41,702 nt of DNA from Bacteroidota bacterium. Lineage in GTDB: Bacteria > Bacteroidota > Rhodothermia > Rhodothermales > UBA10348. The DNA lies in contig JADFHF010000032.1 in assembly GCA_022567305.1 (NCBI GenBank), forward strand, positions 1 through 41,702, given 5' to 3'. The notes under the pieces were generated by a model. It was given only the letters and a program-made list of their open reading frames with translations. It searched no databases and was not told where the DNA came from. The position numbers and the translations under genes are program-made. Positions 1-41,702 of the stretch are shown in pieces (within the stretch, counting starts at the first letter, position 1; every line of letters starts with the position of its first letter).

Positions 1-133
1 GCTTCCCCGACTGCTGGGCACTCGACGAATTTGCTTTGAACTGAACTGTGTCGCCCTTTCCGGGTCCCCTCGAAACCTTACGAGTAACGCTTGATCCCGG
101 CTTTGCCTTACCTGATACACGTTTCTTTGCCAT
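1..133 (-). CDS. Small basic protein, 3' end cut by window edge
   Basis: The first 44 residues are visible and the frame runs off the left edge without a stop. The start ATG follows GGAGAAGAGTC, a good ribosome binding site. The sequence begins MAKKRVSGKAKPG and is rich in Lys, Arg, Gly and Ser, so it should be disordered and strongly positive. It resembles in character the tiny basic proteins at 21.4-22.0 kb. No family is recognised. It is last in the leftward operon as far as the window shows. Confidence 0.55.
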   Translation of the reverse strand, partial: MAKKRVSGKAKPGSSVTRKVSRGPGKGDTVQFKANSSSAQQSGK

Positions 134-197
134 GACTCTTCTCCATGTGGGGTTGATATCAACAAGAGTGGGATCGTACCAGAGCACCAAACGCCGG

Positions 198-356
198 TCA
201 AGTCAGGTTGACATGTATTGTGATATCCTCTGACGCTCCTTCATCTTGATCTAGTAATCCGTTAAGAAGTGAGTCGATGTACCGATGAAGCGATTCTCGT
301 GAAAGAACGCATGGTGGTTCACCACTCTCGTCGCTTAAAAGAAATAACTCGCTCAT
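198..356 (-). CDS. Small acidic hypothetical protein (52 aa)
   Basis: A 52-residue ORF starts at ATG after GAAGGAGTTGTGCTG, with AAGGAG well placed. It begins MSELFLLSDES and ends in a Glu/Asp-rich stretch followed by ITIHVNLT. It lies in line with the leftward operon, between the basic partial gene and the 105-aa gene. It has no recognisable domain, and its coding status rests on the ribosome binding site, position and codon pattern. Confidence 0.5.
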   Translation of the reverse strand: MSELFLLSDESGEPPCVLSRESLHRYIDSLLNGLLDQDEGASEDITIHVNLT

Positions 357-385
357 CAGCACAACTCCTTCGATGGTTGCAGTAG

Positions 386-703
386 CTACTCCTGGGGGGG
401 TTCGGTGCCCGGTAGCTGCGGGTGTGAATCCGGGCCGATTGGCGTCGGCGCGGTGTGGTCGCTGACCCGCAGCCCATATCCGATATCGCTATGGCAGAGG
501 AATTGATTCTTTTTCTTTTTCACCACCGTAGCATGGGTAATGCTGAATTTGAATTGAGCCTCGGATTCCGGAGCCTTCTGTTCCTTGAAGACGTCGTAGG
601 CATCCTCGATCATGTTCTCAATTCGATCCCAGTTATCCGCCAATAGCGCGGACACGTCCTTCTGTGCTTTCACCAACAGCGCGTCACTCGTTAACTTGTC
701 CAT
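386..703 (-). CDS. Phage hypothetical protein (105 aa)
   Basis: The start is set at the second of two close ATGs (MDKLTSD), because GGAG lies 7 nt before it and only 2 nt before the first. The N-terminal half is predicted helical (KDVSALLADNWDRIENMIED). The middle has alternating strand-like residues (FKFSITHATV) and a basic KKKK patch. The C-terminal tail is Pro/Gly-rich and probably disordered. The layout of helix, then strands, then a Pro-rich tail matches a family of phage early proteins of unknown role that I recall only loosely. It overlaps the upstream gene by 20 bp, so translation is probably coupled. Confidence 0.7.
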   Translation of the reverse strand: MDKLTSDALLVKAQKDVSALLADNWDRIENMIEDAYDVFKEQKAPESEAQFKFSITHATVVKKKKNQFLCHSDIGYGLRVSDHTAPTPIGPDSHPQLPGTEPPQE

Positions 704-1049
704 CTGCATTCTCCTTTTCTGTTTCTTCTTTCTCCTCGTATGCCAACATAGCGTCGGCCTGAACGTAACAGCAATGAGTCAATTTTTCCGGGCTGAGACT
801 ACTGATTTGGTTATTCGCCATTAGGCCGTTCATCGCTGCCTTGGCGAACTTACGTCGTCTATCAGCTCGACGAACCCTGTCGTTCATCATGTGGGCGCCA
901 TCACTGTGAGCGTCGTTAATTATTCCCCCTATGGCAACCAATGTCTGATTTGCGATATGACTAGGCGTTCCATGGTCGGCACTGAAAATCGGATTCAGAA
1001 CCTCTTTGAGTCTACCCATGTATGACGGTGTTTTATTATCCTGTTCCAT
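684..1049 (-). CDS. Phage hypothetical protein (121 aa)
   Basis: The start at MEQDNKTPS is chosen because AAAAGGAGAAAGAATT precedes it; an upstream in-frame extension has no comparable site. The segment from about residue 65 (RRADRRRKFAKAAMNGLMAN) to about 108 (ADAMLAYEEKEE) matches a common pattern in short phage proteins. In those, an AAMxGLLAN motif is followed by a helix ending in ADAML. Their function is unknown. The C-terminus is Glu-rich. It overlaps the next gene downstream and follows the 67-aa Cys protein upstream. Confidence 0.7.
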   Translation of the reverse strand: MEQDNKTPSYMGRLKEVLNPIFSADHGTPSHIANQTLVAIGGIINDAHSDGAHMMNDRVRRADRRRKFAKAAMNGLMANNQISSLSPEKLTHCCYVQADAMLAYEEKEETEKENADGQVNE

Positions 1050-1083
1050 AATTCTTTCTCCTTTTCTGTTTGCTGCACCTTGC

Positions 1084-1287
1084 TTAAAACTGCCAGAGAT
1101 CACACTTCAGGCAGACCCGGCCGCTGATGTATCCATACTTCCATTTGTGAACACATCCGTTGCTTATCTCTAGCGCCGCGAACTGTCCGGCCTGCCGCTT
1201 TTTATCGCGCTCATGTTCACGCGCGTTGGCGTCTTCGACCCACTGGGCGATCTTATCGTCATGACTGGCGGTTGGCTGATAGATCAT
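1084..1287 (-). CDS. Small Cys-containing hypothetical protein (67 aa)
   Basis: It begins MIYQPTASHDDK after a GGTGCAGGA site. The N-terminal part is a charged helix (residues 10-40). The last 25 residues hold C45, C59 and C62 with nearby His (GCVHKWKY...RVCLKCDLW), which could bind one zinc ion as a half ribbon. It lies in the leftward operon with short spacing on both sides. Function is unknown. Confidence 0.6.
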   Translation of the reverse strand: MIYQPTASHDDKIAQWVEDANAREHERDKKRQAGQFAALEISNGCVHKWKYGYISGRVCLKCDLWQF

Positions 1288-1309
1288 TCCTGCACCTTAC
1301 CTGTCCTGC

Positions 1310-1555
1310 CTAAAACAATTCCTGCTGCCATACTACCTTGGTCTGAGGCGTCAGGATGCCGTGACGCTTGACCACCATGCACGACTCTATGGCTTTCTCC
1401 CTGGCGTATTTGTATGCTGCCGGAGCCGAAGCGAAGAGTACGGTCGCCCCCTGTTCGCCGAAATATTCGGACCAAGTGCGGGGGAACGTTGCTACTTCAT
1501 CACCGCCCTTATCCTGATACGGCACCATAATCATGTACTTGGGTTTCTCACTCAT
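1310..1555 (-). CDS. Hypothetical protein (81 aa)
   Basis: ATG follows GAGGAGATCAGA, a strong site. The product is a compact alpha/beta-looking protein, with a first strand YMIMVPY, a helix with ARG/LYS-rich face around SAPAAYKYAREKAIES and a C-terminal TKVVWQQELF. No family is recognised. It belongs to the run of small accessory genes at the distal end of the leftward operon. Confidence 0.6.
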   Translation of the reverse strand: MSEKPKYMIMVPYQDKGGDEVATFPRTWSEYFGEQGATVLFASAPAAYKYAREKAIESCMVVKRHGILTPQTKVVWQQELF

Positions 1556-1629
1556 TCTGATCTCCTCGTTGCTGCACCTTCAGTTAAATGCGACATTCTC
1601 CACATATTTCCGTGGATGTCCAGCGGAAT

Positions 1630-1848
1630 TCACTTCGTTTCGGACAGTGATTTTATCACCCCGGCCTGCATATCCACCCGCCACCAGTTGTGTGTAGGCA
1701 CTAATTCCCCTTTCGGGAGAACGTTGATTTCGATGGTGTCGTCACGCAGGTATACCCAGATGCAATGGCCTTCATCAGTTTCGAACTTGACTCCGTTGAA
1801 TGCCTCCTTCAACACCAATGTGTTATCTTCCATAACTTCGATTTTCAT
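1630..1848 (-). CDS. Hypothetical beta-rich protein (72 aa)
   Basis: AAAAGGAGGATATGATGT precedes the ATG, one of the best ribosome binding sites in this arm. The sequence alternates hydrophobic and charged residues (MKIEVMEDNTLVLKE, HCIWVYLRDDTIEINVL), which suggests a small all-beta protein. It has no recognised domain. The preceding gene ends 39 bp upstream. Confidence 0.6.
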   Translation of the reverse strand: MKIEVMEDNTLVLKEAFNGVKFETDEGHCIWVYLRDDTIEINVLPKGELVPTHNWWRVDMQAGVIKSLSETK

Positions 1849-1887
1849 ACATCATATCCTCCTTTTTCTCATTTTTACGAAACGCTC

Positions 1888-2058
1888 TCATACGCGCTGT
1901 GAGACGTCGCAGATTCCGGACGTCCTAGTGCCGGTATTCCCCGTTTGATCCAGCCCGGCCGTGCGTGGTGAGCAGGAATCCACTGATTTGTCCTGTTTCC
2001 ACCACCACGGTCCTCGGCTGGACAGATCCTTGACTCGGTAAATCCATTTAGGGTGCAT
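1888..2058 (-). CDS. Short hypothetical protein (56 aa)
   Basis: The ATG lies 1 nt after the stop of the DUF1643 gene (TATTAAAATG), so it could be translated by coupling; its own ribosome binding site is weak. The product begins MHPKWIYRVKDLSSRG and has a Trp triplet (PWWWK) before a Ser/Thr/Gly-rich C-terminus. No family is recognised. The case rests on continuity with the operon and a natural-looking N-terminal half. Confidence 0.4.
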   Translation of the reverse strand: MHPKWIYRVKDLSSRGPWWWKQDKSVDSCSPRTAGLDQTGNTGTRTSGICDVSQRV

Positions 2059-2059
2059 T

Positions 2060-2578
2060 TTAATACCTGAATTCAGTCATCTCGGTCTTGTGCGGCAAAT
2101 ACAACGGGTGCTTTGGATGACCATCCTTCGTGGTACCCATGCAAAAGACGGGTCGGGGAAGTAGGTTCAGCACGGCTTCAGGCCGGTCCCGGTGTCTCGG
2201 GGCGTCGTCCCCGTGCATACCCCAGGCCACAATGATGTCATCGGTCACGAGTACCTGCCTCCGGATCCATGCGTTGTTCTCGGGGCCGATTGGATCCCCG
2301 ACTACCCTTATCTTCTCTGGATACGGGGACCGGATAGCGAACAGGTTCACGAACACGACTGCACCGTAACCCCACAGCTTGGCGAACTTGATGCCCTTTC
2401 GATTCGTAGGGTCATCCTTCTCGGCGTCGGCTGTGGACGGGTTGAGCAACACGAACAGTAGACGGGGGAGGCTGTCATCCCATTCGCGGATCAGCGTATA
2501 GCGCCAGGTCCAGCATGGGGAGAAGTCAGCCGATCGCTTCATCACGGATCCGGGTAGGAGTGGGAGCTGTTCAGACAT
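2060..2578 (-). CDS. DUF1643 family protein
   Basis: The 172-residue product carries the family's hallmark LLFVLLNPSTADA near residue 43. This is followed by DPTNRKGIKFAKLWGYG, VNLFAIRSP, the DPIGPENN stretch and a C-terminal region with CMGTTKDGHPKHPLYLP. DUF1643 proteins occur in many phages and bacteria and have no settled biochemical role. The start ATG is preceded by AGAGGATTGAG and overlaps the end of the ASCH-like gene by 8 bp, so the two are probably co-translated. Length and motifs match a complete family member. Confidence 0.9.
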   Translation of the reverse strand: MSEQLPLLPGSVMKRSADFSPCWTWRYTLIREWDDSLPRLLFVLLNPSTADAEKDDPTNRKGIKFAKLWGYGAVVFVNLFAIRSPYPEKIRVVGDPIGPENNAWIRRQVLVTDDIIVAWGMHGDDAPRHRDRPEAVLNLLPRPVFCMGTTKDGHPKHPLYLPHKTEMTEFRY

Positions 2579-3374
2579 TCTCAATCCTCTTGTATTTGAT
2601 GACCCGCACCCAGTCGTTGTTCTTCCACGGGAAGCCGTTCTTGGCGTTGATGGAGTCCCAGAGGTCTTGGTATGCCCGCCATGCTCGAGCGTGACAGACC
2701 TTTGCCGACCCGTGCATAATTCCGCCCCAGTGTGAGTTGCGAGTTGATGATTCTATGCCCTCTGCGATAGCCCCGGCATCGTCGATGTCCTGGATTCTTT
2801 CGACCCGCACGTCCAGCACTTCGAACCATGCGCGAGCCGCCCACTTCGGCATGAACATTGGCGACTGCCACGGGAAGTCCCGATCCTCACGGCAGCCCCA
2901 GTCGCCGTCAGCGGCATAGACGACGTGCCAGGGCATATGATCGTACCCATCGCCACGGCTGTCTTCTGCCGACTTCGGTACGAATGTAGCAAATGAGACC
3001 ACATCGGATCCTTCCAGCGGATACTCGTAGGATGGGTGAGCCCATTTGGTTGCCTGCCACGTTTCTTTCTGGTAGATGCGACTTCCGGGGCCGCCGTATG
3101 GAGCGGATAGTCTCACGCGTCCCGCTTCCAGATAATCTTTGATCCATATATAATGACCAAAGCCCTCTGGTCCGCTTCTCCATGCCTGACCTAGATCAGA
3201 GCCGTCGAGTTGGATGTCTTCTCCATGTCTTCCGCAAATATATTCGATCAGTTCCAGATCCACCTTCTTCACCAGCCTTCTCGTCTCCGTCTTTCGGCCC
3301 TCGAGATTGGCTCTCACCATCTCCGCCTTGAATAGTAGTCCGTGGTCTTTCATCTCATGATTCTTTGAGTGCAT
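2571..3374 (-). CDS. ASCH/PUA-like phage protein
   Basis: The 267-residue protein follows the plan of phage ASCH-like proteins. It has an N-terminal LLFKAEMVRANLEGRKTETRR, a central YQKETW, a segment MFMPKWAARAWFEVLDVRVERIQD and a C-terminal LWDSINAKNGFPW ending in VRVIKYKRI. ASCH folds resemble PUA domains and are thought to bind RNA or modified nucleotides, but phage members are mostly uncharacterised. The start is uncertain: an ATG seven codons further in (MKDHGLL) also fits the family. The gene overlaps its neighbours on both sides. Confidence 0.82.
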   Translation of the reverse strand: MHSKNHEMKDHGLLFKAEMVRANLEGRKTETRRLVKKVDLELIEYICGRHGEDIQLDGSDLGQAWRSGPEGFGHYIWIKDYLEAGRVRLSAPYGGPGSRIYQKETWQATKWAHPSYEYPLEGSDVVSFATFVPKSAEDSRGDGYDHMPWHVVYAADGDWGCREDRDFPWQSPMFMPKWAARAWFEVLDVRVERIQDIDDAGAIAEGIESSTRNSHWGGIMHGSAKVCHARAWRAYQDLWDSINAKNGFPWKNNDWVRVIKYKRIENV

Positions 3375-3729
3375 TAGCCTTTAGTTCCTTCCTAGCGTCC
3401 TCAGTCGTCTCGCCGAAGCCTGCCGCGCTTTCCTGAAGGTTGACGAAATCAGGGTAAACAGCGCACATCATATTGCCATCCGGGAATACTCTCGACTCCG
3501 GACCGCCATGGCCAGGGCAGGCCAGGAACGGAACATAGCCGCTGTACTTCCCGTCCATCCGCTGGATTTCTCCTGTGAATCCATTACGAAATGTCTGGCA
3601 CGGAGTAGGTCTTCCGTAGGCGGGCTCATCGCAGAACCCTGCCGGCAGGCCGCCGCACCACATAGGCACCGAGCAGGCACCGATGCCATCTTCGTTTAGT
3701 TTTTTATGTTTTTCTGAGCAGCACGACAT
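3355..3729 (-). CDS. Cys-rich hypothetical protein (124 aa)
   Basis: The product holds eight cysteines, several in the first 45 residues (MSCCSEKHKK, GACSVPMWCGG, FCDEPAYG, PCQTF) and later at about residues 71 and 89. The spacing suggests one or two metal sites rather than export disulfides, because there is no signal peptide. A GFCDEPAYG motif is shared with short phage proteins of unknown role that I recall only loosely. It ends inside the ASCH-like gene. Confidence 0.65.
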   Translation of the reverse strand: MSCCSEKHKKLNEDGIGACSVPMWCGGLPAGFCDEPAYGRPTPCQTFRNGFTGEIQRMDGKYSGYVPFLACPGHGGPESRVFPDGNMMCAVYPDFVNLQESAAGFGETTEDARKELKANALKES

Positions 3730-3732
3730 GAT

Positions 3733-4158
3733 TCATCCCTCCGGGTATTTCTTTTCGAGCCATTTCCATGTGTAGTCCATCACCGAGCTGGTGATCCTGA
3801 TCTCCTCGTTGTCGTCGTTGACGACCGGACCATTCGGCTCGAACCGCATGAACTTGAACTTCTGCGCCAGATCCTTGACGCGCCATCCCGACTGCAGGAG
3901 AAGGGATACTGACCGGGAGTAGGCGTCACACAGCCCGGACGCAGTCGATCCCTCCTTCGCCATCTCGATGAAGAGTTCTCCGATACGTCCGTCGCCGAAG
4001 AACCCGATCGTGATATAGATGTCGACCGGATCCTCTTCGCCCTGGACGGCGATCTCGAGGTGATGAACCTTTCCTGGGCGCGTATGCGGAAGCCGTTCAC
4101 GTTGGTGGACGATGGGCTCGCTCTCGCCGGGGCCGGGCTTGTTATCATTAACCACCAT
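3733..4158 (-). CDS. Stand-alone TSCPD-domain protein (NrdJ C-terminal-like)
   Basis: The whole 141-residue protein matches the C-terminal TSCPD domain of adenosylcobalamin-dependent (class II) ribonucleotide reductase. Landmarks are RERLPHTR at about 20, IYITIGFFGDGRIGELFI at about 47-64, MAKEGSTASGLCDAYS at 66-81, KFMRFEPNG at 102-110 and SSVMDYTWKWL at 124-134. In the enzyme this domain follows the catalytic barrel. Here no catalytic subunit is present in the window. The small protein could modulate a host NrdJ or act independently. It overlaps the upstream gene by 11 bp. Confidence 0.88.
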   Translation of the reverse strand: MVVNDNKPGPGESEPIVHQRERLPHTRPGKVHHLEIAVQGEEDPVDIYITIGFFGDGRIGELFIEMAKEGSTASGLCDAYSRSVSLLLQSGWRVKDLAQKFKFMRFEPNGPVVNDDNEEIRITSSVMDYTWKWLEKKYPEG

Positions 4159-4519
4159 CGGTCACCTCGTTTCCTTTAGGATTATTTGGGCAGGCACCAT
4201 GGGGACTTGTCTTTCCTCCGCTACGGGCAGGCCCCATCCAGCATCCGCATGCGTACGAGCAATCGCTTGTGCCGTGCTCGTTGGGGAAGTCGTGGGACCC
4301 GAACTTTTCGGTATCTACTGTCGGGGCGTGCTGCATACCGCTGTATTCGTACCAGATATCATGGCCCTGCTTCAGCCACGGACCCTCTTCTTCGTTCTTC
4401 TTTCGGAGCATGTCTTCTCGATGTTCTTGATCAGACGCCTCACAGTCCAGCGCCTCGCTGATAGTGCTGTATGTCTTGAAGCACCGTTCGCATTCGTATC
4501 CGCTAACAAACTTCGGCAT
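4148..4519 (-). CDS. Putative zinc-finger-containing hypothetical protein
   Basis: The N-terminal segment (residues 8-26) has YECERCFKTYSTISEALDC, a Cys pair followed by a third Cys in a finger-like arrangement. The middle is a charged helix (EHREDMLRKKNEEE). The C-terminal third has further cysteines (DCSYACGC, GAC) and ends in a Gly/Asn-rich tail. No defined family is recognised. GATCTCCTCC on the + strand gives a GGAGGAGATC site before the ATG. It overlaps genes at both ends. Confidence 0.65.
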   Translation of the reverse strand: MPKFVSGYECERCFKTYSTISEALDCEASDQEHREDMLRKKNEEEGPWLKQGHDIWYEYSGMQHAPTVDTEKFGSHDFPNEHGTSDCSYACGCWMGPARSGGKTSPHGACPNNPKGNEVTDGG

Positions 4520-5015
4520 TGATCTCCTCCTTCACGTGATACACGCTTATTATGGTTTTCTCAGGCTCGCCTTTCGCCGCCTTTTCCTGGGTGCACTCAG
4601 TGGATCTGACGACGATTTGTGGGTTATCATCTGCGAGTACTCCGCAAGTAACGAGTCCGTCAGTCGTCGCCTTTGTCGATAGATTGTCCAGGTCGGCCAG
4701 TCGTTTCCGTACCGAATGGAAAGCCAAACGAACTGGTGTAGTAATCGGCGGATGCGGCCACGGTCCCAGTGACTCATCTCCAGCAATCGATTCCACGTCG
4801 GCAGCCGGACGGGTATCTCGATCCTCAGAGCCAGCGATTCGTTTGGTTGGGCTGTCTGGTGCAATGTTTCCGCCTCTTGCGAATAATTCATCGAGGTCCC
4901 TTTCTGTTACGTGGTGTCTCATCTTGGAAACTCGTTCCATTTCTGGCCGTTGAACGTGCTTACCGACTCCCTTCTCGAGATACTTCCGTAGGTCATCTTC
5001 CGTCCATCGGGTCAT
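4503..5015 (-). CDS. RusA-like resolvase, frame carrying the C-terminal half
   Basis: The start is the ATG of an ATGA overlap with the DUF3820-like gene. From about residue 107 the protein reads VRLAFHSVRKRLADLDNL, then ATTDGLVTCGVLADDNPQIV and QEKAAKGEPEKTIISV. This is the C-terminal half of RusA Holliday-junction endonucleases, with the DxDN and DD acid motifs. The expected RusA N-terminal half is absent from this frame and is encoded in the overlapping frame at 4740-4891. Residues 1-50 (MTRWTEDDLRKYLEK...) look genuine but are not part of RusA. The gene may be a damaged resolvase, may need frameshifting, or may contain an assembly error. Confidence 0.6.
   Translation of the reverse strand: MTRWTEDDLRKYLEKGVGKHVQRPEMERVSKMRHHVTERDLDELFARGGNIAPDSPTKRIAGSEDRDTRPAADVESIAGDESLGPWPHPPITTPVRLAFHSVRKRLADLDNLSTKATTDGLVTCGVLADDNPQIVVRSTECTQEKAAKGEPEKTIISVYHVKEEINAEVC
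4740..4891 (-). other. RusA N-terminal half in an alternative reading frame
   Basis: This frame opens at an ATG preceded by AAAGGGACCTCG and reads through ALRIEIPVRLPTWNRLL and EMSHWDRGRIRRLLHQFV. That matches the RusA N-terminus, with a first strand, LPxxN, then HW followed by a basic helix. Beyond about 4740 the frame loses similarity, and the matching C-terminal half continues in the other frame. Moving from this frame to that one needs a net -1 shift. I see no canonical slippery heptamer at the junction. The two halves abut at the right distance for one protein, with a somewhat short linker. Confidence 0.5.
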
Positions 5016-5209
5016 TCCCAGATCCCGTCCGGGTGATCCTTCATGAGAGCGTCCATGTTCTCCCTGATGTACCGATGAACCGGCGAACTGAAGTCCCGGT
5101 CGAGGCCATGCGTCCACAAGTAGTGGAAGTAGTCAGCCGGTACATCCTCCATCTTCCGACCCTTATATTTGCCGAAGGGCATTGGGGATTGGTCTGTTAG
5201 TTTATCCAT
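5012..5209 (-). CDS. DUF3820-like protein (65 aa)
   Basis: The core MPFGKYKGRKMEDVPADYFHYLW (residues 10-32) is the signature of the small DUF3820/ExoX-C-like domain found alone in phages and at the ends of some exonucleases. Residues 33-60 form a helix with basic and acidic faces. The function is not established, and a nucleic-acid role is only suggested by its usual partners. Here it follows the helicase with a 13-bp overlap and precedes the RusA-like gene with an ATGA overlap. Confidence 0.85.
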   Translation of the reverse strand: MDKLTDQSPMPFGKYKGRKMEDVPADYFHYLWTHGLDRDFSSPVHRYIRENMDALMKDHPDGIWE

Positions 5210-6543
5210 GCGAGGTCTGCCTGTTCCTCTCCGGTCGTGAACCGACCAATGGTTTTAGCGAACGTCATCATGAGTTCGCCGATTGCTGCATTCCGATTCT
5301 TTGCGATCTCCGCCATGGTCCTCGTGTTACCGGAGAATCGTTCACCGTCGAGTTCCAGATCCTGGTACAAGAAAATGACCTGGTTCGCATCCTGTTCCAG
5401 AGAGCCTGATCCGTGAAGGTCGCTTAGTCTCGGTCGGCGGGACTTGCCCTTGTGGTCTGTGTATTCTGGGCCACGAGTGAACTGGCAGAGTACGTTTACG
5501 GGAAGGCCCGTCTCTTTGGCTGTCGACGTGATGGCGTTGGACCATGCAGAGATTCGCTCACGTTCATTTTTGCTGTCACTCGACGTCTGACGGATCGCCT
5601 GAATGTAGTCGAGCCAGATGATGTCGAGGTCATCGGAGTTGTCCCATATCCAGGCGAGCACTTGCGAAATGCTTTTACTTGTGTCGGTGATCTTGATTGG
5701 CAGTTCGCATAGCCTTTCCCCGCAACGCTGGAACCGATCGATATCCTGATCGGTGCAATGCCCGTTAATCCAATCCGCCCAGTTAATTTTCAGCTCATCG
5801 ATGATGTGTTTGGTCCGGAGTTCTTCTTCAGACATCTCGAGCGAAATTATCCCGACCTTGTATCCTTCTTTCCCTTCAAACAGGGATTCGTTGCACATCC
5901 AGGTCGTCTTGCCTTGTCCTGGCCGGCCGGCAATGATGTTCATGTTTCGTACGCGGTATCCAGACAGCTTGCGCTGGAATGCCAGCCATCGCGATGGTAT
6001 GCCGATGAATCCAGTGCCCTGGGCCGTCCGTAGCATCTTGGCGGCATTCCGTACTGTTTCGATCGGAGTCTTTCTGCGGACCTCGCGGACATCTAGGCTG
6101 TTCATGAATACCTGAGACCGACCCGTGATCTCGCCGGCGAGTATTTCCTCGTAAGCGAGCTGTTCCATCTCTCGGAAATGGGAGATCATCGCCCGCTTGT
6201 TATATTTTTCCTTGATGATCTGGAGGTGGTAGAGCGCATGCTCTTTCGTCGGACAACTGTCCATCAATTTGTCGATGAAAATCGAACCTCCGACGCTGTC
6301 GAGTTTGCTCGTAGTTCGAAGCCGATCAGTGACAGTGATTATGTCTATGACCTGGCGCACCTGGTGCATGTTGGCCATTACTTCCCAGACTATTCGATGG
6401 GACGGGACGTAGAACCATTCGGGTTGGGTGCCGTACTCGACGGCCATGTTCATGATCTTGATTGAGTCCAGCATCACTGCGCCGAGAAAACTTGACTCTG
6501 CGCCTTCGCTGTAAGGCGGCACTCGATCGTGTCTTCCCGGCAT
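5197..6543 (-). CDS. dnaB: Replicative DNA helicase, DnaB family
   Basis: The 448-residue protein has both DnaB regions. The N-terminal helical domain runs from YSEGAESSFLGAVML to about residue 115. The RecA-like motor has Walker A GRPGQGKT at about 206-213, EMSEEELR after the switch strand and Walker B DIIWLDYIQ near 310. A later stretch LSDLHGSGSLEQDANQVIFLYQD matches motif H4. The start MPGRHDRV follows GGGGGGAGATC; the longer in-frame extension is rejected. It should unwind DNA at the phage fork and load a primase. No primase or polymerase was seen in the window, so those may be supplied by the host. Confidence 0.95.
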   Translation of the reverse strand: MPGRHDRVPPYSEGAESSFLGAVMLDSIKIMNMAVEYGTQPEWFYVPSHRIVWEVMANMHQVRQVIDIITVTDRLRTTSKLDSVGGSIFIDKLMDSCPTKEHALYHLQIIKEKYNKRAMISHFREMEQLAYEEILAGEITGRSQVFMNSLDVREVRRKTPIETVRNAAKMLRTAQGTGFIGIPSRWLAFQRKLSGYRVRNMNIIAGRPGQGKTTWMCNESLFEGKEGYKVGIISLEMSEEELRTKHIIDELKINWADWINGHCTDQDIDRFQRCGERLCELPIKITDTSKSISQVLAWIWDNSDDLDIIWLDYIQAIRQTSSDSKNERERISAWSNAITSTAKETGLPVNVLCQFTRGPEYTDHKGKSRRPRLSDLHGSGSLEQDANQVIFLYQDLELDGERFSGNTRTMAEIAKNRNAAIGELMMTFAKTIGRFTTGEEQADLAWIN

Positions 6544-6606
6544 GATCTCCCCCCATGCAGGCGCTGACCGGGAATGCACCCGGCCAGCGCGTAAACCCAC
6601 CCGCTG

Positions 6607-7842
6607 TTATTCCGCCGGCGCTTTGAGGCTCGCGTGGAGCTTGTCGAACTCCGGACCTTCCGCCTTTCTCAGCGCCATAAACTTGTCCCGGAACCACGCC
6701 ATGTCGGATTCGAGCCATTCGTTGTCCATTCCGCGATGCCAGTGAAGGTCATTCTTCGTTAGACCGTAGTCGCTGAACGTGCTGATGACCTTGTCGATCT
6801 GATCCTGCGGGGGCTTTGTCCCCTTGTGGACTGCGGTTGCATACGGCGGCCGTCCGTCGGGCTGTGCCGGCGGGAGCACTTCGTCCGGTTCCGTGGCTCC
6901 CGGCTCTTCTTGCACGAGCGGTTGTGTCGGCGGAGCAGCCTGTGCTGCCGGTGCCGGAGCTGCAACTGGCGCTGTCGCCTGCGCAGGTGCTGGTGCTGCC
7001 TGTTGCGGGGCTTGTGCCGGAGGCGCTGCCGGTGTAGGCGCAGGTGCAGGTGTCGTGGCCGCTGGGGCCTGTTGCGGTGGTGTTGCCAGAGGTTGGACCG
7101 TCGTCGGTGGCGGGACTGTCGCTGCCGTAGTCGGTGCTGTCGTCGGAGAAGGAGTTGGATTCTTCTCCTCTTCCCGGTCGATAACACCCTGCATATCTTC
7201 GACATCCTGGGTCAGTACATCACTAGCCGCCAGTCCGGTAAGGGCCCCATCCACCATCGATCGTTTCTTGGCCATCTTTAGGCACGTGTTCCAGTAATCG
7301 GCTGGATTGTCGTGCTCGACTTTGTCGGCGCTGCCGGTGATTTTGTACCAGCCCCATGCGCTATCGACCTTTTTACAGACGAATCCCTGCTTCCGATACT
7401 TTGATTTGTTTTCTTTGTAATCGGTCGGGATCTTTTCGCCCGTGAGTTCGGTTTCCTCTTCACCATGACGGTATAAATACTTACCTTCTTTCGTGCTACA
7501 GGAGCCAATGCCTGTAGCAACTTCGACGCCATCCTGAGTCAGGACGTGTGTAACTACGGTGAACAGCTTATGCCCACCACCCAGTTCTTCTGTCGTTACA
7601 TCAACCCTTGGGTCGACGATCGGACGCAGACGGAACATAAAGAGGAGTTTCTCAGCTCCTGCCTTATATAGGCAGTCTTTCGACGTGCCGGGGATGCGTC
7701 CGTAATGGACATCCACTTGCATGACCTCCTTCATGCACTGTGTAATCAATTTCACTTGAGCCGCCAATGTTTGGATGTCCATGGCGCCCCCGACGATATC
7801 GACTGGTGCATGACCCTGTACTGTCAACGCTTGTTCATTCAC
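6607..7842 (-). CDS. Phage recombination/replication-associated protein with Pro/Ala linker
   Basis: A GTG start overlaps the previous stop (TAGTG) behind AGGAAG. Residues 30-215 match a widespread phage protein of unknown activity. Landmarks are VDVHYGRIPGTSKDCLYKAG, AEKLLFMFRL, a GSCSTKEGKYLYR segment and a late CLKMAKKRSMVDGALTGLAASD. Many relatives hold a CxxC zinc site in the middle; here that part is shortened to FVCKKVDSAWGWYK. Residues 228-330 are a long Pro/Ala/Gln/Thr-rich linker, and the last 65 residues form a small helical domain (DQIDKVISTFSDYGL). Its place between a PD-(D/E)XK nuclease and DnaB suggests a DNA-annealing or ssDNA-binding role, by inference only. Confidence 0.75.
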   Translation of the reverse strand: MNEQALTVQGHAPVDIVGGAMDIQTLAAQVKLITQCMKEVMQVDVHYGRIPGTSKDCLYKAGAEKLLFMFRLRPIVDPRVDVTTEELGGGHKLFTVVTHVLTQDGVEVATGIGSCSTKEGKYLYRHGEEETELTGEKIPTDYKENKSKYRKQGFVCKKVDSAWGWYKITGSADKVEHDNPADYWNTCLKMAKKRSMVDGALTGLAASDVLTQDVEDMQGVIDREEEKNPTPSPTTAPTTAATVPPPTTVQPLATPPQQAPAATTPAPAPTPAAPPAQAPQQAAPAPAQATAPVAAPAPAAQAAPPTQPLVQEEPGATEPDEVLPPAQPDGRPPYATAVHKGTKPPQDQIDKVISTFSDYGLTKNDLHWHRGMDNEWLESDMAWFRDKFMALRKAEGPEFDKLHASLKAPAE

Positions 7843-8210
7843 TAGAACTTCCTCTCTCCGGGATTTAGTGCGGTCCCGATTTTCTTTTGATTCAACCTCA
7901 GAAATTTAACCACCTGTTCGGCTACCTTCTTCGACATGAACCCTTCCATGGTTCGTCCGTTTACTGACACCTGCCAACCACTCTCTCCTTTCACTCCTTT
8001 GACTTTCCCCGCCTGCCATTCGTTCTTTTCTGCTGCCGGGGTCTTTCCCTCTATCACCCGAGTGTAAATCGCCTCGAGCCAGTCGATCTGTCCCGGTGTC
8101 GGATTAGGGAAGTTGTTCTTTACATTGGTGAGGAACCCTTCCTCGTGACTCTTCAGCCGTCGGCGAACGGCAAGCAGCTCGTCCAGTATGCGTTGATGTT
8201 TTGCATCCAC
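7842..8210 (-). CDS. Small helical phage protein (122 aa)
   Basis: GTG is the start, preceded by GGGGAGCGGCC. The N-terminal half (RILDELLAVRRRLKSHEEGFLTNV) is helical. It is followed by PTPGQIDWLEAIYTRV, a pattern also seen in the 69-aa protein at 22.8 kb and in other phage small proteins. The C-terminal half (WQVSVNGRTMEGFMSKKVAEQVVKFL) looks like a small DNA- or protein-binding fold. Function is unknown. It is sandwiched between the nuclease and the linker protein and probably works with them. Confidence 0.65.
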   Translation of the reverse strand: MDAKHQRILDELLAVRRRLKSHEEGFLTNVKNNFPNPTPGQIDWLEAIYTRVIEGKTPAAEKNEWQAGKVKGVKGESGWQVSVNGRTMEGFMSKKVAEQVVKFLRLNQKKIGTALNPGERKF

Positions 8211-8222
8211 GGCCGCTCCCCG

Positions 8223-9128
8223 TTAGAATCTGCTCTTGATCCTGAATTGGAATTGATCGCAGACCTTGCTGGCGGGGCAGTAGTACTCACAGCGTGTGGA
8301 TACGGCCGGGTGGTACTGTACGTCTGTCGTGTATGGCCTGCCGCTGGCAAAGGTTCGGGCCCCTTCTTCGGCCTCAAAGTTGCGCACCGATCGCTTGCCT
8401 AGCCGTCCGTCGGGTTGTTTCTTAAAGACTTTCCAAACGCCTTTCTTGGCCCAACGCTCCTCTTCGGTGCAATCAGGTAGTTCGGTGTCCGGAAGAGCTT
8501 CAGCCGCTTTATGAACGGCGATCCGTTCCCGAAGGAAGGCTTCGACTCGATCGTTATTCCAGATGGCATAGTCCATCACTGCAACCTGAGCCCTCGGATA
8601 GCGGTCCTTTCTGGAAAGGGCAATGATCCTATCTTTGTCGTTCCAGTCCTTCATGAGCAGTTCAACGGCGATCTCACTGATTTTGAGGCCCTGTGCCTTC
8701 TCGACCAGGTACCGGTACATTTGCAACTGTGCCTCCCAGTCGCCTTTGTCGTTGAAGATCCATGCCCACGTCTTCGAGACCTTGAAGTCCAGCAGGCGCC
8801 AGTATCCAGGCCGGTTAGGATCCGGCTCGAGTCGATCGGGTTTCGCCGATATCTCCGTGCCTTCGAAGTGGTACGTGAATCTTTGCTCCGTGATGCAGTC
8901 GCCCTCGTTCCCCAGGCCGAGGATGTGATGCACGGCGGTACCGAGTAGTCGCCACACACAATCGGTCACGTCCTGCTCGAGGACGGCGTCGTGCCGCTCA
9001 TTGAGTAGTCGGTTGCGTGGGGGTTTCAGTAGGTCGGTGACGGAGATGTCTCCGACCTTGTCGTAGTTGTCTTTCCCGGCGGCAATAACCCAGGCCCGGG
9101 ACAGTCCTTGTTCGTTCGTCAGTATCAT
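8223..9128 (-). CDS. PD-(D/E)XK nuclease, Cas4/RecB-like, putative Fe-S cluster
   Basis: The 301-residue product has the Cas4/RecB nuclease motifs in order: LLGTAVHHIL with His at 67-68, EQRF with E81, SAKPDRLE with D98, LLDFKVSK with D114 and K116, and QLQMYRYL with Q134. Four cysteines fit a Cas4-type iron-sulfur site: C220 (PDCTEEERW) and C280, C284, C290 near the end (RCEYYCPASKVC). Such phage enzymes are exonucleases that make single-stranded ends for annealing. It has a perfect AGGAGG site and its own promoter, and heads the block that includes DnaB. Confidence 0.88.
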   Translation of the reverse strand: MILTNEQGLSRAWVIAAGKDNYDKVGDISVTDLLKPPRNRLLNERHDAVLEQDVTDCVWRLLGTAVHHILGLGNEGDCITEQRFTYHFEGTEISAKPDRLEPDPNRPGYWRLLDFKVSKTWAWIFNDKGDWEAQLQMYRYLVEKAQGLKISEIAVELLMKDWNDKDRIIALSRKDRYPRAQVAVMDYAIWNNDRVEAFLRERIAVHKAAEALPDTELPDCTEEERWAKKGVWKVFKKQPDGRLGKRSVRNFEAEEGARTFASGRPYTTDVQYHPAVSTRCEYYCPASKVCDQFQFRIKSRF

Positions 9129-9148
9129 GCTTTTCCTCCTAATGCGTT

Positions 9149-9180
9149 CGACAAAATAGCAGAATTTCGCTTGCGGTCAA
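9149..9180 (-). promoter_or_regulatory. Promoter of the nuclease-helicase block
   Basis: On the minus strand TTGACC and TATTTT are separated by exactly 16 bp, and GTCG directly follows the -10. This matches the other four promoters of the window (TTGAC-type, 16 bp, TA-start -10, GTCGCAAA). The downstream box is less conserved here (GTCGAACG). The nuclease start lies about 25 bp further on, behind AGGAGG. Confidence 0.75.
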
Positions 9181-9260
9181 CTTTTATTTCTGCGAATGTC
9201 CTCCTTGTTCGAGTCGTATTCCAGGCTTGACTCCTCCGCCGACGTCATGCACCGGCTGAA

Positions 9261-9328
9261 ACGGGGCCCTTTCGGGGGTCCCGTTTTTATTTGGCCCGAC
9301 CGGGGATTAAACCCGGCCGGACCGTTTT
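9261..9328 (+). terminator. Tandem hairpins, first a rightward intrinsic terminator
   Basis: The first hairpin has a 9-bp stem (9261-9269 with 9276-9284, one G-T pair) and a 6-nt loop, and runs straight into five Ts on the + strand. The second (9293-9304 with 9312-9323, two mismatches) is followed by GTTTT. The T-tracts point rightward, although the flanking genes run leftward. Read leftward, after the 140-aa gene, the same stems have only short T runs. They may insulate the nuclease promoter or stop antisense transcripts. The rest of 9129-9360 holds only the promoter above. Confidence 0.6.
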
Positions 9329-9360
9329 GATAGTCTCTTCCAATTTTTCAGGGTTCTATC

Positions 9361-9783
9361 TCATACCCCCTTTCTTCTCAGTGACCTAGGGTCGAGGTGG
9401 TGTATTCGTCGTTCATTCGCGGCCTCGAAATGGAAATAGATATTGTCGCCGGGCTGTGGGTGAAATCGTTTTTTGACGCATTCCCAGAGTCCGGCGAACA
9501 TATAGGTCTGACCGCGGGTTTTCTCGGGTCCCGTCTCGACAAGCCACCAGCTCGCGGCTACGGTTCCATAACCAAGCCTTGTGAATCGCGCTCGGATTTG
9601 GCCCTCTGGCCGTTCATGGTTGGCAATCGACAGACGCATAAGATCCGGAGTGAAGTCCAGCCCGAGCACGCTCTCGGGTAAGTAGGTGCACAGCATCATT
9701 GCCCCATTGCTATCGCGATATCCGTAATCGTCGTCCCTGTATTCCCACCAGTCCAGGTCCATCACTATTGGTTTCTCTTGCAT
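9361..9783 (-). CDS. Hypothetical protein (140 aa)
   Basis: ATG follows GGGAAAGGCAAG. The product is soluble and rich in aromatic residues. It opens MDLDWWEYRDDDYGYRDSNG and continues with strand-like segments (VAASWWLVETG, TYMFAGLWECVKKRF) and a His/Arg-rich C-terminus (FHFEAANERRIHHLD). No family is recognised. It stands apart from the nuclease block by the two hairpins and starts almost back to back with the rightward HTH gene. Confidence 0.6.
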   Translation of the reverse strand: MQEKPIVMDLDWWEYRDDDYGYRDSNGAMMLCTYLPESVLGLDFTPDLMRLSIANHERPEGQIRARFTRLGYGTVAASWWLVETGPEKTRGQTYMFAGLWECVKKRFHPQPGDNIYFHFEAANERRIHHLDPRSLRRKGV

Positions 9784-9813
9784 CTTGCCTTTCCCGGGAG
9801 TAGTTTCCCGCGC

Positions 9814-10422
9814 ATGAAGGGTGCAGCCTATGCCGTCAGTGTGAAGGAGCGGTGTTTCATGCTGTTTGTTGATTCCAATTTAACTCTTGCCCAGATCGCC
9901 GAGCAGGAAGAGCCGTCAATCGCCACCCTGAGAGACTGGTCGCGTGTGCAGCAGTGGGGGAAGCAACGCAAGGAACTCGCGGCGCAGCTACGTGTCGGCA
10001 GCCAGCAGCAGATACTGGAACTCTCCGAACAATACGGCCCCGCTATGCTTCGCCGGCATCTCGCGATCCATCGGCAGATTGACAACAAGCTGAGGGCGAA
10101 ATTAGGCAAGGAAGAAGACCTTTCGACTGAGGATCTTCTGAAGATTGCACGGGCGTACAAGGCGCTTGCCGACGTGCGAACCAAGATCCTTGACCCAGTG
10201 AAGCGTAGTGTCCCGATCGCACCCCCGGTCACTCCCGGTAAACGTTTATCTGTAACCACTGGCTTTTCTCCCGTTGATGGCGCCGACCCAAATGCACCAC
10301 CCATGAAATTGCTTCCCGCTATCGATATCGAGCCAGGCGAGCCTGACTATTCCAATGATCCATCGGACAAACCCGAGCCTGCCACCGAGTGGACCCCCCC
10401 GGACCCGAACTGCCCTTTCTGA
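9814..10422 (+). CDS. HTH protein resembling a terminase small subunit
   Basis: Residues 8-50 (KERCFMLFVDSNLTLAQIAE...IATLRDWSRVQQWGKQR) form a helix-turn-helix with the TLRxWSxxxxW pattern common in terminase small subunits. A long helical region (60-125) suited to oligomerisation follows, then a Pro-rich tail. It would recognise the packaging site and hand DNA to TerL. It is 13 kb from TerL and isolated in a leftward arm, so a transcription regulator remains possible. A short hairpin (CGGGA/TCCCG, 9795-9810) covers the only Shine-Dalgarno-like bases, about 13 nt before the chosen ATG. Confidence 0.65.
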   Translation: MKGAAYAVSVKERCFMLFVDSNLTLAQIAEQEEPSIATLRDWSRVQQWGKQRKELAAQLRVGSQQQILELSEQYGPAMLRRHLAIHRQIDNKLRAKLGKEEDLSTEDLLKIARAYKALADVRTKILDPVKRSVPIAPPVTPGKRLSVTTGFSPVDGADPNAPPMKLLPAIDIEPGEPDYSNDPSDKPEPATEWTPPDPNCPF

Positions 10423-10463
10423 GGATCGGTCAGAAGAGAACAGTGAGCCCGGAAGAGCGCCAT

Positions 10464-11318
10464 TCAGAAGGGCATCATTTCCCTACGAATCGTCATGAGT
10501 CCTTCGATAATCGTTTTCAGATAACTTTTCGTGTTTTGGGTGACAGCCTTCCCCTTGCTGCTTTCGCAGGCCGGAAACTGAATCGAATCAAGTTGACGGA
10601 TTAACTCGTCCAACTTTTCATAATCGTGCCCGTGAAGTATTTGCTGTTCTTTCGCGTGATCGTCGGCCTTCTGCTGATTGATCTCGTCCTGTTCTTTCTT
10701 CAGGCGATCATTCTCCGACTGAAGCTCGAGATTCCGGTCCCGCTCTGTCTCCTGGGCTTCAGCCACGCGGTTAAGTTCGTCCTGTTCGGCCTTCTTGCCC
10801 GCTTCTACACCGGCCTTGAGGGTCGCGACCATATTGGTGAAAACATCGGCCTCCATCTCACCGATAGCGTCCCGGCTGAGCCCGTGCTGGACGCCTTGCA
10901 GCTCTATCAGGCGTTCGTCGATCATCTTATTCCGATTGGTCGCTGCGACGATCTGAGCGTGATTCTCGATCCGTTCCATGCGCTCTTCGAAGGGGATGAT
11001 CAGGGCCTTCAAAATATTGGCCACGCCGTCGACCGCTTGGCATTCCAATAAGGGCACTTTTTTGCGCCGCTTGCGGGTGCTCTCAATGTTGTTCCGTATC
11101 GTCTTGAACCGCAGGCGCCACGACCGGGCCACATCCATAGTTTCAGTGTCGTGCTCATCAGATACGGCGAGCTGACTGCATTCCTCAATGTATCCGGGCA
11201 GGTCCGTCATGTGCTGGCTGAAGTCGCCTGCAACGTCCTTCTGGCGCTCTATGGGCAACTTCTGAATGATGGCGCTGACCTGGCCCTTTGCTTGTTCGAG
11301 TGCTTCGAGTGCTTCCAT
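10464..11318 (-). CDS. Coiled-coil phage protein (284 aa)
   Basis: The product is almost entirely helical. A segment at about 65-115 (SWRLRFKTIRNNIESTRKRRKK...ILKALIIPFEERMERIENHAQ) matches the recurrent phage pattern in DUF1351-type and related coiled-coil proteins near recombination genes. Residues 170-235 are a long coiled coil (EAGKKAEQDELNRVAEAQETERDRNLELQSE is its core region). The C-terminus binds no obvious ligand. It is the first gene after its own promoter and may be a partner of the recombination block, though this is inference. It converges with the HTH gene. Confidence 0.7.
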   Translation of the reverse strand: MEALEALEQAKGQVSAIIQKLPIERQKDVAGDFSQHMTDLPGYIEECSQLAVSDEHDTETMDVARSWRLRFKTIRNNIESTRKRRKKVPLLECQAVDGVANILKALIIPFEERMERIENHAQIVAATNRNKMIDERLIELQGVQHGLSRDAIGEMEADVFTNMVATLKAGVEAGKKAEQDELNRVAEAQETERDRNLELQSENDRLKKEQDEINQQKADDHAKEQQILHGHDYEKLDELIRQLDSIQFPACESSKGKAVTQNTKSYLKTIIEGLMTIRREMMPF

Positions 11319-11344
11319 GCTGACTGTCCTCTTTTTGGTTTATG

Positions 11345-11380
11345 TTTGCGACAGGTTACCGGAGAATGCGCTCCGGTCAA
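11345..11380 (-). promoter_or_regulatory. Promoter with conserved GTCGCAAA box
   Basis: The minus strand reads TTGACC, 16 bp, TAACCT, then GTCGCAAA. The spacer region also forms an inverted repeat: ACCGGAG (11374-11380 side) and CTCCGGT flank the spacer centre, extended by GGTT and AACC on the outside. A repressor operator overlapping the core promoter is therefore likely. It drives the coiled-coil gene about 27 bp downstream. Confidence 0.8.
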
Positions 11381-11386
11381 CCTAAA

Positions 11387-11497
11387 TCATTTACGGGACT
11401 GTCGTATCTCCCGCCGGGCCAGACGTTGCAATCTCCGAAGTCGCTTGCGTCTGCGACCTTTATTTATCGGCTCCTGTTTCAAGTAACAGTAGTTCAT
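11387..11497 (-). CDS. Tiny basic protein (36 aa)
   Basis: It begins with the ATG of an ATGA overlap with the DUF3268 gene, and AGGAAAGGA stands 7 nt upstream. The product starts MNYCYLKQEP and is then almost only Arg, Lys, Gln and Leu (KGRRRKRLRRLQRLARR), an amphipathic basic helix. It could bind RNA or DNA, but no family is recognised. Confidence 0.5.
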   Translation of the reverse strand: MNYCYLKQEPINKGRRRKRLRRLQRLARREIRQSRK

Positions 11498-11892
11498 GAT
11501 GTTTCCTTTCCTGTTTCGAATTTGAACGCATCTATAACCCTCTGACATCCAGCGACATCCATCATTGCGATATGGGCTTCCTCTTTGGGTATTTCGAGCC
11601 GTTTCCGAAGCAGATAGTACGCCTGTTTTCGGGTCATCTTCCGGGACCTCCAAACGTGATCGAACACCGAATGCGCCTGCTTTCGCCAGGTCCGCAGCTT
11701 GCGGTCGGCAAGCGTTCCGAGCGGTGTGTCCGTCCCGGGATGGCAACCGACATAGGTCCGGCATTCCGGGAAGTTCCGGCACACCCACACCTTGACGTGT
11801 GCCCATTTGTCGCCATAAACCTCGGTCCCGATGGTGAGTCGGGCGAAGGCTCCGCAGGCGGGGCATACGAGGATATGGGAGAAGGATTTCAT
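11494..11892 (-). CDS. DUF3268 zinc-finger-containing protein
   Basis: The 132-residue protein has a zinc ribbon made of CPAC (residues 10-13) and CRNFPEC (about 38-44). It continues with TYVGCHPGTDTPLGTLAD, the signature of DUF3268, then RTWRKQAHSVFDHVWR and a helical end beginning MTRKQAYYLLRKRLEIP. Family members occur in phages and mobile elements without a known role. The ATG start (MKSFSHIL) is preferred over an upstream TTG because AGAGAG precedes it and it overlaps the previous stop. Confidence 0.85.
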   Translation of the reverse strand: MKSFSHILVCPACGAFARLTIGTEVYGDKWAHVKVWVCRNFPECRTYVGCHPGTDTPLGTLADRKLRTWRKQAHSVFDHVWRSRKMTRKQAYYLLRKRLEIPKEEAHIAMMDVAGCQRVIDAFKFETGKETS

Positions 11893-12020
11893 TTGCTCTC
11901 TGCAATCTTGGTCAACCAAAAAGCCTTGGCCCGTTGCTCCGCAGTGGCGTGCACCAGCTTGAATCGTGTTGGTGTCTTTTCGACAAAGTAGCTGATGCGG
12001 TGGACGTACATCGTTTGCAT
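11889..12020 (-). CDS. Small hypothetical protein (43 aa)
   Basis: The reading frame ends in an ATGA overlap with the DUF3268 gene. The product reads naturally, with a strand-like start (YVHRISYFVEK) and an amphipathic helix (ATAEQRAKAFWLTKIAES). The ribosome binding site is weak, so the start could be the next in-frame ATG (MYVHRIS). No family is recognised. Confidence 0.55.
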   Translation of the reverse strand: MQTMYVHRISYFVEKTPTRFKLVHATAEQRAKAFWLTKIAESK

Positions 12021-12033
12021 ATAATGTGAACGC

Positions 12034-12690
12034 TCATGACTGATTCTCCTTCACGAATTCCGCATTATCTGGGAAGAGGTCTTTCAGGTGCTCAGGGATC
12101 TTACCGCCATGCCATAGGTTTGACGTGTTCCTGTCCTCGCGCTCATTGAACCAGTGGATATGATGAGGTCTTCCGCCGAATCCTTTACAGCTACTAGGAT
12201 GACCCTCATTGGGATTAATCGTGTAGAAGTGCCCTTCGATGATCGCTACCAACGGACTTTTCGGGCTCTTGGTGTGATGCAGCCAGTTGTCACAGAAAAA
12301 ACAGAGTTGTCGCTCTCGAAGCTCGTCGGTATTTGTTTTGTTATCGACGTTCGCCAGTTGGCCACACGACGTACACCACAGACGATTCCGGAGTGCCCCG
12401 AATAGGAAGTCCTCAGTGTATTCTTTGGCGTTGTCTAGGCGTGATACTCCACTTCGGATGTGATGGGACGACTTACCTCCATCGCCTTCTTGGTAAACTT
12501 GCTGGCAGGAGTACTCTTTCATCCACGTACTATCCTTCTTCAGCTTTCCAAAGATACGCGCTACAACTTGATCGCCGATCATTCCTATGGCTTCGGTTTC
12601 TTCGCCGCATGTATCCCGATGCCACGGTTCATCGGGTTGCGGTGGCTCCCAATGAAAAGGCTCTTCCAGTGTTCTCATATCCAGTTGCAT
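12034..12690 (-). CDS. Zinc-ribbon hypothetical phage protein (218 aa)
   Basis: AAAGGATAAATT precedes the ATG. Residues 104-133 hold a split zinc ribbon, CTSC and later CFFC. After it come VAIIEGHFYTINP, KGFGGRPHHIHWFN and TSNLWHGGKIPEHLKDLFPDNAEFV. A family with this FGG(R)...NLWxxGxIP..xxxxxxDNAxF layout is frequent in phages and actinobacterial plasmids, with no assigned function. The N-terminal half is variable. Confidence 0.75.
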   Translation of the reverse strand: MQLDMRTLEEPFHWEPPQPDEPWHRDTCGEETEAIGMIGDQVVARIFGKLKKDSTWMKEYSCQQVYQEGDGGKSSHHIRSGVSRLDNAKEYTEDFLFGALRNRLWCTSCGQLANVDNKTNTDELRERQLCFFCDNWLHHTKSPKSPLVAIIEGHFYTINPNEGHPSSCKGFGGRPHHIHWFNEREDRNTSNLWHGGKIPEHLKDLFPDNAEFVKENQS

Positions 12691-12693
12691 AAT

Positions 12694-12912
12694 TTATCCT
12701 TTCGATATGGCCCCAACTGCGCCCAGGAATGTCTGCGTGAGTCCCAAAGCGTACATCAGTACCCCAATGATCATGACAAGCCCTTCCTTCTCCGCGGCCG
12801 TCCGTTCCAGGGTGAGCGTCATCAGGACGTCTGTACCCATCCAAAGGAGGACCAGTCCGGTTCCGCACATGATGAGGGAGGAGAAGAGGGTTTCCATTCG
12901 TTGTGGGTTCAT
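12694..12912 (-). CDS. Small membrane protein, two TM helices (72 aa)
   Basis: It starts MNPQRMETLF behind GCGGAGAACC, in an ATGA overlap with the upstream small membrane protein. Two hydrophobic segments are clear: about 8-30 (LFSSLIMCGTGLVLLWMGTDVL) and about 45-68 (LVMIIGVLMYALGLTQTFLGAVG). The short charged loop TLERTAAEKEG lies between them. The hairpin topology suits a holin, anti-holin or superinfection-exclusion protein, but no family match is evident. Confidence 0.6.
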   Translation of the reverse strand: MNPQRMETLFSSLIMCGTGLVLLWMGTDVLMTLTLERTAAEKEGLVMIIGVLMYALGLTQTFLGAVGAISKG

Positions 12913-13085
12913 TTTGGTTCTCCGCGTTCGAGCTGAGCGCCTGCACTCATGAGGCACCAGATGCCGACCACTAGGCAGGCTGACCCCAGCAGGCCGGACA
13001 ATCCGAGGGTGATTTCGACTCGGGCGAGTATTGCTCCAGCGAAACATTTGGCGATTCCGGTTGCATGATATTTCCAGTTTTTCAT
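12909..13085 (-). CDS. Small membrane protein (58 aa)
   Basis: The frame opens with the ATG of an ATGA overlap after the 94-aa gene and closes with an ATGA overlap onto the next membrane protein. It encodes MKNWKYHATGIAKCF, then one long hydrophobic stretch (about residues 12-48, with GLSGLLGSACLVVGIWCLM) able to span the membrane once or twice, and ends in a charged tail. Perfect chaining of stops and starts on both sides strongly supports translation. Confidence 0.6.
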   Translation of the reverse strand: MKNWKYHATGIAKCFAGAILARVEITLGLSGLLGSACLVVGIWCLMSAGAQLERGEPK

Positions 13086-13366
13086 GGTGAGGCTGATCTC
13101 CCGTCGGATTTGAGGTGATCGACTTCGCGCTGCAGTTCGGTGATTTGGGCGTTAAATTCGTCGAGACCGGCTCCGACGCAAACAGGGCATAGATACATCA
13201 TGTGGTTTTCGGTGTGGCCTGAGTGGCACGTTGCCTGCGCTGAGACCATCGCTAGGTCGATCAGCCTGGCATAGAGCCCAATGGTCTCATCGTCAACCCA
13301 GGGTATCTTGGCAATTTCCTTGGCCGCTTTCATTGCCGCTGCGCTTGGTTTAATCGGCATAGCCAT
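13082..13366 (-). CDS. Hypothetical protein (94 aa)
   Basis: The ATG (MAMPIKPS) lies just past the previous stop. The N-terminal half is helical (AAMKAAKEIAKIP, ETIGLYARLIDLAMVSA). A Cys/His cluster follows (TCHSGHTENHMMYLCPVC), which could bind zinc. The C-terminal 30 residues form a coiled coil (FNAQITELQREVDHLK). No family is recognised; similar short helix plus zinc-motif proteins are common in phage early operons. Confidence 0.6.
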   Translation of the reverse strand: MAMPIKPSAAAMKAAKEIAKIPWVDDETIGLYARLIDLAMVSAQATCHSGHTENHMMYLCPVCVGAGLDEFNAQITELQREVDHLKSDGRSASP

Positions 13367-13368
13367 CA

Positions 13369-13653
13369 CTAAATGATCTTTCCGGATTCATCCGTCCATG
13401 CCAGTTGAGGCCATGCCAAACCGCAGAGCTGCGCGACGTGGGCTCTGCCCCTGTCTGTGGTTTGGAAGAGATGGAGAATATTTCCCGGCGTCGGCTCAAT
13501 CAGTCCGTTTGATTCCATTTTCTTTAACGCGCCACACACTGCCACGGCCCCTATGTTCGGATGGGCTTCTCCCGATGTGTGGCAGTGCAAAAGCACTTCA
13601 ATATCGTTTGGGGTCATGACCTTACTGTCCATTAGCAGTTCCTCTGGTTTCAT
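13369..13653 (-). CDS. Winged-helix-like small protein (94 aa)
   Basis: Residues 15-70 read PNDIEVLLHCHTSGEAHPN, AVCGALKKMESNGLIEPTP and LFQTTDRGRAHV. This is the helix, turn, recognition-helix and wing layout of winged-helix proteins, ending in a TxRGRA motif. Phages often carry such a short protein with the same LLH, GLI and T..G sequence marks; whether it binds DNA is untested. Its neighbour downstream overlaps or abuts its stop. Confidence 0.7.
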   Translation of the reverse strand: MKPEELLMDSKVMTPNDIEVLLHCHTSGEAHPNIGAVAVCGALKKMESNGLIEPTPGNILHLFQTTDRGRAHVAQLCGLAWPQLAWTDESGKII

Positions 13654-13706
13654 TTTTGCTGCGCCTCGTTACCTCGTTTACAATCAGTGGCAGTCTTTCC
13701 TGCCAG

Positions 13707-14177
13707 TCATGCCTCTCCGTACCCGGCGGAGTACTCCCTTCGGGCTTGCGCCAGTTCACACCACGCTTTCAGCATTTCTGGGGGAGTGCTCACCCGGCCG
13801 TAAACCTCGAAATAGCGCGATCCTATCCGGACGTAACAAGCCGTAATATCGCCGGCGGTAAGCTCTGATATTTTGAATGATTCCCAGCCCCCAGCCCGAT
13901 GCCACTGTTTAGGCGGTAGGACTCCTAGGGCATATTCCCATCGGTCAACATCAATTTCCTTTGCCTTGCCGACTTCATAGATCAATACGTTCGCCGCATC
14001 GATCGCTTTACAGGCGTCATCCAACGGTACAAGCTCCGCCCCAGCATACCGTTCCTGAACTTCGGCGAGGGTGTTACCGGAATACGCGCCTTTTTGATTC
14101 CGGACGACATCGACAATTGACGTTGACCCTGGAACGTAAAAGCACATTTCCCGCTTTTCAGTTGCTGTTGTTTCCAT
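13707..14177 (-). CDS. Hypothetical protein, possibly DUF1419-like
   Basis: AAAGGAGGATCGGAATC precedes the ATG. The N-terminal half is unremarkable. The second half holds DVDRWEYALGVLPPKQWHRAGG, FKISELTAGDITACYVRIGSRYFEVYG and a helical end, which fits my memory of DUF1419 (VLPPxxW...GxFxxxE..TG.I...YxRIGxRYF). The assignment is tentative. No catalytic residues are evident. It is the largest gene in this stretch of small leftward genes. Confidence 0.65.
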   Translation of the reverse strand: METTATEKREMCFYVPGSTSIVDVVRNQKGAYSGNTLAEVQERYAGAELVPLDDACKAIDAANVLIYEVGKAKEIDVDRWEYALGVLPPKQWHRAGGWESFKISELTAGDITACYVRIGSRYFEVYGRVSTPPEMLKAWCELAQARREYSAGYGEA

Positions 14178-14263
14178 GATTCCGATCCTCCTTTATCATG
14201 CGGCCTATCTCATCAGCGCCCGGTGGCCAGTCCGGACGAACCCGGGAAAGTCCGGGTTTCAAT

Positions 14264-14461
14264 TTACTCGTTTACGGTGAGGCTCCCGACGGTGTTGCCG
14301 TTGATGTCTCGAATCGGTCGGCTATCTCCGGGTCGAGGCATTCCGTCTACACCCTGATCCTGAAGTAATGCGCCAGTGTCCCGAAGGATTCGGCCGAGTT
14401 CTTGCGCCGGGTCGGGGTCAAACGCTGCGTTATCACATTCGATTTCGATGGTTACTTTCAT
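14264..14461 (-). CDS. Small phage protein with INGNTVG motif (65 aa)
   Basis: The start MKVTIEIECDNAAF follows ACAGGGAGCGC. The pattern of a first strand, AAFxxxPxxELxRILRD in the middle and DINGNTVGSLTV at the end is familiar from short phage and actinophage proteins of unknown role. An in-frame extension upstream to 14630 is open, but its composition is unlike the core. Just downstream, a 7-bp hairpin (14239-14258, loop GAAAGT) lies without a T-tract in this direction. Confidence 0.65.
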   Translation of the reverse strand: MKVTIEIECDNAAFDPDPAQELGRILRDTGALLQDQGVDGMPRPGDSRPIRDINGNTVGSLTVNE

Positions 14462-14621
14462 GCTTTGCGCTCCCTGTTTCTGTTTGTGTTTTTCATACCG
14501 TCTTGAAATCCGGGCCGGTTTAACGCCTGGCCTGTGCGGGTTTAGATGGGCATTTCCGGCCCGTGATGGTGGCAATAATGAAGCGCCTTTTCGGTTAGGG
14601 TCAGTTTCGATATATTCGGTT

Positions 14622-14876
14622 TTACTCATGATCCGCCGGATGCCAGCCCCAGCCACCGCCCCAATATCCGATACGGTTGACCCCGCCCAGCACCTGTTTT
14701 TTTATGGCAAAAATGACATACGCCCCATCTTTGTCAGGGTCGGATTCGGAGACGGTTGACTCAATCCAATTTGAGAAGTAAGCCGTGATATCTAGTGATC
14801 CGATTTGGTCCATAATGCCGGAGTAAACATCATATCTAACGTGTTTCTTCCAGTTTTTGATTTGTCCCTTTTTCAT
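14622..14876 (-). CDS. Hypothetical protein (84 aa)
   Basis: AAGGGGGAAAC precedes the ATG. The product starts with a basic helix (MKKGQIKNWKKHVRYDV) and continues with SGIMDQIGSLDITAYFSNWIES, a charged middle and a Gly/Trp-rich end (YWGGGWGWHP). No family is recognised. It is preceded by the 44-aa zinc-ribbon gene in the same orientation. Confidence 0.55.
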   Translation of the reverse strand: MKKGQIKNWKKHVRYDVYSGIMDQIGSLDITAYFSNWIESTVSESDPDKDGAYVIFAIKKQVLGGVNRIGYWGGGWGWHPADHE

Positions 14877-14921
14877 GTTTCCCCCTTGTTGTGTTCTTCG
14901 CTCAGGTTAGGCTCGATCTGG

Positions 14922-15056
14922 TCAACCCATACGATCATACACCCGCTCAGTTGGCGTAGTTTCGGCCTCCGCGTCAGCGCATTGCCAGCACAAGCCCATC
15001 TCACCAGTGTCGCTGTCGTCTACCTTGTCGCCGCAGTTTTTACATTTGATTATCAT
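14922..15056 (-). CDS. Small zinc-ribbon protein (44 aa)
   Basis: GTAGGGAGC precedes the ATG. The peptide has two Cys pairs, CKNC (residues 5-8) and CWQC (23-26), 14 residues apart, the classic zinc-ribbon arrangement. A short acidic helix follows. Such mini-ribbons are common in phages, where they are assumed to mediate protein or nucleic-acid contacts. Confidence 0.65.
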   Translation of the reverse strand: MIIKCKNCGDKVDDSDTGEMGLCWQCADAEAETTPTERVYDRMG

Positions 15057-15114
15057 TTTTTTGCTCCCTACCCCCTACAAAGCCGGGGGCGTGGCTGGTT
15101 ATGAAAGCGTAGGG

Positions 15115-15285
15115 TTATACTTTTACAGCCGTATCGCCGTTCCATGTCCATCGGTTGCCATCGTCATCGTGGACCATCCATACGCATCCTTCGCGCCGAC
15201 TAGCTTCCCGCAACGCCGCCTCTGCCGTGCGGTGGCTACTCTCGCCCATAATCCCGTATACATTTTTGACCGTGTATTTCATCAT
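15115..15285 (-). CDS. Hypothetical protein (56 aa)
   Basis: Two consecutive ATGs follow AGAGGGAC, and the first overlaps the stop of the upstream gene. The product has a strand (KYTVKNVYGI), a helix (SHRTAEAALREASRREG) and two strands (CVWMVHDD, RWTWNGDTAVKV). This is a compact alpha/beta mini-domain. No family is recognised. Confidence 0.55.
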   Translation of the reverse strand: MMKYTVKNVYGIMGESSHRTAEAALREASRREGCVWMVHDDDGNRWTWNGDTAVKV

Positions 15286-15443
15286 CGAATAGTCCCTCTG
15301 ATGTCGTTTTCTATGAGGTATTTATCGGCTTCATCGGCCGAAAGAAATGAAATCGGCTTTCCCGCCTCGAAAATATCCACGTTGCCGCGGTCGTCGTATA
15401 GATGGCCGTCGGATTGGTCCCAGTCGTAGTATGGCCAATTCAT
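15282..15443 (-). CDS. Acidic hypothetical protein (53 aa)
   Basis: GGAGGATCGGACA precedes the ATG. It encodes MNWPYYDWDQSDGHLYDD followed by a short strand-helix end (ISFLSADEADKYLIEND). It is linked by start/stop overlaps to genes on both sides. No family is recognised. Its negative charge could indicate a DNA-mimic or binding partner, but nothing specific supports that. Confidence 0.55.
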   Translation of the reverse strand: MNWPYYDWDQSDGHLYDDRGNVDIFEAGKPISFLSADEADKYLIENDIRGTIR

Positions 15444-15547
15444 TGTCCGATCCTCCATGCAAAGGGCTCCGCCGCCACGGGATCAGGTGGGTTAGGCCCG
15501 CAAAGTAGGCCTGCTAATCGAGGGCGAACGGAGCCCGATTTACTCAT
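15440..15547 (-). CDS. Short peptide (35 aa), tentative
   Basis: The frame ends in an ATGA overlap with the next gene and reads MSKSGSVRPRLAGLLCG, then a Pro-rich stretch and PFAWRIGQ. The upstream GCAGAGAATCCCAAGC contains a weak ribosome binding site. A 17-codon ORF (MAGCGKPKTK...) precedes it with a stop/start overlap. The remaining sequence up to 15726 shows no convincing gene. Confidence 0.35.
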   Translation of the reverse strand: MSKSGSVRPRLAGLLCGPNPPDPVAAEPFAWRIGQ

Positions 15548-15726
15548 GCTTGGGATTCTCTGCTTTTGTTTTAGGTTTCCCACAACCTGCCATAGTAGAC
15601 AGCATGAGTCATGCCAACCAGTGAAACTCTCGTACCGACCGAAGAACGTTAGGAAACTCGCGCCCGGACTCCCCCAGGCCTGGTCATCGTTGACAATGTG
15701 AGAATCAGATAGTCAAAAATGAGAGG

Positions 15727-16014
15727 TTAATTCTCAATTTCTCGGGTGCAGTTGGTGAAGTAGCGATCTCTTCTCGCCTTCGGAAATGCCCAGCCATCTG
15801 CAGTCACAACGCAGTCGCGCAGGTAGTCAACGTAGGCCGCTTTAGTTCGCCAAACGCCGAGACATTCAGGGTAGGCAATCGCGGAGTAATCGCTGGGGGT
15901 CCACCGGTAGCCGTTAAAGGCGCTGTGGTTGCAGTGTCGGTCAATGACGCCCCATCGACGGTCCTTTATTGGTTTCAACTGCTCTGGACATTTGCAGTAG
16001 ACGCTGCCGCTCAT
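15727..16014 (-). CDS. Cys-rich phage protein (95 aa)
   Basis: GAGGAGACCTC precedes the ATG, which overlaps the upstream gene. Residues 4-50 hold VYCKCPEQ, then RHCNHSAFNGYRWTPSDYSAI and YPECLGVWRTKAAYV. A phage protein with the same CxC, CNHSxFNGYRxTPSDYS and CLxVWRTK marks is familiar to me and has no known role. The cysteines and histidine probably coordinate zinc. Confidence 0.75.
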   Translation of the reverse strand: MSGSVYCKCPEQLKPIKDRRWGVIDRHCNHSAFNGYRWTPSDYSAIAYPECLGVWRTKAAYVDYLRDCVVTADGWAFPKARRDRYFTNCTREIEN

Positions 16015-16211
16015 GAGGTCTCCTCGGCTCTACTGACTCCAGTGCCACCAGAGGCCCTAAATGCGGCAGTAATCTGCTCGTTCGCGTAGTCGTCGTCCCG
16101 TGGGTCAACCGGTATCGAAACATTTCTTGCACAGGCGTATCCGTGGGCGTGTCCGGCGTCGTGGGCTTTCCGAACTATCTCAATCAGTAAGTCTATTACA
16201 TTGGGTTTCAC
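16011..16211 (-). CDS. Small helical protein (66 aa), first gene of the leftward operon
   Basis: GTG is the start, preceded by a very strong GGAGGAGGTGAGG. The product has one long helix (NVIDLLIEIVRKAHDAGHAHGYACARN) and a short C-terminal helix (DDDYANEQITAAF). It is the first gene after the leftward promoter and overlaps its neighbour by 4 bp. No family is recognised. Confidence 0.65.
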   Translation of the reverse strand: MKPNVIDLLIEIVRKAHDAGHAHGYACARNVSIPVDPRDDDYANEQITAAFRASGGTGVSRAEETS

Positions 16212-16231
16212 TACCTCACCTCCTCCATTAA

Positions 16232-16267
16232 TTTGCGACAGCCTACCACCCCAACCCAAGATGTCAA
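16232..16267 (-). promoter_or_regulatory. Main leftward promoter
   Basis: The minus strand has a perfect TTGACA, 16 bp, TAGGCT and then GTCGCAAA. The -10 plus downstream box (TAGGCTGTCGCAAA) is identical to that of the rightward promoter at 17398-17433. The transcript would begin about 20 bp before the GTG of the 66-aa gene and run down the left arm. Confidence 0.85.
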
Positions 16268-16336
16268 GCCCCCTCCCGGCCACCCAACCCAACCCCATGG
16301 CACCACCCCAAAAACCCCGCTCAGCCTCGCGCACAT

Positions 16337-16439
16337 GCGTATTACACGCGCACGAATACGCCCACGTAATGCACCCGCACGTATTCCCACGCACCCGTAA
16401 TAGATAACTAAGACTAGATTATCTTAGTTATCCTATTAC
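16337..16439 (+). repeat. Phased short repeats plus long palindrome, origin candidate
   Basis: CGTAAT or CGTATT hexamers recur at about 16338, 16365, 16380 and 16396, with an inverted copy (GAATACG) near 16354. The last three are 15-16 bp apart. The repeats lead into a palindrome: a 17-bp left arm (16397-16413, starting GTAATAGATAAC) pairs with 16422-16439 with a single unpaired C, around an 8-bp AT-rich centre. The outer GTAATA/TATTAC of the palindrome repeats the hexamer. AT-rich sequence follows to about 16465. Confidence 0.6.
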
Positions 16440-16462
16440 CATTAAAAATAAGACTGATTACT

Positions 16463-16696
16463 CTAATCCTGTACGTCTAAGCCTATCAGTATCACTCTCA
16501 GTAGCTCAGTAGCTAGCTGGTCGGGACTACCCCACATCACTCTCTCTATTTCTCTCCGGAAAGCCCTCTCTGTTGGAAAGTGCTTGGTGAATGAGACTGA
16601 TTCCCCGGGGTTGCGCTTGGCAGGTGCGGTGGTGTGCTGGTCGTGGTGAGTCCTCGGAAATATTTCTTTGATTTTCTTTCGATTGGGGGTTGACAT
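16463..16696 (-). CDS. Tentative hypothetical protein (77 aa)
   Basis: The frame reads MSTPNRKKIKEIF and ends with a natural-looking amphipathic helix (AFRREIERVMW, DQLATELLRVILIGLD). It has no clear ribosome binding site, and its codons include many AGA, ATA and CTA, unlike neighbouring genes. The start codon shares CATG with the ATG of the opposite-strand ORF. If real it would be transcribed toward the palindrome, and a replication-initiation or control protein would fit the location, but sequence gives no support for a function. Confidence 0.35.
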   Translation of the reverse strand: MSTPNRKKIKEIFPRTHHDQHTTAPAKRNPGESVSFTKHFPTERAFRREIERVMWGSPDQLATELLRVILIGLDVQD

Positions 16697-16973
16697 GGCG
16701 CCGGTGGTGCGGATATGGTCCGTCGTGATGCAACCGAACCAGCCAACGCTATCGATGATCACTCGCTTGATTGAGTTATTCTGGCCACCCTTGCGATGGG
16801 CTCGGAATGTCCGGGAGGATAATTCCGCGTATCGCCTCTGGTACATCGAGAACGTCGTGCCGTGGTGGCGTGACGAGTGGCCCAAGCTCGTGATGCTGAG
16901 GCATAACCAGCCCACCGTTTTGTCCGGGTTTAGAGGCGACTATCGATCCTGCAGCGGCTCTCGATCCCAATAG
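16695..16973 (+). CDS. Tentative Trp-rich protein (92 aa)
   Basis: This rightward frame has third-codon positions rich in G and C, as in the established genes, and encodes a Trp-rich segment (RLWYIENVVPWWRDEWPKL). A GGGGG run lies 5 nt before the ATG. The end of the protein is low-complexity. It could be a small gene of the control region or a chance frame. It is listed because the codon pattern is better than that of the opposing frames. Confidence 0.35.
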   Translation: MAPVVRIWSVVMQPNQPTLSMITRLIELFWPPLRWARNVREDNSAYRLWYIENVVPWWRDEWPKLVMLRHNQPTVLSGFRGDYRSCSGSRSQ

Positions 16974-17098
16974 ATCCTCGCCAATCCTCTGCCCGTAAAA
17001 GCCATCACTATCCCCCCACCGTCACCCTGCCCCTGTCCGCGCCGTGCGCATGCCACGCACTCAACCTAACCGCGTCACCCGCACACGCAGCCAAGGCC

Positions 17099-17135
17099 GC
17101 AGGGTTCCTGCCCTGCGCAAAAAAGCATGCTTTTT
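17099..17135. other. Hairpin plus 16-bp palindrome
   Basis: A perfect 6-bp stem (GCAGGG at 17099 with CCCTGC at 17111) is followed by a perfect 16-bp palindrome (17120-17135), with five A, GCATGC and five T. The palindrome could act as a bidirectional terminator or as an operator. Between 16974 and 17210 nothing else with gene character is visible; the sequence is C-rich and non-coding. Confidence 0.5.
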
Positions 17136-17210
17136 CCTTCTCCCCCCTCACCACAACTTTCGACCCCATCACCCCCCGTCAGACCGGGGTAGTAATTCTG
17201 GGAAGTACCT

Positions 17211-17293
17211 GTAAGAGAGAATAGTACTTTTCTCTACGAATCCAGATGACGGGTACGTAAGAAAGAGAATGGTACTTTTCCTATGGATCCAAA
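17211..17293 (+). repeat. Imperfect direct repeat, about 36 bp unit
   Basis: Two copies begin 46 bp apart at 17211 and 17257. Each contains GTAAGA, AGAGAAT, then GTACTTTTC, then an ATCCA-type end. The first copy also holds an inverted AGAGAA/TTCTCT around TAGTAC. The following 60 bp repeats GGAATA three times (around 17340, 17352 and 17365). The block lies just upstream of the rightward promoter and could be iterons or operators. Confidence 0.5.
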
Positions 17294-17397
17294 AACCAGA
17301 ATAATACCGAAATATGGAGAGGTCTGAGTTGAAAGGACTGGAATAGTTTCTGGAATATCTCGGGGAATAGTCCATGTGGGGGGGGCGGAGCGCGGGG

Positions 17398-17433
17398 TTG
17401 ACATGGAGGCGGGGTCTGGTAGGCTGTCGCAAA
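17398..17433 (+). promoter_or_regulatory. Main rightward promoter
   Basis: TTGACA, 16 bp, TAGGCT and GTCGCAAA are in the same arrangement as the leftward promoter, with an identical -10 and downstream box. The 157-aa gene starts 20 bp after the box, behind GAGGAGG. It should open transcription of the right arm. Confidence 0.85.
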
Positions 17434-17453
17434 GTTAACCGAGGAGGATGGGC

Positions 17454-17927
17454 ATGAGGATTCGAACGAGAGAGGTGCGGTTCGACGCAACGCAGTGGTT
17501 CGGGGTTGGGGACTGCGATGGCGTCACGGCGTATGCGGGGAATGAAAAGCCGTGCCCGTTGTGTGGAGAGACGTACAACGCTCACGGCTGGATCCAGAAC
17601 GATGTCCCGAAGGGTGACTGCTGGCTGGTCTGTCCCGGCGACTGGATCATTCTCGATGTCGGCGGTCGCATGGAGGCGCGACATCCGACCGAGTATCATC
17701 AGGAGTTCGAAGCGGTCGGCGATGATGAGCCGAAGTCAATGTGCAAGAGCGTAGTCCCGAAGGTGCCCGGTATCTACTGGTACCGGATGCAGGGTTCGGG
17801 GATATGGCGCCATCAGGACGTGGTCGAGTTCGGTGGGGTGTTGGGTGTGTTCAATACCGATAAGCCGACGCCGGTCGCTCAGATGAAGCGGGAATGGTAC
17901 GGGCCCCTGCCCGGGCATCCAAAATAA
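17454..17927 (+). CDS. PGDYG-like phage protein (157 aa)
   Basis: The second ATG (MRIRTREVRFDATQWFG) is chosen because GAGGAGG is 6 nt before it. The start MRIRxxxVxxxAxQWxG, the later CPGDWIILDVGGRM and the final YHQEFEAV are the hallmarks of a very common phage protein of unknown activity. Here a Cys pair (CPLCGETYNAHGW) is inserted in the middle. A C-terminal extension of about 60 residues (VPGIYWYRMQGSGIW...) is less usual. It is the first gene of the right arm, hence probably early. Confidence 0.75.
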   Translation: MRIRTREVRFDATQWFGVGDCDGVTAYAGNEKPCPLCGETYNAHGWIQNDVPKGDCWLVCPGDWIILDVGGRMEARHPTEYHQEFEAVGDDEPKSMCKSVVPKVPGIYWYRMQGSGIWRHQDVVEFGGVLGVFNTDKPTPVAQMKREWYGPLPGHPK

Positions 17928-17930
17928 TCC

Positions 17931-17967
17931 TTGCACAAAATCCGGGATAGTCTATCCTGTCGCAAAT
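17931..17967 (+). promoter_or_regulatory. Rightward promoter of the anti-defence candidate
   Basis: TTGCAC, 16 bp, TATCCT and GTCGCAAAT follow the shared layout. It starts 3 bp after the stop of the upstream gene and lies 20 bp before the next ATG, so the candidate Acb2/Tad1-like gene has its own promoter in addition to read-through. Confidence 0.8.
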
Positions 17968-17987
17968 TCAACCCAAGGAGACACGGC

Positions 17988-18383
17988 ATGGACGATCAGA
18001 CGACGGACGGACAGGATCAGGATACGCCGAAGCAGGACGAGGTAGCAGGCCCGGGCGATCCCGTTCCGCCGGCAGGTGATGACGGGCTAGGGCCGATGCT
18101 GCGACTCAAGGGAACCGTGACGGATGCGGGCGGTACCGCGCTGTCGGTGCTCGGGTTCGAGCATGTCGTGAATGGATTCCGTTCGGAGCTCAATGGCATC
18201 GGACATGGCGTCATACAACTCAATGAGCATCCGGCATTTACCGGAGCGGCGACCACGGCCAAGGACGTCAGCGAGATGCACGCGAATCTCACGCTGGCGT
18301 ATCGCCACCTCGAGGACGCCCGCATGAGGCTGGGCAAGGTCCTTCAGGCGCGGGACGGTGGCGTGTCCGTGTACGATAAATAA
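17988..18383 (+). CDS. Candidate Acb2/Tad1-family protein (131 aa)
   Basis: AAGGAGACACGGC precedes the ATG. Residues 1-35 are acidic and Gly/Pro-rich. The C-terminal third reads SEMHANLTLAYRHLEDARM, RLGKVLQARDGG and VSVYDK. A helical hairpin with NxxLAxRHLEDARMRxGKxxQ is, from memory, the mark of the Acb2/Tad1 hairpin domain. In characterised phages those proteins sequester cyclic nucleotide or cyclic ADP-ribose signals of CBASS and Thoeris defence. Arg106, Arg112 and Arg114 would be the ligand-binding candidates. The middle (TALSVLGFEHVVNGFRSEL) is not assigned. An own promoter and early position fit a fast-acting counter-defence gene. Function here is inferred. Confidence 0.6.
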   Translation: MDDQTTDGQDQDTPKQDEVAGPGDPVPPAGDDGLGPMLRLKGTVTDAGGTALSVLGFEHVVNGFRSELNGIGHGVIQLNEHPAFTGAATTAKDVSEMHANLTLAYRHLEDARMRLGKVLQARDGGVSVYDK

Positions 18384-18543
18384 TTAGTGGCCCGGAGGGG
18401 GTGTCTGGGACGTTATGCGTGCCAGCGCCTTGTTGTGAGGTGTAGGTGTTCCGACCTCGAGCCCTGGTCGGGTATAGCGCGTGTAAGGCCAGCTCGCGTA
18501 AGCACTGTCATCCCTGACGGGTCTCCATTCGAGGAGGAGTAGC

Positions 18544-19080
18544 ATGCAGGATCCACGTTCAGGGGAGTTGATGCCGGGGGCCAGTGTCGAGGAACTGGAG
18601 AAGGTCCGCGAAGTCCTGATGAGAGAGACCGACTTCACTGACCAGTCCAACTGGCCAATCTTCCAAGTCGGACAGCGAGTGACCGTCACCACGGAGAATG
18701 GCGAGGTCGGACAGTTTGTCATCGAATCCATGGGCAAGAGATTCATCCGCATGAAGGGAGCGCCGGCAACCGCAGGCGGTCAACCCCAACCCTCCCATGC
18801 CCAATGGAATTACGAGCGGTGCGTGGCGGCGAAGGGTTCCGTGATCTGCGGTGCGCATGATCCGGAGAAGCCGCTGTCGTGGTGCAAGGACATAGCCGGG
18901 AAGCGTCTGAAGTGTGTCCGGATCCGCTACGGGTCAGAGCAGTTCTTCATCCTCGACGACAATGGACAGGGCACGGAGAAGGTGTGGACGCTCGGCGGTG
19001 GACCCGATACGAGCCATTCGAGTATTCCTGTAGATGATCCGAATACGTTTCTTCCGGAAGGAGCAAATTCAAATGGCTGA
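18544..19080 (+). CDS. Hypothetical protein (178 aa)
   Basis: GAGGAGGAGTAGC precedes the ATG. Residues 38-70 (FQVGQRVTVTTENGEVGQFVIESMGKRFIRMK) look like a small beta-barrel of the SH3/KOW kind. The rest includes two or three Cys (RCVAAKGSVICG, WCKDIAGKRLKC) and a Gly/Asp-rich end. No family is recognised. The 160 bp before it hold no clear gene; a short stem (CCGACC/GGTCGG) is the only structure seen there. Confidence 0.65.
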   Translation: MQDPRSGELMPGASVEELEKVREVLMRETDFTDQSNWPIFQVGQRVTVTTENGEVGQFVIESMGKRFIRMKGAPATAGGQPQPSHAQWNYERCVAAKGSVICGAHDPEKPLSWCKDIAGKRLKCVRIRYGSEQFFILDDNGQGTEKVWTLGGGPDTSHSSIPVDDPNTFLPEGANSNG

Positions 19081-19735
19081 CATGTTGTGTGAATGGCCCG
19101 GGTGCCAGGAGATAGCGACAGAGCGCATACCCGGACCGACTCGTAGCGGCGGATGTCACGGCAAGCCTACGCTGTTCCTTACTTGCATGGACCATAGACG
19201 CGCTTTGGACGATGCACCGCAAGCGAGAGGTTATCGAAGACTGGTCGAGAACGGCCGCATGTTCCAGATGTTCATGGAGTCTGATCCAGACGGTATCACG
19301 AAGGATCTGGTCGATGAACTAATGACGATGGTTGACAATGCCTACCTCGATGGACGGCGCGATGGGTATGCGGAACAGGAGAAGACGATTGCCAAGGCCC
19401 ACGAATCAGACCCAAAGGATTCAGTGCCACGAGTCATGACCGAGGATGAGGTCCGGAAGCGTGACCGGCGCGAACTGGCGACGATCGCGATGCGGAAATT
19501 GATCTCTGTTTCTGACCGAAGCCAGTTGCCCGCTGACATCGCTTCTGCCGCCTATAGTCTTGCCGACGCGATGCTGGAAGTTGAGAGCCATGGGGAGGAT
19601 AAAAAGCCTCTCAACATATTCTGGTGCAAGACCCACGAGAGAGAAGCTACGTATCCATTTGGCCCTGGTAAGAAGTGCGATCCCTCTCTTGGCGGAATCC
19701 TAGGACCGTGCGTCGTTGAGATGAGAGAACCTTGA
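19073..19735 (+). CDS. Cys-containing hypothetical protein (220 aa)
   Basis: The start MADMLCEWPGCQ is preceded by AAGGAGCAAATTCAA and overlaps the previous stop by 8 bp. An N-terminal CxxxxC...H pattern (LCEWPGCQEIATERI, GGCHGK, LTCMDHRR) suggests a zinc site. The middle is helical and acidic, and residues 135-185 (DEVRKRDRRELATIAMRKLIS...IASAAYSLADAMLEV) carry a phage-typical helix pair. The end has two or three more cysteines. Function is unknown. Confidence 0.65.
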   Translation: MADMLCEWPGCQEIATERIPGPTRSGGCHGKPTLFLTCMDHRRALDDAPQARGYRRLVENGRMFQMFMESDPDGITKDLVDELMTMVDNAYLDGRRDGYAEQEKTIAKAHESDPKDSVPRVMTEDEVRKRDRRELATIAMRKLISVSDRSQLPADIASAAYSLADAMLEVESHGEDKKPLNIFWCKTHEREATYPFGPGKKCDPSLGGILGPCVVEMREP

Positions 19736-19738
19736 CCC

Positions 19739-19807
19739 ATGGACGGCGAAACGATAATGATGTTCGTCGGGATGATCGTAATCGCATGTGGAGTACTGTA
19801 TCGATGA
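19739..19807 (+). CDS. 22-residue membrane peptide
   Basis: The ORF MDGETIMMFVGMIVIACGVLYR has one hydrophobic helix of about 15 residues and overlaps the next small membrane gene by ATGA. No strong ribosome binding site is visible, so its translation is uncertain. If made it would be a single-pass mini-protein acting with its neighbour. Confidence 0.4.
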   Translation: MDGETIMMFVGMIVIACGVLYR

Positions 19808-19971
19808 GTAAGCCCAGACTGTTGGACGTCATGATCTGGATCGGATGGATCTTTCTTGCGGTTGTAATCGTTGTGCCGTCCTGCGCGAAGGCAGGCGGTT
19901 ATCGATCTCAGTCAGAGCGTACGACGGAAGCACTTGAGCGAATTGCTGACGCTATGGAGAATCAAGAATGA
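19804..19971 (+). CDS. Small single-TM protein (55 aa)
   Basis: It begins MSKPRLLDV at an ATGA overlap. One transmembrane helix (about 8-27, MIWIGWIFLAVVIVV) is followed by a Cys (SCAKAGGY) and a charged amphipathic helix (SERTTEALERIADAMEN). The topology resembles small phage membrane proteins such as spanin-like or envelope-targeted peptides. No family match is claimed. Confidence 0.6.
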   Translation: MSKPRLLDVMIWIGWIFLAVVIVVPSCAKAGGYRSQSERTTEALERIADAMENQE

Positions 19972-20231
19972 AACGCCGTAACTTTCTCGCAACTCTGGCT
20001 GGTATCCCTTGGCTCGGATGGTTGAAGCCGACCCGGAAAGAGTGGCGGTTTTTTAGACTAGGCTCGCCTTGTTTAGATCCGTTGATCGTGTCGGAGAACG
20101 GCGGGTGGACTGAGATAACCGATTCGAATCCTGTACGTTTCCGAGTTACCGGAGTTGACTCGCGCGGGAATTTAACCCTTAAACGAGTTCCGACATTCGA
20201 TATTCGGAAACCGGGACTGGTGACGAAATGA
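19968..20231 (+). CDS. Protein with twin-arginine (Tat) signal (87 aa)
   Basis: GGAGAATCAAGA precedes the ATG, and an ATGA overlap joins it to the upstream gene. The N-terminus MKRRNFLATLAGIPWLGW fits the Tat consensus RRxFL followed by a moderately hydrophobic stretch. The mature part is about 65 residues with a strand-rich segment VRFRVTGVDSRGNLTLKRV. That segment is also present, in altered form, in the 96-aa gene at 20407. Export of the folded product by the Tat route is inferred. Function is unknown. Confidence 0.65.
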   Translation: MKRRNFLATLAGIPWLGWLKPTRKEWRFFRLGSPCLDPLIVSENGGWTEITDSNPVRFRVTGVDSRGNLTLKRVPTFDIRKPGLVTK

Positions 20232-20410
20232 CTCTCAATCAGTCAGCGCGATGGGGACTCCGCGTAAGACGCACGCCGATTCAGATGTCTGAAGATCGGG
20301 AGAATGCGCTACGGTTCATGGATGACATCGTTAGTGCCTCATTGGATCCTCGATTATGGAAAAGGGTCACCGGGCTGGAAACGTGGTACCGCAAGCAGGG
20401 ATGCCGATGA
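20228..20410 (+). CDS. Small hypothetical protein (60 aa)
   Basis: It starts in an ATGA overlap with the first Tat-signal gene and ends in one with the second. The sequence is Arg-rich with an amphipathic centre (SEDRENALRFMDDIVSASLD) and a Trp/Tyr-containing end (WKRVTGLETWYRKQ). Its position between two paralogous exported proteins suggests a functional link. No domain is recognised. Confidence 0.55.
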   Translation: MTLNQSARWGLRVRRTPIQMSEDRENALRFMDDIVSASLDPRLWKRVTGLETWYRKQGCR

Positions 20411-20697
20411 AGCGACGTAAATTCCTCCTCTCCCTTCTCGGCGTCCCATTCGTTGGCTGTGCGATGCCGAAGATCCAGCAGGTCCCGGTGCCACGGTTCG
20501 ATGTCGTGGGTAGGACCCAGGATGGGTCTATCAGACTCGAGCGTGTTGCCCCATACCAGAAATGTGACTATGATCCCGTGAAAATTGATTACGCAGCGGG
20601 CCTCGACATGGACGATTGTGGCACCGAATGGACGACAGCCCCGATTAGAATTCACTGCTTTGATTCGCAGGGGTATCACGTAAGGACAGAACTATGA
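20407..20697 (+). CDS. Tat-signal protein, possible lipoprotein (96 aa)
   Basis: The start MKRRKFLLSLLGVPFVGC is at an ATGA overlap. It has the RRxFL Tat motif and a lipobox-like VGC at residues 16-18. The mature part contains PRFDVVGRTQDGSIRLERVAPY, parallel to VRFRVTGVDSRGNLTLKRVPTF of the gene at 19968, so the two are paralogs. Two or three further Cys occur (KCDYDP, DDCGTEW, HCFD). An envelope-anchored role such as exclusion is possible but not shown. Confidence 0.65.
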   Translation: MKRRKFLLSLLGVPFVGCAMPKIQQVPVPRFDVVGRTQDGSIRLERVAPYQKCDYDPVKIDYAAGLDMDDCGTEWTTAPIRIHCFDSQGYHVRTEL

Positions 20698-20864
20698 AGA
20701 AAGTCCTCTACTGCCCCCACTGTGAGCACCAGCACCTCGACAGCCGATGGTGGGCGCATAACCCCCACAAGAACCACCAGTGTCTCTTCAAGGATTGCCG
20801 AAAGACGTTCCGGACTGTTGAGTGCTGCATAGGCGTCCGCAAGGAGCATGCCGATGCCCTGTAG
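20694..20864 (+). CDS. Small zinc-ribbon protein (56 aa)
   Basis: The ATG overlaps the previous stop (CTATGA). The product holds CPHC (7-10) and CLFKDC (30-35) with His residues between, then CC at about 44. The first two pairs make a zinc-ribbon of the transposase/phage kind, followed by RKTFRTVE. No function is assigned. Confidence 0.6.
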   Translation: MKKVLYCPHCEHQHLDSRWWAHNPHKNHQCLFKDCRKTFRTVECCIGVRKEHADAL

Positions 20865-21366
20865 CATCCGTAGACGTTGTCCCAAAGTTCGACCTGGATT
20901 TGTGTTTGATAACGACCTGTACCGTGTCCAAGTCCTATTCGAGACATATCGGACATTTAAGGGTATGCGAATCGCATGCTCCAACAGAAAACGTGGACTC
21001 ATGAAACAGGGATTCAGATTTCGTAAACGGAAAGTACCTGATGGTCAATATTTCGCGAAGACATTAATACTTCCCTACAAACGTGATGGGGAGAAGTGGA
21101 TCGGTGCTGAGATATTTTTCAGTACTGCTCAAGGTGAGTGGCCATTTGCCGGGGACGTGGCCCACGAATGTCAACATGTTGCCCACCACTTTGTCCTTCA
21201 TGGAGATAAACATAAAATGATCCGGCGTGGCGTCGGTAATCTGGATGAGGCAAGGGCTCACATGACCGGAGCGTTCACCCAATTGATTCTTGAATATTGC
21301 ATGACGGGTTCAATGCCGAAGACGGTTCCCACCGTTTTTGCATCGGTGTGGAAGGGTCCGAAGTGA
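20854..21366 (+). CDS. HExxH-motif putative metalloprotease-like protein (170 aa)
   Basis: AAGGAG is 7 nt before the chosen ATG (MPCSIRRRCPKV). At about residues 107-116 it has VAHECQHVAHH, an HExxH zinc-binding motif. Downstream, LDEARAHMTGAFTQLI could supply the third ligand. The first half has strand-like elements (YRVQVLFETY, GEKWIGAEIFF). Phages often carry a small protein with this HECxH core followed by EARA; peptidase activity is unproven. The first 11 codons overlap the zinc-ribbon gene. Confidence 0.7.
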   Translation: MPCSIRRRCPKVRPGFVFDNDLYRVQVLFETYRTFKGMRIACSNRKRGLMKQGFRFRKRKVPDGQYFAKTLILPYKRDGEKWIGAEIFFSTAQGEWPFAGDVAHECQHVAHHFVLHGDKHKMIRRGVGNLDEARAHMTGAFTQLILEYCMTGSMPKTVPTVFASVWKGPK

Positions 21367-21455
21367 ATATTTCTCTTGCAATCTCTCGGATGAGACTGAT
21401 AGCTTCCCACCAATGAAGGCAAATTGCTGAATTAATAGTCATAGGAGGCAAGATC

Positions 21456-21698
21456 ATGCCCATCCATCCGTCAAAAAAAGGTTCGCACCCCGGGAGCACG
21501 CAGAATCTTCTGCATCCCAGCGCGTCCCATCCAAACCGAAGTACGGCCGGCGATAGCAACACGCCGCTGAACAGGACCGGCGGGCAGCTCGGTAGCGACC
21601 CCGGCGCGGCCAAGATCAGCGACGGCACTGGCAAGTCCGGGATCGACATGAAAACTGGGTTCAGCGGTGCAGCCCATCAACGTCTGCCGGCGACTTAA
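21456..21698 (+). CDS. Disordered basic protein (80 aa)
   Basis: AGGAGGCAAGATC precedes the ATG. The product MPIHPSKKGSHPGSTQ... is built of Ser, Gly, Pro, Asn, Thr and basic residues with no hydrophobic core. It should be intrinsically disordered. It is the first of three consecutive tiny basic genes. No family is recognised. Confidence 0.6.
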   Translation: MPIHPSKKGSHPGSTQNLLHPSASHPNRSTAGDSNTPLNRTGGQLGSDPGAAKISDGTGKSGIDMKTGFSGAAHQRLPAT

Positions 21699-21826
21699 TG
21701 GCGATCCACACTCCACGTCGTCGATCGAGTCACGGACCCCGACAGGTAACACCGTCTGGAGCCTTGCGGTCCAGTCACCCGAAGAAATCAACCGCCAGGA
21801 AGAAGACGACCCGTAAAAAGCGGTGA
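21698..21826 (+). CDS. Tiny highly basic protein (42 aa)
   Basis: The ATG overlaps the previous stop (TAATG). The product MAIHTPRRRSSHGPRQ... ends in a histone-tail-like KKSTARKKTTRKKR. About 40 percent of residues are Lys, Arg or His. It should bind nucleic acid without sequence preference, by inference from charge. Confidence 0.55.
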   Translation: MAIHTPRRRSSHGPRQVTPSGALRSSHPKKSTARKKTTRKKR

Positions 21827-21854
21827 TCTTAATCCTGAGTCAAGGAGATATGCC

Positions 21855-22001
21855 GTGGCAGGAAGAACACCCAGAATCAATCGTACGTCGACCGGGACGA
21901 AGCGGACCCAGGAACGGAATCGCACACGTCGCATGACGATCGGACCTCCCATCTCCAGGCCCAAGACATCGAGCGGTCCGACGCGCAGACGCAGAAAGTA
22001 A
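21855..22001 (+). CDS. Tiny highly basic protein (48 aa), GTG start
   Basis: AAGGAGATATGCC stands before GTG, and the ATG-started alternative frame encodes a less coherent 28-residue peptide. The product MAGRTPRINRTSTGTKR... ends in TRRRRK. Arginine and threonine dominate. A 15-codon ORF (MADQDGSAAQ...) follows directly and may be spurious. It is the third of the basic group. Confidence 0.5.
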   Translation: MAGRTPRINRTSTGTKRTQERNRTRRMTIGPPISRPKTSSGPTRRRRK

Positions 22002-22065
22002 ATGGCCGATCAGGACGGCAGTGCAGCGCAGTCCATTTCGGTCCAGTAGCAAAAGCGAGGACACT

Positions 22066-22338
22066 ATGTCGCCACAGAGTGAAGTCAGTATGCCGTCGGA
22101 TCCAGTCGATAAGCTACACGCCCACACTCAAATACCGGCGAACGACACCCAGCGCCCGATCAGTGGATTCGATGAGCACGTTCTCGAATTCTTCTGCGAC
22201 AAGGCCGACGCCGGCGGACAGTCCTTTCGGATGAAGATCCTCACCGATCATCGCGACACCAACAAGATCCGAACCGTGAATGTCGTCAAGTTACTCCGGG
22301 ACTTCGCTGATCATCTGGAGAAGACCATTGAAGACTAA
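22066..22338 (+). CDS. Hypothetical protein (90 aa)
   Basis: GCGAGGACACT precedes the ATG (MSPQSEVSMPSD). The C-terminal half is a compact charged domain (FDEHVLEFFCDKADAGGQSFRMKIL, RTVNVVKLLRDFADHLEK). No family is recognised. It overlaps the cysteine-cluster gene by 11 bp. Confidence 0.6.
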   Translation: MSPQSEVSMPSDPVDKLHAHTQIPANDTQRPISGFDEHVLEFFCDKADAGGQSFRMKILTDHRDTNKIRTVNVVKLLRDFADHLEKTIED

Positions 22339-22837
22339 GGCGTGGGAGGACCGGTGCAATCGCACTGGCGAATGCTGCCGCGTCAAGGTGCTCCATGACG
22401 GTGAGATTATCCCGGCACCGTTTCATTGTGCTCTCTTCAATACGATGAAGAATGAGTGTCTGGTCTACGATCGGCGGCGAGCCCTACGACCGGCTATAAT
22501 CGGAAAACCTTGTCTGACGATTAGCGAACTCAAAGAGCAAGACTGTCTCCCCTCGGGTTGCGGGTACCGGAAGAAGTGCAAACCCGGTCAGAAGAAACCC
22601 GGACTTGTGTTCTCTCAGGAAAAGTATGATGCTCTCCCTGAACAGCTTCGCGTAGTACTCGAGCATGAGTGGGTCGAGGATATTAGGAAGATGCGGGCCT
22701 GGATGCGAAAACAGGTCGGTCTGGGAGACGGCCCTAACGTTGACGAATTGATCGCGAAATACGATGCCCAGGAAGGGAAGAAAAATGGAGACGGAACAGA
22801 TGTCGTTTCCGGATCAGACGTGTCGGCGGTTTCTTGA
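22328..22837 (+). CDS. YkgJ-like cysteine-cluster protein (169 aa)
   Basis: A TTG start follows GGAGAAGACCA and overlaps the previous gene. The sequence has the cluster signature DRCNRTGECCRVKV at about 7-20, then FHCALFN, ECLVYDRRRAL, GKPCLTISE and QDCLPSGCGYRKKC. Nine or ten cysteines in this order resemble YkgJ/UPF0260-type proteins, which probably bind zinc or an Fe-S centre. No activity is known. The C-terminal 60 residues are helical (EQLRVVLEHEWVEDIRKMRAW). Its last 53 bp overlap the next gene. Confidence 0.75.
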   Translation: MKTKAWEDRCNRTGECCRVKVLHDGEIIPAPFHCALFNTMKNECLVYDRRRALRPAIIGKPCLTISELKEQDCLPSGCGYRKKCKPGQKKPGLVFSQEKYDALPEQLRVVLEHEWVEDIRKMRAWMRKQVGLGDGPNVDELIAKYDAQEGKKNGDGTDVVSGSDVSAVS

Positions 22838-22994
22838 CGAGTGCGCGGTTGCCCGTACGAAGGTCAACGACAAGGAGCGCAACTTCATGATTCGCCACGC
22901 GGAGACGGTGGAGTTCAGCGAGGGGCAACAGCGCTGGGTCGCCCGCATGATCTCGAAGTACGGAGCGCAGTTTGGGTTTGAACTTGAATCATGA
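22785..22994 (+). CDS. Small helical phage protein (69 aa)
   Basis: AGGAAGGGAAGAAAA precedes the ATG (METEQMSFPDQ). Residues 20-65 form helices with the pattern NDKERNFM...EFSEGQQRWVARMISKYG. This resembles the helical motif in the 122-aa protein at 7.8 kb (PTPGQIDWLEAIYTRV) and many phage small proteins. Function is unknown. Confidence 0.6.
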   Translation: METEQMSFPDQTCRRFLDECAVARTKVNDKERNFMIRHAETVEFSEGQQRWVARMISKYGAQFGFELES

Positions 22995-23278
22995 GAAGAA
23001 GGTTTCACAGAAGAAAACCCACGGCAAAAGAACGTAAACGATTACAAGCATTGGCGAAAGAAAATGAATTACGTGATCGTAGGGAAGTATATGCGGAGAA
23101 AATAGACGAAGACTTTTGGCTCGAATACATAGCTCTGTGTCGCCGTTTCAAAAGGTTTATTGGAAGTGGTGTGATCGAAACGAGCGTAATGACCGTAAAG
23201 TCAGTGTCGGAAGTTGAAGATTATTTTGAATATGCCGAACTTTACAGTTACAATTGCTACAGATCAAAAAGGAAATAA
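22991..23278 (+). CDS. AT-rich basic helical protein (95 aa)
   Basis: It begins in an ATGA overlap. The first 35 residues are nearly all charged (MRRRFHRRKPTAKERKRLQ). The rest is helical with many aromatic residues (DFWLEYIALCRRFKRF) and an acidic-aromatic end (VEDYFEYAELYSYN). Codons are clearly A/T-rich compared with both neighbours, a sign of recent acquisition. No family is recognised. Confidence 0.6.
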   Translation: MRRRFHRRKPTAKERKRLQALAKENELRDRREVYAEKIDEDFWLEYIALCRRFKRFIGSGVIETSVMTVKSVSEVEDYFEYAELYSYNCYRSKRK

Positions 23279-23402
23279 AGTCATGCCTTCCCAGATTCAA
23301 AGACTGACTAAGTTCAAGGACGGGATCGAGCAATTGAGGGTGGTTGCGAGGGTCTTGTGTTCTCTTAATACTGGTGTGACCATCAGTTCAGTTCGTGCTT
23401 GA
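23232..23402 (+). CDS. Small hypothetical protein (56 aa)
   Basis: The frame MPNFTVTIATDQKGNKV...RLTKFKDGIEQLRVVARVL looks like a strand plus an amphipathic helix. The start is uncertain: the ATG at 23283, behind AAAGGAAATAAAGTC, gives a 39-residue product with the better ribosome binding site. The longer form would overlap the previous gene by 47 bp. Confidence 0.45.
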   Translation: MPNFTVTIATDQKGNKVMPSQIQRLTKFKDGIEQLRVVARVLCSLNTGVTISSVRA

Positions 23403-23442
23403 ACTTGACTCATGATCCAATATCCCGGTGGAGATACCGAGT

Positions 23443-23643
23443 ATGGCACCGAATAAGAAGTCTGTTCCTACGCCTGGTGAAGAACTGGCGGCTTACATCG
23501 GCTTCGTCGCGAGACTCCACGACCACCTTCGGTTATCCGGCACAGATAATCCCTCAAAGTTCGAAGCCTGCCGAAAGTGGCTTTCCGCAGAAGTAGCGGC
23601 CAAGATACCAGTGCCCGAGTCTGAAAAGGCCCCCTGGGAGTGA
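23443..23643 (+). CDS. Small hypothetical protein upstream of TerL (66 aa)
   Basis: GGTGGAGATACCGAGT precedes the ATG (MAPNKKSVPTPG). The product is helical (EELAAYIGFVARLHDHLRL, KFEACRKWLSAEVAAKI). Its stop overlaps the GTG start of the large terminase by 4 bp. Its position is typical for a terminase small subunit, but it lacks an HTH motif; a different partner protein is equally likely. Confidence 0.55.
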   Translation: MAPNKKSVPTPGEELAAYIGFVARLHDHLRLSGTDNPSKFEACRKWLSAEVAAKIPVPESEKAPWE

Positions 23644-25496
23644 GCCAGAAGAAATACGTCAAGCGATACGGCAAGACGTTCGACGCTGATTCCAGCGAAT
23701 CCGATATCCAGCTCTACGCCTACGCTCACATTGCGCGGACCCCCGAAGAGAAGGCTTGGCATCTCGAGCGTGCGATCAAGACGCTCTGGCCGGAGAAGAT
23801 GCCCAACGGCGATACGGGTTACGTTTGGAGTGAGTGGGATAATCGGGGCGTAGATTCCTGGTGCGGTGTGACGGCCAAACGTCTTGGCGCCGAGATGGAC
23901 TGGGCCACCTGGTGGGGACCGGCAGCTTCCGGAAAGACCACGAGAGCAGCGGTAATAGTGCTCGCAGACTGGCTCGCCGACCCAAAGCATACCGCCACCA
24001 CAGTGTGCTCTACGAGTCGCGACAAGCTCCGTGAGCGCATTTTCGGGGAGATATCGCGCTTCTACCAGATGTTGGATAATCCTCCCGGCCGACTGATCCC
24101 ATCGAAGGACGTCATCACGATGGATGACGAGAATTCGAAGAACCGTATTCTCGGCATAGCGGTCCGGCGCGGGATGTCGGCCGAGGCGATCGGGAATATC
24201 ATTGGAGTCCACAACGTCCGGAATCGAATGGTCATCGATGAAATGCAGGCTACTCCCGAGGCTGCGGTCGACGCTACGGACAACCTGTCCACTGGACGAT
24301 CGTTCATCTTCCTCGGCATGGGTAACCCAGTGAGCCGGCTCGACGTCCTGGGCCGGTACAGTGAGCCGACTATCGGGTGGGACAAGATCGCCGCCGACAC
24401 CCACGAAGACTGGAAGACGAAATTCGGCGTATGTCTCTTCTACGACGGACGGAAGTCTCCGGGCGTTGCCGATCCAGAGCGCTTCCACTTTCTTTTGACT
24501 ACGGCGCGTATTGAGCAGCTCGCAAAGCGTCGTGGGCGAAATAGCATAGCGTTCTGGAGCCAGCGTGTTGGCTTTGTCCCTCCCGAGGGATTGATCGAGG
24601 CCGTGCTCAGTGAAAGCTACATTGTGAAGTTTCATCTCCGAAACCCAGCGATATGGCTCAATCAGTACGTCGATATCGGAGGGTTCGACCCTGCGTACGC
24701 AACTGGCGGCGATCGTGCAGCGTTGACGCACATGCGCCTTGGACTGGCCGAAGGTGGAATCCAGACGATCGAATTTCAGGAGACTCACTACATTCTCTTG
24801 GAGCGACGGGCCAATTCGAAGAGCGCGGACAAGACCGACCTCGAGCCGCTGACCTTCAGCTTGGCTGCCGACACCAAAATCCTTTGTAATCAACTCGGGA
24901 TACTTCCGGAGAATCTGGGGGTGGATTGCTCGGCAACTCAGATGGCATTCGCGGATATCCTTGACGATACGTTCCGGGAGGCAGGCAGTCCGATCAAGCC
25001 GCATGTCCATCGGGTCTATTTCCAGGGGTCCGCGAGTACGCTCCCGGTGTCTGCCGAACATCCGAAGCTCGGCAACGAGGAGTATGATAATCGCGTTACA
25101 GAACTTTACTTTCAAATTCAAGAATTCGCTCGGGCCAATATGCTACGCGGGATGTCGAACGAAGCACTTCTCCAGTTCTGCAACCGCTTTATCGTAACTG
25201 ATCCAACGAAGCACCGTCCGGGGCTGATCCGAATCGAGAACAAGAAAGACTACAAGGGTCGGACAGGGGAGTCTCCCGATGACGCCGATAGTTACGTTTG
25301 CGGGCTCGACGTAGTCCGGATCAAGCATGGCGTCGGCGCCGGAAAACAGTCCCCGGCCCTCGAGCAGAAGCGTCGGCAAGTCGTTTTGCAGCAGAAGGAT
25401 CTTGACAGTGACCCACAAAATTACTTACAGGACGCGGAGACGATGACGTATAAAGACTGTCAGGACCCCCAACTAATCGTGACCGTACATGAGTGA
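23640..25496 (+). CDS. terL: Terminase large subunit
   Basis: The 618-residue protein has an ATPase domain with Walker A GPAASGKT at 93-100 and Walker B MVIDE at 197-201, followed by a coupling segment (LGMGNPVSR near 225). The nuclease half has GGFDPAYATGGDRAAL near 350, LGVDCSATQ near 425 and a late SPDDADSY, giving the acidic residues of the RNase H-like fold. TerL cuts concatemeric DNA and pumps it into the prohead. The start is GTG in a GTGA overlap. Portal, scaffold and capsid genes follow in standard order. Confidence 0.93.
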   Translation: MSQKKYVKRYGKTFDADSSESDIQLYAYAHIARTPEEKAWHLERAIKTLWPEKMPNGDTGYVWSEWDNRGVDSWCGVTAKRLGAEMDWATWWGPAASGKTTRAAVIVLADWLADPKHTATTVCSTSRDKLRERIFGEISRFYQMLDNPPGRLIPSKDVITMDDENSKNRILGIAVRRGMSAEAIGNIIGVHNVRNRMVIDEMQATPEAAVDATDNLSTGRSFIFLGMGNPVSRLDVLGRYSEPTIGWDKIAADTHEDWKTKFGVCLFYDGRKSPGVADPERFHFLLTTARIEQLAKRRGRNSIAFWSQRVGFVPPEGLIEAVLSESYIVKFHLRNPAIWLNQYVDIGGFDPAYATGGDRAALTHMRLGLAEGGIQTIEFQETHYILLERRANSKSADKTDLEPLTFSLAADTKILCNQLGILPENLGVDCSATQMAFADILDDTFREAGSPIKPHVHRVYFQGSASTLPVSAEHPKLGNEEYDNRVTELYFQIQEFARANMLRGMSNEALLQFCNRFIVTDPTKHRPGLIRIENKKDYKGRTGESPDDADSYVCGLDVVRIKHGVGAGKQSPALEQKRRQVVLQQKDLDSDPQNYLQDAETMTYKDCQDPQLIVTVHE

Positions 25497-25833
25497 TACC
25501 CCAGAAGAGAACTCGAAGCGGATCCGGGAAACATGTGTCCAGTGTGCGTTGAAGCATATCGGACAGGCCCACATCCTTTTCTACGAGAAAGAGCAGGGAT
25601 ATCCCCGCCATCATTTCATCGGACTGGCCCATCTTGCCGAGGCTCAGGACGAACTTGCTCAGATGTTTCCGGGCTGGGCAACCCGGGTTCGCATAATCCG
25701 GAAAGCTAAGGAAACCGACCATGAACTACAACTGGATCTAGGGCGTTTAATCGAGGAACTCGCCGCATTCGATAAGGAATACGCCGAATCCGAACTGAAA
25801 AGGATCGAAAGTGCTACGTCTGAAGAAGCCTAA
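25489..25833 (+). CDS. Phage protein with CxxC-KH motif (114 aa)
   Basis: It starts within the last codons of terL. Residues 16-55 read CVQCALKHIGQAHILFYEKEQGYPRHHFIGLAHLAEAQDEL in outline: a Cys pair, then Lys-His and a helical segment with a HxxxLxHLAEAxDE pattern. A virion-associated or chaperone role is possible from its place between TerL and portal. The rest is a charged helix. Confidence 0.65.
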   Translation: MSDTPEENSKRIRETCVQCALKHIGQAHILFYEKEQGYPRHHFIGLAHLAEAQDELAQMFPGWATRVRIIRKAKETDHELQLDLGRLIEELAAFDKEYAESELKRIESATSEEA

Positions 25834-26437
25834 GATGGTGCCTCCGATCGGATGGCGGTTCCTGGACAAGGAGACTGGTCATGAGTTTGTGGCCGGTGAC
25901 TTCAATTCCCTTTGCTTCAATGTCGGTGCTTACTATTCGGTTAACGATCGTACGGTACCGGAGAACCTTCCTGAGATCGTGGAAGACTGGATCTGCCAGC
26001 AGCTCACCGACAGCCTTGTTGTGGGCGGGCCTATGCACGCAATCCGTGATCGCCGGTATGTGACCTATGGGATGGCGTATTCGGCCGTGAAGAAGATATG
26101 CGAGCGGTGGCGCGATATGGGCCGGAAGTACGTTTCGCTACAGACCGCCGAGGCCCGGGCCAAGATATGCTCGGACTGCAAGTTTAACATGCCCAGCGCG
26201 GCGTGCTCTCAGTGCAAGGGCCTCGATACGTGGCTGGTGCAGTACATTCGTCGCCAGACTCACATGGACGACAACCTGTCGGTCTGTCAGGTCACCGTGG
26301 TGATGAACCGGGCTCACATACATTTTACCGAGGACGTACTCAGGTCTGCGACTCCAAGCAACTTAGTCCCACTGCATCCAGACGAGTGCTGGAAGCGTAA
26401 ACTACTGGAGGCCGATCATGTCGAGCAACCCAGCTGA
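25811..26437 (+). CDS. Zinc-ribbon protein of the packaging cluster (208 aa)
   Basis: A GTG start follows AAAGGATCGAAA. The N-terminal half (PPIGWRFLDKETGHEF...) is strand-rich. At about 110-145 it has AEARAKICSDCKFNM, then CSQCKG, a zinc ribbon with about 10 residues between the pairs; more Cys follow (SVCQVTV, DECWKRK). Similar proteins lie between TerL and portal in other phages, in my recollection, without known function. The portal start overlaps its end. Confidence 0.65.
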   Translation: MLRLKKPKMVPPIGWRFLDKETGHEFVAGDFNSLCFNVGAYYSVNDRTVPENLPEIVEDWICQQLTDSLVVGGPMHAIRDRRYVTYGMAYSAVKKICERWRDMGRKYVSLQTAEARAKICSDCKFNMPSAACSQCKGLDTWLVQYIRRQTHMDDNLSVCQVTVVMNRAHIHFTEDVLRSATPSNLVPLHPDECWKRKLLEADHVEQPS

Positions 26438-28742
26438 AGAGGTCCAGTCAGTAACTCCGACAGGCCAGCCTGTAAAGAAACGATTCCGTGATGCCAGGGC
26501 CGCAAAGAAGGTCTTCGATCGACTACACCATAACGACACCATCGCGGCCTACTATCGTGCTCAGATTCAGGGGCTCATCGACGGTAATCCGCCGTACAGC
26601 CAGGCCCGACTCCGTGAGCTGGGTCAAGGTTGGCGTGCCAACGTCAACTGGCGCGAGGCTGAGAGCACGATCGAGTTCGCCGCCGGCGCGTACTGGGAAC
26701 TGCTCATGGAGGTTCCGTCCTTCATCGACATCAAGATCATCGACTACCCTGGCAAGAAGCTCCGCAAGCAGCACCAGGAACGCCCCAATGAAGACTGGGC
26801 ACAGATCATCGCCGAAGAATTCACCACGACTCTGAAGTCCTGGGATGACTTCTATTTCAACATGCAGCAGAAGACGTCTGAGTTCCTGAAGTTTGGACGA
26901 TCTGGATGTTTCTTCCGCGATCCTTGGGATTGGCGATTCGAGTCGCTGAAGACTGCGTCGATCTTGTTCCCGGATGACACGAAGGCGACGATCGGAAAGA
27001 TTAAGCTGGCGTTCATTCGAGACGTATTCCCAGCTGACGAGTTTCTTGAGAAGATCGATTCAGAGGTTGCGCAAGAGGCGGGCTGGAACATTAAGGCATC
27101 TCGGGACGCTTTGATTAAGACCTACCACGAGGGCATCTCTCGGGACAAGATTAGTGCGAGAGACGCTCAATTCAATCCATGGGAACACGTCCAAGAACAA
27201 ATCCGGTCCGGGAACTTCTGGGAAGAGCATGAGACCGATATTGGCATCCGGGTGGTTCACGTACTCGCGGTCGAGATGAGCGGCAAAGTGTCGCACATGA
27301 TCATTCCGGAGGACTACGATCCCGACGAGGGGTACCTCTTCGAGGCCCACGAACGTTTTGACGAGATGAGTCAAGTCCTCGCGCCGTTCCTGTTTGGAAT
27401 CGGTGACGGCCGGATCCGTTCGGTCAAGGGACTCGGTCATCGAATCTTCCCGCACATGGAATATTCCAATCGGTTCCTCTGTTCCATGTTCGATGGCGCC
27501 ATGATTTCGTCTGGACTTGTCCTTCAGAACAACGGCGGCAGCGATGTCGACGCATTCCGTATTCAGCGCATAGGCCCGTTCACTATGTTGCCAAGAGATG
27601 TTTCCCCGGTACAGTCGTCCTTCGCTCCGTCGATTGAACGTTTGATTGCTGCGCGTCAGGTCCAGCAGCGAACGCTGAATAATAACATCGGACGTGCCAC
27701 TCCACGGAGTGAGGATCCGTCTGCCGAGAAGACAGCAGCGCAGGTGGGCAGTGAGGACCGGCAGGAGGCAAACTTCCAGAAGAATCAAGTCACAAACTAC
27801 TATGTTCAGCTCGATCGACTGTACCGGGAGACTTTCCGTCGTCTGGCCAACAAAGATTACGAGCAGGCCGCTGGTGGATATGATGCGCACAAGAAGTTTA
27901 TCAAGCGATGTGTGGCCCGCGGCGTACCGCGGTCGATTATCGATCCACAGTATCTCGAGATCCAGAGTTCCCGCGCGATCGGCCTCGGCTCGCCTAATAT
28001 GCGAATGCAGATTCTCGACAAGATGATGAGCAAGATTGGCCTGTATGATGAGGCCGGTAAACGCAATCTGACTCGTGACTGGACGGCCGGTCTCGCTGGC
28101 TACAACAACGTCGACCGTTACGTGCCCGTATTCAACCGGGACCAGATCCCCACTGATGAGAGTTCGATTGCGGATCTCGAAAACAATGACTTCCCGGAGG
28201 GCAAGTTTGTCTCGGTAGGATTCGATCAGAACCACGTCATCCACATTCGCCGACACATCGCGCCGATTCGGGGCATGATGCAGGCGATGCAGGAGAAGCC
28301 CGAAACCGTGGATCCGGTGCAGGCGTCTCGGTTCCTCGGAATCAGTCTCGACCACATCGATCGTCACTTGGCGTTCCTTCGGGAGAACCCATCTCAGAAA
28401 TCTCAGATTGACGGATTCACCGACTTTATGAAACAAGCTCGTCGCGTACAGCGGACGATCGATGCCCAGGCGCAGAAGGTTCTCGATCAACAGCAGCAGC
28501 AGGCCCAGCAGGATCAGGATACTTTGCGTCAGGCTGCGGATCAGACGGACGACACTGATCTCCAACTGAAACTGATGCAGCTACGGGGGAAACAGCAACT
28601 TGACTCATTGAAGGCGCAGCACGCATTGGCGCTCAAGGCGCAGAAGCAGGAGTTCAATCTCGCGCTTGCCGATCAGGAATCGGCGGCAGACATCGCACGG
28701 AAAGATCGTGTAGTGGCAGCAAACCAAGGAGTACAGTCATGA
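26418..28742 (+). CDS. Portal protein
   Basis: GGAGGCCGATC precedes the ATG. The 774-residue length, position after TerL and the N-terminal segment ARAAKKVFDRLHHNDTIAAYYRAQIQGLIDGNPPY support a portal, the dodecameric ring at the capsid vertex. The middle carries the expected mixed alpha/beta core (WDDFYFNMQQKTSEFLKFG, HRIFPHMEYSNRFLCSMFDG). The C-terminal 130 residues are a long Gln-rich coiled coil, longer than in compact siphovirus portals and closer to the size of P22-type portals. The exact family is not certain. Confidence 0.85.
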   Translation: MSSNPAEEVQSVTPTGQPVKKRFRDARAAKKVFDRLHHNDTIAAYYRAQIQGLIDGNPPYSQARLRELGQGWRANVNWREAESTIEFAAGAYWELLMEVPSFIDIKIIDYPGKKLRKQHQERPNEDWAQIIAEEFTTTLKSWDDFYFNMQQKTSEFLKFGRSGCFFRDPWDWRFESLKTASILFPDDTKATIGKIKLAFIRDVFPADEFLEKIDSEVAQEAGWNIKASRDALIKTYHEGISRDKISARDAQFNPWEHVQEQIRSGNFWEEHETDIGIRVVHVLAVEMSGKVSHMIIPEDYDPDEGYLFEAHERFDEMSQVLAPFLFGIGDGRIRSVKGLGHRIFPHMEYSNRFLCSMFDGAMISSGLVLQNNGGSDVDAFRIQRIGPFTMLPRDVSPVQSSFAPSIERLIAARQVQQRTLNNNIGRATPRSEDPSAEKTAAQVGSEDRQEANFQKNQVTNYYVQLDRLYRETFRRLANKDYEQAAGGYDAHKKFIKRCVARGVPRSIIDPQYLEIQSSRAIGLGSPNMRMQILDKMMSKIGLYDEAGKRNLTRDWTAGLAGYNNVDRYVPVFNRDQIPTDESSIADLENNDFPEGKFVSVGFDQNHVIHIRRHIAPIRGMMQAMQEKPETVDPVQASRFLGISLDHIDRHLAFLRENPSQKSQIDGFTDFMKQARRVQRTIDAQAQKVLDQQQQQAQQDQDTLRQAADQTDDTDLQLKLMQLRGKQQLDSLKAQHALALKAQKQEFNLALADQESAADIARKDRVVAANQGVQS

Positions 28743-29131
28743 GCATAGAACAGACTATCGTATTGGAACGTAAAGTGAAGGAACTCGAAACAACGGTTCG
28801 GTTCATGAAGGCGCAGATCAAGGAGCTGCGTGTTAAGACGGGGGTCGAGAGATCTTCAGAAGCTCCGACCGTTCCCATGCGGGAACAACCGGTCACGCCG
28901 ATCTCACAGGTTCCGCAGGTTCCGGTCGTTCCGGTAGTCCAGGTTCAGCCACCGGCGCCGGTAGTAAACGCAGGTGCAACAGCAGAAAGCGAGGTGACAG
29001 GTGGCAAAACAAATCCACCCAACAATGACCCAGGTCCAGCTGGAGGCGTACCGCAAGTGGAAGCGGGACCCTCAAACACAGAGGTCGCTGGACCTACTGG
29101 CGAAGGAAGCCCGGCCGGTCCTAACGGCTGA
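28739..29131 (+). CDS. Coiled-coil protein with Pro-rich tail (130 aa)
   Basis: It starts in an ATGA overlap with the portal gene. Residues 1-40 (MSIEQTIVLERKVKELETTVRFMKAQIKELRV is the outline) form a coiled coil. From about 45 the protein is Pro/Val/Gly-rich (QVPQVPVVPVVQV) and disordered. The last 131 bp overlap, in another frame, the 117-aa gene. It may be a virion accessory or assembly factor. Confidence 0.6.
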   Translation: MSIEQTIVLERKVKELETTVRFMKAQIKELRVKTGVERSSEAPTVPMREQPVTPISQVPQVPVVPVVQVQPPAPVVNAGATAESEVTGGKTNPPNNDPGPAGGVPQVEAGPSNTEVAGPTGEGSPAGPNG

Positions 29132-29354
29132 TTCTGAGAGGGATCCGAATGTCGCGGCGGCGAAGTTCCACTTTTCGTGTGGGCTTCAGTACGCTCTCGA
29201 TAGATTGCCGAATCTGGACTTTGTGCTCTCGGAAGTCGCGAAGGGGAGTCAACTCGATGCTGACTTCGACGCCGAGAAGCTCATGCTGGAGCAGGGATAT
29301 ACAGTAGAAGAAATCGCCAAGGCGAAGAAAGTTATAGGTGCAGCGAATGGGTAA
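29001..29354 (+). CDS. Helical hypothetical protein (117 aa)
   Basis: A GTG start follows GCGAGGTGACAG. The product is helical (TMTQVQLEAYRKWKRDPQTQRSLDLLAKEA, KFHFSCGLQYALDRL). The end MLEQGYTVEEIAKAKKVI is typical of a structured domain. It overlaps the coiled-coil gene by 131 bp out of frame and the scaffold-like gene by 8 bp. No family is recognised. Confidence 0.6.
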   Translation: MAKQIHPTMTQVQLEAYRKWKRDPQTQRSLDLLAKEARPVLTADSERDPNVAAAKFHFSCGLQYALDRLPNLDFVLSEVAKGSQLDADFDAEKLMLEQGYTVEEIAKAKKVIGAANG

Positions 29355-30636
29355 TGAAGCAACAAAAAGTAAAGCGTTAGAACGATTCACACAGGTCGGT
29401 TCCCCGGGGGCTCCGCCTCCGGAAAAGGGTCCGGACGGTACGCCGGCACCGCCCGACACGGACCCCAATCGAGGGACTCCAGCCTCAGAGGTTATCCCGG
29501 CAGCGACAACACCTCCGGCACCGGCGACACCACCAGTCGTTACGCCCCCTGCGCCGGCGACTCCGCCGGTCCCAGATCCAGCCCCTCCGGTACCAGCCGC
29601 TACTCCACCGGATCCGGCGTCAGTCGCACCACCAGCAGCCGCACCAGAGACTCCGACGGCACCTGTTGAGATTCCGATTCCGACTGGATTGATACCGGGT
29701 GTTACGGATCAGACTCCGCCAGCAGCAGCGCCCGCGGTTGCTCCGGTCGAGATTTCAGAACCTGAAGGACTGAACGATGGACAGAAGGATTCCTTCGCGA
29801 AGTCTCGGATCCGGATCAAGTCGCTCGAGCAGGAGCTGACCGCAGTCCGTGCCGGCGCACCGGCGTCGGACACCGAACTGGTCACAAAGTTGCAGGGTGA
29901 AAATACCCAACTCCGGGACACGCTGGGACGGGTCAGTCTCGAGAAGCATCCTGAATTTGTAGCCAAATTCGATGATCCGATTGCTGTCAACGTCGACCAG
30001 ATAAAGTTGTACCTGAAGGAGTACGATGCCGACGAGAGTCAGGCCGATGTCATGATCGGCATGGGCCTGAAGGCCAGGACAGAGCACCTTCGGGAGCACT
30101 TCCCGGACCTTTTGTCGATCCTTCCGACGTTGTTCAACGCAATCGATCAGTTGAACACCCAGCGTGGCGTCGAATTGGAGGCCCACGCGGATAATTCGAA
30201 GGTCTACTCTCAGCAGGCCGCAGTTCAGCACACCCAGGCCAACGAGGTTCTGTTCTCGGAATCACTCAAAATGGTCAGGGATGCCGGGCAATTCCTCCTG
30301 AAGCCGGTCGATGGCAACGAGCCTTGGAACCGTCAAACCCAGATGTTCTCGGATGCGGCCAAGGGGATTTTGATGGGGAACGACATCGAGGCCCAGGCCC
30401 GTACGATCATCATGGGGACTACAGCGCCGACGCTCGTCAAACTGCTGGCCCAGGCCCATACCAAGATCAACGAGCTTCAGGCAAAACATGACAAGCTCGT
30501 GGGCGTAACGCCGGCGATCGGCGCCACCGAGGAGACGGGCAAACCTCCCGCCAATGACGGAAAACTGAAGCCAGTCGCCCCTAGTACGATCGGGGCAACG
30601 GTGCGTGCCGCGAGGGAGGCCCGGGAAAATAATTAA
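29347..30636 (+). CDS. Scaffold-like capsid assembly protein (429 aa)
   Basis: The start MGNEATKSKALERF follows AGGTGCAGCGA. Residues 15-120 are a Pro/Ala/Thr-rich disordered segment (many APATPP-type repeats). Residues 120-430 are helical and charged, with coiled-coil stretches (SFAKSRIRIKSLEQELTAVR, LVTKLQGENTQLRDTLGRV). The final 40 residues are a basic Gly/Ala-rich tail (GATVRAAREAREN). Position just before the major capsid protein and this architecture fit a scaffolding protein. No protease motif was seen. Confidence 0.7.
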   Translation: MGNEATKSKALERFTQVGSPGAPPPEKGPDGTPAPPDTDPNRGTPASEVIPAATTPPAPATPPVVTPPAPATPPVPDPAPPVPAATPPDPASVAPPAAAPETPTAPVEIPIPTGLIPGVTDQTPPAAAPAVAPVEISEPEGLNDGQKDSFAKSRIRIKSLEQELTAVRAGAPASDTELVTKLQGENTQLRDTLGRVSLEKHPEFVAKFDDPIAVNVDQIKLYLKEYDADESQADVMIGMGLKARTEHLREHFPDLLSILPTLFNAIDQLNTQRGVELEAHADNSKVYSQQAAVQHTQANEVLFSESLKMVRDAGQFLLKPVDGNEPWNRQTQMFSDAAKGILMGNDIEAQARTIIMGTTAPTLVKLLAQAHTKINELQAKHDKLVGVTPAIGATEETGKPPANDGKLKPVAPSTIGATVRAAREARENN

Positions 30637-30641
30637 AAAAA

Positions 30642-30785
30642 CCGCTTGACGACACTCTTGGTGCGGGTGTAGAAGCTCGCACCAGAGTGTAAGCGGATTC
30701 CTCTCCGCACTTGGTGTACCGGCTCCCAACCGGGATAGGGGTGTAACCGAATCTCCCCCGTTCGATAGGCCACCGCAATCGGTGG
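30642..30785 (+). promoter_or_regulatory. Structured 5' leader of the capsid gene
   Basis: A long hairpin has three stems in series: 30642-30647 with 30691-30696, 30652-30657 with 30685-30690, and 30659-30665 with 30678-30684, closed by a 12-nt loop. A second stem (30693-30697 with 30704-30708) uses the same bases as the first one's outer 3' arm, so the two exclude each other. A third, CCACCG/CGGTGG (30770-30785), lies before the ribosome binding site. This could control or stabilise the capsid mRNA. Confidence 0.6.
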
Positions 30786-30818
30786 GTTTAATTGTGACCT
30801 TTTCAGGAGCAACCTATC

Positions 30819-32426
30819 ATGGGCGCCGAAACTCAACTTCAGCAGCAAATCTTCCAGCGCAACACCGATTTCATCAACGCGATTGAGTTCATGGACAATG
30901 TAATCGCGAATGCCTCACTCGGTTTTCGCAATCTCTGGTTCGACCTTATTCCACGCGGAGCGATGCCTCTGGGTGAAGGTCTCGTTCGTAAAACCCACCG
31001 ATTTCATGGGGCCCGTGGCGATCAAGCCGGCCTTCAGAACTGGGAGCCGATCCAGCGCGGTCGTGATCCTTCTCCTAACGATCCGGGTTATAATACCTGC
31101 AATTACTCGGCCGAACTCGTGGACTCCGGTTTCGAGACGATCGAGTGGACTGGTTTCCAGTCCTTCAAGCGAACCCCCGACATCTGTATCAACGATCTCA
31201 AATTCGACTGGGAGTTTGATCAGCAGCTCGATCTGATCATGTCCCATCTGTCCGATATCACCATCGCGACCTGGGAAAACTGGGGCCGGGAAATGTATCT
31301 GGCGCATGCCGCCGACGAAGGCAATATCTTCGTCCTCACCAACGGAAGCCCGAACGGGACTCCCCTGGTGGATCTCGGGGGCGGAAACGGAATTTACAAT
31401 CCGTTTACCAGCACCGAAATTCGGATCCCTCGGGACGTGCCCATCGGTACGCTAGAATGGGATTTCTTCGCGTGGCATCACCAGTTCCTCACGGATATGG
31501 CCCCTCGTGGCGCCGTAGCTCAGGACGGTGACATGCCTCTATTCGGGCTCCCTGTTCATCCGATCGATATCGATGACATGATTCATCGGGATCCGCAACT
31601 CCGTGAGGATCTTCGGTACTCGAATCCCAATGTTCTCGTCGAGAACTATGGAAAGGTCAAACAGTTCAAGGGCTATGCCCTGACGAACGACATACACCCG
31701 ATGCGCTTCAGGGCGAAGTCCGGTGGCACCACGGCCAGTCATATCACGCTGGAGCGAGTCCTTCCCTACTTCGAGGAAGACATCACGATCAAGACCAAGC
31801 CGCATCTGGATCCCGCGTATCTGAACGCTGAATTTGCGATGGGCGCGATATTCCTCACCGACGTATTCGATACGCTGGTGCCTGCGGCCGGTCCGGCCAA
31901 TCCGGGTGGCGGAACGAGCTTCGGTGTCACGCCGAGTCTGATGGGTGAATTCACCTGGTTGAACATCCCGGATATCGATCGGAACCCGCTGAGTGAAATT
32001 GGCCGGTACTTCGCCCGATTCCAGGGATTTGCCCGCCCGGGCATCCACAGCCAGGAAGCGATTGGCTTCCTCTACAAGCGTTGCGTTCAAACGACCGTGT
32101 TTTCGTGTATCCCCTGCGAAGTGCAGGCGGATGCCGCCGAAGTCGTGGCAGTGTCGAGCGTGACCGCGATCGTCGACGAAGAGGCCGGAGAGACTGCCGC
32201 CAGCTACACCAAGGTTTCGGTGACGTTGGCCCAGTGCCTCGACTGCACCTCGCCGAGTTCGCTCTTCGTGGACTATGCCGCGGCCGTCCCGAGCGAAGCG
32301 TTCGTTTCGGATGTCACCGGCGTATTGGTGGCAGACGCAGGCGCTCCGACGTACGAATTGATCTTCGATACGGAGGCCGACCACGCGACGCTCATCACCG
32401 CGACCGCACGGGTACTGTGTGCATAG
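30819..32426 (+). CDS. Major capsid protein
   Basis: AGGAGCAACCTATC precedes the ATG. The 535-residue protein begins MGAETQLQQQIFQRNTDFIN, followed by a long central region with aromatic and acidic strands typical of capsid subunits (FETIEWTGFQSFKRTPDICIND, ISDITIATWENWGREMYL in outline). It lies directly after the scaffold-like gene. Residues 420-535 form an extra domain with CxxC pairs at 430-433 and 473-476 and more Cys near the end, absent from minimal HK97-type subunits. That part may cross-link or decorate the shell. Confidence 0.85.
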   Translation: MGAETQLQQQIFQRNTDFINAIEFMDNVIANASLGFRNLWFDLIPRGAMPLGEGLVRKTHRFHGARGDQAGLQNWEPIQRGRDPSPNDPGYNTCNYSAELVDSGFETIEWTGFQSFKRTPDICINDLKFDWEFDQQLDLIMSHLSDITIATWENWGREMYLAHAADEGNIFVLTNGSPNGTPLVDLGGGNGIYNPFTSTEIRIPRDVPIGTLEWDFFAWHHQFLTDMAPRGAVAQDGDMPLFGLPVHPIDIDDMIHRDPQLREDLRYSNPNVLVENYGKVKQFKGYALTNDIHPMRFRAKSGGTTASHITLERVLPYFEEDITIKTKPHLDPAYLNAEFAMGAIFLTDVFDTLVPAAGPANPGGGTSFGVTPSLMGEFTWLNIPDIDRNPLSEIGRYFARFQGFARPGIHSQEAIGFLYKRCVQTTVFSCIPCEVQADAAEVVAVSSVTAIVDEEAGETAASYTKVSVTLAQCLDCTSPSSLFVDYAAAVPSEAFVSDVTGVLVADAGAPTYELIFDTEADHATLITATARVLCA

Positions 32427-32435
32427 AATCGTTGA

Positions 32436-32473
32436 CTGACTGACCGGGGGCTCTCCCCCGGAAGGTCGGTCAG
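32436..32473 (+). other. Strong intergenic hairpin after the capsid gene
   Basis: CTGACTGACC (32436-32445) pairs with GGTCGGTCAG (32464-32473) with one G-T pair, and inside it CCGGGGG pairs with CCCCCGG. No T-tract follows, so it is more likely an mRNA-stabilising or processing structure than a terminator. High capsid transcript levels could depend on it. Confidence 0.6.
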
Positions 32474-32509
32474 TAACTGAGGCTGAAATTCGAATTGAGG
32501 AGTGACACG

Positions 32510-33064
32510 ATGTTGAAGAAATCATTATTCGCAGTGCTGACGGCCGCCATGGTCGTGGGCATGATCGCCATATCGGTGTTCCACGTGGAACAATCGAAAG
32601 CTCAGAGCTTATCGGACCTTGAGGCCAGCAACGCATCGCCGGTCCGCTGGTCGATCGCGTGGAAGGATCAGAGCCTCGAACTCGGGCAGGTGAAGACGAT
32701 CTTCCAGGTGATGTATCGTTTCGACGTACATGGCGGCGCTCTTGGCAATAAGGCTCTCGGCCCGAAGACGACTTCGCCGATCATTATCCCGGCGAACTTC
32801 ATTGTCGTTGACGCCTGGATCGACATTCAGGAGCCCATTCTTCCGGCCACTTCGACGAATGCGATCTTCATTCAGTCGGCCGCAGACGTGGCGACTGGTA
32901 CCGTGGCTTTTGCGACCACAGGATTAAAGGTCTCGGTCGTCGATGGAACCTTTGCCAACGCGTTCAAGAACCTGACGAATGCGAACGTCAATCTCGTGAC
33001 GACAGGGAATGCGATCACGTCCGGATCTGCGATTGTTTTCATTGAGGGTTACAAAAGTTTCTAA
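32510..33064 (+). CDS. Head-decoration-like protein with signal peptide (184 aa)
   Basis: GAGGAGTGACACG precedes the ATG. The N-terminus MLKKSLFAVLTAAMVVGMIAI with a later QSKA/Q site (about residue 31) looks like a Sec signal. The rest follows the plan of the small protein often encoded right after phage capsid genes: YRFDVHGGALGNKALG, then IPANFIVVDAWIDIQ, then a strand-rich middle and SAIVFIEGYKSF at the end. Such a protein in other phages is a virion component. A signal peptide on it is unexpected. Confidence 0.7.
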   Translation: MLKKSLFAVLTAAMVVGMIAISVFHVEQSKAQSLSDLEASNASPVRWSIAWKDQSLELGQVKTIFQVMYRFDVHGGALGNKALGPKTTSPIIIPANFIVVDAWIDIQEPILPATSTNAIFIQSAADVATGTVAFATTGLKVSVVDGTFANAFKNLTNANVNLVTTGNAITSGSAIVFIEGYKSF

Positions 33065-33094
33065 ATCTGCGCTGCACCTGCAGAGCCTGTTCGT

Positions 33095-33129
33095 CCGCCA
33101 GCGGAGCGTACCTCGGCGCTCCCTGGCGG
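33095..33129 (+). other. Intergenic hairpin
   Basis: CCGCCAG (33095) and GGAGCG (33103) pair with CGCTCC (33117) and CTGGCGG (33123) to give 13 bp with one bulged C, closed by an 8-nt loop. It lies between two signal-peptide genes and has no T-tract. It is the second such hairpin in this operon. Confidence 0.6.
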
Positions 33130-33154
33130 CGAGCAAAAACGGAGGAATGACAGG

Positions 33155-33772
33155 ATGATTAAGACACTGACCATACTTACGCTGGCCGCTCTCTTCGCGT
33201 GCAGTTCATACGCCGAGACCGATTACATCGCACTTCCCAAGATCGAGAAAATCCGAAATGGTCAGATCGCCCTGAAGAATCCGAAGGTCAGCGGGACGCT
33301 CAAGGTCGATACGATTGAGGAGTTTACCGGCAGTGCCGGGGTTACCGTCGGCGGCGTAAGCAATCTGAACGGATCTATTGGGGCCACGAACGACGTTGTC
33401 GCAGCCGATGATATCATTGCCGGCGACGATGTGACTGCGGTTGACGACATTATCGCTGGGGACGATCTGGTCGGAGACGAGGCCAACATTGACGGGAAGT
33501 TTGCGGTGGTCGGAACAGACGCGACTACCGGCCTTATGGTTGCCAGAGGCACTTTTACGAATGGTCAGGCATCGGTAGTTTTCGGAGCCAACTTTCTCTC
33601 GGCGCCGGCGGTCGTAGTCAGCTGGACAGACGATATCAGTTCGCTCAATGCGTCGACCAACGCGTCCGTAGCGGCAACGTCAATCACCGTATCGAATTTC
33701 GTCCCAAGGGCGGTCATCGGCGTTACAATCGTCACCAACGGTAATTACATCGCGGTTGGGGCTCGTCCGTAG
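33155..33772 (+). CDS. Fibre-like protein with signal peptide (205 aa)
   Basis: ACGGAGGAATGACAGG precedes the ATG. The signal is MIKTLTILTLAALFACSSYA, with a likely cut after SYA at residue 20. Residues 75-125 hold acidic repeats (DDIIAGDD, DDIIAGDDLVGDEANIDG). The C-terminal 80 residues (GTFTNGQASVVFGANFLSAP...ITVSNFVPRAVIGVTI, ending NGNYIAVGARP) match the small beta domain that ends many phage fibres. Its downstream partner is the Cys-rich 136-aa protein. Confidence 0.7.
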   Translation: MIKTLTILTLAALFACSSYAETDYIALPKIEKIRNGQIALKNPKVSGTLKVDTIEEFTGSAGVTVGGVSNLNGSIGATNDVVAADDIIAGDDVTAVDDIIAGDDLVGDEANIDGKFAVVGTDATTGLMVARGTFTNGQASVVFGANFLSAPAVVVSWTDDISSLNASTNASVAATSITVSNFVPRAVIGVTIVTNGNYIAVGARP

Positions 33773-33787
33773 CCCTGGGGGATTCTC

Positions 33788-34198
33788 ATGGGCGCACCTA
33801 TAACGAATCTGGGCACGACCACGAAGTGCTGCCCGCCTGACTGCTGCCCAGAACAGGTCGAAGTCACAGTTGAGAATACCAATGTGACGATCAACGGCGC
33901 CGCACTCGACCCGATCGTCGTCACGCAAATCAGTCCGACCCAGGCCGATGTTGTCCTCCAGGCGAGCATCGCCGCTTCCATCGAACTCGAGGTTTGGTTC
34001 GGGGATACCGCACTTCCTGACGATCCAAAGTCCGTTGTTCCACCGAACGTTCCAGGCCACCGGGAATTCCAGATCATCACCGATGCGACCGGAGCCAAGA
34101 CCCTGCGCGTCGAAAACGCTACGCTCATAACCCGGTTTCTACATGTCTCGCTGGGAGGATTCATCGTCACTTCCCCCGCAATAACCGTGGGGGTCTAA
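33788..34198 (+). CDS. Cys-rich N-terminus, beta-domain protein (136 aa)
   Basis: GGGGGATTCTC precedes the ATG. It is the only one of the ten appendage-region genes without an export signal. The N-terminus has CCPPDCCPEQ at about 14-23. The rest is strand-rich (VEVTVENTNVTING, ADVVLQASIAASIELEVWFG, LHVSLGGFIVTS), suggesting an immunoglobulin-like fold. Near its 3' end a 7-bp hairpin (34173-34193) spans the final codons. Its stop overlaps the next start by 1 bp. Confidence 0.6.
   Translation: MGAPITNLGTTTKCCPPDCCPEQVEVTVENTNVTINGAALDPIVVTQISPTQADVVLQASIAASIELEVWFGDTALPDDPKSVVPPNVPGHREFQIITDATGAKTLRVENATLITRFLHVSLGGFIVTSPAITVGV
34173..34193 (+). other. Hairpin at the gene junction
   Basis: CCCCCGC (34173) pairs with GTGGGGG (34187), 7 bp including one G-T pair, around AATAACC. 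It ends 4 bp before the ATG of the next gene, so it can affect translation of the downstream tail-spike gene. Confidence 0.45.
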
Positions 34199-35424
34199 TG
34201 ACGCGACTAATCCTAACCGCAATCGCAACCTTCGGGTTGATGCTGACCGCGTGCGTCGCCGCAGAGTTCAATCGTAAGAACGTCGTCATTGCGGCCGACT
34301 ATGGCCCCAGGACCTCCGCCACGCTGAATCTGGCCCTTAGCAAGCTCCCGGCTGGCGTGGAGAGCGTTATCGCGGTCACCGGCGGTCGCTGGGACATCAC
34401 GAATAATGTTCTGGTTCCCTCCAGGGCCAATATGTACGTGACCGAGGTTTCGTTCTTTTTCATCGCGACGAACGTCACTTTCCGTCTGTCCGGTGGCGAC
34501 TTCAATGCGGGCCGTCAGAATGTCTTTCAGGGGCCGGGTACCGCCAATACGACCGCTGGTGTCGGCCGGTTCGACTGGCGAATCGACGACTGGGGGAGTT
34601 TTACCCAATTCGATATCGGTCTGGGTGACATAAATATCGCTCTTACCAATCAACGCATCTTCATCACGAACTACGTGAACGCCAACTTCGCCATGCGGCT
34701 GACGAATAACCTGACTATCAACATTGATACCAACGACACGATCCAGGATATTCAGGACGTCATGCTGACGATTGGCGTGGTCGATGCCGGTGTTAAGCTC
34801 ATATTCCAGTGGACTAACGGCGTTTACAATTACCCATCGCCCTTGGACTTCTTTGGGAATATCGGCGGTGCTGGTCAGGTCTGTTTGCTCGGAAACACGA
34901 ACGATCCTACTCAGGTGAAGGTGAACTTCACCAATGATACCGACGGTTTTGTCGTTATGGATAACGGAACGATCAACCTTCTGGACGGATTCGAGGTTAT
35001 CGGGGTGAATACGTCGGGAGTTCAGGCTGCTGTCTTCTCTCGAAATTCATCGTCGCTTAATGTCGGATCCAACATGATTGTCCATGATTTCCACTTCGGT
35101 TTTGCTGCCAGTCAGGCTGGTGAATTGCTGTGTATTGGTGCGACGGTGTTTGATTGCTTTGTCGGAGTCATCGCAACTCTGAATGGCACGTTGGTTGCCG
35201 ACGGTATGTTCATCGGGACCAATGCCGTTGGTGTTCAGGGCGGTGGCAGTAGCTTCATAAGAATAACTGGGGCGACGATAACTAACAACACGCTGGGACT
35301 GACCGCAAACTTCAACGGCTTCATACGGGCGGACGGTACAATCACGAACGGCAATACCACGGCGACATTTCCTGTGACCAATGTTGTGGGCAATACCCAG
35401 GGCTTCATTTCAAGGTTACCATGA
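34198..35424 (+). CDS. Tail-spike-like beta-helix protein with lipoprotein signal (408 aa)
   Basis: The N-terminus MTRLILTAIATFGLMLTACV has a lipobox LTAC with Cys at 19. Residues 30-75 (IAADYGPRTSATLN, GGRWDITNNVLVPS) match the start of the next gene, a domain often seen at the head of phage tail spikes. The middle is an aromatic-rich domain (FDWRIDDWGSFTQF). From about 215 on, regular strands and Asn-rich turns (GTINLLDGFEVIG, SLNVGSNMIVHDF) suggest a pectate-lyase-type right-handed beta-helix. It is probably a receptor-binding or capsule-active spike, although catalytic residues cannot be chosen. Confidence 0.7.
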   Translation: MTRLILTAIATFGLMLTACVAAEFNRKNVVIAADYGPRTSATLNLALSKLPAGVESVIAVTGGRWDITNNVLVPSRANMYVTEVSFFFIATNVTFRLSGGDFNAGRQNVFQGPGTANTTAGVGRFDWRIDDWGSFTQFDIGLGDINIALTNQRIFITNYVNANFAMRLTNNLTINIDTNDTIQDIQDVMLTIGVVDAGVKLIFQWTNGVYNYPSPLDFFGNIGGAGQVCLLGNTNDPTQVKVNFTNDTDGFVVMDNGTINLLDGFEVIGVNTSGVQAAVFSRNSSSLNVGSNMIVHDFHFGFAASQAGELLCIGATVFDCFVGVIATLNGTLVADGMFIGTNAVGVQGGGSSFIRITGATITNNTLGLTANFNGFIRADGTITNGNTTATFPVTNVVGNTQGFISRLP

Positions 35425-36461
35425 AGACTCTTCTCTCAATTCTTTCCTTCTGTCTTGTTTCTTCGGTCGCGGTCGGTGACACGTTGTTCCGGAAACCGGA
35501 AATAATGGCGAAGGACTACGGGCCTCAGACTTCTGGTACTTTGAATAAGATCCTGACCGATCTTGGCAGCAACCCAGGCACCGTCGTCGTCAGTGGTGGT
35601 AAATGGTCGATGACGAACAACCTCGTATTTCCGACGACGATGTCACTGGTAATCGTCCCGGGTTCGACCCTCGATATCATCTCCGGCGTGTCGATCGGAA
35701 TCAATTCCGAACTGCTGGCCGGCGACTATTTACTCTTTACTGGGCTCGGTACTGCTACCGGCACTGTCAAGTGTCTCTATCGGTTCACGTCCTGGGGTAG
35801 CCGGACTCAGTACAATATTGGAGATGGGTCTCACGCTGTGACTCTTGAGCAGCATCCGAACGCAGACACGAACAGTCTGGATGACATTACGGAAGCATTG
35901 GCCGGGGCGGGCATTACCATCGTACGAACGAATGGGACCATTACCATCAGTCAGATATCGACCAACCTCACCGTGCTCGAGACCAACGCACTGATCGAGA
36001 TTGGGATGATCATGCCCTTCATCGGTAGTACGACGCCCAGTGCGTCCTGGCTCTTCTGCAATGGGGCCCTGGTCTCCACGAACACATTCTCGAATCTCTT
36101 TGCGGAGATCGGATTTGCCCATGGCGGAAGCGGGGCTAACTTCGCGGTACCGGACATGCGGGGATTGTTTCTGAGGGGTCAGAACAGCAGCAGAACCGGA
36201 GCATTTTCTGATCCTGACCGGACCACGAGAACGTCGCCGGCAAATGGCGCCATAGTTGGCGACAAGATTGGGTCCCTACAACAGAATGAACTTTTCAATC
36301 ACACGCATACGATCGACGTGAGGGACTTCGCCGGTAACAGTTTTGTGCCGGGCGGCAGTCTGCCAGGCGCCCAACTGAAAAAGGCTCTGTCGGATATTAC
36401 CGGCGGAAATGAATCTCGACCGAAGAATATGTCTGTACGTTGGTTCATACGGGCGCTATAG
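35421..36461 (+). CDS. Tail-collar-domain fibre protein with signal peptide (346 aa)
   Basis: The ATG overlaps the previous stop. The signal MKTLLSILSFCLVSSVAVG has a likely cut after residue 19. Residues 29-100 repeat the spike N-domain of the previous gene (AKDYGPQTSGTLN, GGKWSMTNNLVFP, SGVSIGINSELLAGDYLLF). From about 195 the Phage_Tail_Collar domain is clear: GMIMPFIGSTTPSASWLFCNG, FAVPDMRGLFLRGQ, GSLQQNELFNHTHT and SRPKNMSVRWFIRA. Collar domains are found at the tips of tail fibres. Export of such a protein is unusual. Confidence 0.85.
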   Translation: MKTLLSILSFCLVSSVAVGDTLFRKPEIMAKDYGPQTSGTLNKILTDLGSNPGTVVVSGGKWSMTNNLVFPTTMSLVIVPGSTLDIISGVSIGINSELLAGDYLLFTGLGTATGTVKCLYRFTSWGSRTQYNIGDGSHAVTLEQHPNADTNSLDDITEALAGAGITIVRTNGTITISQISTNLTVLETNALIEIGMIMPFIGSTTPSASWLFCNGALVSTNTFSNLFAEIGFAHGGSGANFAVPDMRGLFLRGQNSSRTGAFSDPDRTTRTSPANGAIVGDKIGSLQQNELFNHTHTIDVRDFAGNSFVPGGSLPGAQLKKALSDITGGNESRPKNMSVRWFIRAL

Positions 36462-36470
36462 GAGATACCC

Positions 36471-36965
36471 ATGAAAAAGTTAGTCCTCATACTTGCGACA
36501 GTCCTGCTGACCTCCGTGGCGCAGGCATGGCCACCGGCCTCGGCCTCTGTTACGACCAATGCGATCATCCTGGTGCCTGCCCGACCTATCCAGTCATCCA
36601 GGGACTGGGCCACCACGACCGCGTTTGCCCAGGGGACAGTGGTCAAGAGCACGAACAACCTATTCTATTTCGCAGCGATCGGGGGCACGTCCAGCGGGAC
36701 CGCTCCTGGACATGCGCCTGGTGACGCTGTTGACGGTACGATAACCTGGCGCTGGGTGTCCGAGAGGGGCAAACGAAGGGGCCTGATCATCGTCAATGAC
36801 TCTGCCGTGAATGTGTATATTCATACCGGCGGCGGGGCCGTGACCAACAAGGGCATCCGCCTGAATGCCGAGGGCGGCACGTTCTTCAGTGGCGCAGAGT
36901 TTCAGGGCGCCGTTTCTGCTGTTGCGATATCCGGCACGAATAATGTCACCATCTCAGAGAGGTAA
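36471..36965 (+). CDS. Exported carbohydrate-binding-like/virion protein (164 aa)
   Basis: AGGAGATACCC precedes the ATG. The signal MKKLVLILATVLLTSVAQA is cut after AQA at 19. Residues 43-100 (SRDWATTTAFAQGTVVKSTNNLFYFAAIGGTSSGT is the start, with TITWRWV at the end) match a short repeat domain found in phage fibres. Residues 103-164 (RGLIIVNDSAVNVYIHTG, GIRLNAEGG, GAVSAVAISG) match a small domain common in phage head or tail proteins. Confidence 0.7.
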   Translation: MKKLVLILATVLLTSVAQAWPPASASVTTNAIILVPARPIQSSRDWATTTAFAQGTVVKSTNNLFYFAAIGGTSSGTAPGHAPGDAVDGTITWRWVSERGKRRGLIIVNDSAVNVYIHTGGGAVTNKGIRLNAEGGTFFSGAEFQGAVSAVAISGTNNVTISER

Positions 36966-36967
36966 TT

Positions 36968-38689
36968 ATGAAGAGATCCATTCTCGCGCTTTGTGTTTCG
37001 TTGCTGGCTGGCTCTGCTTTCGCGCAATCGGGCGTATCTAATCCTCGTGATCCGAATCATTCGGTTGATGCGAGTAACCTAACCAACCTGAATGTGATCG
37101 CCGGTGACGGTGTCGGCGTATCCAACGGGGTGTTCTTCATCCGTATTGGCAATGGCATTCAGTTCACGAACGGGGTTCTTACCGTGACGCCTGGCACCGG
37201 CCTATCTGTTTCCAATGGAGTTCTCTTTGCAACTGCTGTCGTCGGTACGAACGATCTTCAGGCGGTCGCCGATATCGGAGCGCAGGCAACGAACCAGTTC
37301 GAGCTTGGCGTGGGCCACGTCTTCAGCGACACCTCGCGGTCTTCGATTCTGTCCGGCAACGCAGCAATCCTCACCAATGCCGACTTCAGTGTGATTGCCG
37401 GTGGTGACGGCAATAAAATCAGAAGTGGTGATTACAACTTCATCGGGGGCGGCCAAAGGAATGAGATTGACACTGGGGGGGGTAGGGGCTGGTCGTCAAT
37501 CTTAGGTGGGTTTGAGAATAAGATTACAAGCGGAGACAGCAGTATGATAAGTGGCGGGGATGGTAATGAAATTATACCGGGCGATGGCGGGGTAGTTCTT
37601 AGGGGTTATATGTCTGCCGCTAGTGTTGGGAGTATAATCTATAGTCCATCGTCTAGTGTAGCCATTCTTGCGGGTGGAAATACTATTTCTAATGCGACGG
37701 AATCCGCGATTTTGGCGGGAAGTGCTAATGAAATTCTTGGTGACCCCAATGCGGGCGCAAATCAGAGTCGAAGAAATGCGATTCTGAATGGGCAGAATAA
37801 CATTATTTCAAATGTTAGTGCCAGTGTCACAGCTTCTTTGATAGCAGGGCACGATGGCATCCTCACTAATTCATTTGCAGTCCTTTTTGCCCTTAATACC
37901 GGCTCCCTTAAATCGTTCTCTCAGGGTGACAACACATTCGCCGTGAACGCGCCGGGAGGTATCCATCTCCTTAGCGGAACGACTTTCGTCGAGAACGCCA
38001 CCTCGGGCAAGGAGGCTCTCAATTGGCAGACCACGACTAACTTAATCTTCACTCTCGCTCCGGCCCAAGGGCTCTCAAATGTACTGGCCGTGAGTAATGA
38101 TGCCGGTGGTCAGTCGGCAACGAATTTCGGAACAAATCAAATGGTCGCCATTCAACTTGGTACCAATACTCCGATTACCGGTCAGGTCGTTAGGAGCTTT
38201 CTGACCAATGGTCAGGCCAATGTGGACTTCACAAGCCCGCTCACGGTCGACAGTAACCCTGTATTGACTGAAGCGTCGGAGACGAATCTTATCGTCTTCA
38301 CATGGACTTCCATCGGGAACCTGACCGGCGCGTCATCTTTTGATGGGTTGCGTGTGCTTTCCGATGATGCTGAGATCATCAGTTTTTGGGCGGTGACAGA
38401 TGACGCCGGCACCGCCGGAAATACGATATCGGTGAGTCTGAATTTCTCTGATATTGCGGGGTCTGACAATACGATACAGACTAACGGATGGACGTTGGCG
38501 GAGGTAACCGATCCAACGAGCAGACTGGACTTGCAGGGTAACGGTCAGGCAACGGCGCGGATACTCTATACCAATTCCTTGTTCAGTGTGACCAACTTTT
38601 CTCTCGGGGACGTGTTCTCTGTAGATATTGAGGATAGCGGCGCTCAGGCGTCGGACCTGATCGTGCAGGCAGTGTTTAGAAAGAATTAA
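36968..38689 (+). CDS. YadA-head-like fibre protein with signal peptide (573 aa)
   Basis: GAGAGGTAATT precedes the ATG. The signal MKRSILALCVSLLAGSAFA is cut after AFA at 19. Residues 35-85 have repeats of NGV(F/L) type (GVSNGVFFI, FTNGVLTVT, VSNGVLFAT). Residues 120-300 show hemagglutinin/YadA-head repeats such as SVIAGGDGNKIRSGDYNFIGGG and SILGGFENKITSGD, which build trimeric left-handed beta-rolls. The C-terminal 250 residues are a strand-rich region with 15 Thr-Asn pairs counted in the whole protein. The repeat section (37420-37910) is AT-richer than the rest. It is likely an adhesin-type fibre. Confidence 0.75.
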   Translation: MKRSILALCVSLLAGSAFAQSGVSNPRDPNHSVDASNLTNLNVIAGDGVGVSNGVFFIRIGNGIQFTNGVLTVTPGTGLSVSNGVLFATAVVGTNDLQAVADIGAQATNQFELGVGHVFSDTSRSSILSGNAAILTNADFSVIAGGDGNKIRSGDYNFIGGGQRNEIDTGGGRGWSSILGGFENKITSGDSSMISGGDGNEIIPGDGGVVLRGYMSAASVGSIIYSPSSSVAILAGGNTISNATESAILAGSANEILGDPNAGANQSRRNAILNGQNNIISNVSASVTASLIAGHDGILTNSFAVLFALNTGSLKSFSQGDNTFAVNAPGGIHLLSGTTFVENATSGKEALNWQTTTNLIFTLAPAQGLSNVLAVSNDAGGQSATNFGTNQMVAIQLGTNTPITGQVVRSFLTNGQANVDFTSPLTVDSNPVLTEASETNLIVFTWTSIGNLTGASSFDGLRVLSDDAEIISFWAVTDDAGTAGNTISVSLNFSDIAGSDNTIQTNGWTLAEVTDPTSRLDLQGNGQATARILYTNSLFSVTNFSLGDVFSVDIEDSGAQASDLIVQAVFRKN

Positions 38690-38697
38690 GGAGTAAT

Positions 38698-39483
38698 ATG
38701 AAATCGAAACTATTAACTTTCATCGCCTGCCTGATTTTGTCTTCAGGTCTTTCGCTGGCGGAGACCGCAGAGTTCGCACCACCCGGTTACGTCTCAGGCT
38801 GCAAGATGATCTATGTGACATCGAACAGTATCACCATCACTTCGGGGAAGTTGTCCGATAGCACAGACTCTCAGTACATGGTGCTTTCGACGAACGTACT
38901 CGTGGATATCACGAAGAGTGGGGACAACGGACTTGATACCGGAACCGAAACTTCTAATCTGTGGTATGTCGTTTTTGTAGCAGTGGCGACTAATCAGTCA
39001 ATCGTCGGGGTTCTTTCCACGAATATGTCCGGACCGACTGGGTATACTGACTTCAGGGTGATCGGCTGCGTAAGGAACGATTCTAACAAAGATATTCGTC
39101 CGTTTATTCAGCGGTGGAACGGATCGACCAGGCTCTTTGAATGGGACGCAGCGATAGCCGACACACGACCATTGCAGAATGGTAATTCCACGACAAATTT
39201 CGTTTTGGATTTGAGTGATTATGTTCCGCCAACCGCCACGTCCGCCAAGTTGCAAGTTTCTTTCGAATCTGGAGCGTCGGGTAGTGCGTCCGACTCTTTA
39301 AGGCTCAAAGCTGACGGAATAAATAACTCAACTCTGAGGCTGAGTGCTGGGGTAGTCAGTACCGATAAAATAATTACCAATGGTGACATGTCGACGAGCG
39401 TTGATCAGAAGATTACCTACAAAGTGGACTCTACGAATAATCGAGCAACCATCGTGGTCAAAGGATATTACGACGAATTATGA
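38698..39483 (+). CDS. Phage fibre-domain protein with signal peptide (261 aa)
   Basis: AAGGAGTAAT precedes the ATG. The signal MKSKLLTFIACLILSSGLSLA is cut after residue 21. The mature part opens PPGYVSGCKMIYVTSNSITITSG and continues with NGLDTGTETSNLWYVVFVA, FRVIGCVRND and a late TSAKLQVSF. Phage tail-fibre domains have the same GYxSGxxxxxxSxxxITxxxG start and GLDTGxxxxxxWYxVxxI step, as I recall them. Its final ATGA overlap leads to the next exported gene. Confidence 0.75.
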   Translation: MKSKLLTFIACLILSSGLSLAETAEFAPPGYVSGCKMIYVTSNSITITSGKLSDSTDSQYMVLSTNVLVDITKSGDNGLDTGTETSNLWYVVFVAVATNQSIVGVLSTNMSGPTGYTDFRVIGCVRNDSNKDIRPFIQRWNGSTRLFEWDAAIADTRPLQNGNSTTNFVLDLSDYVPPTATSAKLQVSFESGASGSASDSLRLKADGINNSTLRLSAGVVSTDKIITNGDMSTSVDQKITYKVDSTNNRATIVVKGYYDEL

Positions 39484-40781
39484 AGTATGTACTCACACTT
39501 ATTGCCCTCGTGATTCTCGACTGCGATGGTATGGCTGCGACCAGCAACCGATTCGTTTTGTCGCTCGCCGGTCAGCTTCAGATCGTTGACGGAAAGGTTC
39601 TGGTAGAAGAGTTCCCGTTGCCTACGGGGCCGTATCCACAATTCGGAAGCACCGTTCAGATATGGGAGTTGAATGTCACTAACAACCCAACGCCAGACAG
39701 CAGCGCGAATGGCGCGAACACTGGCATACTGGCCATCGGAGTCGGGGCGCCCACATTTATAGCCGCCACCAATACTATAAGCGCCTACTATAGCTTTGAC
39801 GGCGGCGACAGTATTACCGGTAGCGTAACGCAGGCCAAGGGTACATACGGATTTTGGGCACTCACCAATGATGTCTGGCACAGTTTCCTATTCGCGGACG
39901 GCCTGAAGTTCGACAACGCCGTGACGGGGACATTCACTCTTGCGGGCTTCGTTACGACGGGCGCGACTACTCAGATATGGGGCGAGAACCTAACCGGCGG
40001 ACTCGACAAGCCCACGATATGGACGGTCGCGCTCGACTCGGACGATGCGTTTAGCAATCACTGGATATCGGCCACCAATTACGGATGGATGAGGATCGAC
40101 TCTCCGTTTATCGCGAGCAATGACCACGACGTATGGAGCAATAGCCTGTTTGTATCAAGCTTTGAGTATGCGTTCCCCGCGGACACGTCGTTTGTCTTCA
40201 CGAACAATCTGGCCTTTCCGGGAGGCCCGAACGATCCTACGCACGAGAACGACGGAACTAATTCATGGTTTGATTTCTCAATCGGCGCGTGGTTCGCGAA
40301 TGGTGATATTGTGGACGTGACAGGCGATCTGTCCATCTTTTGCTGGGTGCGCCCTAATTCGGCCGTCGGTTTGGCGGAATTTGTTGTCAACAAGTGGGAT
40401 TCTGGAAGCGGACAGGCTCAATATGTTCTGTTTTACACCGGCGACGTGAGAGCCGCGCTCTCTGACGACGGCGCCTTCACGGCCCAGCGGAACGGGGCTA
40501 CCACACTCACCGACGGGATATGGAGTCATATAGGATTTGTTTTTGACGCGGGAAGCCAGACGTTAGATGTTTGGCTTAATGGCGTAAATAATAACGGGAG
40601 CCTGAGCGGGACCATCCCAACGAATTTATTTAATAGCACCGCTCCTTTCACCGTGGGCGCGGGGTCTGATTTTGGGGCACAAGTTAGCGGCGATATAGAC
40701 GATGTTCGCGTGATCGAGGCCGCCATGACTTCGGCGCAAGTGACTAACCTGTATAATTCAACAGTAGGGAGACACCCATGA
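39480..40781 (+). CDS. LamG/concanavalin-like lectin-domain protein with signal peptide (433 aa)
   Basis: The ATG overlaps the previous stop. The signal MKYVLTLIALVILDCDGMAA is cut near residue 20. Residues 30-250 are a strand-rich domain of unknown type. From about 265 the Laminin-G/concanavalin A-like fold is plain: DVTGDLSIFCWVRPNS, EFVVNKWDSGSGQAQYVLFYTG, DGIWSHIGFVFDAGSQTLDVWLNG and DIDDVRVIEAAMTSAQVTNLYN at the end. Such domains bind sugars. A surface-glycan-binding role is likely. The gene is AT-richer toward its 3' end. Confidence 0.8.
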   Translation: MKYVLTLIALVILDCDGMAATSNRFVLSLAGQLQIVDGKVLVEEFPLPTGPYPQFGSTVQIWELNVTNNPTPDSSANGANTGILAIGVGAPTFIAATNTISAYYSFDGGDSITGSVTQAKGTYGFWALTNDVWHSFLFADGLKFDNAVTGTFTLAGFVTTGATTQIWGENLTGGLDKPTIWTVALDSDDAFSNHWISATNYGWMRIDSPFIASNDHDVWSNSLFVSSFEYAFPADTSFVFTNNLAFPGGPNDPTHENDGTNSWFDFSIGAWFANGDIVDVTGDLSIFCWVRPNSAVGLAEFVVNKWDSGSGQAQYVLFYTGDVRAALSDDGAFTAQRNGATTLTDGIWSHIGFVFDAGSQTLDVWLNGVNNNGSLSGTIPTNLFNSTAPFTVGAGSDFGAQVSGDIDDVRVIEAAMTSAQVTNLYNSTVGRHP

Positions 40782-41209
40782 ATAGACTTGTTGCCATATT
40801 AATCCTGATCGCAGGCCCATGCTGGGGGCAGCGGTTGGTTTATCTCCAGATCGCTATAACCCCGGAACAATACACGAACGCCACGACCCGGAGTCAGGTC
40901 GGCGCGGCCTTGATTGATTTCGCAATGGAAACGGATACCCCAGCGAACCGCGAACGGTGGATGACCGGATGGCCTAATAATTACTGTCGAATATCCGATA
41001 CTAACAAGACGTTTCACCTAGTCAGAGTATCGGCGCTTCAGGCCAAGCGGGAGACCCTTCGGAGAGATGGCTTGCGGGATAGCGTTAAGACGCGGTATAA
41101 GAATCTGATGCGGCGTCCCGGCGTCAGGGTGTCGATCAATAACACGCCCGGTGATACGGCTAAAAACGTGTGGGGCATTAAACCGAAACCAGGGAGACGC
41201 GGACCATGA
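40778..41209 (+). CDS. Small exported protein (143 aa)
   Basis: It starts in an ATGA overlap. The signal is MNRLVAILILIAGPCWG, with a likely cut after residue 17. The mature part has RLVYLQIAITPEQYTN and a helical, basic middle (ALQAKRETLRRDGLRDSVKTRYKNLMRR), then a basic tail. No family is recognised. The basic character differs from the acidic fibre proteins before it. Confidence 0.6.
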   Translation: MNRLVAILILIAGPCWGQRLVYLQIAITPEQYTNATTRSQVGAALIDFAMETDTPANRERWMTGWPNNYCRISDTNKTFHLVRVSALQAKRETLRRDGLRDSVKTRYKNLMRRPGVRVSINNTPGDTAKNVWGIKPKPGRRGP

Positions 41210-41700
41210 CCCGAATACTTGTACTGATGGCGGCGGTGATGATGGCCGGGTGCGGAACTTTTCATATTAGGCCGGTCCCTCCGACGCCTTTAATGAGTTC
41301 TTCCGGTCTGATGGTGATGCAGGGTGTTAACATCCAGCACGAGCGGGGTGGCAAGGCGCGTGTTCGATTTGCGGTCGAAGGTGACGACGACGAACCGGGT
41401 CACTTTGGCCGCAACTGGGGCAAGTATCTATCTGGTGCTGCTACTGTTATTATTGGCGATTATTTAGAGGACGGCGAGATAGATGGTTATGGAATTTTTG
41501 ATCGGGGATCTGACTCTGATTCATACCATTGTGATTCTGAAGGTCGTACTGGAGAAAAGATTCAGTTCCGTGGGGATGATAATAGGTTATCATTGCATGG
41601 TGAAAGTCTTTCTTCTGATTTCGTAATTTGTGTTGATGGTAATAGGAATACATTATCTGCTCAGCCAGCAGAGCCGTTGCAGCTTTTGCTATTGAGATAG
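41206..41700 (+). CDS. Putative lipoprotein (164 aa)
   Basis: The start overlaps the previous stop. MTRILVLMAAVMMAGCG has a lipobox-like MAGC with Cys at 16. The mature part holds a disordered acidic segment (VEGDDDEPGHFGRNWGKYL) and an Asn/Asp-rich end (IQFRGDDNRLSLHGESLSSDF, VDGNRNTLSA) resembling short beta-helix rungs. The last 270 bp are markedly AT-rich. The stop lies 2 bp from the window edge, so the operon probably continues. Confidence 0.65.
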   Translation: MTRILVLMAAVMMAGCGTFHIRPVPPTPLMSSSGLMVMQGVNIQHERGGKARVRFAVEGDDDEPGHFGRNWGKYLSGAATVIIGDYLEDGEIDGYGIFDRGSDSDSYHCDSEGRTGEKIQFRGDDNRLSLHGESLSSDFVICVDGNRNTLSAQPAEPLQLLLLR

Positions 41701-41702
41701 AT

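Follow-up and report, generated by a model that had tools for sequence, protein, structure and literature searches.

A run of predicted export signals at a putative tail-fibre locus in two unrelated phages

Analysis of the window, that is, the entire 41,702-nucleotide stretch of DNA considered here, and of an independent second phage indicates that both phages seem to export parts of their host-recognition apparatus rather than keeping them where phages are built. In the window, 10 of the 11 genes that follow the probable capsid gene encode predicted Sec signals, compared to none of the 51 genes in the rest of the window under the same rule (hypergeometric probability about 1e-10). Export of the recognition parts is proposed because this run of signals is matched by the same trait at the tail-fibre position of the second phage. 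The block is best interpreted as a podovirus-type tail-fibre (receptor-binding) locus in which the distal parts would be synthesized as Sec precursors and exported and the anchor gene is signal-free, a reading that we consider plausible, if somewhat short of probable. The cytoplasm is the assumed site of folding and assembly of tailed-phage fibres, and a Sec-signalled fibre locus either breaks this rule or implies a new use of receptor-binding proteins. The first-pass annotation stated that no described system fits such a block; full-text literature searches for a signal-bearing phage fibre block indeed yielded no match, and in the second phage the trait occurs at a genuine tail-fibre locus. 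The exported block was also placed correctly, to the right of the capsid gene, in that annotation but was counted as ten genes with nine signals instead of 11 genes with 10 signals.

All signals reported here are predictions made with our own rule, which combines n-region charge, a hydrophobic h-region, and a -3/-1 cleavage site or a lipobox. Calibrated on a stretch of the E. coli genome, the rule captured 8 of 9 Sec proteins, miscalled 1 of 13 cytoplasmic proteins and also flagged some membrane anchors; open reading frames from shuffled sequence were flagged in 1.6% of the cases, and two consecutive flagged genes never occurred in phages T7 and P22. Two fibre anchors of phage BcepMigl were mis-flagged as well; their h-regions are weak (2.04 and 2.38, vs 2.4-3.6 in the block), and we judge these matches to be weak anchor stretches and hence false calls. 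The small-residue cleavage regions of 17 proteins from the window block and the second phage score better than shuffled tails (p 0.0035), two of the block proteins contain lipoboxes, and most of the start codons in the block are pinned by stop/start overlaps or GGAG-type sites.

The window is one entire contig (C16) of a 3.76-Mb genome bin and lacks terminal repeats. The minus-strand genes at 2-17.7 kb include those for a DnaB-type helicase, an exonuclease and a RusA-like resolvase, whereas the rightward genes comprise the probable terminase, portal, scaffold and capsid genes, up to 32426, followed by the 11 tightly packed genes of the block, from 32510 to the contig end. The products of the first four of these rightward genes, all on the plus strand, were named from motif, size and order because family and BLAST searches recognise none of them. 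The probable large terminase (23640..25496), with no family match, contains the Walker A motif WWGPAASGKTT and the Walker B motif VIDE; the probable portal (26418..28742; 774 aa, with a coiled-coil C-terminus), likewise without a family match, is assigned by position and size, and the probable scaffold (29338..30636) by position and composition; the probable major capsid protein (30819..32426; 535 aa) follows terminase, portal and scaffold and has no family, PDB or BLAST matches. No relatives of the capsid, portal or terminase were found in IMG/VR, INPHARED or 198-245 related genomes, and none of the capsid in named genomes either.

Two strong predicted RNA hairpins on the plus strand that lack a T-run, one after the capsid gene (32433..32480; fold z -3.25) and the other between the first two genes of the block (33087..33137; fold z -4.5), suggest that expression of the block may be graded. 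Within the block, promoter- and terminator-like sites occur no more often than in shuffled sequence. Origin of the block from the host chromosome was rejected given that its codon use is nearest to that of phage late genes and that none of its genes was matched in the parts of the bin compared. The most deviant unmasked contig of the bin (C28), considered as a candidate for the missing half of the phage, is not a phage. The type IX C-terminal sorting domain, not found in the window, has 55 matches in the bin, at least 48 of them above the cut-off, as would be expected of a bacterium of the Bacteroidota type. The GGAG-type ribosome sites precede 25 of 43 phage genes vs 15-22% of the genes in the bin, which suggests that the binned genome may not be the host of the phage.

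The block genes are all on the plus strand, and all encode predicted exported proteins, with a single exception described below. The first one (32510..33064; 184 aa) has a long, 22-residue h-region with possible cleavage between SKA and QS, and could alternatively be a membrane anchor. The second protein (33155..33772; 205 aa) has a weakly H-type lectin-like C-terminus (PF09458, E 0.058, below the threshold). The sole signal-free gene of the block (33788..34198) shows homology to the C-terminal portion of the fibre anchor encoded by the second phage (E 1.4e-4) and occupies the same position; only this C-terminal part of the anchor gene is recognisable, and the anchor N-domain is absent. The next two genes encode a spike-like protein (34198..35424; 408 aa; lipobox LTAC or a site between VAA and EF) and a protein that combines a spike N-domain with a tail Collar domain (35421..36461; 346 aa). 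The Collar domain scores 56.5 bits against a curated cut-off of 24 (PF07484, 2.8e-15; phrog_523, 4.9e-24). The two proteins have in common an N-domain of some 100 residues and differ in their C-termini, the first one having no collar; a common attachment part with differing C-termini is the usual fibre design.

The distal part of the block encodes a small fibre- or decoration-like protein (36471..36965; phrog_19864, 1.7e-7, with weak fibre matches); a 573-aa protein with IxGGxxNxI-type repeats that matched no family and has a signal with predicted cleavage between AFA and QS (36968..38689); a 261-aa fibre-like protein (38698..39483; phrog_17105, 2.7e-8, with weak matches to annotated phage fibres); a 433-aa LamG-domain protein (39480..40781; PF13385, 2.4e-15); a 143-aa protein with a possible counterpart in the second phage (L234:10382-10840), the resemblance being not significant (40778..41209); and a predicted 164-aa lipoprotein with the lipobox MAGC (41206..41700). 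Of the virion-type cores that had been proposed for the block, the searches bear out the Collar and LamG domains, the fibre-like protein at 38698 and the spike N-domain at 34198 and 35421, along with, more weakly, the fibre/decoration type at 36471; the YadA-like repeats at 36968 and the decoration fold at 32510 drew no support in any family search. Structure prediction, also suggested in the first-pass annotation, produced a model of the spike-collar protein that reaches good confidence only for roughly residues 30-90, where it is strand-rich and spike-like, and has no significant fold match; the model of the first protein is poor, with low confidence.

The second phage (G467; IMGVR_UViG_3300017989_000014) is a 60.9-kb podophage from IMG/VR that is unrelated to the window phage. 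Its block is also present in 3300017987_000135 and 3300029267_001802 (99.99-100% identical over 19 kb), so that it is represented in three metagenomes (L234, L243 and L244); a search for close relatives of this phage recovered nothing beyond these three copies. Seven consecutive genes, that is, all 7 distal genes, bear signals and are flanked on either side by virion genes, with the capsid (phrog_267, 8e-55), the hub (phrog_511, 2e-144) and the terminase (phrog_2, 3e-21) identified by profile. The spike-collar protein of this phage is homologous to the one at 35421 over 369 aa, including the signal and the N-domain (E 5.9e-30), and its spike N-domain alone matches the protein at 34198 (1.8e-7); the run also includes an exported LamG protein. 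The gene directly before the run is signal-free and encodes a tail-fibre N-terminal anchor domain that resembles those of BcepMigl gp60-gp62 (phrog_30299, 4e-10; BcepMigl gp60, 1e-8). The profile phrog_8469 spans in a single protein what are two neighbours in the second phage: its positions 18-107 match the anchor gene, which lacks a signal, and positions 141-229 match the exported collar genes. The run is followed by three short genes and then by a gp63-type hub (4e-54). Both this anchor gene and the signal-free gene of the window immediately precede the spike genes, although in the window the latter is itself preceded by two exported genes that have no equivalent before the anchor gene of the second phage.

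Such runs are rare. Among the 160 viral loci with a collar gene that were fetched in two scans and scored for signals with start correction, runs of more than two signal-bearing genes were detected only in the second phage and in none of the ~156 other loci. Outside the second phage, one locus (L164) encodes a convincing exported collar, and three further frames are doubtful; about 150 other sampled viral collar genes are signal-free. No signal run was found in the Salinibacter phage M1EM-1, the host of which possibly belongs to the presumed order of the bin.

The split-fibre interpretation follows from the adjacency of a signal-free anchor and an exported collar half in the second phage, and from the match of the gene at 33788 to this anchor gene in both homology and position. 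Under this scenario, the fibre anchor would be made without a signal and would stay on the particle in the cytoplasm. The distal parts would be translocated by Sec, their signals would be cleaved by signal peptidase, and the mature proteins would accumulate in the periplasm or at the outer membrane, to dock onto the anchor-bearing particles during or after lysis. In vitro, P22 spikes and T4 fibres can be attached to finished particles. By extension, and with considerable reserve, we propose that some tailed phages might possess a two-compartment host-recognition apparatus, with a cytoplasmic anchor-bearing particle and envelope-matured spikes, collar tips, lectin-like and LamG proteins that are joined when the cell opens. 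Several observations run against the split-fibre interpretation. Exported fibres would be out of reach of a cytoplasmically assembled particle until lysis; the gene at 33788 lacks the anchor N-domain; the collar-domain trees are poorly resolved and do not bring the exported collars of phages together in a single lineage; and exported chromosomal collars are as close to the block collar as any phage protein. Furthermore, no similarity of the terminase, portal or capsid is detectable between the window phage and the second phage, so that the export trait presumably either travels with the fibre module or has arisen more than once.

The first-pass annotation listed three functions without ranking them, and among these, export of distal fibre parts fits best because the anchor gene is signal-free, the run occupies the fibre-locus position, and an N-domain is shared by proteins with differing C-termini. 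Decoys or receptor masks are compatible with the data but rather unlikely: free receptor-binding domains, exported late, would coat the cell or its debris, blocking superinfection and binding of progeny to debris, and the virion would carry other fibres. The collar, LamG and lectin-like cores with signals are of the receptor-binding type, two lipoboxes are present, the signal-free genes after the hub of the second phage could be fibres, and the Llp lipoprotein of phage T5 is a precedent of an exported receptor blocker. However, the run lies in the fibre locus itself, next to the signal-free fibre anchor; the number of different decoys required, 7 in one phage and 10 in the other, is high; and, on the assumption that the bin represents the host, a type IX sorting tail for reaching the surface is absent.

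It is unlikely that the hydrophobic starts, instead of directing export, act within the virion, where they might mediate trimerisation or contact with a membrane. Cytoplasmic assembly is normal for phage fibres, and the segment of the first protein, at 22 residues, is long; but 9-10 different proteins combine a charged start, a short h-region and a small-residue site, the c-regions surpass shuffled ones, the cleavage sites and lipoboxes make another role less likely, and most sampled viral collar genes manage without such starts. Lysogenic-conversion cargo, that is, host-type secreted proteins or adhesins captured by the phage and shown on the cell surface, is likewise unlikely, even though exported proteins from chromosomes of Bacteroidota and Verrucomicrobiota are among the closest collar relatives and phage lambda encodes the exported proteins Lom and Bor among its late-region genes. 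Family searches revealed no integrase, and the promoter and terminator of its own that are the hallmark of a lambda-type moron were not found in the block, where such sites are at the shuffle level; the shared spike N-domain is missing from the chromosomal proteins, and the run of the second phage lies between the capsid and hub genes. A role as stand-alone cell adhesins is also less likely because the run is nested in a late operon and the type IX sorting tail is absent. An artefact, either a chimeric contig, the window being an entire contig from a genome bin and lacking terminal repeats, or wrong start codons, is very improbable in view of the independent second phage, the block of which recurs in three assemblies, and of starts pinned by gene overlaps and ribosome sites.

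Comparison with known systems places the second phage next to the Bcep22-like podophages (Lessievirus), in which the fibre locus (BcepMigl gp60-gp62, JC1 gp56-gp59) lies between the capsid-side genes and a gp63-type hub. The second phage has the same arrangement, with homologous hub (gp63), gp66-like and giant gp69-like genes, and it shares the capsid-fibre-hub-giant gene order with BcepMigl and JC1. The window contains the capsid side, and the hub genes are out of view because the contig ends at the block, before any hub position. The fibre anchor N-domain occurs in each fibre of BcepMigl and, in the second phage, in the gene just before the run. The Bcep22-like fibres carry no export signals, whereas the two new phages encode the distal parts in separate genes that bear predicted Sec signals. 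One of the fibres of this locus type, JC1 gp56, has been detected in virions by mass spectrometry (PMC9144972). The short tail fibre gp12 of phage T4 shares the Collar domain with the protein at 35421 (profile match to solved gp12 chains, 3e-11) but has no signal and a different N-domain. The lambda Lom and Bor morons are inserted one gene at a time, outside any fibre locus, and lack fibre-type cores. Among the nearest collar relatives are exported proteins encoded on the chromosomes of Bacteroidota and Verrucomicrobiota (40%, 6e-27; 39%, 9e-30), for which no described function was found; like the protein at 35421, these combine a signal with a closely related Collar domain, but instead of the spike N-domain contain a YQG-type N-part and are not located in phage late modules. 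The signature described here is searchable in sequence and would tie phage fibres to these undescribed exported collars of bacterial chromosomes.

Shine-Dalgarno-like sites precede 25 of the 43 phage genes across the whole window, compared with 15-22% in the binned genome that contains this contig, suggesting that the host of the phage may be other than the bin. Upstream of the probable large terminase gene, two small genes encode proteins with Tat-like motifs at the start, namely, 19968-20231 (MKRRNFLATLAGIPWLGWL) and 20356-20697 (MKRRKFLLSLLGVPFVGCA, with a lipobox). The product of gene 22280-22837, also upstream of the terminase gene, contains a cysteine cluster, CNRTGECCRV, and that of gene 20848-21366 contains the motif HECQHVAHH and is perhaps a small metallopeptidase; Pfam searches with these two proteins yielded no match.

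In a third podophage-type contig (L164), the tail region includes two isolated genes with predicted Sec-type signals (7686-8513 and 13980-15818), one of which, located directly after a hub-like gene, encodes a tail collar domain. No described function was found for the clusters of exported genes, including those for collar-domain proteins, on contigs L330, L338, L339 and L340 from Verrucomicrobiota and Kapabacteria; these clusters also encode proteins of 1,500-2,800 aa.
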